Source: Styela clava | Lineage: Eukaryota > Chordata > Ascidiacea > Stolidobranchia > Styelidae | Assembly: GCF_964204865.1 (NCBI RefSeq) | Contig: NC_135263.1 | Coordinates: 10,461,426-10,525,425, forward strand | Reading direction: 5' to 3' | Length of the DNA stretch: 64,000 bases | In this document: piece by piece, positions 1 to 64,000 of the stretch | Numbering within the stretch: position 1 is the first letter of the stretch | How the letters are laid out: each line of letters begins with the position of its first letter | Position numbers and translations under genes: made by a program | Notes under the pieces: model-generated | Told to the model about the DNA's origin: nothing | What the model saw: only the letters and a program-made list of their open reading frames with translations | Databases searched by the model: none

Positions 1-983
1 TCATAATTACTATGTAATATTAAAAATGTCGTCGTATAAATATTTGACAGCGAAAATAGCCAAATTAGTTGAGCGGTTTGGCTGATAAATAGCTAAAAAC
101 ACGTGAATCCTATTCTATCGCGGGGGTGGGACATGTATGGATCATAGCTCACGATCTCTCCAGACAAAAAATAAATTAAAAAGTACTATTCCAACTTATC
201 TTTTAAAACATTCTGGACCATATCAAAATGGTAAATATATCGGAAATATCGGCCTTAATCTAACCGATACCGATACATGGCCGATACCGAAAAAATGGCC
301 GATATTGCCGATACCGATACCCGATACCGATACATCGGTACATCTCTACTTGTAATCAGTTTGGACTGACAGCAATAAACGAGAGGTCGTGAATCGCTTT
401 GAGACGTCATTTCAACTGTCCCATTTCTCGTGATCAGTGTGGGACCTTGCAACAAACCTCATTGCACTGGATTGGCTTCGCCAATATGATAAATTCAATA
501 CTATTTGACGCAAATTTTTGAATGCATACGGTATTAGGTATTGTAAATCCTATATATAATTTGAATGAGGCTCCTTCTAACATTATGGAAGTTCAAAATG
601 ATAATGATATTGACAAACCATTGTGCTCCCTTTACTTTTTTCCAGTCAATAACAACTCTGGTATCGCCGACTTCTCGAACTTGTAAGTTGTCCGGAGAAT
701 CCAGATCTGAAATTATCGCACGGAGCTATATTTCGTTATAACCAAGTATTAGGTCCACTTCTTATGATGAGGCTTGGATAACATTCATACTTACTGATAT
801 GTTTGACTAAAGTTATGGTATTAATATAAATATTCATCATACGAATATCTCAACCTGATGCCTGCAACTCTTTTGAGATGATTAAACTAAATAACAGTGG
901 TAGAGAATATTGAAAATTGTGCATAAGATTTCCTTTTCGTTGACAAAAAGATATTAATATTGTGGTAAAAAACACTTATAGTT
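1..983. other. Non-coding left flank
   Basis: No coding exon could be supported here. Short open frames lack splice context and recognisable domains. The only visible structure is the short GATACC-type satellite listed separately. The sequence is AT-rich and resembles other spacers in the window. Confidence 0.5.
240..341. repeat. Degenerate GATACC/CGATAC simple repeat
   Basis: The stretch repeats variants of 'ccgatacc' and 'gatattgccgatacc' about ten times in 100 bases. It opens frames on both strands, but these encode only low-complexity peptides. It is a short decayed minisatellite; nothing suggests a function. Confidence 0.7.
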
Positions 984-1180
984 TTATTTCATTTTACCTT
1001 CCTCGCAGAATTCTTCTCTTTTGACTCTTCCAGGCACCAAGTTCTCGGCATTGTTGCGAAATGTTTTATCATTAAAAGTTTGCTTTGCATTTGTTCTCGA
1101 TTCTGCACAGCAAAAATCTCTGATGCAAATTGAACAGACCAGAATCCAGACAAATCCCGCCCGGCTGGTCGAGACACCAA
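984..1180 (-). CDS. Possible first exon of a secreted protein, reading off the left edge
   Basis: On the minus strand an ATG at about 1180 opens a frame beginning MVGVSTSRAGFVWILVCSIC, which looks like a signal peptide, with small and cysteine residues where cleavage would be expected. A basic stretch, GRVKREE, follows, and a possible donor (gaag|gtaaaa) lies near 990. If real, the rest of the gene would lie to the left, mostly outside the window. I see no downstream exon in 1-983, no homology and no second supporting signal. This could be a chance frame; it is listed because hydrophobic leader, dibasic site and donor occur in order. Confidence 0.25.
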
Positions 1181-1342
1181 CCATATCCCGGTACTTTATT
1201 GTCGAGTACTCAATAAACAAATAGAATTATTTTAAAACTGTTGATAGAATAGAAGTGAAGCAACATACTTAGGCGTTTTTGACGAACAGTACCTAAGTAA
1301 TATGAGTTTAAAATTTTGGATTTAATATATTATTTATTAATT

Positions 1343-1456
1343 CTGTTGCACACTAACACAAATGTATTTCTGTAACGTTTCTTCTGGCCAAAGTCAGACT
1401 TTCTCGGTTGGAAGAAACCTTACAAAAATACATTTGTGTCGGTGTAGGGTACAGCA
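1343..1456. repeat. Imperfect inverted repeat, MITE-like hairpin
   Basis: The left arm (about 1350-1383, 'acacaaatgtatttctgtaa') pairs with the right arm (about 1411-1446, 'ttacaaaaatacatttgtgt'), leaving a loop of about 28 bases. Arms of about 35 bp with few mismatches and no coding capacity suggest a small foldback transposable element. I could not define a clean target duplication. Confidence 0.6.
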
Positions 1457-3649
1457 GGACTATTGAATTACATAGTATAGTAATGTTTATTCCTGCTACA
1501 ACATTCTTGCATTATGAGCATTCTCGGAGCAAAGGCACATACGACGGATAGGAAGTTAGCCTCGCGTAACCCCAACTAATAGTTTCATTAATTTATTGTT
1601 TTAAAACTCTCAAAATTGGAAAATCAGTATTTTAAAGAAAAAATTTCGTATGCTAAATTCATTCTATATATTCTTACTACCTTCTTTTTTAGTCTTCTGA
1701 ACTTTTATCTAAAAAACTCTGAAGTTAAATATCATTGCTATTACACGTTTAATTTTAATCAAAACAGCTTCTCCATTCTTTGGGTTAAATTAAACAATTA
1801 ATACATTTATACAGATTATCGCTAATACCAAAAACAGTGCACTTATTTTAACACTTTTAATAGTTTTTAAATAGTAAACTAAATTTTATTTCGATTTTCG
1901 ATTTCTTTATTGAGAGATGATAATTCTTTTTGCCTATCTTTAAAAACAAACACTGTTACTTAGACATATTGTAGAAATTTAAATTAACTCTGCAATACAT
2001 GATAGCGCCAATCAGAAAAGTATCACATTCAACTGTATAAGCGACTTTCAATACGGATTTTGACAAAGCAGGTGTGCTTACCTTCTCACAAAGGCCCCTA
2101 ATGCATTCCATGCATTCAGGAAATACTTCTCAAAAGGATGTACATGAGGTACATAATAAAGTGCATCTACATTATTAAAGTGATCATTTAATATGGAAAG
2201 ATAAACGAATTAAAAATTGATGCACACGTATCGGCAACACCATAAATTATGTTCTAAAATAGATGTGGCGCACCTTTGGTATTTTAAAATTAAACATCGT
2301 TACGTAGAATAAAATATTTTGTTTTATATGCAAATGAATTCAATTTTTTGTGCAAAATTTAAATGTGTTTTCGCTAAATGGGTATTCTAAAGCAGAACTT
2401 TAGCAGAACGATACTGACGTCATAATGTAAATTGTTTTCGTCATAATATGAAATACGACACCATGATATTCACTCCGACGCGAGAGAGATTGTTTCCCTT
2501 CAGTGTTAGACTCGGGGCTATTTTGGTGACTTTTGAATTGAGTATTTTTATTCCCCGTCAAGTTTCAAAATAATGTAGTAGTAAAGAACATACGTACGTT
2601 TAATCATACCAGAATTGTATTCACAATATGAATTTTTTTTTTAAATTTTAACATTTCAGAAATGTTATTTATCTTCATTTTACATAATTTCATTTGCCTC
2701 GGGTAGTATTAAAATAAGGTTTCCTAAAGTTATAACGCATAAACGGTGCTTTTTACAACAAAACAGACTTTATATATATAGCCAATCTTATAGAGTAATG
2801 ATGTCATCTACTTTCTTTACAGTAGCACAATAACATAAGACCAATTCACGAAGTTGAGACCATACATTTTGTAACTAAGGCAAATTATGAAATTTAGTGC
2901 ACGGAATGTACCGATTTTTTGTGAACTGCAGTTAAAATAAATATGTGTTACATTATACAAATTGGAAACGATTGTCCGTAATTGTTACGTAATTCTGCAG
3001 GACAATATTGAAACCAGCCTAATCTGGAAAAAATTTTTGAATTTTTTTTAGTTATCCAGATTTGTACCAGTCGCAATAAAGTCTAAAATCTGCACGTAAT
3101 GACTCTACCATTAAGACTCGATAATCTTTCCAAATTATTTTAATCTTATTATGAAGGGTGGGTTTGGACTCTGAATCAAATCCATTGAATATGGCGACCT
3201 TGCCCGAGGCCGAAGAAATGCCTCATAAATTCCCAAATTTTATTAGTAAATTGCTTTTTAAAATTTGAAGCGCTTTGAAATTATTCAAACGCAAGTTTTA
3301 GAATTTAGTTTTCGTTGTTCCATCGCCAACTGCTAGGAACGAATTCCTGTAGAAATTGTGAGGTGTGTTCAAACGGCAATCCACATATTTTACTCAAATA
3401 TTTTGACTCGGCGATAAAATATTGAAACGCGAATCCAGGTTCTTTGCGCTATAGTCATATGCTTGATTCTGTTTTTCTGTTCCTGTCCCATGCGCGAGGG
3501 AGAAGGCGTTTGCACTGGCTTTATGTGCTGTTTTTAATGACATTGCAAGCAGACAATAATTTTGTACACTCAATTCAATCATTGTTCTCTTATTGTAGCA
3601 AAGTGTTGCTGTAGTGAGAATATCCATTAATCAGTGCTGTAGATTGAAA
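1457..3649. other. Spacer upstream of the first IGFBP-fibrinogen gene
   Basis: No exon or known element was supported. This must contain the promoter and 5' UTR of the gene starting at 3650, but I could not identify a TATA box or transcription start with confidence. Sequence near 3620-3649 leads directly to the ATG without an obvious intron. Confidence 0.45.
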
Positions 3650-6600
3650 ATGAATATTGCGTCACTGATTATGGCGGTGCTCGGAGTCTGTGCATGCTCG
3701 GATGCGCTGAATTGCATTCGGTGTCAAAAAGCAACATGTCCGGATATCACTTGCCCTGGATCCAAAATACCTGACGAATGCGGGTGAGTTTTGTTAAGGT
3801 TAATATTTTACTTACTTAGTTAGGTATTGGTAATGCTATTTGCTATAAATTGGACAATTATGAAAGATTTCGTAATTGATAAGTACCGGTAGATGCAAAT
3901 TCAGCGAAGATCACTTTTACGTCTGAAAATTGTTCGGGAATTGAGATACTATGAGAAAACGTATAGGAATCTTATAACTCAAAAGATTACTGTAAGAATC
4001 ATCATGTATATTCGGTTTTCAGATGCTGTGACGTTTGTGCAAATCAAGAAAATGAGTCTTGCGGTGGCCCCTGGGACAGTGCTGGTATCTGTGATACAGG
4101 ACTTGCTTGTGTGACCACAGAAACCGAAGTGTCCTCATCAAATAAACCGACTCGATTACTAGTCCTTGCAATGCCTTTTGACCAGTCAACTGGAAAATGC
4201 AAAAGTAAGGACATTTTTATAATTGCTCAGCCCTGCCAATGCACAAAACAGTCAAATAGTGGATCGGGTATAACTCATGTAAAATGGGTTGTTGGCACGT
4301 TGGGCGGTACTATGTTAGCACCTCAGGTGAAAGTTGGCTAGTTTAATCCCTATAACCGCCGCTTTGCCTTTCTAATACGATATAGTGTCCTGCGTTTCAG
4401 CATTTGTATACTATTAGGTTCGAAAGTGAGGCAATTATTTGAAAGTTGGACTTTTTAATTCATAAATGGCAATTTATATTATGACATAGTGTTACCTTTT
4501 TTGTGATGTTAAGTTCTTGCACCTTGTTTATTTTGAATGTGATCGATCATTTTGAGTAGAAATATTATTTTGCATTTACAGCTTCATACAGAGACTGCAA
4601 TGAGGTCTGTGATAATACAACTACAATAACAAACCAACCAACGGGATTCACTTTTTACGGAAGAGAAGCAATGTTTATTGATGAAAATACTGGACGCGGA
4701 TTTCGAGCTTATTGTGATTGTAGCTCAGGGAAAAATATGGCGTGGACTGTAAGCTGGACTGGCTAATATTTTGAGAGAGTTTATTTCATTTGTCATACCA
4801 TGAAAAACAAGAAATAATAATAATCAAACAAATGCGTTCAGTATATTACTAGGACGCAACTATACGACTTTTTGGGGTCATCAGAGTCTATTGCCATCAA
4901 ATGCCATAAATTGCTTTTGGTAAATAAATAATGTCTATATAAAATTAATACAAAAATATCTTATCCTATTTATGCCAGTGTGCATTTTGTTAAAATCAAA
5001 ACTTGCTAATTCAAGGTAATTCAACGGCGAAGTAGCAATAAAGTCAGCTTCGATAAAACGTGGGAAGAATACGAAAAGGGCTTTGGAACCCCACTGGAAG
5101 ACTATTGGTTAGGTATGTCTCTGCGAAAACAATAATCATGTTTGTGCAATTGATTTCTTGACTCCCATTTTATCGTTAGTCTGTTTGTCTCCTATTAAGA
5201 TCTGATTTTTTTTTTGAGTTCTTATCTAGACACAAAATTTGCTCGCTATGAAGTTTTTTTGAATTTTCGGCGACGATGCCGGTATATTTTATTGAGTAAA
5301 TAGGCTTCTATTCTGAGTAATTAATATATAATAACCCAGGAAAATCATGTAAACTAATTTTAGTGATATACGGAAAACTGATAATAAATGAGTTAACTTG
5401 GTATATATTAGTAGAATCGATTCTTTCAAACAAGTACGGCGCTTTTTCTTATGGGGAAGAAAAAAGCAAAAAGTGTTACACAATCTTACGTATACAATCA
5501 ATTGAATATGAATGAAAAAAAAATTGAGGGATAGTTCCCCATTTGGTTATCAGTGCTCCTTACGTTTGTCTCATCGTTCCGAACGAAAATCCGAGAGTGA
5601 TACAGAACCAGCTTACTTTTGGCTTAACCGTCAAAGTATGCAATCAATTACTGATGTTTTAACCAATGAAATAAATAAATATATTTTCCCATTTTTCAGG
5701 TTTGCATAGACTTCATACTATGACCGATAAACAGCCATATGAAATGGAAATTAATATCCGATTCAAAAAGTCTTACAAAACTACAGCAAATTTTGGGTAA
5801 GAGAAGTTCATATGTTTTACTCGTGTCAAATTAGCAACAGAATGCATATGGCAATTTTGTTGCGACAGGTTCATTCTGACGTGATGCGTTACTATTTGTG
5901 AAAGTTCGTACTCGTCCCGATTTGACATTGCCTACCTAATTTACCACACTCTGGTGCATTGGTGACTTTATCTTGATGGTTAGGCATAGCTTCAACATTC
6001 GGCGCTCCAGACGCATGTGTATCAATATGAAGGTAGCTAATTTTGTTCGCCTACTTTACATCAAGTTGTGTAAAAGGACTGAAGCCTATGGGTAGAGACT
6101 ATATTCATTTGGCTAACACAGACAGTCCTCGAACTCGTAATAGAACTAAAATAACGTCAGACTAATAAAAAAAATTGCTTAAGTCAAATTTTCACATTTT
6201 AAGTAAATCAACAAAAACTTCATAACTTTCCCATTTTTCAATCTATTTTAAAATTTTTTTTAACTAGATTTATCTTATCAAATTTTTAATTATTTTAGGA
6301 TATCTATAACTTTCAAATTTTATTTCATATGCGCTAAAATTGACTTAGGCATTTTTTCATTCCTGCACCCCGAGTTAGGCAATATTATTCTTATCTTCAT
6401 CCTATATTTTCTTTGTACATTCGGGTGATGAATTGATTCTTGCGGATTCCATAAGTACGATCAAATCTCTTTAAAAAAAATGTCGCCTACGATCTTTCGT
6501 TCAATGACGCTGTACATCGAGTCATATTCCATTTGTGTATGTCCAGCCACCAAAAAGTTTTGGTCTATATCTATGTTGTAAGTTTTTGCCAGACTAGAAT

Positions 6601-9188
6601 ATGCATTGGCTACCGTGCTATTCCTATTGCGGTAACCACATCCATCGCTCCAAACTATGATATGCTTCAGCTCGGGATCATTACAAATGATTCGCTTAAA
6701 TGCTCAAACTGCAAGTAAGCAAATACTTCACTAGAAAGATTGCCATCAGTTTTTATTCCAGACGTAACAGAGACCTGCTTTTGATTTTGTATCATGTAGT
6801 GTGAGATTGTGTACATGTAGCTTAGTTCTGTAATATGAGGTAATAGCTCTTGTTCTGGGACATAAAAGCACGGCCTGTAGATCCATCGTCCAAACGGATT
6901 TATTTGCACTCGCAGAATCTTTGTCGGTTATCTTTTCTTTTCTAGCATGATCCTTCAGTTTGATATGCAAGCTATACTCAACTGTTCTCATGTTACCATG
7001 TTTGTAACCTACATACTTATCCTTTCGGGGGATGGAAACTGAGTATTTACGTCTGTGGAAAATCTCGTTGAAATGAGCTTCACTAACGACCAGTGTTCCC
7101 TCAAAGGTGTGCGCGTGTGCGCGCGCACACAGCTTTCAAAGGGTGCGCACACGAATAGATTTACTGCGCACAAACGTATTTCGATGTAATGTAACAATGT
7201 GCTCGGTTGGCAGGTTGAGAAAGTTTGTTGTTGACCCACTTATTACCCGGTTAGAACGCCGAAATTTCTTCATTGGTTTTTGCACAAATATCAGTCATTT
7301 CCAAAAAAGTGCGCACACGCTAAAATTTCTGCGCACACATACTACAAAAAATTAGAGGGAACATTGCTAACGACCCTCCTGTTTTCTTCCTCTGCAACAT
7401 TTTGGTAATACCTGTGGAGAGCAGATATTGTGGTGCCTGGATACAAAATTTTCATGTTTCTGTAACTTGGCAATTTTCTGCAATAATGCGAGTGTACAGT
7501 TGGTAGTGTGCTGAGCCACTCTTTTATAAATTCTCCATCCCTTTCACTTACTTTAGCACACTTTCCACTTTTGAGATCTTCCTGATCAACAGCTGTTATG
7601 TTAGAAGAGGTTTTATGTTTAATCCAAGACACCAACGTTCTGCAAGGCATCCCAAACGTGGAAACGAACATTGCTTTGCAGACTGGCAGCTCAGAACCAT
7701 TCGCAAGCTCCAGTTTGTAAACATATGAAGATTTTCTCCTAGATACACCGGATGATCTTTGTTGTTTAACCTCATGTGTCCCAACCAGAGTATTTATGAA
7801 TATTCTGCGTTCATTCCAAGTCTGCATAGACAAAAATTTATTGAAAATAGCAAGTCTTTGATCTTCATCCACAACGTTACACTGGCGAGTTTTGACTTTG
7901 CGACAGAATGCTGATCTACATGGTGGCCCTGGTTGACGATTGGGCACATTCTTCCCAGTTTCTATTTGATTTTCCTGATTTTTTCTTTATTTTGTTTCCA
8001 TTTATCGTGCACTGGTCTCTTTTCTCGGTTAGGTTAGGGCTCGTCCTAGGTTTCAATAGTGCCATCTGATCTTGTAGAGTCTTTATTGGTACTGTCCGAG
8101 ATACTCTACTCACCGCGTCCAGATCATCGAGACTTACATCAATATACAGTATTTCGTGAAACGGTAAATACTAAATAGCCACTTTCACTATATAAATATG
8201 CATCGTAATCCCCCTCGCAGCCATCGAGCTGAAGCTCTATAAAACTTCCAACTTCATTCACCTCATCTGTGAAAATTAAATACGAAAACATGCGAAGATC
8301 GCTCGCTACTATCACCGTATAAATTCGCATTTTTTGACGTTCAATAACTTACCACGTGTGACACTATCATTTGCAGAAGCATTTCTAAGTAGAGCATAGT
8401 TTCTCAGCTTCCTGGACTCCATACTGTTATTATTCTATCACTACAATTACTTGCCGGTAGCGTCCAGATGTTGAAATATATATTTTAGTACACCCGACTT
8501 GAACCAGGAAGCGCTGCTCATCGAAGAATCATTCTATATAGTATAGGGCAATGCTATTTTTGAACACGAAATGTACACATGGATAGTTTTGTTATTATGC
8601 TGTTGTTGTTATTTTTCTCTTTATCGTTATGAATAAATCGCCTTTCTCATCAATACTGAACCTATTGCTTTGAAATTTTCAGTGGCTGAAGATTGTATTT
8701 TTCGCTGGAAGGAACACTGCTGGTAGTGATTGCATACCCGTGCTACTTTGTTTTGGCTTTCGTGTCCATATATTTGAGTATCACACTCTTGTTATAAATA
8801 TAGATCGGTGCAACATAAATGAACTTTCAGTCTTATTTTGTTTAGCTTAACAGCTATACTCTACCATTCTAGAATTGTGATTATTGGAAGTCGTGAAACC
8901 TCATACCAGATGATTCTTGGACTGAACACCGGAAAACTGAGTAATGCATTCATGAGAGTTCACAACGGGATGAAATTTTCAACAAAAGACAACGACAACG
9001 ATAATTGGTCGGGAGGAAATTGCGCCAAATGGTTTGGAGGAGGTTGGTGGTTCAACAGCTGCACCGAACAGAATCTTAATGGAGTATACTATCCTAATTC
9101 TCCAGGTCCCGATAGAATAACATGGGGTGGAGATACATCGCCAGATATCGAGATGATTGAAATGAAAATCAGGCCATTGGTTTATTAA
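3650..9188 (+). CDS. Secreted IGFBP-type domain + fibrinogen-related protein (paralogue 1)
   Basis: Six exons: 3650-3783, 4023-4204, 4582-4748, 5016-5112, 5700-5796, 8873-9188 (stop TAA). They total 993 nt, or 330 residues, with consistent phases. Residues 1-20 ([19 protein letters not shown]) are a signal peptide. Residues 21-105 are cysteine-rich, with [18 protein letters not shown] followed by GICDTGLAC, the pattern of the IGFBP N-terminal domain. Residues 107-330 form a fibrinogen C-terminal domain: [31 protein letters not shown], the calcium-site-like KDNDNDNW, then GGNCAKW and GGWWFNSC. This would be a secreted recognition or adhesion protein. A near-identical exon plan on the minus strand at 10337-12664 shows recent inverted duplication. 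The last intron (3 kb) is swollen by transposon debris. The IGFBP call rests on cysteine spacing alone; no growth-factor binding is implied. Confidence 0.88.
6458..8113 (-). pseudogene. Decayed transposase-like gene inside the last intron of the fibrinogen gene
   Basis: On the minus strand, successive fragments read as one ancestral protein: a basic N-terminus (about 8113-7950), a main segment (7947-7367), a segment from about 7082 to 6750, and a C-terminal part ending with a stop near 6460. Diagnostic stretches are [47 protein letters not shown] and [18 protein letters not shown] associate these with a transposable-element protein family common in arthropod and other invertebrate genomes, but cannot name it. 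It is broken by at least two frameshifts (near 7940 and near 6745) and by a later hAT-like insertion at 7091-7366. The two best acidic candidates for an active site are the D in WSDG and the D in EYDS. This is not a host gene. Confidence 0.75.
7091..7366. mobile_element. hAT-like non-autonomous element with perfect 8-bp target duplication
   Basis: The element begins CAGTGTTCCCTC and ends GAGGGAACATTG, an inverted terminal repeat of hAT style. It is flanked by the identical octamer CTAACGAC at 7083-7090 and 7367-7374. The interior carries several GTGCGCACAC-type palindromic motifs and no coding capacity. It interrupts the older minus-strand transposase remnant: the frame reads across the site if the element and one octamer are ignored. 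Confidence 0.85.
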
Positions 9189-9232
9189 CACTACACTTGA
9201 GTATATATATTATAGTGTAATTATGATGATGC

Positions 9233-9272
9233 AATAAAGTATAATACAAAAATTGTAAGGCTAACAAATAAA
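9233..9272 (+). terminator. Polyadenylation signals of the first IGFBP-fibrinogen gene
   Basis: AATAAA occurs at 9233-9238 and again at 9267-9272, 45 and 79 bases after the stop codon. The spacing suits a short 3' UTR. Which one is used cannot be told from sequence. Confidence 0.55.
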
Positions 9273-10336
9273 ATCAAAGAAGGTTTTTATTTTTTCGTTC
9301 TTAGAAAGGCATTTTACTTCGTATTTGCTTAGTGTCATTAATATTCTTCAGTTCCTGGTTATCACTATGAAACTGATTTATGCTGTACAACTTAAACTGT
9401 ACAATAGAGGGAGTGCGACTCGCGCATAAAACTATCTAAGGATCCCATAAAGATAGAATAAATAAAGTACTTATTTATGCATAGTGGGGGAGGAATAAAG
9501 AGTTGCATTGCATTGAAAAAATCAAAGGTCGCGATTTTCGGAGATGGTGTCACTCTCTTTCATATAACGGAGTCGCGTATTCCCGCTCTGTGTTGCTGTT
9601 TCCGTGAAAGTAAGAGTCCCACTCCCATCAAATTGAGAACCCATCCGTAGACGTAACCAGGGGAGGTCAGCGAGGCAACACCATTCTACTCTATTTTTGA
9701 ACGATTTACTGAAAACTGACTTTTTCTAGCTTGCTATCAATAACCCTTTACCAAATGAACGAACAAAGATAGATGAAAATGCGAGCCTATATACCTTGGC
9801 TAACTTCGATAGCGAAGTAAGTCTTTAGGGAGATTCTTTAAGATACCAGTGGCTGCTTTCATCTAACCTTGTTTGGAGCAAAAGGCACTGGGGCTCCCGA
9901 AGTATGCGAACCAAGATGGCGGACATCGGAATGTGATATGTGTACTAGGTTAGGGTTAGGCCATAATTTTAGGTATAAATACTACGGGAGGCTCTTGGCT
10001 AGTCTTCGAACTGATAATAGGACTAAAATAAGAAAAATTGGAAAAAAATTATCGCCTAACCCTAACCTGTTACCCATGTTACGTTCCGATGTCCGCCATC
10101 TTGGTTCGCATACTTCGGGAGCACCAAAGGCACAGATATATTACGTCATTGAACAAAAAAACCTATCCATCGTCTGAGTAGATAATTGTTTCCTCCTCGA
10201 CTCAAAAAAAAACTTGTAGTCGTTAACAAACACCCAGATACAATTTTATTTCCTTTGTCAAATCTGCCGTACGTACGTAGTACTCAATATAAATAAATTG
10301 TGCAATAAATATATAAATACTCAATAACTACATAAT
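9273..10336. other. Spacer between convergent fibrinogen genes
   Basis: This is the tail-to-tail gap between the two IGFBP-fibrinogen paralogues. It contains the mobile element at 9889-10125 and, for the minus-strand gene, a reverse-complement AATAAA at 10245-10250. No exon is seen. Confidence 0.6.
9889..10125. mobile_element. MITE with long terminal inverted repeats, copy 1
   Basis: About 42 bp at each end are inverted repeats (GCTCCCGAAGTATGCGAACC... and its complement). Further inside, GGTTAGGGTTAGGC pairs with GCCTAACCCTAACC, so much of the element can fold back on itself. The octamer AAAGGCAC flanks it at 9881-9888 and 10126-10133, consistent with an 8-bp target duplication. A second copy lies at 32886-33121. 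The open frames inside are by-products of the repeat. Confidence 0.85.
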
Positions 10337-12664
10337 CTAATTCATCTTAGGTCGGATTTTGATTTCCACCATTTCCACATCTGGAGACAATCGTCCTCCC
10401 CATGTTATTCTGTCAGCAGTAGAAGAATGATCGCGGTACAATCCATTTAAGTTGTAAGGCGTACAGCTGTTGAACCACCAACCTCCTTTGAGCCATTTTG
10501 CGCAATTTCCACCAGACCAATTATCATTATCTTTGTCTTTAGCTGTAAATTTCATTCCGTCGTGGATGCTCGTAAATTCGTTTTTCATTTTATTTCTTTC
10601 CGCATCAAAAGTCATCTGATATGAAGTTTTCTGACTCCCAATAGTTACAGAACTGAAATTATTGAAATATGATCACAGTTAGTCTGAAAATCTTGGTTAC
10701 ATTGTATTCCTCAATACATTTGAACAGTATGATAACAGGCACATAATGGCAAATACGAGGTTTATAAAAATCACACCTGTAATTTCAAATTTATAGCTTA
10801 TTTTTGTGTATCTTGGGCAATATGCCATAATTAAAGTATGGGCGGAATTGGTCCCGAATCAAGCATTTTATAAAAGCTTTTCTATTAAATTTTCATTCAA
10901 ATTTATTTTTTTTTCGATACTGTCAACTACACACTATCATATACAAAAGAAACAAATTTAAATTCTACAGTGTAGATATCATGAAACAATATAGAATTCT
11001 ATGCGTATATTTAGGAAGGATGCTTTGTAGAATCGAAGAGATAACGTAAAACTCATTAGAATGAAATCACTTCTTACCCAAATTTCGCTGTAGTTTTGTA
11101 AGAATTTTTAAATTGAACATTTATTTCCATTTCACATGGCCTCTCCTCTGTCATAGTATGGAGCATTTGTAAACCTAAAAACGAATATACGTTTGAGTAT
11201 AGTTACCTCTTTTGTTTTTCTCAAATCTTACTTTTTTTCATTAGTGGCGGCGCAAAAAATGACTGCGATACCATTTTCGCGTCTAATATTTCGTGCGAGA
11301 AAGATTATTAGGCTGCTATCTGACGTCACACCACTCTAATTTATGAACATTTCTAAGTCACAAGAACCCAACTCTTTGCAACCTCGCACAAGATAGAGAT
11401 AATTGAATAATGGGTAAGTTCAAGTTTGTAAGATACCTCATTGGTTCAGCATAAACATAACTACAGATGGCAATTTCGGATCGTACATCTTACTATCAAG
11501 TTTAAAGTCTATAATTATGATAAACGCTTCAGTTTTCCTGGAAATATTTTAAGCAGGAATATTCGTTAAATGAAATCAGTGATTGTCATTAAATAAGAAT
11601 AAGCCCACCAATCCAATAATCTTCCAGTGGTAATCCAAAGCCTCTTTCGTATTCTTCCCATGTCCTATCAAAATTAACTTTGTTGCTAGTTCGTCGTTGA
11701 ATCACCTTTAAGAAACGGAAGTTCTCAAATTAATTATTATTTCACCTTGCGTTAACGTACATAATAACAAAATAAGATACTCACAGTCCATGCTCTATGT
11801 TCTTCAGAGCTGCAATCACAATAAGCTTGAATTCCTCGCCCATTTGTTTCATCAATAAATATCGCGTTTCGTCCATAATACGTGAAACCGATGGGTCGAT
11901 TATTGAATATATTTGTATGATCACAAACTTCATTGCAGTTTTTGTATGAAACTGTAAATTAGTGAAACGATTGTCTAATTAAGAACAAAATTACGCGTGT
12001 TTAACGGTACTAATATTTTATTTGACAATTTAACCTGTGCACGTTCCAGTTGATTGATCAAATGGCAATGCAGGGTATGGTAGAAGATTCTTCTCGTTAT
12101 TTGCATATGATTCGGGATCTGTTGTTAAACAAGCAAGGCCAGTGTCACAAAATCCTTCACTGTCCCAAGGACCTCCACATGATTCGTGTTCTTGTTTCGC
12201 ACAAACATCACAACATCTGCAAAAACGTGTATTATATGTTACCCCTTTCACATTTAGCCTGGAATTTCTACAAACTGCACCAGCGCAAAGTCGCCAACTT
12301 CAACTGTAGTTACTTATTATTATCGTCGCCATCAATATTGAGAGAATTATAATATATATATGGCCTAGAAGAAATATTCTGATTCTTCCAAAAATAGCAG
12401 CTACTCAATCTTAATTGGCTACTTGTGCACTACTGAGCATTGTTGCGAGTTAAGGTGTGAAAACACCTCAGTAAAAGGGTAGCCTATATTGTATAATAAG
12501 TAAACTGGCAAAAGTATTGACAAAATAGCTCACCCGCATAGATCAAGTACTTTAGATCCAGGACAAGAAACGATGGGACATGCTGTTCTCGAACATCCAA
12601 CACAACTAAGTGCATCCGAATAGGCAACATCAAGCAACACTATAATTAGCGGCGTAATATTCAT
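10337..12664 (-). CDS. Secreted IGFBP-type domain + fibrinogen-related protein (paralogue 2)
   Basis: Six minus-strand exons in order of transcription: 12664-12534, 12216-12035, 11951-11785, 11705-11609, 11174-11078, 10652-10337. They total 990 nt, or 329 residues. Sizes of exons 2-6 (182, 167, 97, 97, 316) match the plus-strand paralogue exactly. The signal peptide starts MNITPLIIVLLDVAYSDA. The cysteine module ([27 protein letters not shown]) is followed by the fibrinogen domain: [42 protein letters not shown]. Acidic residues of the presumed calcium site are kept. Introns are short and free of the transposon debris found in paralogue 1. Likely a secreted recognition protein; partner unknown. 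Start chosen because it gives the leader and matches the paralogue. Confidence 0.88.
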
Positions 12665-14415
12665 TTTCAACTGACCACACAGATGTACAGCTATATGATA
12701 AGGGATATAAGACCATTAATATTGAAAAAAATATTAGTACAAACAAAACAAAATTAAATCAATCTTCCGATCTCCGAATACGAACAACCGTTACTGTTCA
12801 ATACCACAACGTGACAATAGTGTTTTATAATATTTTGCAATTATATTTACACTTTCGATACGTTGAAACTATAGAAGAAAACGTACCAATTGTAATTCAT
12901 CAAGGATTTTAAGACGCCTATTTATATAGGAAATTTCAGCCCCAGGCAACGCCGCCTATATTTATTTTTAGATCGCAAAGGTTACATCTCGCTCAATTGA
13001 AGAGATGGGAAAAGATTGCTGTTCTAAATTGATTGAATTCTTGAATAGATTTTAAATTTTATTGCAACTGACATGAGTCAGACCGTAAATATATACCACT
13101 AAATGGTCTTACGACTCGAAATAGGTGATCCACCGAACAAGTGCATGTAATTTAGAAAACATCCTGTTCGAAATACAGCGCTGGTTAGTGGTATGGCTGA
13201 CCACTATTATTTCCTTGCTAAAAATAGAATCCAATAAAAACCTTTACTTCAATCTTATCATATTAGCGAATCGATTCTATGGAAATCGCTTCAGGATAAT
13301 GCAATATGTCTAATATGGGTTAATTAAGTTAGACTGGAACTTGTAATCCTGCAGCCCGTTAGGTCGTTATTCCGAAGAAAGTTAACGGACGAAAGCCCAT
13401 TTTTTGGTCACAAATAGACGAAAAAATGTTCTCGTCGGTATTTTCTGGTGTTGACGTATTTTCTTTGGATACTTTACATTTATACGACAATTTCGACCAA
13501 ATGCCCCAGCTGACTCCTACAGAGGTAATTGAGCACACAATGTATTGTGAAGAAAAATGATTGTATATTGTAGAGTTGGACGATCGAATTGAATTCGAAC
13601 AGATTTATTGAACTATACACTTGAGCGTGATACTAGTTATACGATTGAAAGGGTGTCTCCAAAATGTCGTGTCTCTCTTATCCCACTTGTACCACGTATA
13701 CCATGTGTCCCACTTGTACCGCGTGTCGAGTGGCAAACGTGGTACAAGTGGGAAACGTGGTACAAGCGGGGTACACGAGTGGGACACTTGGAACGAGTGG
13801 GACACCTGGGACAAGTTGGCCACGACATTTTGGAGACACCGCGATTGAAATCCAAATCAGTAAGTACACAAAACATGAAAACAGGGTATTCTCAACTCCC
13901 AAATGAGAGCCGGAAACACGTCACAAATCGATCAATACAAAAAAGTCTCTGGCCGACTTTGTAGTGTCCTTTCTGACCATAGATTTTACATAACATTGTT
14001 GTTATGCACTGTCTGTTCTAACATTTAGGGAAAACCCAACGACTAACATACCTAACCAGACAATGGTTACAAAATATTTCTCTATGGTGTCACAATTAAA
14101 ATTTGTGTCGACGGATCGTTAACCTTGCGTGTTTTCTCAAATAGTGGCTAAATTGGCTGATTTATTGGATGTTCCGAACGAACAAGGCTGAATTCACCAA
14201 AATTGGATTATCGGGTTTGCTATGCCAACTGCGCTCGGCCATTCTACCTACTGACCTATGATGCAAAAGTTTATTTTTTGTGTAAAAAGTGACTTTTTCA
14301 TGACTTGATTTTGAGTGAACTTATTTCAATGGAACACCGAACTGCCGAGTTGAAGATTACTTTCAGACGTGGACGTATTTTCGAATCCTGCAATTTGTAG
14401 CACAGAAGTAGTCTA
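12665..14415. other. Spacer between fibrinogen gene 2 and receptor 1
   Basis: Divergent promoter region for the minus-strand fibrinogen gene and the plus-strand receptor. Apart from the foldback element at 13651-13841 I see no gene. Short open frames near 13600-13960 belong to that element. Confidence 0.5.
13651..13841. mobile_element. Foldback element with 9-bp target duplication
   Basis: The ends are inverted repeats (GGGTGTCTCCAAAATGTCGTG and its near-complement). The middle is built from degenerate GTGGGACAC/GTGGTACAAG units that also pair across the centre. CGATTGAAA flanks it on both sides (13642-13650 and 13842-13850). A 9-bp duplication and G-starting ends fit a Mutator-like non-autonomous element better than hAT; this assignment is an inference. 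Confidence 0.75.
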
Positions 14416-17400
14416 ATGAAAAGTGGGGTTATGTCCACGACTACATCGTTGTTTTGCGCATTTGCAATTTGTATTTACATGGGATGTCAAGTCCAGGGAG
14501 ACGGTAATTTTATGATAAACTGTATAACGTAATTGAAACATGTTTTTGTTAGCTGCCTAAAATACCAAATCCGCTGTTTTATGGTGGAGCTATATGGGCA
14601 TTCTCAGGAAACGCGCAAATGGTCAATGGACCCATCCATGCCTACTCCTTACTGCCGTATGATATAGAGCAGGGATGGCGAACCAATGACGTGACCCACC
14701 TAGCTTTTTCGGTGAACCACCAGGTCACCAATTAATGCAAAAACATAATAAAATTTCAATGATAAAATTTATAATAAAACCGACTTTCATTCAATCTAAT
14801 ATCAAGTGGATATTACTATAGCATTCAGGTGTGCAGTTACAGTTACTGCTGTACTGTCAACAGAGCTGTTAGAACGCTTATGACATAACAATACAATTGT
14901 TTGGCTCATTTCACATAAATAATCTTGTAAAAGAAGTTCTTATTCATAGGAGTGTGAATTAAAACTAGATGTCATTTTGTCGTTTGTGCATTCCAGCCTA
15001 AACGCCGTTTGGAAAACAAAGCCAATCAAAATTATGTATAATTATTTCAGGGTGGAATAATGCATAAAGCTCAAAACTACATAATATCAACGAGGGATTG
15101 ATGACAAGTCTTGTAGCAAAAATGCAACAGCAGGTTTCTCGTTGATGCAAACTTTTATCAATTATCTATGACCCACCGCCTTCTTGTTCGCAACAAAAAA
15201 ATAAATTTTGACCCATCCATTGAAAAAGGTTCGCCATCCCTGGTATAGAGAGTTAAGTCAAAAATCCATACATATTTTTTGCTCTCCAAGATCTTTATAG
15301 CCATGAAACATATTCGTACACACAGATACAGATGGTTGTTTCCAGAAATTAGTTTGTTCACGGTTATTTTTTGGTTCCATTTCATCAATCTAATTATTTG
15401 ATCCTTTTCATTCTTTCCAACAACAAGTAGTCTCATAAACATATTTGGAGAATGTATATATGCCTTCAAATAAAATCTTCGAAAGGCACACATCAATACC
15501 TTATATTGGCTTGGATGGCCATGTCTGCATGTCACAGTCAGTTCCAATATTTTGTATAATTGTGAAAAATGCTGAAATTTAGACTGCATAGTTATGCATA
15601 ATTGTATAGTTTAATTTGTAATAAAGAATACTGGCTATAGTTAGACCCTAGCATAATAGTAATAATAATAATAATTTACTGGAACAGCTTGTGACACAAG
15701 GTTCTTAGTAAATATTGAAACCAGCAGCTAGTAGTATAAATATTTTATCAAAGAAAATTATAAATATCATTTTAGAAAAAAATTTGTCTATATATCAAAT
15801 TAATATAGTAAGGACAAGAGGCCGTGCTTTGCTGTATGATTAAACCGTCTCGTTGACTTTCGCCTTTTGGGATAAATATGTAAATCCTATCCTATCTACA
15901 TACAACCTAGTTATATCAGCTGTAGGGCTTATTAACATATTAACTTTTTTGCAGTTGTTCAAGAATTCAGTTTTGGCTTTGAGAACCTTTATAGTCCCTT
16001 CTACCCAGATTGTGATGGTGAAAAGAATAATGGTACATTTGTATTGAACTTTCCAATATCAGACGAGTATCCTGTAGTTCTTTTGCAATTCATTGAATTC
16101 GATGTTAAACCGTAAGAATCTTTTTTTGCATTTTTATGTTGATTAGAGATTATTTTAGTATGGTCTATGGTTTATCGGCAAACACAGAAATCAAAGTGGT
16201 TTTTTCAACCAATACTGTTGTTTTATATTTGAGGGATATGGTTAAATCATAGTACAGTGAACACAACCAAATTATTGATTCAACTTAAATTGAGTGGTTT
16301 TCTAGTGTTAGAGATTCAAAACTGTCATTCAAGTTTGTATAACTATAAATCTCTATTATTTATCACATGTATAAATTTGGCATTGTTTTTTTTATGCCTG
16401 GTTTTAGTCAAACCTTGATCGTAAATTCAGATCCAACTTCTCCATTTGCTCGAATTTATTTTATTATTTTTTGTCCTGCACTGTTGAACAACCCCAATGA
16501 ACATTTACATAGCTTCAATTAAATCTGTTTTTCTTTATTTCAGATGTGCTAATGCGAAGGTAAAAATTCAAGATATTGATTATTGTGAAGATACAGTTCC
16601 TACAAGAGTACTCTTTTCTACAGCTGATATTCCTATAAGTGTCAAATTTGAAATAAAAGATGGTAAATGCGGAACTGGATTTATTCTGTACTATGTTTTT
16701 CCAGGTAGGACATTTCATAACTTTATTTACTTGGATCAAATCTGGTTGAAAAATTTAGTATCAAATTCACAATTTGAGAACGATGTACTTTGAAATTAAC
16801 AGAATGACATTTATATATCTTTTTCAACAGAATCAAATGTGCATGCATGCTAAATTATGGGTGTTTCAAAAATGTTGTGTCCCATGTCCCCACTTGTCCC
16901 ACAAGTGGGTCACAACATTTCCAAGACGTCGCAAAATTACAACACTTTTATACAGGTTTTGTAGCTTGAAATAACACAGCCAATTGGTATCATTCCCAAA
17001 CCCAAATGATAGAATTTCCAGTGAATGGGGCATTATAGTACATTGACTCCAAGTTCATGAGGAGTATGGGTTTACAGTGGCTTTCATTTAGCTTACAACC
17101 TTTATTTATGACATAACACTATCTGAATTTGAAATAAGTGTAAAAATTGTAAACTAAAAAAAGGTCCGTCTAATATATGGCAAGCAATGTTTTTACATAT
17201 ACTACTAATATGGAGTTCAGGTATAACTTACCACTTTATTCTTTCGATAGTTCACTCATTCATATTTCTAAGACCTTGATTAATTTGGCTTGATTAATTT
17301 AGCCTAATTAAGTTTCATTGTGGTATAAACTTGACATACTGGTATATATATATATAAATCACATTTATTTTATTTATCTTTATGATTCCTTTTTTTTTCT

Positions 17401-20400
17401 AGAAATCACTACTGATAAGAAATATTTTATAGTTGGAGAAGAATCTAAAATACATATTGGTATTCATGGATTGCCGAGTCAAATTGGATCTACCTGTAAA
17501 TTAAATAATACTGGAGAAATACTGTCTGAAATTTCGGAAGAAAAGGCTGTCACATATCCATATGAACATGGAAAACTGGTTTCTGGGCCGTTGAAATATA
17601 ATTTCAGTTGTGTATTGTATGAAAAGGATACTGGGATGAATTTTGCTGTTTTAAAAAAGTTCATACAGTTTGAGATTGAAGATAATCTGAATAATTCTAC
17701 ATTTATATCTCAAATAAAATTGCCTAGGATTCAAAGTATAGCACTAACTGTTGACTATTATACTTTTAAAGAAAGCTTTCATTTCATCTTGAAATATCCA
17801 TACAAATATCCAACACACCCTTGTCTGATCATTCATTTAGATGGGAAGCATTATTTTAAAACAATTGATTATGAAAGACATGGTTTGAAGGATCCTGGAG
17901 ACAGGCAATCTGTACAAATAAAGATGTTTGATACGAAACAGAATACTGGTTTTGAAGCAGGAAGATTTAGCTTATTCATGTATATATTGAATGATGTTTC
18001 AATTGTGCAGTTGCCTCCAGTTATTTTTGATTTGTCCCGTCCAATTACCAATCTCGAGTTTGAAGTTGAAGATTATGTTAATCCACTTCCTTCAACATTT
18101 CCAGTATCTGTAAATCCTGGCTCAACCGCTCCTGTAGGCATAAATGTTAGCATAGTGGACTCTAACTCTCTTCAATATGTTGTACATAATTTCATTGAAT
18201 GCAATTCACAAAGAACATGCCGAAGGGGTATTACTTCCTTATTTTCTGTGCCTCCGGGGAAATATACAATTAAAGTGACAGCAAAAAACGCCCATGGTAT
18301 GCGAACCGCTTCTCCAAAATTCATAGAAAGCTTCAATTTAGTGCATGCAATGTTCGCTACTGCAGATAGATCAGCTTATGTAGGAAAAATTGTAAATTTT
18401 TACATAATATATAAGCCAGATGTGGATTTCATCAATTTGGAGCTGTTTTTGTCTGTTGATGGACTGGTATTGGTAAATAATAACATAACCATGCATCAAA
18501 ATTGGGACCCGGGAAAACATACTTTCCAAGATATAAAGTTGCCATTAAACCCAGAGGGATATAAAATATTTGTTGCACAAAAGATGTTTGAGGAAAAAGG
18601 AAGATATGCAATTGTTGCAAGAGTTTCAACAACAAATCATAAAGTAAAACTTGAACAAGAGTTTACCTTGGATGTGATGAAAGACGCTCGGGACTTATGT
18701 TTAACCGGAGTCAAGATTTATGATTATAACTTTAAAAATCACCTTCATACATTTATTCAAGTGAACAAATCTTTTCCACTTTCTGCAGATGTGAAACTTC
18801 ATTGTTTATTGACAAAAGATAAAGCCATTACTTATAAATGGACGATTTATAAGGCAAGTATAAGTGATTAAACGTGACATATTGTTCAAGTAATCCTACA
18901 CTTTGCTAAATGTCTGTTAATGTTTGCTAGTGTATAGTAAAATATAGGTAAATGACCTAGTACATCTCTAGAATTTCATGGTATTATGTAGAGTGAAAAT
19001 GCTATCAAAAAGTAATAATACCTAATTGTATTCCACAGGTAAAATCACTAAATGAATTGCCCAAGGATAGCAACAAATTTGAAAATATTCGGATTGAAGT
19101 CAACAAAAATAATTTATTTGTTGACCAACTAACATTCACTGAACCTGGACTTTACATTGTGAAACTGAATGTTTTATTAGTAGATTCTGATGGAGAAATA
19201 TTATATCATGTTTTTGACTACACAGCATTGAATCTTACAAAAGGATTTTATTTAGAAGCAAGGCTTTGCGGAGCACATAAAGTAGTAGTAGGTATACATG
19301 ATTTTAGATTTCACTAGTCTACGTAAGCGAGTTCGACTCACAAAATAGGAGAATATAGCACTATTTTTGGGCAATAGATTTGTGTTCTATGTATTTATAA
19401 TGCCAAATCAATTGGATAGCTAATCGAAAATGAGTTCTTTTTAACTAGCCTACTGAATCACTGGCTTTGAAATTTGCCGCATTTGAAGAGTCCCTCTGGA
19501 AACTTTAATTTTTTTCGATTAAACAAAGTCTTAAATGTTAATTTGTTCATATTATAGTGTACTGTACAGTAAAATAAATTGAATAAAAACTCATAAAATG
19601 AAACGGTTCATTAATAGGATCAAATGGACACTGAGATGTCTACATCATCCTACCAAAAATCAGTCAAATTTAATCTAACAGTTATTTTCCCATTCTCATA
19701 TCTGACCCGTGTTTGACCTGGGATCATTTATTGAACCTGTTTTATCGTTTGATATGTATGGTCAATTTCAAAATTAACTACCTAAATAATTCTGTAAGAA
19801 CATTTGTAACCTAATTTTTGGTTTTATTATGTCGTAAATCATAGTTTTGTTGCTTAGTTAATTAAATGTGGAATTTTTCGAATAGTTTGTATTATGCTGT
19901 TTGTATTATGTAAGTTTTTATTCTATACAAGCGAAAGAACATCACATGTTCAATTGCATGGATCCATCAATTTGGATGATTGGAATGAAAACACTTTGCT
20001 ACTTGAACAAAGAAAATTTTGATAATGACCCAGAATATCAAGAGTTCACTAATACATCATGCTCAAGATTCTCAGTAGCACAAACTGGAACAGTTTCTAA
20101 AAAACCGCTTACGTTTTATTTATTGGCCTTTGAAATGGATCGATTTTTTGTACAAGCTGTTGCTTATTCTCGGCATCATGATGGTGCATACTATCATAAA
20201 CTTCATGGAAGTACTTTCATGGAAGTAGAAATTTCAAAATCTGCTGTGCCCAAATTGAATATTGTGTAAGTATTGAGTTTTATTGCTAATAAAATATAGA
20301 ATGCCATTTCACAAAGCTATTTTCATGACTGTGACAACCTAGAGTTCTGTGTCAACTGATATCTACTAGGTCGACCTGGTACTAGTTGCATATCTCAGCT

Positions 20401-23400
20401 TTTCACTGGTCTCTGGAATTCTAGTATTGGTCTCTGGAATTCTAAAATAGCATTAGCTAGTTGTTAGAAGCATTTATGAAAGGAAGATTATTATCTAGTG
20501 GACCTGAACAATTCTGAAAGTAACTGGGGCAATTGTAAATTTTATACACTTTCTTACTGGATGCATGGATTAAGATGTATAAAATTGTTTGCCAGTTCTG
20601 GAATATACTCTAAAATAGAGGTGTTCTTTCTCAGCACAATCATATCAATATCAGTTCACCTGGAATACAGTTTCATAACGAAGTAACATAAGATATATTT
20701 CCAGTATAAGATATTTAGTTCCAGGATTGAAATCTACACCCTCTTTTTCTATTCTATTCGCTTTTTAAACCTTATCTATAAACAAAATATAATATTGGAT
20801 ATTTTGTTATTATGTTATTGTTTATCATATTCATGACCTTGTTAGTATTTTTCTTGGTATGAATTTCTCATTAACTACTGGACCAATTGCTTTCAAATTT
20901 TCATCCAATTTGTTTCTTTTCTAACACTACACATTGATTGCACAAATTTTAGGATAACTGTGCATTTTCGTTCAAAAGCTTGAACAATTGTATTGAATAG
21001 GGGATTTCTGAATAATGCTGGTGGATTTATGAACTCCTCACCATGGCAGGGTTGTTCATCAGGCTACTTAATTACCCACCAGTCATTTATACCTTCCTCT
21101 AATATAACAATTGGATGCTTTATCGTATTTATCTCTAGGATAAATTTAAACCTCTATCCACACATAAATATCATCATTTGTTTACCAGGTAGATAGTGAT
21201 TTGTGTATCAATACAGATTGTGTTAATTATTATGAGGATTTCTCTAACATGAATTTATGCACAGTATAATAAAAAGAATATCTTTTTAATTAATTTTCAT
21301 TTCATATGGTATGCTCTTTTCACGCATTGCTGTCCCGATTCTATTATATGTATATATTGTATTGTCAGCTGTCGGGCAAACTGCGAAAAGGAGCAAAATG
21401 CCCATCTTCCACTGATATTTCAATCAGACTGTGAAACATGTTATGAATTTAAATGGAAGATTTCTAATGTGAACAGTATCCTGAAAGATTGTGATTCTGA
21501 TCGATATTGTCGAATTTTACCCGAAACACTCCGTACTCTGCCAAAAAACTATGCTGTCACCCTGACAGGTATCAATTTGGTATCTTTTTTGTGTCCAGTT
21601 TTATGTATTCTATAAGAGAAAATTTTGTCATGGTATTTCTCATTCTCTTAATGAAATAGTATTGAATATTGCTTTTACCACCTTACAACCAAAATCATTT
21701 AGTAAATTGGTGTAATAATTCTCACAACACCACTGAAAAATTCATTTTACAATCACAACCCATTTTAATCCTCACATTTCTGTGAATGAACGGTGCTAAC
21801 ATTATTTTAGAACAAATGTTTTTTATGGATATGCTAAAATCCTTGTTGATTTGCAAGGTTGAATTTTGAAAGCCTCAGCAATAAAATGTTTCTGTTTTCT
21901 GTTCACTGCTTGTGATAAATATATTAATCATGAAACACTTCGTTCATATATCAGGGTACGACTTGTTCAAAATAAACTCATCTGCCACATTCATTGGAGT
22001 TATGAAGGATCTTCCACCACCAGTAGTATGTGAATATAGACCTCCAATTGGATATGCCTTTATTACAAGATTTGAAATTTCTTGCTCAATACCAGAAAAT
22101 AATGATGTCATATTTCTGTTCAGTCAGTCGAAAAAAGGTGAGAATGAGTACGAGTGGAATATTTTTAATTGGATACTCAATAAACTCTCAGTTAATGCTG
22201 ACAGAGAAACACATACTATACTTTTGTATATGATGTGGGTCTCTACTTCTACTTTGAACGGATTTGATGGATGGCACATTGTGATAAACATGTGGAATAC
22301 ATTTGGAATTAAATTTAAATATGTCAGGCATAGAAGTTTGTCCTGACAATTCTATTGTGTCATATCAATATTTTTCGCATCTGAATTGTTGATCATGAAA
22401 TAAATGTTATTCAATTAATTTTTCAGATGGCACAAATCCTTTACTTGAGTATAGATATGCTGTTAAGAGTATGGCAATGCAAGATATAATTTTACCACCC
22501 GGTGTAACAGACTTTGTTATCGAAGTCTGCACTTTTTCTGTAAGTTGCTTTGAGACCAGATTATCGATTGCAGCAATGGCGCCAAGTAGACAAGATAAGA
22601 ACGCAGTAACTCCCGCTTTGATCCAAGGAATAAGAAGTTCATTTCGTGCTGGTGATTTACAGTCTGCAACAAAAACTGCTGTCCTCATTTTAGATAAAAT
22701 TGATTTGGATGAAGAAACGGTATATACTCTCCTATATTTTCTTCATAATAATCTCATTGAAACTAAAGTTATTGACAAATACAAAATCTTTGAAAGGTTT
22801 TATATGTCTAATTTGAAAAACAATTGAGGCAAGCACTGAGCCACGTATAATTGAGGGTTGTTTGTAGTAATAGCTGGATACTTGGCACATCATATCAACC
22901 AATATAAATATGCTTTTTATTGATTTGCTGATTGATTGATTACCTTTATGAATGGAATAGGACAATGGTTAAAGGCCTCTGTGTCGCAGGATGGTTTACG
23001 TAATTGCTGAATGGATACTGCTTCTACTATCCACATCCGTGCATATGTAAAAATTAACAGGTTAGCAATGTCCATATTCAACTTGGACTGATAACCAGAT
23101 GAAGGCCATGGTTTACCACATGATTGAACTGTTGGATTCCTTCTAGAATGGAATATATATGAGCATTTTTATCCCAGTCAAGTCTGTTAACTGTTCCCTA
23201 GGTGAGCTGGTAACCGAAGGAGATGCGCTCACTCATCCCCTGATTAAGCTGTCCTAGAAACTCTCTTTGCTCCGGAATAAATATTAAAATCATTTACTAT
23301 CCTGGCTAGATATCTGACCCACCATGATCTCAATCCTCTGAGAAATTATGTCATCCTCTTATGAATATTCTTCTAGTATGCTCAACACTGACAAAAATTA

Positions 23401-26400
23401 ATTTTTTCAGAAAGCAAACATAACGAGTGATGTATTGAAGGCATCCTACTTTACAATAAAAGAGTCAGCTAAACAGTTTTCAGATATTTTATTGGTGTCA
23501 ACCAAGAAACCTGGAAGGAGTTTGGCTCCTCTGCTTGCAAGTTTTACTGCTATATTTTTTATTTTATTGTTAATAATTTGAATAAATTAGCATACCATGT
23601 CTTATAATTATTAACACAGGATGGCATTATTGATGTGCTGACCAACATAAGAAAACTGCTGAAAGACATTTATGCATCTTACTATACACCATTACGTTTC
23701 CTGAGTTCTTTTTCACAGTCTTTAATTCGTACTTCAGTAAACCTTATGGAAGCTATGGAATTTGTGGACAAGGTGAAAAATGAAAACTTGGTTATGCTTA
23801 AGATAAGACTTTTGAATCGAATAAGCTAGTTATTTTTATTCATGCTCCAGCATTCTTGTGTTATATGCATATGGACTTACGAGCACAAAGGAAGGATACA
23901 ATTATTTTTATTTTTGTCGGTATCAATCCACTGCCCATTGCCACATCAGTTATTGAAACAATAAAAATATACCACAAATGCAAAGTAATTTGGTATAGAC
24001 TGAGGGAAGCAATACAACCATCATCAGAGACAGCTTTGAATTTTGCAAGAAGCCACTTTCCCCTTATCAGCAGCTACATGAATCGCTCTTTCTTAGGTGG
24101 TCAGAAACATATTCACACATATTCATTTCCACAGGATTCGAACCTACAAACCCATGCATGTAAATCTATGATGCAACTTCTTGTGTCTGATTCAGGAGGT
24201 TTTGACTTTTTTAAACACACATTCATTCCTGTAGGTTTCGAACCCGCAAACCCATGGAGTATATACAGTAGTTAATTTGTGATTTCAGATTTTATAAATT
24301 GTAAATTATTTTCGCTCTGGCATCCAGTTTGCATTTTTAAGAATGAAACCGGTCGTTTGTTTGGAAAAATGAGCACTATGCTTGATGACACTGGTTTTGA
24401 TTTATTGGACCTTGCTGACCTTTTCCCAGAATATGATGGAATCGTATTTAAAAACCGAATTTTTGAAGCACACTTATCAAATTTGAAAAGAAATGATGGT
24501 AAGAATATTCTGAACCTTGGTGTTATTGTAATAATGTCACGAAGACAATGTATCAAATATGTACCTGAAACTTCTCTCTTAATAATAAGGAACTCTTCAG
24601 TCTAATCAATAATATATTTAATTGGATATTTGTTGATTATAGTTCTGCATCTGTAGGTTTTATGGAAATTTTTACAGTTTTGAATGTTCACAAAAGAAAT
24701 GATTTAGGTTTTATTTCTCAAAATGCCTATTGAAATACAATTTAGAAAAGTTAAGTAGATTGTTTCTAGCCCAATGCTCTATGCACAAATGTTTCAATTA
24801 ATTGCAGTTTTGTAAAAATTTGTTTATTACGATGAAGAGTGTATCAAAAGAGTGAAATTGAAATTTTTTGAATATTTAGGACATGAACAATTAACTGATC
24901 CCATTTTAAGCAAGTTTTTTAGTTTTGAAATGTAATTTTTTATCTCCAATGCCAAATGTTAGCACAACTTCATTTTCAGATACAATTTTTGACCGCAAGG
25001 ATGTTAAAATTGTGTATGATGTCGATTGGTCGGATTTCAGTCATACTGATACTGTAAATTTGCAGGTTTGTTGCTACATATATCTTATAATAAACCTAGT
25101 ATCAAGTGAACTTGACTTTATTATATACTTGACAATTTGTAAAATACCAATATTTATGCAGAGATGACTGATTTTGTGAATGGTCCGATCTAATAGGTTG
25201 CAAAGATGGATGGTCCGATATAATCGGTTGCACATCATATTGGTGTTTACTATAATAATAGGTGTGCAAATGAATTGATCAATCATTTTGATATAATTAT
25301 CAAATTCACCTAATAATTATTTAGTAAAATGAAAATGGTCGATGAAATTATGTGTAAACAAAATCTTAAACATTTCTTTTAATTTGCAATGCAAATACCC
25401 AGACAACAAATTACAATTTCCCATATCACCTTGTGCTTGATGATTTATTATTTTCCCTAGTATTTGTATTCAGGTTTATCGATATCATTCCTCAAAAGCA
25501 AAATTCATTGGTAAAGGAGATAACTGGCAAATTAAAAATGATGTGACTTCATTTTCTCTTTCAAAAGTGGAACGGGGTTATACCGTTTGGCAGCCTGCTC
25601 CTGAACCTATTCTTCCTATGGTTAAATTCTACATGCATGGAGGCAAAAAGATGTCACATCTTTCTACAACTATCAATTTTAATATTGTGAATGCGACTAA
25701 TGATGTCCATAGTGTTGCTGCAAATATAACTCTGCAAAAAAACATAGAATTAGTTGTATTAATTGACCATGTGGGACTTCCGGATGATGTTATGCTGAGT
25801 ATGATAGTGATAAAATATAACGAGACATTTGAGGAAGATGACGCACTTGAATTTCCCAACCTTATCATCACTAAGAAAAGTAAATTTCCTTTGTTTTTAC
25901 AAATTTTTAATCCAGTTCAAATTCAAATATATCATTCTATATATGCCCATTTATATATTTGCACCATGAATAAAATATTTCACTATTTTTATATATTCTG
26001 ATAAAATATGTTCGAATATGTCGAATATGTTCTGAATTGGGGCACGCTAATGTGAAAAATTACATAAATCTTTATTTATTCATTTAGCTCACATCTTAAT
26101 TGACACAAAGATAGATAGATAGTCATTCTTTTTTCAGTGTTGTTTCTCACCAGTTGAGATATAAGGATTTGATCTACTTATCTGACAGCTCAAAATCCCT
26201 AATTTTTAAATAAAAATGTTCTAAATTACTCCCATATTCATTGCCTAATGTATTTGAATATTCGATTCGTTTGAGCAGTCCTGATTTGATTTGAACTCAA
26301 TCGATTGAATCCTTTAATAACAAATTTAGAATAAATTAATAAGGTTGTTATGCATTTCCTTATAGTTCTTCATTTTTTTGCTCCCAGATTTTTCTGATGA

Positions 26401-29400
26401 TTCTTATACCTGGAGATGTCAACTTAACGTCACTGGAAATAATACTTATGAACTAATAATCACTGCATCTGTATTTCTCCCTGAATATCAGGAGGATTTT
26501 GTGCCGGATTTTGTGGAGTCGGTTGAATCCCTCAGACATGGTTCAAATGGTAGCGATGGTTTCAATATCTCAGATTCTAATTCTACAAATATAACTACTA
26601 CCATGTCACCTACTATGTTAACTAACTTGTCAACAACTATGCCTACTACTACTATTCCAACTACAACTGAGGAGACGACTACGCATGGACCAACTGTGGC
26701 TCCTAATATAAGTTATCAATTTAATTTGACTCTCACTATGCTGGCTAGTGAATGTTCAGTATGGGATGATAAGTTGGAGGATTGGAATTTCGACATATGT
26801 GAGGTAAGACACAAAAAGTACATGGGTTAATTCGAGGCTATGTACGGTATTTGAAAAAAATTTGCTTTTAACTCCAAGCCATTCAAAAACTGGATTAACA
26901 AGAACTCCAAGTTTGATTTTGCGCTTGAATTTTCAACTTCAATCCAACATAACATATTTTTGAAACAAAATCTTTTGCATTGACAATTTTTTTATGTTTG
27001 AGCTGAGCTTTTTGCCTATGTAGTTTCAGAAATGTCTAAAATTATGACTCAACTCCATAATGTTTGGAAATAAGCTATCCGAAATTCACGACTTTAGGAA
27101 GCCCACCACATACAACACCATAATACAATTAGTTTCTTTGAGAGTTGCATGGTTTAATAGTGATTTAATGATAGATTATCTTTTCATGTATCCTATTTTT
27201 GAGAATACAAATTGAAAACTAGAAATTTGTATTTTAAACAGTGGAGATTGTCTTAGTTATTTTAAGGGAGGGAATATGAGGTTCTTTGTAACTTCAATCT
27301 CTGTTAAATTTTTCCAGTCAATGCCATCAAGTAATCCTGATGAATTAGACTGGTGTGAATGTGACCTAAGCAAAAAGTATCACTGGGGTTATAAAAATCC
27401 AAGACATTTGCTGGCTTCAAGGTTGTTTGCATTCACTTCTACATACATCCCTGAAATTGAAGAAGTCATCTATGATACCATAGCAAATGATACAAATATT
27501 ACATCTGTGACAAATGAAACATTTCCAACAAATGCAACAATAACAGAACCAACAATAGCTGTTACAGAAGAATGGGATGTGCCTGTTGAATATGATGATC
27601 CTGTAGTCACTTATGCAGAAGATGTGAGTGCTTTTTTTATTATTTTCATGCTTTCTTAAAATTAATTGAATTGAATTTGAGGAAACTATAAAATATTACA
27701 GTTTCCAATGATACCAACCCCAGCACCAAGTAAACCAACAATTAAAAGTTCTCGACAAAATCCTCTTGCCATTGGTGGCATGATAGCAATGATTTTCGTA
27801 TTTGTTGGGATACTGTTTTCCGCGAGGCAGAAAGACTTAAAAAGAGCCAAAACGGTGAATGAAAAGTTTATTCATTTGTAGCATTTTTTTTCATGAGTCC
27901 TCATTTTGATCAAGTAGATATCTATCTAAAAATTCATCATAAAAGATAGCCAATAGAACTTTGCTAAAAGTGTTGATGCTGTAAACTGTTTAACACTGAA
28001 TTCATATGATATCTTTGGTCAGAAAATAGCATTAACTCACCAATGAATTTGATATTTTGTTACAAGTTTGTGGAATTAGCAAAATTGATACTCGTCCCAA
28101 ATCCTGTGCCTTATAAAAAAAGCCTCCTAATCTGGGCTAATAATCACTATGAAAATGACTCCAAGTTGCAGAAATTTTTACTCTGAATCTTTATTAAATC
28201 AACGCTTGGTTATTAAAATCTTTCGTGTATGCCGGCTTTTTTTAATTATCTATTGAGAATGCTTGGCCAACTTAATGCTCTTTGAGTTTTGTTACTTAAT
28301 TTGACTTCTCGACTCTGGAGAATTCAAAATTTCGACCCGGAAGTTTGTAATGGCACCACTAGTTCCAACGCCAATATCAATAGAATTATACCTATCTCCA
28401 GACTCTGACTTATCAATCTGAATGAGCACGGAAATAGCTTATTATTACTGAATTATTGTTATATGATTGTTCAAAAAGCCATTGACACTTTATATTTATG
28501 TGGTATGAAACTGGTGCTAATAGTATATATATATATAATAATAACACATTACACTCAAGCATTAAAATGTTATTTCTTTCTTGAAGCCTTTTTATATAGA
28601 AGTTTGTGATAATGTACCCTATGTGACATATCGTTACTTACTAACAATATATACTGGTAATCGCATGAACGCGGCACCTTCATCTACAATTGTTGTCAAA
28701 ATTTGTGGAACAGATCACCAAAGCATTGTACACATTCTGCAGGTGAGTTGCTTATAATATTTATGTTCCTTCGTGTTTTATCTTCATATTTGTTTTATTG
28801 AAAATTTTTGACTTATCTTGAACTTTATTAAAATCTGTTCGTCTATCACATGATTGCCATTCCTGATTGCAAAGTATATATTTAATCAAGTTATTTTCTG
28901 TATTCCATAAACTAGGGGTGTGCAACCTCCAATACAAGACGGCCAGATACAGATACTGGGTAAAACCATGGGCTGTACTTTTTTAACATATGCTTTCTAG
29001 TAGTTGCAGGCATGAAAATTTTGGGTATTGATCTTATGACATGCTTTGTTCGCTTCGCACAAGCTAGCCGTTGGGGCATTGTAACGCCATAAGCATAGAT
29101 AATAAATTGGACTCAGGATAGGCTTTGCAAAGTAAGGGGATTGGAATTACTCACGCATACCAGATTGAACTAAACAAAAAACTAGTTTTGCGGGCCGCAC
29201 AATTCTCCCTTGGGGTCCGCATTTGTCCATTGGGCTGCAGGTTGCACACCCGGCCATAAACTATTACCGGTAAGTATAATTAACTATTAAACATAATAAG
29301 AAGAGAAGAGGAGCTTCATAATCTTATTCTGTAGCAAATTTTTTATACATTTTTGTTGGATGTGTATCAAGTTAAAAGTTTGTTGACCCAAAAATAATTT

Positions 29401-32400
29401 TGTCGAGCATTACGCCGGGTTATTTTTAAGCCTAGCTTGAAATTCAAAAGTTCCAAAAGACTTGACATTGTAAATACAGTTAAAAATACTGTAGTAAGGA
29501 ATAAAGGTGTATTTAAATCACCTGATGTACTTACTACCCTACTGTTCTTACTGGTGACACCAACCCAAAGTGTTATCCAAAACAAGTTTAACAAGTACCC
29601 TGCTGGGACACGTTTTTTTCTTGGATAAATATGAAATTCAAACCAAACAAACTTAAAATTTATTATTCTTTTTGAACCATCTCTTGTTCTCATAAGAAAC
29701 ATGATGATAAAGAAAAACATCTGTGCCGAGGAAGTGCTGTAACGTTTCTAATGACTGGACTGAAAAATATTGGAGAAATAACTTCTGTCAAAATTTGGCA
29801 AGATGGACAGGGTAACAATCCACAATGGTAGGTGGTCTATTGCAGTGTTTCCCAATGTGTAGGTCGCGACCCAAAGTTGGATCGCCTTAAAATCCTGTCA
29901 GGACTTTTTTTTAACAAAAACATAAAAGATATTTACCTAGTCATGCTTTATTCCAAAACAGAAAAAAGGACTGCGAATCTTTTCTAAAACTTGGTTTTAC
30001 GAAATTGGTTGTTAAATGTTATGTTAAAATACTTGTTTTGTATTAGTATTTAACTTGCTGTTATAATAGCACTACATGTCGTTTAGTATTGAGCATATTT
30101 TTGTGTTGCAAGATTTTTTAATTTGGGTTATTGAAAAAGGTTGGGAATCACTTGTCTAAAAGTCAGTAGTGTTACACGAGAAAAAAAATACAGTGAAAAT
30201 TTTTTTATTAGTGAAAGAAGTACCGTAATTGGAGCTTAGTTAATTAGTTAGTGGAAAGATATGCTCTTCAGAATTCATGATTAGATACCATGTTTTCTGA
30301 TGTTGTGTCCTCCCAATTCGGTGCTGGAATTTAGTGTCTTATATACAGGGTATATTTCTAGGTACATTAATAGACTTGTAGTTCGCGATTTTGAAACAAG
30401 TGAATGTTGGTTTTTCTTGGCAAACGATTGGCTGAATGATGAAGACCCATTTGAGGGACCAGAGGAACTTGAACTTTATCCTTCCTCCATGCGAGATCTT
30501 TTCTTACAAAAGCACTTATTCAGTATCAAGTTTTCATCATATATTAAAGAAAGGTTAGTTGTATGTTAAAGTCATAAGAGATGTTCAAATATTTCCAATT
30601 GTCAGCACTAGCTCTGGTTATAGGTACTTGATTACAGAGATATCTTCAATATGTTAATGGCTGCATAATTTAGTTTAAGAAATGTTAGGTACTATGAATA
30701 AGTAGGAAATTTATCAGTATTTGTTAATTGGTTTGGTCGAATATTCATAAAAGGGAGCTACATGAAAAATACAATTATAGTATAGTACAATGAGATAGCA
30801 ATGGAAGTCATGCCTTTCAAACAAGTTAATCAGGGGTTTAGTCCATTAACTTTTTAATATAAAGCCGGCCTTGTCTTTATGTGTTGCACCACTTTATAAA
30901 TAATTTCGTTGAACAAATTAATAAACGATTAAATCAATAAATTTTAAATTATAAAACGTGGGGAGCTATTTGCCTATTTTAAATGTCTGATTAAGATTTG
31001 TACAGCTATGAAAGATGAGAAATATGGAGTAATTTCAGATAGAGATCAACATGCAGTAATGATATTTGATACTCTTCTTTATTTAACTGAATTTCCTTTC
31101 AACAGACACCTCTGGTATTCTCTCCTAGCCAACCGTCTTTGGTATCGCAATGATGTCACTCAAATGCAGCGTGTCGGTTGCTGCTTTCTTTATACTGCGA
31201 TGACTGCAGTAACATCACTCATATTATACAACAGTTATGGTACTAATGATTTCCTTTCATTGCCAAATATTCTTGTGGGTAAGTAAGTTTTGCAATTACA
31301 TGCATTTACTCTTGACTATATTTTCAGATGGCGAATACTTAAGTTGTTTTTTATATTTCAGGACTTGCTAGTGGTGCAGCATGCTTTCCATCCACATATC
31401 TTATATCCACCCTGTTCCGATCATCAAAAACACGTCGTATATATGGTAAAGATGATGATATTACTGCAACATCTTTAGACGAGCTTACACAAAAGTATTT
31501 GAGTCTGAAAAAAAGTTACGAAAATGAGCAAGTGGTACCAAAAACAAAAAAATCAACAACTGGCCAGAAAAAAAGTAAAAAGTCTAAAAAGGACAAAGAT
31601 AACTTGTTCACTGCTATAGTAACAAGTTTGACTTCCTTACAAGCAAGTGATGACAAAAAGACATCTAAAAAACATAAGAGTGCTAAAAAGCCTCGTAAAA
31701 AAGATAAAGAGCGTTATTCAGTTGGAGGGATGTCAGATGGTAATAGAGACTCAAAGTTGAATGAAAAAGAGGATGGAGTAGAACAACAAAATTTACCTGA
31801 AAAAAAAATAGAAAAGAAATCTAAAAAGTCGAAGAAAAAAGAAAAAGCATCAGAATCTGATATTGAGTCGAAAGATAAAACTGATAAGAAAGATAAGGAG
31901 GCACCTGACTCTAAAGTGAAGAGGAAAAAAAATAAGTCAAAAAAAGATAAACCTGAGCCTTCAGGAAATCCAAGTGTTCTCAGGTATTCTACAGAAAGAT
32001 TTATTTATATTCGAAAGTTCTTCTGTTCATACGCCTAATTTAAGACCAATCATCAGATTTATCGAGTGTATAGTTGGATTATAAGCTTGCCACTCGGGTA
32101 GCGAAAAAGATTATGTGAGTAGAATATGGTTTTTGTGGTGGAATTTACGTAAATACTGCTCATTTCTCTTAGAATCAAATCTATTGCATTGAAAACTACT
32201 TTTCCGAAGAAGTCTGAAGTGTGATGCCAGACCTTTAAACAACTAAATAGATAAGATATAATTTTTATCTTGGGGTAGTGGGAAGATTATCGGACAGCTT
32301 ATTCATGCTGCGTACCACAGCCTCTTGTCCAGTTACGAGTCCATACCAGGTATGGGATTAGTTAGTCAGTTATTTGTTTTAGATGCATGAACTTGATGAT

Positions 32401-34142
32401 GAAGGGAGTCGATAGCGACCAGCGGTTATATAATGTAGAGTAGATAGTCTTGCGCTTTTTTGTGAATAGTTAAGAAATTTCTTGCTGAAAAAAGGTAAAC
32501 ATGTCAGTTGAGCAGTGATAGTTAAAGTTGAATTTTATTTATTTAGGAATTTTAATTAGTCATTGCAGAGATAATTTCTTCCATATTATAAATTGTTTTC
32601 TCTGCAGTTTAGCTACAGACAAATTGTTGGCTATAATGGCTGTTGATCCAGGTTCAATTGATAGCAAACCTCTAACATGGGTATGCCAGTATATAGCATG
32701 GATTTTAATTGGACTTGTTGGTGGAGGAAGCTGTGCAGGAGCCGTATTTTATGGGATGGATTTAGATAATAAAAGCTTACTAGGGTGGTCAGTAATCTAT
32801 TTTTTTTTACCTATATTGGTTATTGACAAATTACATTTATACAACTTGTTTCTACATAATTCCCCAGATGGTGTCGTCATAATAAGGGGCTCCCGAAGTA
32901 TGCGAACCAAGATGGCGGACATCGGAATGTAATATGTGTACTAGGTTAGGGTTAGGCCATAATTTTAGGTATAAATACTACGGGAGGCTCTTGGCTAGTC
33001 TTCGAACTGATAATAGGACTAAAATAAGGAAAATTGGAAAAAAATTATCGCCTAACCCTAACCTGTTACCCATGTTACGTTCCGATGTCCGCCATCTTGG
33101 TTCGCATACTTCGGAGACACCAATGAATCCCTTTTTCAATTTTTTTTAAATTCATTTCATGTCTAAGTTAAAAATGGTACCAATGTTTGAAAAGTTGCAG
33201 TTGATGTATTTTTTATTTTAAAACTTGGAAAGCATGTAATATACAATGTGTGTCGAAAGACCAAATGAGGATGGATGTTTTTCCCATCTTTGACATTGAA
33301 AAAAATTCCTTCCGACAAACTGAATGACCTTGAGGTATTTGATGTACGAGTACTTGAAATTCGGGAGCACAACTACAAAGTTACAAATATCTTAAGCCAG
33401 AAAAACAAGAGTGGTCATAACCATGCCGAAAGTATGTCTAAGTGAAAAAGTGTCAGAGCGGCTCGTAAAATTTTGCCATCATTGTTATCTTGCCAAGGTT
33501 TCAGAGAGTTGTCAATGTGAAGTTAAAATGATTTTTATGTTTTGTATTTAGGTTAATATCATTTTCATGTGGATTGCTTGAAAGCATATTTATTATCGAG
33601 ACAATAAAAACCGTTTTACTGGCTTATCTTGATGTAGTTCTTAACGCACAGATGGATTTATCAGATTGGATACCCCCACTAAGAGCGGAAGGTAAAATTT
33701 TATATATCTTTGAGCAAAGAAAGATCTGGAGAATCTCAAAACAAGAATAGCACAAAAAGATGAACTTACTGTCTCTACCATTTCTTAACAAAACATGTTT
33801 TAAAGTCTTTTTGTGAATATGTATTTTTTCAGGTTTGTTGTTATAAATCATCGTTTGTTGGTAATTTGACTAAAATGAAGAATGAACTGTGTATGTCAGG
33901 AGGTTACCTGTTTCCTTGTCACGATCCACTATTGTTTACTGAAATATGATGCATTTTATTGGGTTTCTAATATTGATTTGGAGTTTTTTTCGATGGAGTA
34001 TTCAACCTTGATTTAATACATTAATTTTACAGTTTCTCTCAAAGAACATGAGTTTCCACAAGAACGGTTGAGAGAAATTGTGGCAGAGCGAAAACAGCTT
34101 CAAATCTACAAAGGTCCAGTTTCGAGAGATGACATGTCATGA
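14416..34142 (+). CDS. Polycystin-1-like receptor, s-Themis-type (CUB/REJ/GPS/PLAT), paralogue 1
   Basis: 25 exons: 14416-14503, 15955-16111, 16544-16704, 17403-18853, 19039-19291, 19932-20265, 21369-21568, 21955-22137, 22427-22719, 23411-23536, 23620-23772, 24342-24498, 24980-25065, 25474-25879, 26388-26803, 27318-27623, 27702-27854, 28587-28742, 29697-29827, 30362-30553, 31106-31278, 31362-31983, 32608-32787, 33552-33691, 34033-34142 (TGA). Sum 6627 nt, 2208 residues, phases consistent. Order: signal peptide (1-29); CUB-like domain (30-135, LYSPFYPDC...CGTGFILYYVF); PKD/Ig-like repeats (about 136-560); REJ region (about 580-1050); Thr/Ser-rich stalk; GPS (CSVWDDKLEDWNFDIC...DWCECDL, about 1470-1530); TM1 (about 1611-1632); PLAT (1642-1800, KIWQDGQGNNPQW); TM2 and TM3 (about 1824-1880); Lys-rich cytosolic loop (about 1885-2062); TM4 and TM5 (about 2091-2150); short tail. 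The six-TM channel is absent. Introns after 18853 and 23536 have GC donors. Probably a membrane receptor; sperm expression is inferred from the Themis parallel. Exon 12's start is the least certain boundary. Confidence 0.85.
14670..15242. mobile_element. hAT-like element in intron 1 of receptor 1
   Basis: Ends are CAGGGATGGCGAACC and GGTTCGCCATCCCTG, a 15-bp perfect inverted repeat. Flanking octamers are ATATAGAG (14662-14669) and GTATAGAG (15243-15250), 7 of 8 identical. No intact transposase frame is present, so it is non-autonomous or decayed. It occupies the intron position where receptor 2 carries a nested fibrinogen gene. Confidence 0.8.
16859..16933. repeat. Short palindromic relative of the 13651 foldback element
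   Basis: GGTGTTTCAAAAATGTTGTGTC... pairs with its own 3' half (GTCACAACATTTCCAAGACGTC) across a GTGGGACAAG-type centre. Sequence and layout resemble the element at 13651-13841, with most of the centre lost. It lies in intron 3 of receptor 1. Confidence 0.65.
18854..18855 (+). other. Non-canonical GC splice donor, receptor 1 intron 4
   Basis: Exon 4 ends ...ATTTATAAG and is followed by gcaagt, a good match to the GC-donor consensus. The next exon starts at 19039 after ttccacag. The homologous intron of receptor 2 has gtaagt at 46108 at the same codon boundary and phase, so the GC is a substitution in this copy. Confidence 0.8.
22995..23290. repeat. Dispersed repeat in intron 9 of receptor 1
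   Basis: Segments such as 'gagctggtaaccgaaggag...ctgattaagctgtc' (about 23210-23260) resemble 'tggactggtaaccgcgcgag...ctgattaagcagtc' at about 35855-35915. An internal version occurs near 23082-23110. This looks like an old dispersed, possibly SINE-type repeat; no ends were defined. Confidence 0.4.
23537..23538 (+). other. Non-canonical GC splice donor, receptor 1 intron 10
   Basis: Exon 10 ends ...CCTCTGCTT followed by gcaagt. Using it keeps frame into exon 11 (23620). A nearby GT at 23541 would throw the next exon out of frame with an early stop. The homologous donor in receptor 2 (49209) is gtaagt in the same phase. Confidence 0.75.
24120..24256. repeat. Two similar segments with tRNA B-box-like cores
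   Basis: 'cattcctgtaggtttcgaacccgcaaacccatgg' (about 24224-24256) repeats 'catttccacaggattcgaacctacaaacccatgc' (about 24125-24158). On the minus strand both contain GGTTCGAA-type cores like the B box of tRNA promoters. I found no matching cloverleaf or A box, so these are not called tRNA genes. They may be SINE-derived. Confidence 0.4.
28913..29253. mobile_element. hAT-like non-autonomous element, intron 18 of receptor 1
   Basis: Ends TAGGGGTGTGCAACCT and AGGTTGCACACCCGG are inverted repeats. The octamer CCATAAAC is perfectly duplicated at 28905-28912 and 29254-29261. The interior has 'gcgggccgcac' motifs usual in hAT-derived MITEs and no coding frame. Confidence 0.88.
29843..30153. mobile_element. 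hAT-like non-autonomous element, intron 19 of receptor 1
   Basis: The left end is CAGTGTTTCCCAATG and the right end GGTTGGGAATCACTT, imperfect inverted repeats of the common CAGTG(G/T)TTCCCAACC type. Flanks gtctattg and gtctaaaa agree only partly, so the insertion is older than the one at 28913. Confidence 0.7.
32886..33121. mobile_element. MITE with long terminal inverted repeats, copy 2
   Basis: Almost identical to the element at 9889-10125 over its full length, including the TTAGGG-bearing internal arms. Its right terminus is slightly altered (cttcggagacacc instead of cttcgggagcacc). No clear target duplication remains. It lies in intron 23 of receptor 1. Confidence 0.88.
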
Positions 34143-37100
34143 ATATCAGGTTGTTGCCTAACTGCAGATTTATCAGTCTTTAATCAGATATTCATGTCAA
34201 AGAAACATATTTTATAAAGGCAAGATCTATACGCAGCACACAAGTAAAATTAGGACGGAACAGCGGGATTAAACTATATTATAGATACATAGCAGGAACC
34301 AGTTTCATGCAGCGCCTGTAGTGTTTTATAACAGGACGAATACAATGTGCTACTGTACATACAGTACTTGAGTCTGGACAAGACCGATAGAGTATAGTTT
34401 TAGGTAACAAATGAAAATTTCGCCGCTGCCAGGGTTTAGAAACGTGTCGAATATTGTGTGTCTTGACTGAAAAACGAACCTCCAATAACTTCTGCAGTAC
34501 GCGAAAGTTATTGTCTCACTCCAATAATAGTGTGATAAATTGATTTCGCAACAGTAGCAGTGACATCAGAATGCCCAATTTTTTTTAAGTCCAAGCGAGC
34601 GAAGAATCGAACTTGGAGGAAATTGTAAATTAGATACTGAAGTTTGAGCAGTCATGTAACATTTATGGTTTGAGAATATTTATTTTTTGCTGTTTAAATA
34701 ATATGGATACTAGGCACGGTTTTTAGAGATTTTTTCAACCATTACGACTAAAAATTAGGCAGGCTGTAGATCTGAATTGTATATTTCGAACAAATTTCAA
34801 ATAAATGATGAAAATTTACTCCGGATACAATTACAAAATCAAATTAACAAATTGAATGGAACATAAAAAATACAAGATTTGGGGCGATTTCATTAAAAAT
34901 GCGACAACGGTGCCGAGCTTATTGGCAGCGGTAGAATGTTTCGTATGCGTGTATGCAGTTATTTGCATATTTACTCAGTACTCATTCTTTTTCGTGTATA
35001 ACCTTATTACTAATCAGTCGATCGCGAGCTATTTTGAAGATTTTAGTCGATCGCGGTCAAAAGCAGGTTGGCCACCCCTGATATATAGGATATAAATTTT
35101 ATATTATACCTTGTAAAAAAATGGTGGTGCCTGTTTGATGGATTTACTGTTTATTGTTCGTAATTTCAGAGCAAACAGCTAAATCACTGTGCGGCAATCA
35201 ATAGCTGTGACATGATTGGGAACATTAAAACTATGTTCCGGTTTGAAGCTGCTCTAGGTAACTGTTAAACACTTATTTATGCCTGGGTGGATGTCAGGCC
35301 TATTTTAATACTCACGTGGGTGTTGGTTTTTCACATAGCATGTCTAATACTTATTCTATGTTTTATGTTATGTATGGGTTATATTATCAAATATATATTT
35401 TTATTTTGTTATTTGTTGGCCTTGAAATTAAATTGCATCTTGTAGTGCTATCATAGGTCTAGGTCGGTTTGAGAATAAAACTTCTCAACCGAAGAGATAA
35501 TAGTTGACAAAACAATAGCTCTTCAAAAATTGAAATAGATATTTTTTGTGCTGAATTATTGATTGTATACGTCGACCTAGATGAGTTTTTGTGAAGAAAT
35601 TCTAAGAGATTATAACGTTTTCAAACGCTATTGAAGTTACTTGCTGTTATAGCCTACTGCTGAACCATGCCATAAACACTCAGGTGGCGTGTGTTTGCAG
35701 GTTTGAATCAGGTTGGGATATATATCTGCGAGAGGATTGCTGGACTCATCGCCGCCGTGGAGTGGTCCACGTAACCAATAGTCGGTTAGGCCTTTCTTCA
35801 TCAATTCAATGCACCTGAAACAAGTAACAGGAAAACTAATCCTATACCCGACATGGACTGGTAACCGCGCGAGAGGCTGTGGTTCGCTATCTGATTAAGC
35901 AGTCTTATCGGCTTACCTCTCCCCCGGGACATATATTGTATGTAAATCCCGTTATTCGAGCATGGTTCCGAAATCTAAATACAGTTCATGAACGTGCACC
36001 TTAATCAACACAGTAACTCTATCAGTTCTTTATTTGTAGTACAAACTTTACTGGCAAAGAGATTCCTTTCATGATATCTTTTTGTATTTATTGAAAAGAT
36101 CTTCTTAGGAGTAGATATCGGAGATGTTATTCGGTTGCAGTTATGGTCATTTTCCGTGTGACTTACTTTTTCTACGACCTTGCGAATTATTAAAAATGAA
36201 GGACGACAAATCATGCACAACTGTTTAAATTTGACCTATGAACGAATGAATATTTTTTTCACTTCGGAAAGCTTTTTGAGATGTCATCAGATCAATGAGA
36301 TTCTGGAGACTCGTCGAATAGCTTATCTATACAATCATAAGTTTCTGACGGGGTAGATCATAAATAATCCTCATATAAACAAAAAAGTTTGTGTCTGCAG
36401 TCTGGGTGAGAAGCATTTGTAGTTATAACTTGTATATATACTTGATTTTACTTGAAAGGGTCCACAATTCAGGATAAATCATTAGAACAAGGCACCGAAG
36501 ATTTGGAGATAGTTTCTGACTTATGCGACATTTGTCTTTTCTGTTTAGACATATAGCTCTTCAATTACCTAAAGCCAACAATTATTATATTTGACACGGA
36601 AAATAAGTTTGCATTGTCATAATAGCTCGCTTGGATAAGCTAGGCCTACTACGTTCAGTGGAGAACTATCTTAACAGCAAAATGAGGCAAATGCAGTTTA
36701 GTTTGCAAAAGTCTCTCCGTACCGAGAAAAAATTCAAGTAGTGTGTTTTTACGTTATAAAGCATCCAAGTCATTAGTATGCAAACACAAATGTTAATTTT
36801 TGAGGTCATCGGTTGAGTACACCTGTTTGTAAGTGTTTGCAAATACAAATATACTTGATAATAGTTCTTGCAGCAATGAATGCAAGTCTATATCCGGAGC
36901 GATATGGTGAGATTGCAAAGTTTGATGCTTTTACAACACGTAGCCTATATCTAATATTTTCACCAAGTCGGCGATCTACTTGTTATATCAATTATGTAGC
37001 GAGATTGACTAATATTCGACTTTAATATAAAGATCTTTGATGATTTTCTGCATCTCATAGGTGAGTTGTCGTAACATGGATCCCCGAGTAGGATGGACAG

Positions 37101-38211
37101 GTAAAACAAATCCCCGTAAAGCGTTTTGCCTGGTAGATTGACATTGTGTGAACAACTTCACCGAAAACTTAACGGGGACGTAGGCTACTGGTTGGGGGAC
37201 TTTTCTGGAATTTATTTCAAGTCAAATATAAGATTCCGAAGCATGCTCGGGATTCTGCCAAAGTTATTAATGCTCATGTAATTGGGATGGAGTCGATAAA
37301 TTTTCCCAATCATCCGGTATTGATTTTTATTATAGGAAAAAATTGTTGATTTCTTTAAACTTTTCACACTCGTTTGAACATACTTTCCGGGTAAGCTTGG
37401 ACAATGCATTTTGTGTCGATATTTTACAGAATAAAAACTCTGTTTCTACTCATTCAGTGCTAATTCGTTTTACAGCTAAAACGACCTTTGTTGCTGCTGA
37501 CTAATTAAACTAGATTATCTATTTATTAGAATCTTAAATCTGAACGTAAAACAATATGTTAATAAGAAGTTTAGCATTGCTTATCTGGGATGGCATGGTA
37601 ATTTTATATTACAGCTAAAGCTGAAAAACTCTGGATATTTTATTGCCCGGTTTAATACAACATATATTATATATGATTAATTTTAATTATACGATAAAAA
37701 CATATAAGCACAAAATTATACATTTCAGCTCAGGTCAAAATGTTCCTAATAAACAAACAGCATAAGTTGCTAGAATATTTAGTCTGGTCAATCAAATCTC
37801 AACTCTTATTGCTAATTTTGCTTAGATAAATCTATTTAAAAGCGTTTAGAATATTTCAACACGGATAAGTTCTTTTCCCTTATTTCTTACTTCTATTAGA
37901 AGAAGTGTAGGTCTCGATCAATTGAGGACTTGTTTATTCCGTTTTTAATAAGAGCAATTTAGATCGAGTGAGGATGTTGTGTACTTCCGGTTTATAAAAA
38001 AAAATTGTAAAGTTGATGATGTTTTTGGGACCGATTTTACATGCAAATATTGTGAACATAATTTGATGACCTATTTCACATGAAAATTATTGTAAAATTC
38101 GTCGAATTGAAGTAAATATAAAATAAATTTGGTTATATAATCATTCAGCTTTATTGAAACTGGTTGATACAGAGACTCATCGTTTTTAACATTGACATCA
38201 CCTCTTTATAG
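34143..38211. other. Spacer between receptor 1 and the esterase pseudogene
   Basis: I see no exon with domain support. A possible AATAAA for receptor 1 lies at 34800-34805. The sequence near 35020-35080 (tcgcgagc...gcaggttggccacccctg) resembles one end of a hAT-like element with no matching left end. A dispersed repeat shared with 23210-23260 occurs near 35855-35935. Confidence 0.5.
35855..35935. repeat. Dispersed repeat shared with intron 9 of receptor 1
   Basis: 'catggactggtaaccgcgcgagaggctgtgg...ctgattaagcagtc' is a diverged copy of sequence at about 23210-23260. Ends and family are undetermined. Confidence 0.4.
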
Positions 38212-39828
38212 GAGTTTAATGAGGCGCTCTTTGAAGGCGCAGGAAAATATGAAAACACCGGGGAAAGAATTTCTGAGAAATACATAGAAATGTACGGACC
38301 CAACATCACAGACTATACGGAAAAATATTTGAAATATAAATGACCGACATTTGGTTTGGATGTCCATCAAAAGCGCTGGTACGGTGACATGAGAAATAAA
38401 CAAGAGCATAAATGTAGCTTACACCAAAGCAGTTTTCAATAAAGTTTTTTTTTTGACAAGAAAACTAGAATTATATACAGGAGACAATTTCCTATCTGCG
38501 TGAATCCAATGTATAATCAACTATTTCCACGGCAGCGTTGTCGTTAAACACGATTCTGCGAATCTATTAAAGCAGTTTTCAAATTATTTGTATGTAACCC
38601 TTCCCCTTGTCTACCATTTCTACAAACTGCAAATTTCATTCACTCGTTGATATTCGAAACGATGGAAAAAAGATTATGAGAATATACTCAATAAACAAAG
38701 TGCTATTTTCTATTTTCTCCTGATAGTTACATTTCAAGGACGACGGAAGAATCTGTCTATTTCTACATCTTCAGTCACGCGCTTGACGGCAATAATTGTA
38801 AAGAACCTCTTGGAAACTTCTGCAGACATTCGTACCCCGGGCACAAACTATTCTTTGTGTTTAGAACCATGAAACATAGCGGGTTAGATTTGGTCTAATT
38901 TATTCAATTTAAGACGCATGCTATTAGAACAGACAATCGCCTCAATGGCGTTTTCTTTCTAACTTGTACATTGTACTTAAAATAATACGTAGGCTATAAT
39001 GTTTTAGTTTAAGTGAACAAACTAAATTTACAAAGTATACTATGTTTACGCAGTATATTAATAACAATAAAATATTTGCGTGATACCTACCAAGAAATAA
39101 CTCGATTGTAATTCGTTTTCGCTTTGCAGAACAGAATTTACACTGGAGTTTAAACAAGGTTAATTAAGGTTTGAAAACTATTTACATCTTATTGAAACAA
39201 TACCTGATCATTTCCAGTAATGTGGAGTCTGGGAAAAAGTCTTATTCAATAGACTGTTAGGAATAACTATTCAATTAAATCTATGTTCAGTTTCTGTTGA
39301 AAATTATGACTTTGATTATCACCATGAAAAGGTACACTTCAATTTTAAATGCTTTTCGTCGATATTTACAACTTATGTCCATCTTGATTTATTTTCTAGG
39401 TTCATTCCAGATGACCATGATATCTTTGTGTCAGATCAATTTAGTACGTACTGGGGTAGTTTGGCTCGAACAGGTAGTTCTTCAGGTGGTCTAGAAGTTT
39501 CATTGCCAGGAAATGTTCAGGAATGGTATCAGTATTCAAAAACCTCTACACAAAACGGCAAGCCCTGGGTGAATATGAGAATCAACGATCCTTAGAGGTA
39601 CCAGGAAATTGATTACTTAAAAGAAATCTGTGATTTTCGGGATAGCTTGTGCGTTTATGCAGATATTACAAATGAAGTAGATGTCTCTACAATGGCTTCG
39701 TTAACAACCACCGATTACAACACAGGGTGTTGGTGAACTAGAAACCACTAGTGGATCTAACACTCCCCTGCCTTTCCGAGTCGGCCCATTGCTTACGACA
39801 TCGCTATGTGTCATTTTATTTTTCTAGT
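38212..39828 (+). pseudogene. Esterase 3'-half pseudogene, inverted copy
   Basis: Three blocks match the last three exons of the minus-strand esterase in order: 38212-38383 (exon 8), 38727 to about 38883 (exon 9) and 39400 to about 39828 (exon 10). Splice-like ag and gt flanks are still visible. Exon 8 has gained bases that shift the frame to a TGA at 38341. The exon 9 copy has substitutions around the catalytic-His motif. The exon 10 copy has an in-frame TAG at 39593 and later disruptions, although FSTYWGSLARTGSSSGGLEV is still legible. Intron-containing structure means DNA-level duplication, not retroposition. Exons 1-7 are absent. Confidence 0.88.
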
Positions 39829-40330
39829 TTCTATTATTAATATTTTATGTTTTCCCGGGTTCAACAAAAACGTAATTTATTCGAAACCTATAGAGAGGTT
39901 TTATGAGATGTTTTATGAACCATAAAAAAAAGAGTATATATTCTTAATTTTAGAATCAAATGCATCTTACGAAAATTCCTATAAATTAGGTTGGTCACGC
40001 TGTCAAACGTTGTCACCTAAATATTTCGAAAAATATTTTATAATGCATATATTTATGACAATGAAAAAACAACGCCAAAAAATGTTGTTTTTATATATAG
40101 TTTTATATATAGCATTTTTTTTAATTTTAAACACTCATCAAAGAGCTACAAAAGTCTAAAAAGTTCTAACCAGGCTTATTTTAAAAACTACCCACTAAAT
40201 TTCACATAGTTAAAAACACTGGCAAGAGACATTTGAACAAACAATTTAAAACGACTGTGACGTCACAAAGTTTTATTTGTTCAATGACTAATTCTGAAAA
40301 ATTTGCATTGAAAGAATCGATATCACAAGA

Positions 40331-43300
40331 ATGGATCTCCCTTTTGTGTACAAGCACTTCATGTTGGTAATTTTTCTAAAGATCTATCGAAGTGAGACCA
40401 GTGAGTTTGCTTTAATTATTTTGTGTTTTGATTAGCATCTTGGGCAATTATGAAAGCACTATGATGGCGTCGTATTTTAAATAATAATCTGTAATTATAA
40501 ACGATTTCAATACGATCTTTACTCTAAAAACTACCAAAAGCAACAGCAACAAATATGAAGCGCTTAAAATAAATAGAGTCAGTAAGTCGGAGTGAAGAAA
40601 TCGTTATTTTAATACCTTACTTGATTAGAACAAGGAAAATATGTACAGGGGTCATACTAATCACGAACACCTATGTTCTATTAGACAATACATTTTTGAG
40701 TGAATGACTAAGACTGACATACTATGAATTAAAAAAAATTATCACACTAGAATTTGTCTAATTATCAAAATTAAAATATTTGTGAATATTAGATGAGCAA
40801 GGACAAGGGAAAGTTGACAATCAACAAACAATTTTTAATAATAGCTGTTACGAGAAATCTTGTAATCAAAGTTACAATTTGAATTTTTAAAGATTTTAAA
40901 CCTGTGCTTATTATTAATTTGGTCAGAATTCAATACAACAAATTTTGGAGTACTTTTCAATAATTTTGTCCATGACAAAGCACTGTTTGCAAAAGTACTG
41001 AATCGTTTTTTTCAGTAACCCGCAATTTTTTTATTGTAATTTCATCGTCACGTAACGCAAAGATGTATTGTTTGAATTTACTTTTTTCCAGTGTTTAACA
41101 TAAATTTTGTCCACTGTCATTTGTTCTTCTTTAGTCGCATAAACACCATTAAGATTAGAATGTCTACAACTTCCAAACCACCAGCCACCCCTTTGCAGTC
41201 GCAAGCATTCGGGAGAGCGTATAGTATTACTGTGGTAGTCAAATGTGCTGAAAGTTTTCCCAACAATATATGCCATTGGTGATCTAATTTGAGGGGTACC
41301 CGTGCACGTTCCAATGCTAGTTATTCGGAAATCATCGTTTTCTGGATTTATATAAAAAGAATTGCATTCTGTGTAAGCATGAGCACCATCCCAATCTGTT
41401 AGGTCGATTCGTAATGCCAAGTTATTTTCCACCGTTCCAATTCTTTTCTGATGCAGTAAAGCGTCTAAATTATACAGGCCAACCCAATATTCTTTGCTTG
41501 GAAATCCAAACCCGTGAAGGTAATCATTCCAGCCCCGATCAAAATTTACTTCTCCATTTTTTCTACGCTGTATAACCATCCACCCGCGCTGTCTGCTGTA
41601 TTTGCCGACAGTCTCCATGTCACAAAATATTGATATAAAACGATAACCAAGAAAAATCCATATTCGGTATACATCGCTATTGACATAGCCATCGGAAAAC
41701 AACTGGTGGCAACCTGTAGAAAGTTGAAAGAAAATAAATAACTTCCAAATATTAACGTTTACCAAAGCATTCCATTTGATTGTAATTCTGCTCAAATTTT
41801 CGCTTGACAACATGAACAAAAGCTATTCATTCAGTCTTGGGTCGAATCGTAGTAATAATTGCGATGCATGGCCGTGGCGCATTTTGAGAGCTAAGACTAC
41901 TACATTTCAAGCTTACCAATATTGTTAAAATTGTTTGATAGATGTACAATCCGTTTCGAATCTCTGCTGAAAAACAGTTGCTTAGTTCAGTGGTTCTCAA
42001 CCTTTTTTAGTTTGTGGACGATTTCAAAAAAAAACTAATTTTGCGGACAGGTGAACTTTCAAAATCAACCCATAAGAGAACCACTGAGCTCAGTTCATCC
42101 ATTGACTTGAACTATATTAAAGCATAAAATTAATAGCACTAGACTGTGCTTTATATATTACATGATGTCTGAAATATTTATAACAACAGGACATTTATAT
42201 AAAAATAATTAAACCTGTATAAAGTTTTTCAATTCTCGGGTTCAATTCATCCGTAGTATTTCTGTGACCAAAGGCATCACAAGTCCTATTCAAATGCATC
42301 GAGTCATTCAATTCAGCCACTCGTACTACCAATGCCTTTAATTGCTTTTGAATAGCATTGGCACTTATAATCATGCCGTCATTGGGTGAAGTCATGCATG
42401 TATCGGCCATCAAGATATATAGAAAAGATAAAAGCAACCTATTCATAATTTTATGTGTATCTGAAATGAAACAATGTGTTTTTTATCGAGTATTAGGAAA
42501 AACACATGTCATTTCTCTATCTTAAATATTGTTGACGTTTACAGTGCTGTCAATACATTCTTATTCATGATTAAATCATCATTTCTCATTAAATATATAT
42601 ATTAAAATAATTTCGCCGAAGAGATTATTTGAGCGCTACTTATTATTACCCATCTTTAAACAAGAAAAAGTTCCAGCCACGTAATTCAGAAAACTGAGCT
42701 AATTTCTTTACAATCGGCTTCAAATTAGAGGGAATGGGATTTCCTATTAATTTCTAGAAAAGACGAAAGTCGAAGAGACAAAAATCACAAGGGATAATCA
42801 GAGTTTTGACGCCACACCTACGTCCAACGATGGTCTAACTCAGTGGTACCCAACCGCCGGTCCGCGAAGCTTTTTCGCCGGTCCGCGGGAAATTTCATTT
42901 CGTTGTTTTCCTACCGTCTCAATCGCTTTACCGAAGTCGAAAAGACGAAGTTACGTTGGTTTATTACGCAATTTCTTTTCCGCCGTCATATTGCTGTTTG
43001 ATACGTGCGGTATAGCCCGGCGACGTCTTAGTGCCGAGTAATCACACTTTTCGTTTTTTCGGTTCCGATTCATCGCGAGGCGCACCGTAAAATCTCGCCA
43101 GATTTAGAAACCTGCAAATCAGCATGCGTGCTTTTTCCGTTCTGCATGCTTTTCTTGATTATTAAGTTGAAGTTATGTTAGTTTATTACGCAATTTCTCT
43201 TGCGCCGTGATATTGGTGTTTGATAAGTGCGGTATTAATAGTCCGGCGACGTCTTGGCGCCGAGGCTTTTCGGTTCCAGATTCATCGCGAAAGCGTTCCG

Positions 43301-46300
43301 TCAAATCTCGCAAGATTCAGAAACCTGAAAATCAGCATGCGTGCTTTTTCTGTTCTGCATGCTTTTCTTGATAATTGATTCGAAGTTACGATGGTTTATT
43401 ACGCAATTTCTCTTGCGCCGCCATATGGGTGTTTGATAAGTGCGGTATTATGGCCCGGCGATGTCTTGGCGCCGGCGCCGAGGCTTTTCGGTTCCAGATT
43501 CATCGCGAAAGGGCTCCGTCAAATTAACTGCAGAGAGATTAATATGATGAACACGATAAAATCTCTACCTTACAGTCCAGATTTATAAAAGAATCATTGT
43601 CACAATTCATTCTTGAGCTCTCTTGATAACGAATACCCATCGCTAAGTAATCGAGCAATCAAACTGTTGGCCGAATTGTCAACCAGTTACTTCTAGCTTT
43701 AAAACGAAGTAAATAAATTGACTGTGAGCCGCTGCATAGCTACGTGTTGCAAAACCTTTTTTGGTGCCTCGTTTGCAATCCTGTATTGAAAACGAAACAG
43801 TAGCAAAATTCTCACTGGAGTTAATTGTGTTTCTACATGATTAGGCATGTGCATGTTTTTTATGTTAGATGTGTGCCTTTTTTTATGCATAATGGGTGCC
43901 CAGCACTGCATTTTATTACGCAAATATATGTTATTATTTTATGTTCCACCCATTTCAATTTTTGGCCGCCATTATTTGATAGTTTTTCCTCATGTGAAAT
44001 GTTTTTAAGTGTACCTTTTTTTTTCTAAAAGCATAGTGATTGCCCGACATTACGCAGATATATGTTATTATTTTCTGTCCCACTCATTTCAATTTTAACA
44101 TTTTTTAACATGTATAACTGTAAACCACAATAAGCTTTCGCGACTGAATTTCCAAAACTGCATCATTGATCATTTCATTTTTACAGACGTTTTCGAACAT
44201 GGTGAGGGGACCCTGTTTACACCTTTTTATCCAACGTGTGAAGGGACTACGAGCGAATTCTTATGGACATTCTCCCTGAAGCATCATCCTCTCGTTGTAT
44301 TGAAATTTATGAACTTCGAAGTATTTCCGTGAGTATTATCTTTTTTTTCTGATGATTGATCCATGTTTCTGGTTAAATCTATCTCGATAACGGAACCCTT
44401 AAAACTTGACAGATGCACAGCTGCCAAAGTATACATCAAATATCCTCGAAAAAAAGATTTTTTTTGCGGCGAAAAAATTCCTAAATTGGTGCACACAGCA
44501 GAAAGTATCACAATATCTCTAGAATCCAAAAGTGGAAACTGTGGAAAAGGTTTTGAACTGCAATACGTCTTTCCCCGTGAGTCATTTTAGTACGGATCAT
44601 ATACGCTATATGACCGCTATAAAAATTTGTCTTTCTTCTTATATATTGATAGGACGTAAATTGTTTCGAAATTTGTTCTTATTTAGGTATTTATATTGAG
44701 CAAAACCCGTTGATGTCTAATCGAAACGTGTCATTTTACGTAACAATACCCGGATTACCAAAAGAAGTATCAGCTAATTGTGAAATTGATATTGGTGATG
44801 AATCACACGAATTAAGACTTTCTACCAATGTTCAAAAAGTCTACCATGTTTTTACATCTTCTGGAAGTCATAACTATGATACAGCGTGTTATTTAAGTCT
44901 GTCAAATGCAAGTAATTTTTTTGCCATGCTCGAAAGGCATGGTTCATTTCAAGTTCAAGACAGTTTGAATATTTCAACTTTCGTTTCGGGAATTTTCTTC
45001 TACAACGATATATCCAGCACATACTTGAGTGAAACAACAATAAGAGTTTATCATCAATTTGCATATCCGATTACATACAATTTGGTATTTGGAAATGAAG
45101 CAAGTAAGATTCTAACTAAAGAAGCAAAATATACTGATGAAACCGTGTATCAACGGTCTAATATGTCGATCTCCTTTGCCATTACAGAAGATATTCAGCA
45201 ATTTCTAAGTCCAGGCTTGCATGAGGTAAAAATCATTCTTCAAAATGATGTTTCTGTAGTTGAATTGCCGTTTAATATTACTTTAAATAAGGCATTGAAT
45301 GACGTCACTGTCGAGATACAAAAGTACGTCGATATTCACCCCGCCAAATTTCCTGTTATCGTCCGCATTGCGGAGGGATCCCCGGCTTATATTGAGATAA
45401 GCATGAAAAACGTAGAAAAAAACGGTATCATTTTCATTAATCTTATTACTTGTAAAAGTATGAAAGAGTGTAAGGAAGGCGTCACCATGGAACTCTTTGT
45501 CAACTCACCAGGGACGTTTGAAATCTTCGTGTCTGCAAATAACAGTTTGGGGGAATTAAAGTCAGTTCCAAAAACAGTGGAATGTTTTAATTTAGTACAT
45601 GAGGTATTTGTTGTTTCTGGATCACCTGGTTATGTCGGAAAAAGACTGAAGATATTTGTTTTTTACAAGGTTTTCGCCGACAATGGAGTTTTCGATTTAT
45701 TTATAACTGGAAATAGTGAGGTCTTATTGGATAAAAGGCTATCGAATCACGTGCGAAGTAATGCATCAGGATTTGCGGAAGAAAACGTGCAAGTTCCAAT
45801 CAATCTAAAAGGATTCAAAGTCTTTGAAACAGAACAAATATTTCAAACAGAAGGAAATATTGAAATAGTTGCTAGAATGTCGACAACAAATAAAAAAGTC
45901 CAAATTGAAGACAGGTTCCTATTGAATGTGTTGAAAGATCAATCACAAATGTGTTTGTCAGCGATAAAGATTCGAGATGGCAACAAAGAAAATTACAATA
46001 ATAGGACAATTCGTGTATTGAAGTCACTGGTTTTGACTGCAAGTGTCGAACTCCATTGCCAGCTCGACAATACCAACGTAGTAGAATATATGTGGTCCAT
46101 TCACGAGGTAAGTGAAGGATTTGAGACTTATTCACTGTCGAGTTTGAATAAAACGTCAAACACCACCAAATGTAACAGGCCCAGTTGTGTTAGAGTTTTG
46201 AATTTTTTTTTATCCAAACCATATTTTGCTAATTTAAAAAAAAAATTATTGTATAATGAAAATGGAAAATAAGCAAATCCACGTTAGTAAAAATTGAGAT

Positions 46301-49300
46301 AATTAGTTTCAACTATTGTTAAATTTTACCACATTCACGATCAGCAAAAATCACTATACTTTGTTACAATCAGGTTAAATCAAAGAGCGAACTACCAAAA
46401 GACGCGAACAAAGTTGGCATCAATGACCTCGATTTTACTCAGAATGAGCTAGTAATTAAACAAGGAAAATTACTACCCGGAATTTATATCATGAAAATAA
46501 CTGCCTCAACTCGCGATAAAAATGGACAAACTTCTGGCAAGGTTTTTGATTACACAGCTATTGAAGTACCTACACTTTCATTGAAAGCTAAGATCTGTGG
46601 CGCTTTCAAATTGGAAATTGGTGAGTTATATCATTTGATTTTGAAGCAGTTTTAGGTACATGAAGTCGCTTATTATTTTACCTAAACTTTTGTCGTCGAC
46701 AAAACTTTTTATTGAAAATGTTTTTCTTTTTTTTTCTACAAAAATTAAATTATCAAAAAATATTCTATTTTGTTCGTGAAGTGCTTCTTTCCTACTAATT
46801 AAATAAGCAGGCAATTCTTGTTTACAAAATTTAAAAAATTTGTAAAGGAACTTTTTTGCTTTCATATGTCTGCTCAGCATAGCTATTTTTCTGTTAACTT
46901 TAACATAAAACTAAATAACTGTCTTCAAATAGGCCAAGATATAAAAGAATTCAAATACGATGCCTCCTGCACACCAAGCTCTAATACTCTTGTACTTGCA
47001 TACAAATGGTGTTGTGCAATATCAAATATTGACATTCCTACCGATAAGAGCGTGGGAACGTACACGAATAAAGGTTCTTGCTTCAAAGGGAGGCCAGCAT
47101 GTTTTTCAACCACAGAATCGGGACAAATTAAAATTTCAAATACTGTGATAAAAGACAAATTTTTCCTTCGACTTTTCGTTAGTGCAAATAATTTTGATGA
47201 TGGAATTGCAGATCAAGAAATCACCGTATTGTCTCAATCAGTGCCAATAGTAAACATTGTGTAAGTTTTATGATATTATAATACAATGAACTGACTTAAT
47301 CCAAATCGTCATGACAGTGTGTAGTTTATATAAAAATTAAGTCAATTGCCTCGCTAAAAATCTTTACTTGATACATGCAAGACTATTCCTATGTTAATTC
47401 CACTTACTTCCTGTTTCAGATGTTGGTCAAATTGCGCAAACGAGATTAATTCACAAGATTCTTTGATATTGCAAATAGAATGCGAAAGATGTATTAAATT
47501 TCAATGGACAATCATTGATTGGAAAGATGATGTCGTACAAGAATGTAACTCGAGTGACTTCTGTCAAATTATGACGGGCATTCTCACACACATCGGAGAA
47601 GTTGTTGAAGTGAAAGTTGAAGGTTCGCCATTCTGAAGTGGTGTAATTCTTCCTCTTATTTCATATGATAAAGTGGTCACTTGTAAACAAGTTGTACCCG
47701 CGTGTACATAATCTTAAATAAAAATTCAGCCGGAATAATCAAGATATTCATTAAACGTAATGTTTTTTCATGACCTTAGGTAAATTAATTATTATGTCAA
47801 AAATAAATAAATATTAGGTATATGATGTTTGAACTGAAACTTTATCAGCAGATAACAAATATAAATTCTATTATACATCTGAAATTCACGCTAACTATCA
47901 TACGAAAATTGATTAAAATTGTGTTGTCATTTTCGGAATAATGATATAAATTATCACTGTTCTAGAAGCAATATTTTCTTATATAATTGAAATAAATGTA
48001 AATCAACATCACATTTTTGCATTCAAGGTATTGATGAATTTGGACGGAGTGCTGCATCCACATTTCAAAGCTTTATAAAGACATTTTCATCAAACGTGAC
48101 CTGCGAATATGAACCTCAATCTGGATTTGCCTTTGTTACACAATTTCGTGTATCATGTTCAATTGAAGAAACTGATAATTTTATTTATCAATTCTTCTTA
48201 TTGAATGAAGGTAAATTTTAATTTTTGCTCTCGGTGCTAACAGTGAAATCATATTTTGCATTCTACTCTTGGTAAATAGATCTCACACACTGTTCACCAT
48301 GAGTTAAAATAGAAAATACGTTAAATTGTTAACCTCTGATCAATTCGATGGTATTCGACTCTGTAATTTAAAAAAGGGGTATGGATCTTTCAATTGATGG
48401 TCAATTTGATTTACTTCATTATAGTATATTCTATTTAGATGGCACAAATCCTTTGCTACAGCATGGATATGACGACTCATTAGAAAACCTTATTCTTCCT
48501 CCCGGACTCACGCATATTGGAATTCAAGTCTGTTCGTCAACGAATGCTTGTACTAAAACAAAAGTTTCCATTGAAGTAAAGTCGGCCCCTGATGAAATTG
48601 CTGAAAAGATCATCAAGGATATTCCAACACAAATATCTAACGCGATCAATTCTGGAAATTTACAACAAGCCGCAAAATCTGCAGCATTATTATTGGAACA
48701 TGTTGAGCTGAACATTGAAACGGTTAGTAACTGTAGTCTTCTTTCATATACTGATTGTTCACACTTTGCACTTGTGCTACGTTACAACATGTCGATAACG
48801 TTACAATTTGCGTTTTGTGTTAATTCACATATATATTTATGATGAGAAATTGAAGTTCATAATCTATAAAATAAAGCAGTGCTTCTAAGAAAAAAAAATT
48901 TTTGGACTTTATTCACATAACAAAATTACATCACACAAAAGTAAAATTTTATGTTAAAATAGACATATTTAATCTTCATTTCCTCATTTCATTAAATTTT
49001 ATCTAAAATAAAATAACGAAAATTATTAGCTACCTATAAAAATTAACAAAATGATTAATATATATATTTGAAAATCTGTATTTAGAAAGTACAAATTACT
49101 ACGAAGTTCGCCAATTCACATTTCTCATCGACGGAGTCGGCTAAACAAATGTCAGACGTTTTACAAGAATCGATTAAAGATTCAGGGAAGTTACCAACGG
49201 ATGTTATTGTAAGTGTTGACAACTATAGTAAACATTCTATTCAAGTATAAATGTTCACTTTCAAGATAAATAAATGTGTTTATTGTATTTGAGAAAAATT

Positions 49301-52300
49301 TAGTAGAAAAACTGACAGAAATACAAGAATGGATTCGTGATGACGAAGAATCATCGTCTGATATTTTGAAATCAGTTGCGTTATCTTCTATGCATCTATC
49401 ATCCAATTTGATGGAATCAATGCCGGATTTTAATGAGGTTAACAATTTTGATTACTAGATATCATAAGATGTGGGGACTTGATGTAGTCTCGTTACTAGA
49501 TCAATATAGGCTACAACACACAGGATTGGTTAACACTTGAAACAGGCATTCCAATTTTATCATTTATTTCGAATAAAAAAAAAAACGATTAGTCGAAGGC
49601 TTGAAAAAATATTTATGTCTGTTATCAGATTTCAAACATTCACTTAGGACTATTTTCTCACTGTTCAGCATTATATCAAAATTGAATTTAAAACTCTTTT
49701 GAATAGCTATGGCGTAACAATCAAAAGTTTTTAAGTAAAACAACACAGATGAACACTCATTCCAATATTTATAATTGTCATCATCCTCTAAGATTCTGCA
49801 ATGCAACACAGTGAGCACGAAAAAGTCAGGAAATTGAGTCCTATATTTCGAATAAAAGCATTTCTTATATTTGAATAAACGATATAATTAGAAATACATA
49901 TGATTAATTTATATGTCATTTCTCGGTACCAACAGCCTATGGTATTAATTTCATTTAAATCTCACCGCAAACTCGATACCATGTTTTCTTTTTTTAGACC
50001 TCAAGCACCCGTAGTTCATACTCATCACCATTGTTTCAACGTACAGCATCAGTCATAGATCAGCTAGGCTCCGAGATTCTAAAAACTGTTACACCTGGAG
50101 AGGAACCGATCAATGTAACAACGTCAGCGTTCAAAGCGAATTTAAGAAAAATGGAAAGAAACTCTAGTATGTTCGTCTAAACTCTAAAGTCTAAGTCTAT
50201 ACTATAGAAATGTCATACTATTCCAAAAATAGTTGTTAAATTCATTTATTAGTTTAATACAGAATTTTGCTTGCAACATTTCAATCTCTATATATAAACT
50301 GAAAAATATTCTAATATTCATAAAAAAAATTTGACACAGCTATTTATTCAAAACAGGTTTATCTATGAATGGCGAATACGTCAAAACAAGAATTGATTGT
50401 GACTGGTCAAGCATAAGACAAACAGAAACTATCAATCTGCAGGTAACTCATTCGCTGTTATCGGATATTAGCATCAACGAAAAATCTAATATCTGTGACG
50501 TTAAGAAAACTTTTGCATCACTGAACCAAATAGTTGTGAAAGTTACCTTCGTTATCATTTGTTTCTATTTGAATAAAATCAATCGAGCTCCAAAATTTGC
50601 TTCGGTAATTTCCTTTTTCCAACCATTCATTCGTTTAATAAACTACCTACAATCAAATTAAGTTTTTTTTTTCATTTTATAGCTTTTGCTACAAATCCTT
50701 TTATTATTATTGCCTTTTGAAAAAACAAATTTAGTAATGGCATATAGCTCATAGATATCATTTTCAGGTTATTCGATACTTTCCAACTAAAGCAAGATTC
50801 AACACAAAAACGTCTGAAGTTGATGAAGTTGCATCAATTTCACTTTCAACAACTCATAAAACTCACAACTTATTGAAACCAATAACAAATCCACTGATTC
50901 CTTCAAAACCTGTTCAAATTTATCTGCATGCCGACAAGCATATTCCTGATTCTTCTATAGAAATGGAATTTAAAATCAAGGACTACAAGAATGACGTTCA
51001 AAATTTTACGTTAGGCATTCAAACTTTTGAAAACATGTTCGTCAATGTTCGTCTGCATTCTAAAAATCTTCCGGAGAATGTAACGTTGAATGTTACAATT
51101 AGGAATGAAATTGGAAATATCGAATCACATATATTGACCAAAGCAGGTAAAATCTATATGATGATCTCTTACTTCTATCTTTCTTGTTCTACCGAAAAAG
51201 TTTTGTTCATATTTCCTATTTGGTGATAACAAACTTTTTCAATGTTCTTTATATGTTTTAATCAAGATGTGGTCGCCTATGTTTACCAAAGTTGCCATTA
51301 TTTTTGCCTTAAAGCTAGCATAGACGGTATCTTTGCTATCGTTATAAATGTCGTTTTTCCGTATCTACCACAGATTTCTCAAATCATAGTTATGCATGGA
51401 AACTGCATTTTCATGACAGAGGAAAAATAAACCATGAGTTTATTATTCTTGCATCTACGACAGAAGATTCCAATCAATCTCGTATAAATTTTATTTCAAA
51501 TCGCGATAGCGCTACTACTGATAATATTGCAACTGCTTCAAACTCTAGTCTTAATTTGATAAATACAACTGTCGAATCCAAAACAACTATCAAAGACACA
51601 ACTTCAACACCTGAGATTAGGTTTAACTTAACGATGAAAATATACGCAATGAAGTGTATGCGTTGGGACGATATGATAAAAGATTGGACCACATCATTTT
51701 GCAAGGTTGGTAGAAGTCGGTTCATTCATATTAATAATCAACCGAGAATATTGGGTTTGCTAATCGCTGTCAGTATTAACTTTATAATCTTTGCAATAAG
51801 GCAACATCTGGAAATGAATCAGACAATCTAGATTGGTGTGAATGTGATCTGAGTCAAACACAGTCTGGGAGATTAAGTGGAACATCAACATCCTTCAATA
51901 TTTTTTCATCAAAGCTTCTTGTCTTCTCACCGCCATTACCAAACAAAATTGAACTAAACGTTGTTGAGTACATCAACAACACAGGAGGAGTGGATGTAAG
52001 AATATGACTAGTTTGTATTATTGCTACTGACTTTTTCCTCGTAACAAATACATATTTCTCAGAATGATACTGATAGCGATGAATGAAAATTTGGGATCTT
52101 GTATACAAAATAGTTTTTATACAACAATATGTTTTAAAGTTATATAGGCTTGGGTGTTACCTATAACTGTATTCACTATCAATTAGACACTGTTAAAGCT
52201 CATTTTTTAGGGTAAAATGCAACAATTTATCAAAGTACACTTTTGAAAATCAATCGTACATAACTTTAATATGTTGTTATTTTGTCTTCCCTACTTCCCT

Positions 52301-55300
52301 AGGTCGAAGAGACGATTGAAAACATCAAGGATGAATTAGAACAAAACCCGATAGTGCTGATCGTTATTTCTATTATTGTGATTGTCTTCAGCGGAATGAT
52401 AGTATGGGCCAGATATCAAGATAAAATTACAAAAAACTTGGTAACTTGTTTGCTTATTTTAGTTTCTTAAAACGTTTCGTGGCACAGAAGAAGAATTCTA
52501 AAATATATGAAGGTTTTACATGCGCATAAAATTCATGTTATTGGAATTTTCAAAATCTGAAGACATTTCGTTTTAGCTTTTGATATACTTCGAATGAAAC
52601 TTTAGCCTTAAGCAAATTTTTTAAATAAATATGAACAATTTGGACCAGCGACTATTCTTTCTAACTATGCATTTTATTCACATTCCATTTATTTATTTTA
52701 TGAGATGATTGTAAGATTGTAAGATTATTTAAACTTTTTGCATAATGATTTAGTAAATATAAATTTGATTTATTCGTTTTATATGTTTTTACACAATTTC
52801 CATATTGTTTTAACATGGATTTTCTCAAGGTAAGAATTCATAATATACTCCCTGATCGATAAAGAATTGTTATGAATTTCGATTTCAGGACCAATACGTG
52901 GAAGTGTGCGATAATGTTCCTTTCGTTTCATATCGATATCTAATGACTGTGTTTACTGGGAGTCAAAAACATGCCGCACCAACATCAACAATTGCCGTAA
53001 AGATAAATGGAACAAACCAGCAAAGCATTTTGCATTTGTTGCAGGCAAACATCATAAACTTATTATAGTAAAAACGTATATTTTATGTATTACCAAATTA
53101 TTTGAAATTTTGCTCATAACAAAATAATCGTATAACTGTCGCAAACACACTACGAAGAAAGGATGGCATTATAATGATTACTATTTGGGTTCGATTCTAC
53201 TCGGTTACATTATTGCTCTGTGCAGCTAAAAGAGATTGTCGTAGGTTTATGAAATGTAGATCATTTTAAGCTAAGATAGTGAATACTTTTGCAGAAGCAC
53301 GATGATACAATTCATTTTCTATCACGCGGAAATGTCGTCACATTTCTGATGACATCACTGCGATGTGTAGGTGATATCACATCTATGAATATTTGGCAAG
53401 ATGGAAAGGGAAGCAACCCAAAATGGTAAAATTGAATTCGATTATACAATATGGAGCATAACCTAAATTGAAAGTGAACATATATATACAGTACATGTTA
53501 TTTATATGTTTATACAGTGCTTCATCTACCTAATAATTGGTATGTTTGTATGACATTACAGGTATATTGAACGGCTTGTTGTTCGTGACTATGAAACTAA
53601 TGAATGTTGGTTTTTCCTGGCAAACGAATGGTTGAACGACGAAGAACCGTTTGCTGAACCGATGGAACTTGTTTTATATCCTGCAACAATGAAGGAACTA
53701 CATTCGTTTCGAAACATATTCCTTATAAAAGTATCATATTATTTAAAAGATAGGTCAGTTGAATGTAGGTCAAAATGAAGGAACTCCATTCGTTTCGAAA
53801 CATATTCCTTATAAAAGTATCATATTATTTAAAAGATAGGTCAGTTGAATACGTCAATATTTCCTTTTAAATTAATACTGGCAATGGGAATACAATAAAA
53901 ATGTACTGCAGCGCCTTTTTCTGTGTTTTAGAAATTTGCCGTTAATTGTTATTTTTTGCAGTCACATTTGGTACTCTATCTTTGCACTACGAGAATGGTC
54001 TTGTTACAATATGAATAGAATTGAACGGGTTGGCTGCTGCTTTCTTCTTATAATGATGATCATCGTTACGTCACTAATGTTTCATGGACGGATTGGAGAT
54101 GATTATGATATATTGAATTTATTATCAGCATCTAATATCATTGCAGGTAATCGCCGTCTATAATAATACGTCATAATACTAATAACAAGATTTGGAACAG
54201 CAGGTCGTGACTGAAAACAAAATATTGAATAAAATATCGTTTTTTTTTCAGGTTTGGAAAGTGGTTTATTGTGTTTTCCCATCACATATATTGTCTCCGT
54301 AATGTTTCAATCTTCAAGAGCTCGTGACTCTGTAAACTCCCTCGGCAAAGAGAACATGTCGCTTGAAACGATTTCGCAAAATTACTTAGCATCGAAAATG
54401 AAGTTGTTCAACGACGAGCAAAGGAAAAAGTCATCAAATTCACATTTGCAAACAACATCAAATCGCTCTCGCATAACGGGCCGTAAATTCTCGAATATGC
54501 CAAAGTCTAGGAACCACAGAGGTGCGGAACTCAGGAAAAAGTTGTCGACAGAGAAAATATCACCTCACCCCTCAATGGAGGGTTTGAACTCAGAGAAAAT
54601 ATTAGTTTTTTCGAACAAAAAGAGAAAAGCTTCGCGTGATCAGCGTTCGAATATGAAGCAAAATAGTAACCACAAACCGAAAAGACAAGAAGTGCGAACG
54701 TTCACGGAAAGAAGGAAATCGAGGAACTCACAAAATATGAAGATTCCAAAACCTTCCTCACATATAAGCAATTTCAGGTACAGAGAATAATCATGTATCG
54801 TTAATAAACTCATATATGCAAGGTTGTACGAAGTGAGCAGAATTACTGTTTTCTTACTGAACGATTATTTTTATTTAGTTTTACGCAAACGGAAATTGCA
54901 ATTATGGATGTTGACCCAAGTTCATCTGATTTCAAACCTCTTCCATGGTTTTTCCGATATATAGGATGGATGATAATTGGCGTTGTCAGCACTGGATGTT
55001 GCGTACTCAGCATTATTTACGGAATTTCATACGGATATAATGACACAATCAAATGGTGGGTGCATATTCAATAGTTGGTACTTGAAAACACTATTTTATA
55101 GATAAATATAGTTGCACAAAATAAGATGAGTTTTTGATGAAAATGATATCCAAAGACTAAATCATACATTTATGCTCATATGTATACGATACACTGTAAT
55201 CGATTTGTATTATACTCCAAATAATTTATTCATTTAACTTGTTTGACTCACTTGTGTTCCAGGTTAATTTCCCTTCTATTTGCAATATTGGAAAGTATTT

Positions 55301-55936
55301 TCATTCTTGAACCGATCAAGTGTATTATTCTTGCTTATATTGCTGTAATAAGTAATCCGAGATTGGATGTATCAGACTGGATTCCACCACTAAAAAGAAA
55401 AGGTTATGTCAATTAATAAGTATGCAAGTACATTATAGGCATAATGCTATCGCGCAATTGAATATTATGAAATCACATTGCAGTCCGCATCACTGAATTA
55501 TTCCATATATACATGTATAGTAACATGACAACAACGCAATTGCGTAAAATGTATTCAGTTGAAAATAAAGTGTTTATTTTTAATTTCTTAATATATAAAT
55601 ATGGATCATATTTGTACAAATATTAACTGTACCTACAACACCAATGTGTCCATCTTTTTATAATTACATTTTTTATCCTATCTCGATGTGATCTATTGCA
55701 TAAATACATTGCATGTTCTCGATATTAAGCTTTACCACTGATAAATTTGCTATTATGCCTTTTCAGTTGTAATAAAGCGTCATGAAAATCCACGCGAAGT
55801 ATTGAAAGAATTGATAAAAGAACGTAAAACGAGCCCAATTTATAAAGGACCTGTTTCGAAAAATGAGAAAATGCGCAGCATGGAAAGAGACCGAAATTCA
55901 CAAATCACAAATACTAGCTCATGCGGTTCGCAATGA
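40331..55936 (+). CDS. Polycystin-1-like receptor, s-Themis-type, paralogue 2 (hosts the nested fibrinogen gene)
   Basis: 25 exons: 40331-40400, 44187-44328, 44413-44576, 44687-46107, 46374-46620, 46933-47260, 47420-47622, 48028-48210, 48439-48722, 49086-49208, 49294-49437, 49998-50166, 50357-50442, 50768-51146, 51374-51705, 51801-51995, 52303-52440, 52889-53044, 53295-53425, 53562-53753, 53962-54146, 54252-54777, 54879-55055, 55263-55402, 55767-55936 (TGA). Sum 6285 nt, 2094 residues; every exon phase matches paralogue 1. Order: leader (MDLPFVYKHFMLVIFLKIY); CUB-like (24-125); Ig/PKD-like repeats (about 126-545); REJ (about 560-1020); GPS (CMRWDDMIKDWTTSFC...DWCECDL, about 1405-1445); TM1 (about 1510-1532); PLAT (1537-1695, IWQDGKGSNPKW); TM2, TM3; basic Ser/Arg loop (about 1780-1930); TM4, TM5; tail with YKGPVS. 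No channel domain. Intron 1 (40401-44186) contains the antisense fibrinogen gene, the s/v-Themis arrangement. Exon 1 is the least certain part: it rests on leader, phase and donor only. Confidence 0.86.
41031..42446 (-). CDS. Fibrinogen-related protein nested in receptor intron 1, v-Themis-type
   Basis: Two minus-strand exons: 42446-42215 and 41713-41031, 915 nt, 304 residues; the split GGT codon joins in frame. Residues 1-19 (MNRLLLSFLYILMADTCM) are a signal peptide. About 25-77 is a helical, leucine-spaced segment (ANAIQKQLKALVVRVAELND) likely to form a coiled coil, with N-glycosylation sites NDS, NRT and NTT. Residues 78-304 are a fibrinogen C-terminal domain: MVIQRRKNGEVNF, GFGFPSKEYWVGLYNLDALL, RGGWWFGSC, SNLNGVY. 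The calcium-site acidic cluster of the paralogues at 3650 and 10337 is replaced by FSTFDYHSNTIRSPEC. In Ciona, v-Themis proteins are egg-coat fibrinogen-like ligands encoded in exactly this position; function here is inferred from that. It shares no IGFBP module with the other two fibrinogen genes. Confidence 0.88.
41989..42087. mobile_element. Small hAT-like element in the intron of the nested fibrinogen gene
   Basis: Starts CAGTGGTTCTCAACC and ends GAGAACCACTGA, inverted ends of hAT type enclosing about 70 bases. Flanks gcttagtt and gctcagtt agree in 7 of 8 positions. No coding content. Confidence 0.75.
42842..43780 (+). mobile_element. Decayed hAT transposon remnant in receptor intron 1
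   Basis: The left boundary CAGTGGTACCCAACCGCCGG is a hAT-type end. Near 43621-43695 the plus strand encodes DNEYPSLSNRAIKLLAEL, matching the C-terminal dimerisation region of hAT transposases, followed by a stop. The middle is occupied by three tandem units (42948-43524) that look like expansion of element sequence. The right end was not found, so 43780 is approximate. Confidence 0.65.
42948..43524. repeat. Three tandem units of about 215 bp
   Basis: Units start at about 42948, 43167 and 43380 with 'gaagttacg(t/a)tggtttattacgcaatttct', and continue with 'gtgcggtat...ccggcgacgtctt' and 'ggttcc(a)gattcatcgcga'. The third unit is truncated. They are more GC-rich than the surroundings. No coding role seen. 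Confidence 0.85.
43870..44096. repeat. Two-copy tandem repeat just upstream of receptor 2 exon 2
   Basis: The block 'gtgtgccttttttt...gggtgcccagcac...attacgcaaatatatgttattatttt...cccatttcaattttt' (about 43873-43963) recurs in diverged form at about 44010-44096, at a period of about 137 bases. It ends about 90 bases before exon 2. Confidence 0.65.
53045..53046 (+). other. Non-canonical GC splice donor, receptor 2 intron 18
   Basis: Exon 18 ends ...TTGTTGCAG followed by gcaaac. In paralogue 1 the exon has the same length (156 nt) and ends ATTCTGCAG|gtgagt at 28743. The alignment and frame require the boundary here, so the donor is GC. Confidence 0.7.
53688..53850 (+). repeat. Tandem duplication covering an exon end and its splice donor
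   Basis: The 77 bases at 53688-53764 (last 66 bases of exon 20 plus the donor AG|gtcagttgaat) recur at 53774-53850, offset 86 bases, with one mismatch (acta to actc). The intron therefore holds a second copy of the donor. Reading through to it adds the codons for SVECRSK and then a stop, so only the first donor keeps the protein intact. Confidence 0.92.
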
Positions 55937-57165
55937 AGTTTGGTAGTCCAGATCAGGTAATGTAGTAAGTCGTTTCAGCATATCGTATACTAAACAAAGC
56001 AACATTGCTATTGCACCTGCGGAAATCTTTGAGTAAAAACGATAATATACTAGAATACTTTGGGTTGCTGTGACCATTGAGTGTTTACTCGTTTTATGAA
56101 TTCGCATTTAAAGTAATTTATTATGTATATATGTATAATGCGACATTTGGTTAATCCGATATTCTTCTGCTTTTCTTTTTCAGCAATCAGGAAATGATCA
56201 TCTGGAAGTTTACCACAAGATCTAATAGCAAATCATGATTGTACACTTCTTTTCGTGTCACAGGATACTAATTATAATTTGAAATTGCCGATATACCACG
56301 TAGAAAAAATATAACAAATTGATCGGAAATTTGTAATTTTTCTGAACTAAATGTTTGAGGAAATATTTGGGAACAACCTTTCGCCGAGAAATCCATTGGC
56401 GTTTTCAAACGCAATTTATTGAGACGAACATAATTTTCAATACTAACTGAACTTAGGAACTCACTTTAACTTTGTCTCATCGTATTTCCTATCATATCGA
56501 TGCATTCATCTTCATTATATTCATTCAACAACTTCAAACTTTCGTATGTAGACCTATTTTTTGACCCATGATTATCACCTACAATACGATAGTGCGTGAA
56601 AAACATGACAATAAGCTGGTGGAAAACACCATCAAACTAAGCAATCAACTCAACTGTATTCGGAAAAGTACGGTCCATCAAGCACAAATATAATGCACAT
56701 AGAAAAGTCTGTTCAAGGGTGCCGGCAGAGTACCGTCACGTAAACGAACGGGTTCGTTGATCGCGTGATTTTCGAAATCAGTCATGCAAAATATTCATGT
56801 AACGACGTGATGTATTCATTGAGGTGTGCCGTCGAAGAACCGCTACAAATAGTTTTTATTAAAATCAAAGTCGTCATCACACAAAATTTCGAAGTGAAAA
56901 ACGAATCACATAGAGCCTACAAAACGTTTTGAAATAAATAAAAGTAATAGCCTTCTAGCGACAAATATAATCTTCTTTAACCACTGAAAATTTCAGATCA
57001 ATTCATCAATTAGGTAATGAGAAAGGTAACAACAAGAAGAAAAATGCCAACAAGATCACACCAACATAATAATAATAACAAAACGATTCATATGTACACA
57101 TTGAATCCAATAATTCATATTTCTGTACCACTGTAAACTGTTCAAATATTTAGATACGACAAAAA
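55937..57165. other. Convergent spacer between receptor 2 and the esterase
   Basis: Contains the 3' UTRs of two converging genes. A plus-strand AATAAA cluster near 56933-56942 could end receptor 2; minus-strand signals for the esterase are not clear. No exon or element was recognised. Confidence 0.5.
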
Positions 57166-60100
57166 CTAGGTAAGTAAAATGCTACATAAAAATGTCGTGA
57201 ACAATATGAAGGTGTTGAAAGGCGATGGTTGGTTAGATTCACTTGTTGTCTCTATTTCACCAACTCTTTGGGTTGTGGCCGGCGGTTGAACATCAGTTGT
57301 AAACGAAGCCATTGTAGAGACATCTACATCATTTGTAATATCTGCATAAATACCCAAGCTATCCCAAAAATCACAGGTTTCTTTTAAGTAATCAGTTTCT
57401 TGGTAACTCTCAGGATCGTCGATTCTCATATTTACCCAAGGCTTGCCGTTTTGTGTAGAGGTTTCTGAATACGGATACCATTTCTGAAAATTTCCTGGCA
57501 ATGGAACTTCGAGACCACCTGAAGGACTACCGGTTCGAGCAAAACTACCCCAGTACGTACTAAATTGATTTGACACAACAATGTCATGGTCATCTGGAAT
57601 GAACCTGGAAAGTAAATCACAATACATAATATGATCTGTAATGCTCGGTGAAAAATATTCACGTCAGCAAGTGTACAATCAGACTTAGTTTTCACCTACA
57701 TTCAGGATTTTACACAAAAAGCTGGATATAAGACACAAATTTTCAGTATATATATATAGGCTCTTGAATTAATATGTTTTGTAGATTTGGTCATTTACAT
57801 AAACTAAAACATGTTCGTATGTTCTAATTTTATCTTATTCTAAGTACAATGTACAATTAAAAATGTTATTGAGTCGTATATTTAGTTTAGCGAGCAATGT
57901 GTTTTTAAAATAAATGAATGAAAATAAATCTTACCCCCTATGTTCTATAGTTCTAAACACAAAGAATAGTTCGTGCCCGTGGTACGAATGTCCGCAGAAG
58001 TTTCCAAGAAGTTCTTCACAATTATTACCATCTAACGCGTGGCTGAAGATGTAGAAATAGACAGATTCTTCTGTCGTTCTCGATGCGTAACTACAAAGAG
58101 AAGATACGTAATAAACAGAATAGGTTACTATGTATAATGTATAGTGAATGTTTTATCATAATCATTTTTTTTTCATTTGGGGTAAATAAATTGTTCATTT
58201 ATTTATACGGTGTTCCATTGGGTTAACTTGCTTCCTTCTAAAAGTTATAAGGGATTCGTCGTCAAAATCTTGCAACAACTGCTGCTCAAGCACGTTAGAA
58301 AAAGGGGTTTATGCTCAGTTCTGCTGAAACTAAAATATGGAGTAAGCTATTTTGGAAAACAGGCTTGTTGACAAAAGGTTGCTCCAAATAAATAATCACA
58401 AGAGCTGAGGGGTTATTAGCCTGTTTCAAATAAGCAAGAGTAAATTAAATTTAGCAAAATCCAAAAAAACATTTCGTGTTTAACGACAACGCTGCAAAGA
58501 AATATTTGATTATACACAAGCAACGCTTCTTGGGTTCACGCAAACATGGGAATGTCTCACATATATATATCCATGGTTTTATTGTCGTAAAGAGTCTTTA
58601 TAAAAAATGCTTCTTGAGTTAGGCTACATTTACGCTATTGCTTATTCCTCATCTCACCGTGCCAGCGCTCTTGATGGGCATCCAAACCAAATGTCTGTCA
58701 TTTCTATTCCAAATAATTCTCCGTAGTCTGTGATGTTGGGTCCGTACATTTCTATGTATTTCTCAGAAATTCTTTCTCCGGTGTTTTCGTATTTCCCCGC
58801 GCTTTCGAAGAGCGCTTCATTTAATCCCTACAAAGAGGTAATGTTAACGTTAAAATAACTGGATCTCTCAGTCTAAACGGTCCAATTCCAGTGAAGTTAC
58901 TCGCTCAAACCATTCTAATATTTCATTCAGATTAATGTTTGTAAAAATAATTGGCACTGAATTGAATGCGTTGAAACTGAGTTTTATTCTGTAAAATGTT
59001 GTTACAAAATAGCTTACCCGGAAAATATATTCATTCGGTATTGGAATAATATATTTTATCACAGCTACTTCTTCGGCGTTTGTCCCCAAAATGATTGGTT
59101 TATTTGTTTGCCATTTCCCTTCTCTAAATAGTTCCAGTGGTTGACCGATATATTCAGTGCCATCGATGTAAGGACGAAAAGGCTCCATTGCAAAGATTGG
59201 ATCTAACTTAATCCATCCAGAACCCATCATTTTCGCCATTGTCGATATAAGCGTTTCTGGGTCAGCATCCCTGAGGTATAATTAAACTGGATTTAACAGG
59301 TAAAGGTCAGTTTGGTTGAAAACTGGAGGTAATAAAGGCGGATAATGGAAAACAAATTACTACTTACATTAGGCATGTGTAATTATCTTTTCTGTCCGGA
59401 CAACAGTTTGGGTTCGGAATTGGTAATGCTCCAATTGGACCGTTGCAGCGAAGATAACCGATTAATTTATCAGTAGTTTCTAAAGCCTCACCCAATGTTG
59501 GATACGTGAACACTGCTGGATTACTTTGCATGATAGCTTGATGAAAGAGAGGATCGCTGTTGTTTGACACCAAATGGAACATAACTGATTGTGCACCGGC
59601 ACTCTCACCAAATATTGTCACCTGAATAGTGTAGAACCCTTTTAAAAATAGCTCACAGTGCACAACACAATTTCAATCACGGAAATTCTCATGTTATAAT
59701 AATCAACATCGCACACTCACCTTAGTCTTATCTCCTCCAAATTTCTCAATGTTATTTTGAACCCATTGCATTGCCAGTTGTTGATCTTTCAAACCCTGAT
59801 TGCCTTCAATTGTTTTACCGTTTTCGTCAAAAGAAAGGAATCCAAAAGGACCTTTGAGCAATATATTTTACAGTTATTCAACTTGGCGGAATAGAGAACT
59901 AAAAGATCGGATTTTTTTAAAATTTCAAAACGGATTACGCATCTGTTTTGCATCGTTTTCTTTATAGTTTTTACCGTGTTAAATGTAATAAAAGTAATAA
60001 AAAAATGTGCGATGCATTTTGTTGTACTAGAGAGCAGATTTAATAACCCAACCATTACCCAATCTGTAATTGATGGTCACAATAATTGCATTGATTGCTT

Positions 60101-62638
60101 GGCTCAAATATTTTCCTTCATATAGTGTAATAGTTCCTGCACCAAAATGATAAGCTCCACCATGCATAAAAAGCATCACTGGTAGTCGATCATTAGGTGG
60201 ATTATCCGGATCAGAAATATCCACTTGTATTGGGACGTGAATGTTCAATACCAAACAATCCTCGCTTACCTGAAAATAATAAAATGAACCGAAATGTTTA
60301 AAATATCACAACATTTCTGTTTGAGATGTACATCCCTATAAGTGTGACGACCCTTTTTTTTTTTAAATATTAACATCCTTAGGCTATTTGATCTTACTGC
60401 TGGATTTTGTACTGATGGCGCGGTAGCACTGTCAATCAGTCATTTAATATCCACCAGTTATCGGCTGCAGAAATGCAGGTGTGGTTGTTTTGTTATATTT
60501 CTAGTGTATTAGGGTATTTTATGTCTGTAAAATTGTTGCGAGTTATTGAGTAGGATACCAAGTGTGTTTATTTCTGATTTTATTGTCATCAATTTATGAT
60601 AGTGTGGTATACCGTATGATGTCTCCAATTGTTTCATGCATGAGTAACCTTGGTTTTTGTCAAGAAATATCTACGCAATGCTGGAATATACGCAAATGAT
60701 CGCAGATATACATAATTACGTGTTTGCAAATTATTTTTGATTCTTTTTCATTGTATATATATATATCTACAGTATGTTTTGGTCCGAATATAACCAAAAC
60801 TGCGAAAACTTTTTTCCAAACAACTCAATCACATATATCTCAAATAAAACTGTTTTTCAGTGTTACCGCCACATTTTCATATGAAATAATCCAAAATATT
60901 CAACAATGTATATAAACAACACAAGCAGGATGGCGTTTTTCACAACCACTCGAAATTCAATCTTTATTATAGGTAACACCAACTCCCCAGCAGTCTACTT
61001 CCGGGGTCCCAAGCTTGTTGATTGCGGAAGAGTACATTAGCGATCTTGAATGTATATATACCTAAATTTTAACGGTGTGTTCGAAATACCCAACAGTTCG
61101 CATTTAATAACAACGTTTACGACTCACGCTGCAAAAGGGCACTGAAAAATGTTAAGACCTTCCTTTCATGGCCTTCCAAATTCCTTGTGGTTTATTTGAA
61201 TATTTTCAAATACCATTATGTTTGTTGCATGTGCATTTATGGAGTTCCAAAAAAGATTGAACTAAATGGCCCGCGGTAATACCTTTGCACCTGGAACATG
61301 GACATAGCAACAACAAATGAACAAATAAAAACTTGAAAACATCTGTCTGACCTCTTTTATATCAGCGACAAATATTTAATAAACATCTCAATTTCGCAAA
61401 AATATTTAAGAAGAAATACTCACTTCTGCGGAAGATTGGAACTGATAGCATTCAATACGACTCGTCTCATTCAAAATTCGAGTTAAATCTGGTGTATTCA
61501 GCATCTGTGGTGCCTGAAATCTTTTATATAAGTTTAAAATATTATAAAAGCTTCAAGTTTTTATACAAATATACCACATATGAATAAGTACTAGCAACTA
61601 CACCAGGACCAATTAGATAATATATATATACACCGTAAGATAAGAAGATGAACCGTATATAATATGTTTGACTAGATAAATAGTTAAACAAGATAGCAGT
61701 GCTCATATACGAGTATATGGACACAAAGGGCGCATAGCTACAACATGATCATCTCAATGTCAGAAAAATCATCATCAGTCCATTTCAACACCTTTGAAAA
61801 AGTTGAACAGTTGCGCCTAAAAAATCGTTTTTTTTTTTTATTTAGAAAGTTTTTTTTCGGTATATATGTATCATATGGCGTACGATTTTATTGAAGAACG
61901 GTGAGTTTGGTCGATTAGTCGGCCACTGTAAAACACAGAGAATACGTTTCCCAACTGACCGACGACCAACGGAATTTCGGACTGTATACTAACCTGAGGT
62001 CTCCAACAGGAGGGATTGCAAAAGGAATAGCGTAAAACGAATTTGAATAATTTGTATTTACGCCAATAACAGTTCCTGATGATGTTTTCACCTGCGGGCT
62101 GAAGTCTAAAATTATTAGACTCATATTAGTACAAATTTTTAACTATGATTTACCCGAGAAAACTATAAAGTAAAATTAAACAGCATATTGACTTTGAATA
62201 CAATTAACTTTATAATTAATTAACGTTTTAGTCACAGCACATTATCTCAAGTGTTCCAAATTATGCTGGCATCCTTAAATTTTATTGAAAATATTTTTAT
62301 TCTAAAAGCCGAAAATGCATAGTAAATATTGCACATATGTAATTCTTTGTTTCCGGTCGTTAAAAGGAAATATATATATATATATATATATTCAAACTAA
62401 GCCGTTAATATTTATACCACGATTACGTTTTTTTTTCTTCTTGTAGTTGACCTGATCGTTTAAAGGTCTTACCCGAAGCTTTCTCATCTTTGTCTTTAGC
62501 CGTAATGTGCAACGTCCCGTATATCTTTTCCAGTAAATCTATGACAAGTAGTTCAGGTTCCTTTGCGACCTCTAGGCCATGGGCAACGGCAAATATTAAA
62601 AACACCAAGACAGTGCAGTATTGCATACTTTTTATCAT
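57166..62638 (-). CDS. Carboxylesterase/cholinesterase-like protein, probably GPI-anchored
   Basis: Ten minus-strand exons in order: 62638-62473, 62105-61960, 61513-61424, 60269-60059, 59851-59721, 59621-59368, 59270-59018, 58827-58658, 58090-57935, 57604-57166. Total 2016 nt, 671 residues, phases consistent. The leader is MIKSMQYCTVLVFLIFAVAHG (second Met four codons later also possible). An alpha/beta-hydrolase core follows: FYAIPFAIPPVGDLR, oxyanion-hole HGGAYHFG, INYRLGPFGF, nucleophile elbow GESAG (Ser about 255), acidic residue in GTNAEEV (about Glu400) and catalytic His in YHGHELFFVF (about His511). After a Thr/Ser/Pro-rich stem, the protein ends in a hydrophobic stretch (FNTFILFTTFLCSILLT) with nothing after it, as in a GPI signal. 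It should hydrolyse carboxyl esters at the cell surface; the substrate is unknown and cholinesterase activity is not shown. Its 3' half was copied to 38212-39828. Confidence 0.9.
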
Positions 62639-64000
62639 CTAACAAGCAAAAAAGTGATCATTGTGGACTAATTGGTTGATACATTCCGGGTATTACACGC
62701 AATTGTGAAACTTTCTAATACACTTCTACTAATGCCTTGCAAAGATGCTATCCTTTAATACGATTCCCTCCTTAATGATGTCTTTGGCATTTTTGGTTGG
62801 TGAAATATTAAAAAAATTATAGAGGGGTGTCAAAATGACCCAGGAACACCAGGGGTCATTAGGTTAACACTTCCGTTTTCGTCTGGTAACTTAATATTAA
62901 ATGCATATTTTAATATTAGCCAAACTCACTATATCTTGTCATATATCATATTAGGTCGCTCGAGGACTGAAGTGGAAATAGTATACATCTTGCAAGAGCA
63001 CCACACTTTGCGATCTCACCCTATCATTTCCCCGCTCTTTTAAACGTCGTTAACTAGTGTATAATATATAACATATCCCTGTCACCTGACAAAAACTATT
63101 ATTAAGTATATTTGCAAACATGTACAAACAAGTCTACTCACGCGATGACCTCGATAATTACTCTTGGTGTTTGCATACTAATGAACAGTCTATAAAGTGA
63201 ACTATTTCAAATCTAATATTTGGTATACTGCAAGACCATTGAAAGTTATTCGCTTTTGCCTCAGTTTCAGTTTAACTGTTAATATATTACTGATAAACGC
63301 AAGTAAGGTAATCTGGCCATAGAACATAATTTTTATTCTCCGTGTAAGTAAAATAATTCGCATTTTAGACGAGAAAGAGGGTGAAGTGATTTTGCCGCCA
63401 TTTCCCAACAAATTTGCTATTTTCCACATTTTACGACTCCTATGAATTTAAATAGAAAAGCAAATAACTCCAGAGTTTTTATTTAATTATCTTTTTACAA
63501 CTTTGATTATTCTATTCGTAAAAAAGCCGTGCCGTCAAAATCGTAGATACCAGTTCATCCTGTTGTAGAAACAACTTTTCAGTGTTTGGGCTCTGCAAAA
63601 ATAAAGACATGTATAACGGTGCCGGTTACAAATCATCAATTCACGAGGTAAGTCAAGACCACTGGTCATCAGAGTTTTGATCCGATATCAATACACTGTA
63701 CGACGGAGTCGCTCATGTGGAGTCGCTGCTCCTTCGAATCACAATTTGAGATTGTGTCATAGTGGTCTTCGTAATCAAAATTAAAAGGCATAAATCGTGC
63801 TCACATTTACTTGAAATTCGCCATTTCAAAATCAACTTTAGTTATCGGATTTTGTATTTCGATATGATACAGCAGTAAATCGTACTTCACAACAAAAAAA
63901 TTTGTAGAGTATAGAAAAACAATAAAGAACAAAAAGATAACAACAGTACCTAGCAACAAAGATAAATGAGCCGTGATGGCATAGCGGTAATCGTGGATAT
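62639..64000. other. Right flank, no gene seen
   Basis: Upstream region of the esterase. No exon was supported; short open frames lack domains. The last 32 bases may be the start of a tRNA-derived repeat. Confidence 0.5.
63969..64000 (+). repeat. Possible start of a tRNA-derived SINE, cut by the window edge
   Basis: 'agccgtgatggcatagcggtaatcg' resembles a tRNA 5' part with an A-box-like TGGCATAGCGG. The window ends before a B box could be seen. Confidence 0.3.

Follow-up and report, generated by a model that had tools for sequence, protein, structure and literature searches.

Evidence for s/v-Themis-type gene pairs, each with a fibrinogen-like ligand gene antisense to its receptor, in a tunicate probably outside Ciona

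Does a polycystin-1-like receptor gene with a fibrinogen gene on the opposite strand of its first intron belong to the system by which an ascidian sperm recognises the egg of its own parent? The 64,000-nucleotide stretch of DNA analysed here (the window) raises this question, since published accounts present Ciona as the animal with genetic proof of self-incompatibility through linked genes of sperm and egg. There, the s/v-Themis loci are described as consisting of a polycystin-1-like sperm receptor with an antisense fibrinogen-like ligand gene in intron 1 (PMC7018956). The initial annotation had read a receptor at 40331-55936 and a fibrinogen gene at 42446-41031 as this same system. The pair, which we call R1/v1, is in our judgement probably of s/v-Themis type, and A-type by its predicted architecture; it is carried by a tunicate probably outside Ciona.

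The receptor gene R1 (40331-55936, forward strand) is modelled with 25 exons in consistent phase, open to its stop and encoding 2,094 amino acids; 23 of its 24 introns are GT-AG and the other one is GC-AG. Exons 2-3 (44187-44576) encode a CUB domain (Pfam, E=3.7e-5) and lie within an N-terminal part that is strongly diverged in windowed comparison with its twin R2. They are followed by a large ectodomain exon, exon 4 (44687-46107), the 5' part of which falls in the diverged block in the C17 twin, by the REJ region (aa 577-999, approximately 46040-48680 with introns, E=1.1e-29), by exon 17 with the first predicted membrane span (52303-52440, aa 1507-1525), by a PLAT/LH2 domain (aa 1553-1658, approximately 52937-53642 with introns, E=8.5e-14) and by exons 21-24 with spans 2-5 (53962-55402). 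Hydropathy thus predicts five spans and no channel, and the best solved match is polycystin-1 (E=9.3e-25). CUB, REJ and PLAT had all been ascribed to the receptor correctly; the GPS that was listed with them needs qualification. Pfam reports no GPS in R1 at E<=0.5, nor in the related receptors R2 and R0, and one below the cut-off in R3 (E=0.019); exon 16 of R1 (51801-51995) encodes a Cys-x-Cys GPS-like stretch from aa 1437 with no H-L-S/T cleavage tripeptide, so that, to judge from the motif, the GPS of R1 is a degenerate form only. REJ likewise goes unreported by Pfam in R2 and R0, as does CUB in R0; the REJ region of R2 is 76% identical to that of R1 despite the missing call.

The ligand gene v1 is complete in two exons on the reverse strand (42446-42215 and 41713-41031) and encodes a 304-residue fibrinogen-domain protein (Fibrinogen_C, E=6.1e-40) with a hydrophobic, secretion-signal-like start. 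It lies antisense in the predicted intron 1 of R1 (40401-44186). Exon 1 (40331-40400) is predicted from sequence alone, on the basis of an ATG, a hydrophobic, signal-peptide-like stretch and a GTGAGT donor; the first exons of R2, R3 and R0 were predicted likewise and that of R4 is not settled. Three more exon-1 candidates for R1 lie between v1 and exon 2, equal in hydrophobicity and with poorer donors (GTGCCC, GTGAAA and GTAAAC). Nesting is favoured by the sister pairs, because pair 2 has no rival candidate by the same criteria between its ligand gene and receptor exon 2, and the gap between ligand ATG and receptor exon 2 is only 35 and 43 bases long in the two C17 pairs. The antisense pair initially described is confirmed, its coordinates exact to the base, with v1 nested in the predicted intron 1.

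Four such receptor/ligand pairs are present in the genome, R1/v1 and R2/v2 on the contig of the window (C18) and R3/v3 and R4/v4 on C17. At both loci the two pairs are arranged tail-to-tail, with the stops of R1 and R2 8.3 kb apart and a few kb between the genes on C17. The v clade consists of the five members found in the genome, four intact and one broken, whose main matches reached E<=2.1e-39 (next best 9.1e-10; best 150 of 367 candidates scored); a further copy is absent among the matches listed for this one assembly, within the same 150 of 367 candidates. Each of the four intact v genes is found on the opposite strand immediately 5' of a receptor's exon 2, the receptor being in every case one of the R0-R4 family, and four of the five family receptors are so accompanied, which argues that the v1-in-R1 arrangement is not chance. 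On the receptor side, the TM1-PLAT-TM2 part of R1 gave 25 matches in the genome, 23 of them in R0-R4 and two weak ones on C4 (E about 5e-4). Other REJ or channel matches occur on C1, C4, C10 and C14, at C17:10.25 Mb and at C18:10.42-10.44 Mb. Grouping with ordinary PKD1/PKDREJ was checked against the other PKD1-like loci of this genome, from which R0-R4 are separate. The PKD1-like gene at C18:10.42-10.44 Mb was considered as a further pair and rejected, as it has no v-clade match among the candidates scored and shows only weak similarity to R0-R4; no exon 1 was found for it. In the same genome, cellulose-synthase and GH6 segments lie side by side, a tunicate marker.

The fifth receptor, R0 (14431-34142, forward strand; 25 exons, 2,163 amino acids), has a first exon predicted from sequence at 14431-14503, and its predicted intron 1 (14504-15954) contains no fibrinogen gene. 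A fibrinogen gene at about 12664-10350 was considered as the ligand of R0 in a fifth pair and rejected, as the predicted exon 1 comes after that gene and the gene falls outside the v clade (intact v genes score 2.7e-65 or better, this gene 1.5e-5).

The two loci differ in the channel: the C18 receptors have none and the C17 receptors carry polycystin channel exons, which are part of the R3 model and were found in R4 by tblastn. After a genome search with PF08016 it had appeared that no receptor has a channel, a view abandoned when channel exons were seen on translating conserved blocks behind R3 and R4. As described for Ciona, s-Themis receptors share a variable N-terminal region, REJ, GPS and PLAT/LH2, the A form having 5 spans and the B form 11 spans with a channel. 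On predicted architecture, the split between five-span and channel-bearing receptors is this A/B division.

How far does the likeness to Ciona extend? It is read from architecture and nesting, and in REJ, PLAT, five spans, lack of a channel and an antisense ligand gene of fibrinogen type within intron 1, R1/v1 resembles s/v-Themis-A. Architecture, nesting and orientation all match the Ciona pairs as described (PMC7018956), and the s/v-Themis reading gains further support from the channel-bearing second locus and from twins diverged in ligand and receptor N-terminus. In C. intestinalis type A (C. robusta), locus A is placed on chromosome 2q and locus B, with B and B2, on chromosome 7q (PMC7018956). 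The C17 pairs resemble B and B2 in having a polycystin channel, in being twinned and in having most of their differences in the ligand and the N-terminus of the receptor; the broken copy of the ligand nearby and a diverged-exon fragment on C18 recall the truncated extra copy described at locus B (PMC7018956). However, Ciona has one described A pair, whereas here two A-type pairs lie tail-to-tail beside a third A-type receptor without nested ligand, and B and B2 are given as about 70 kb apart (PMC7018956), whereas the C17 pairs are tail-to-tail with a few kb between the genes. The pair was initially taken to be either a described locus or a further one; a described locus is unlikely, as the assembly measures 376.6 Mb and that of Ciona robusta about 120 Mb, and a further locus fits. 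With vertebrate PKD1/PKDREJ, R1 shares REJ, PLAT and the membrane plan, but R0-R4 group together in a single clade, which a long branch separates from human polycystin-1. We know of no nested antisense ligand gene in PKD1 or PKDREJ.

Within both twins, synonymous divergence is much higher in the ligand gene and the N-terminal part of the receptor than in the remainder of the receptor; none of 5000 shuffles reached this excess in either twin, using a 300-codon cut set after inspection of the windowed R1/R2 comparison. The comparison is between paralogues in one assembly, not between alleles. The boundary of the diverged block is sharp in R3/R4 and not in R1/R2, where exon 4 is alignable throughout; the intracellular exon 22 of R1/R2 is also fast-diverging (57% identity). 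Outside the block, 44.5% of synonymous sites differ in R1/R2 and 23.6% in R3/R4, whereas the conserved region of Ciona B/B2 is reported as almost identical (PMC7018956). Positive selection was not retained as an interpretation: dN/dS is below 1 in all computable windows (highest 0.69), and synonymous sites are saturated where it matters.

The pairs could be true s/v-Themis homologues whose task in this species is sperm-egg binding in general or the recognition of species, or which have fallen out of use, with no self-sterility. We consider this rather unlikely, although it is the most serious alternative: self-fertile ascidians such as Phallusia mammillata exist, and reviews state that it is not known whether s/v-Themis takes part in H. 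roretzi and C. savignyi. Against it, every one of the four pairs reads open over its modelled extent and keeps ligand and receptor linked, and a diverged ligand-plus-N-terminus block is the expected trace of versions matched in cis. That the twins are two haplotypes misjoined in the assembly is improbable. Large allelic divergence is expected at such loci and the 3' parts of R3/R4 are highly identical (collinear blastn pieces of 77-94%), but the outer flanks align, at E<=1e-10 and in four pieces each, over only 646 of 43,400 bases on C17 and 1,669 of 60,174 on C18 (including a single 1.3-kb piece), R0 is present on one side but not on the other, and R1 and R2 differ by 44.5% at synonymous sites even when the block is left aside. 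Somatic recognition, by blood or immune cells, in place of gamete recognition seems slightly more improbable still. Fibrinogen-domain lectins are often immune, and such proteins abound in this genome (at least 161 matches with the best 150 of 718 candidates scored); the v clade is nevertheless distinct from the others, and with REJ and PLAT the receptor follows the polycystin layout of known sperm receptors (PMC7018956). Finally, a chance insertion of an unrelated fibrinogen gene into an ordinary PKD1-like gene, both families having other members in the genome, can practically be dismissed, since this geometry recurs four times, always with a ligand from a single small clade.

We return to the s/v-Themis reading and infer, by analogy with Ciona, that R1/v1 may function in self-sterility. 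The v ligand would be deposited in the vitelline coat of the egg and the R receptor would sit on sperm. Both would be inherited as one block, and we propose that the receptor version of a sperm would therefore match the coat ligand of its own parent. When versions match at the loci, sperm would take up Ca2+ and release or stop, and self-fertilisation would fail. Lacking a channel, R1 would have to borrow that of a partner, acting through the channel-bearing B-type receptors or another polycystin.

A broader joint reading is possible and we offer it tentatively. Each locus may be an inverted-duplication block of two specificities, in which gene conversion between the inverted copies keeps the receptor signalling parts alike and the ligand-plus-N-terminus blocks stay apart, giving two A and two B specificities per chromosome set; R0 may once have belonged to a pair whose ligand has since disappeared, and the A/B division and the nesting may be older than Ciona. 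For Halocynthia roretzi and Ciona savignyi, homologous pairs have been reported, with "at least four alleles" in H. roretzi (PMC9265791, PMC8849226), and these alleles may be such paralogues.

A and B types, each twinned, probably outside Ciona, would mean that the system and its nesting are old, and a rare animal self-incompatibility system would thereby be open to study beyond one genus. Self-sterility in Halocynthia roretzi has mostly been explained through VC70, and the pairs bear on whether this species uses the same s/v-Themis system. The gene models may now be used to look for residues that co-vary between ligand and receptor N-terminus, and to understand how new matching pairs originate when both halves have to change and whether inverted twins help.

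The polycystin-1-like receptor gene R1 and its antisense fibrinogen-domain ligand gene v1 were modelled exon by exon in the Styela clava assembly (376.6 Mb, 379 contigs; window at C18:10461426-10525425). The models confirmed the coordinates of the initial annotation, which had proposed an s/v-Themis-type self-recognition pair (R1, window 40331-55936; v1, window 42446-41031). R1 has 25 exons encoding 2,094 aa in a single open frame, with 23 GT-AG introns and one GC-AG intron. The CUB (aa 26-122), REJ (aa 577-999) and PLAT (aa 1553-1658) modules claimed for it were recovered with Pfam, but the claimed GPS was absent at E<=0.5 and amounts to a GPS-like Cys-x-Cys stretch at the expected place. The H-L-S/T cleavage site is missing from this stretch, suggesting that the receptor is not cut there. 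Polycystin-1 is the top solved relative, over TM1-PLAT-TM3 (E=9.3e-25), and hydropathy gives five peaks, one N-terminal and four C-terminal to PLAT (six with another setting, the last two overlapping). A short direct duplication (window 53683-53763 / 53769-53849, 93% alike in translation) runs from the end of exon 20 into the intron.

The predicted intron 1 of R1 (window 40401-44186, + strand) contains v1 on the opposite strand (exons 42446-42215 and 41713-41031), which encodes 304 aa with a hydrophobic N-terminus and a Fibrinogen_C domain (E=6.1e-40). A repeat of ~215 bases, seen as overlapping self-matches, lies between v1 and exon 2 (window 42936-43528). With the R1 reading frames and v1 as queries against 258.6 kb around the C18 and C17 loci, we found pairs 2, 3 and 4. 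On C18, R2 (- strand, exon 1 10538914-10538845, stop 10525619, 2,097 aa) and v2 (C18:10537053-10538136, +, 305 aa) lie tail-to-tail with R1, the two receptor stops being 8,258 bases apart. On C17, R3 (+, exon 1 14543539-14543614) contains v3 (C17:14546877-14544666, -, 307 aa) and lies tail-to-tail with R4 (-), directly 5' of whose exon 2 is v4 (C17:14581139-14582410, +, 311 aa). All first exons of receptors are predictions: between ligand ATG and exon 2, R1 has three rival candidates with poor donors and R2 none, this distance is 35 bases in R3 and 43 in R4, and exon 1 of R4 is not settled. R1-R4 and v1-v4 are open throughout their modelled extent (R4 minus exon 1; R3 and R4 minus the last exons). 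At E<=1, Pfam found PLAT and CUB in R2 and not REJ, over whose exons R2 is 76% identical to R1 in alignment; in R3 it found REJ and PLAT, with GPS sub-threshold (E=0.019). Upstream of pair 2 lies a receptor exon 4 fragment nearer R2 than R1 (C18:10540823-10541036, -), recalling the truncated extra copy known from Ciona locus B. In the gap separating R1 from R2 lie carboxylesterase pieces (window 57166-59281, -; sub-threshold COesterase matches, E=2.2e-4 and 5.3e-3), and a fragment resembling them by eye, without a Pfam match, lies between R0, a fifth receptor gene, and R1 (window 39221-39595, +).

Searching the whole genome for PF08016 yielded seven matches, all lying outside R0-R4. However, blocks conserved between R3 and R4 past exon 25 translated into a polycystin domain and channel, which that search had missed; exon-by-exon family searches can miss short diverged exons. 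The joined R3 model (2,496 aa, last exons left out) has 13 hydropathy peaks, which we read as 11 probable spans, discounting one ectodomain peak and one at the polycystin domain end. Its channel part matches Polycystin_dom (7.5e-31), PKD_channel (7.6e-15) and the structures of PKD1L3, PKD2L1 and PKD2. The PKD2 filter motif is LGD; the R3 pore region (C17:14561124-14561654) reads TQSIVAYAAGAYMN in its place, which suggests a PKD1-like, perhaps partner-dependent, subunit. Eight R3 channel peptides (E<=0.5, C17 and C18 regions) matched R3, R4 and three chance-like C17 pieces, with no match on the C18 region. Judged from sequence, the C17 receptors are therefore of the B architecture and the C18 receptors of the A architecture. 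In Ciona, five spans are described for s-Themis-A, and 11 together with a channel for s-Themis-B/B2 (PMC7018956, PMC8849226).

Genome-wide, 25 matches to the TM1-PLAT-TM2 stretch of R1 were found (37 of 37 candidates scored), 23 of them in R0-R4 and two, weak, on C4. A further PKD1-like gene, which matches REJ and channel families, lies 20-40 kb before the start of the window and on the opposite strand to R1 (C18:10420781-10442473, -). The v2 search gave at least 135 matches (150 of 367 candidates scored), headed by v2, v1, v4, v3 and v5 (main pieces E<=2.1e-39), the next standing at 9.1e-10; a stop flagged in the v4 match lies just ahead of v4 exon 2. Other fibrinogen genes are numerous (at least 161 matches genome-wide, 150 of 718 candidates scored). 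Given the gap in E-values, the ligand clade is, among the candidates scored, a small one by sequence and distinct from these genes, and every one of the four intact genes in it is antisense just 5' of a receptor exon 2. v5, ~12 kb upstream of pair 3 (C17:14532069-14532745, -), is a broken copy interrupted by stops and frame breaks; no receptor exon was found next to it. Cellulose synthase fused to GH6 is a tunicate trait; here a match to GH6 at C9:16179895 (E=1.5e-6) lies ~2 kb from one to cellulose synthase at C9:16177457 (E=2.2e-4), on the same strand. The assembly gave no COX1 match.

R0 lies upstream of R1 (window 14431-34142, +; 2,163 aa, two GC-AG introns, four hydropathy peaks), and its predicted intron 1 (1,451 bp) has no fibrinogen match. 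At E<=1, Pfam found PLAT and not CUB or REJ; over the REJ exons, R0 is 33% identical to R1 in alignment. Its PLAT identity is 62-64% with R1/R2 and 50% with R3/R4, in agreement with a tree, rooted on the TM1 to TM3 stretch of a single distant outgroup, human polycystin-1, that groups R0 with R1/R2 (ultrafast bootstrap 91; R1/R2 98, R3/R4 100). As homologous ligand genes occur in both receptor clades, most simply the nesting would be ancestral and R0 would have lost its ligand. Two fibrinogen-domain genes with an IGFBP-like N-terminus lie tail-to-tail upstream of R0, at window 3967-9188 (+; IGFBP E=2.5e-5, below cut-off; Fibrinogen_C E=5.7e-18) and ~12664-10350 (-, read by eye); both fell outside the ligand clade in the v2 search.

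Within each twin, that is, the two pairs of one locus, divergence is uneven. R3 and R4 align in collinear blastn pieces (77-94%) from mid exon 4 (14548441) through introns to 14561687, and from 14545368 up to mid exon 4 no alignment of >=60 bases was found at E<=1e-4; v3 and v4 are 66% identical in alignment. Synonymous differences per site in the ligand, in receptor codons 1-300 after exon 1 and in the remainder are 0.813, 0.684 and 0.236 on C17 and 0.649, 0.646 and 0.445 on C18; codon shuffling equalled the contrast in 0 of 5000 trials for each twin, the 300-codon cut having been picked after sliding windows had been seen. R1/R2 show no such sharp block edge, and their exon 22, which encodes an intracellular loop, likewise diverges fast (57% identity). 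dN/dS was below 1 wherever computable (maximum 0.69). The twins might be haplotypes joined wrongly in the assembly, but their outer flanks barely align (646 of 43,400 bases on C17; 1,669 of 60,174 on C18, with one piece of 1.3 kb at 87%), which argues against this. The synonymous contrast and the shuffling indicate that the ligand gene, together with the receptor N-terminus, behaves as a single old block on a younger or homogenised remainder, resembling the Ciona B versus B2 pattern as published in PMC7018956.

PMC9265791 and PMC8849226 report homologous pairs, without functional tests, for H. roretzi and C. savignyi. In the titles and abstract openings of the Themis literature, mostly non-subscription, we found no description, for any genus but Ciona, of twinned loci of the A and B types; relative to known s/v-Themis, the features proper to this system are four tail-to-tail pairs and the unpaired relative R0. 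In Ciona, the ligand is on the egg coat and the receptor on sperm, and a match at the loci leads to Ca2+ influx and rejection (PMC7018956). By analogy, v1-v4 would be on the egg coat and R1-R4 on sperm, and matching at the loci would cause Ca2+ influx and sperm rejection. Being channel-less, R1 would need to act through R3/R4 or another polycystin; one PKD2-like gene lies at C1:11031781 (PKD_channel E=1.5e-80).
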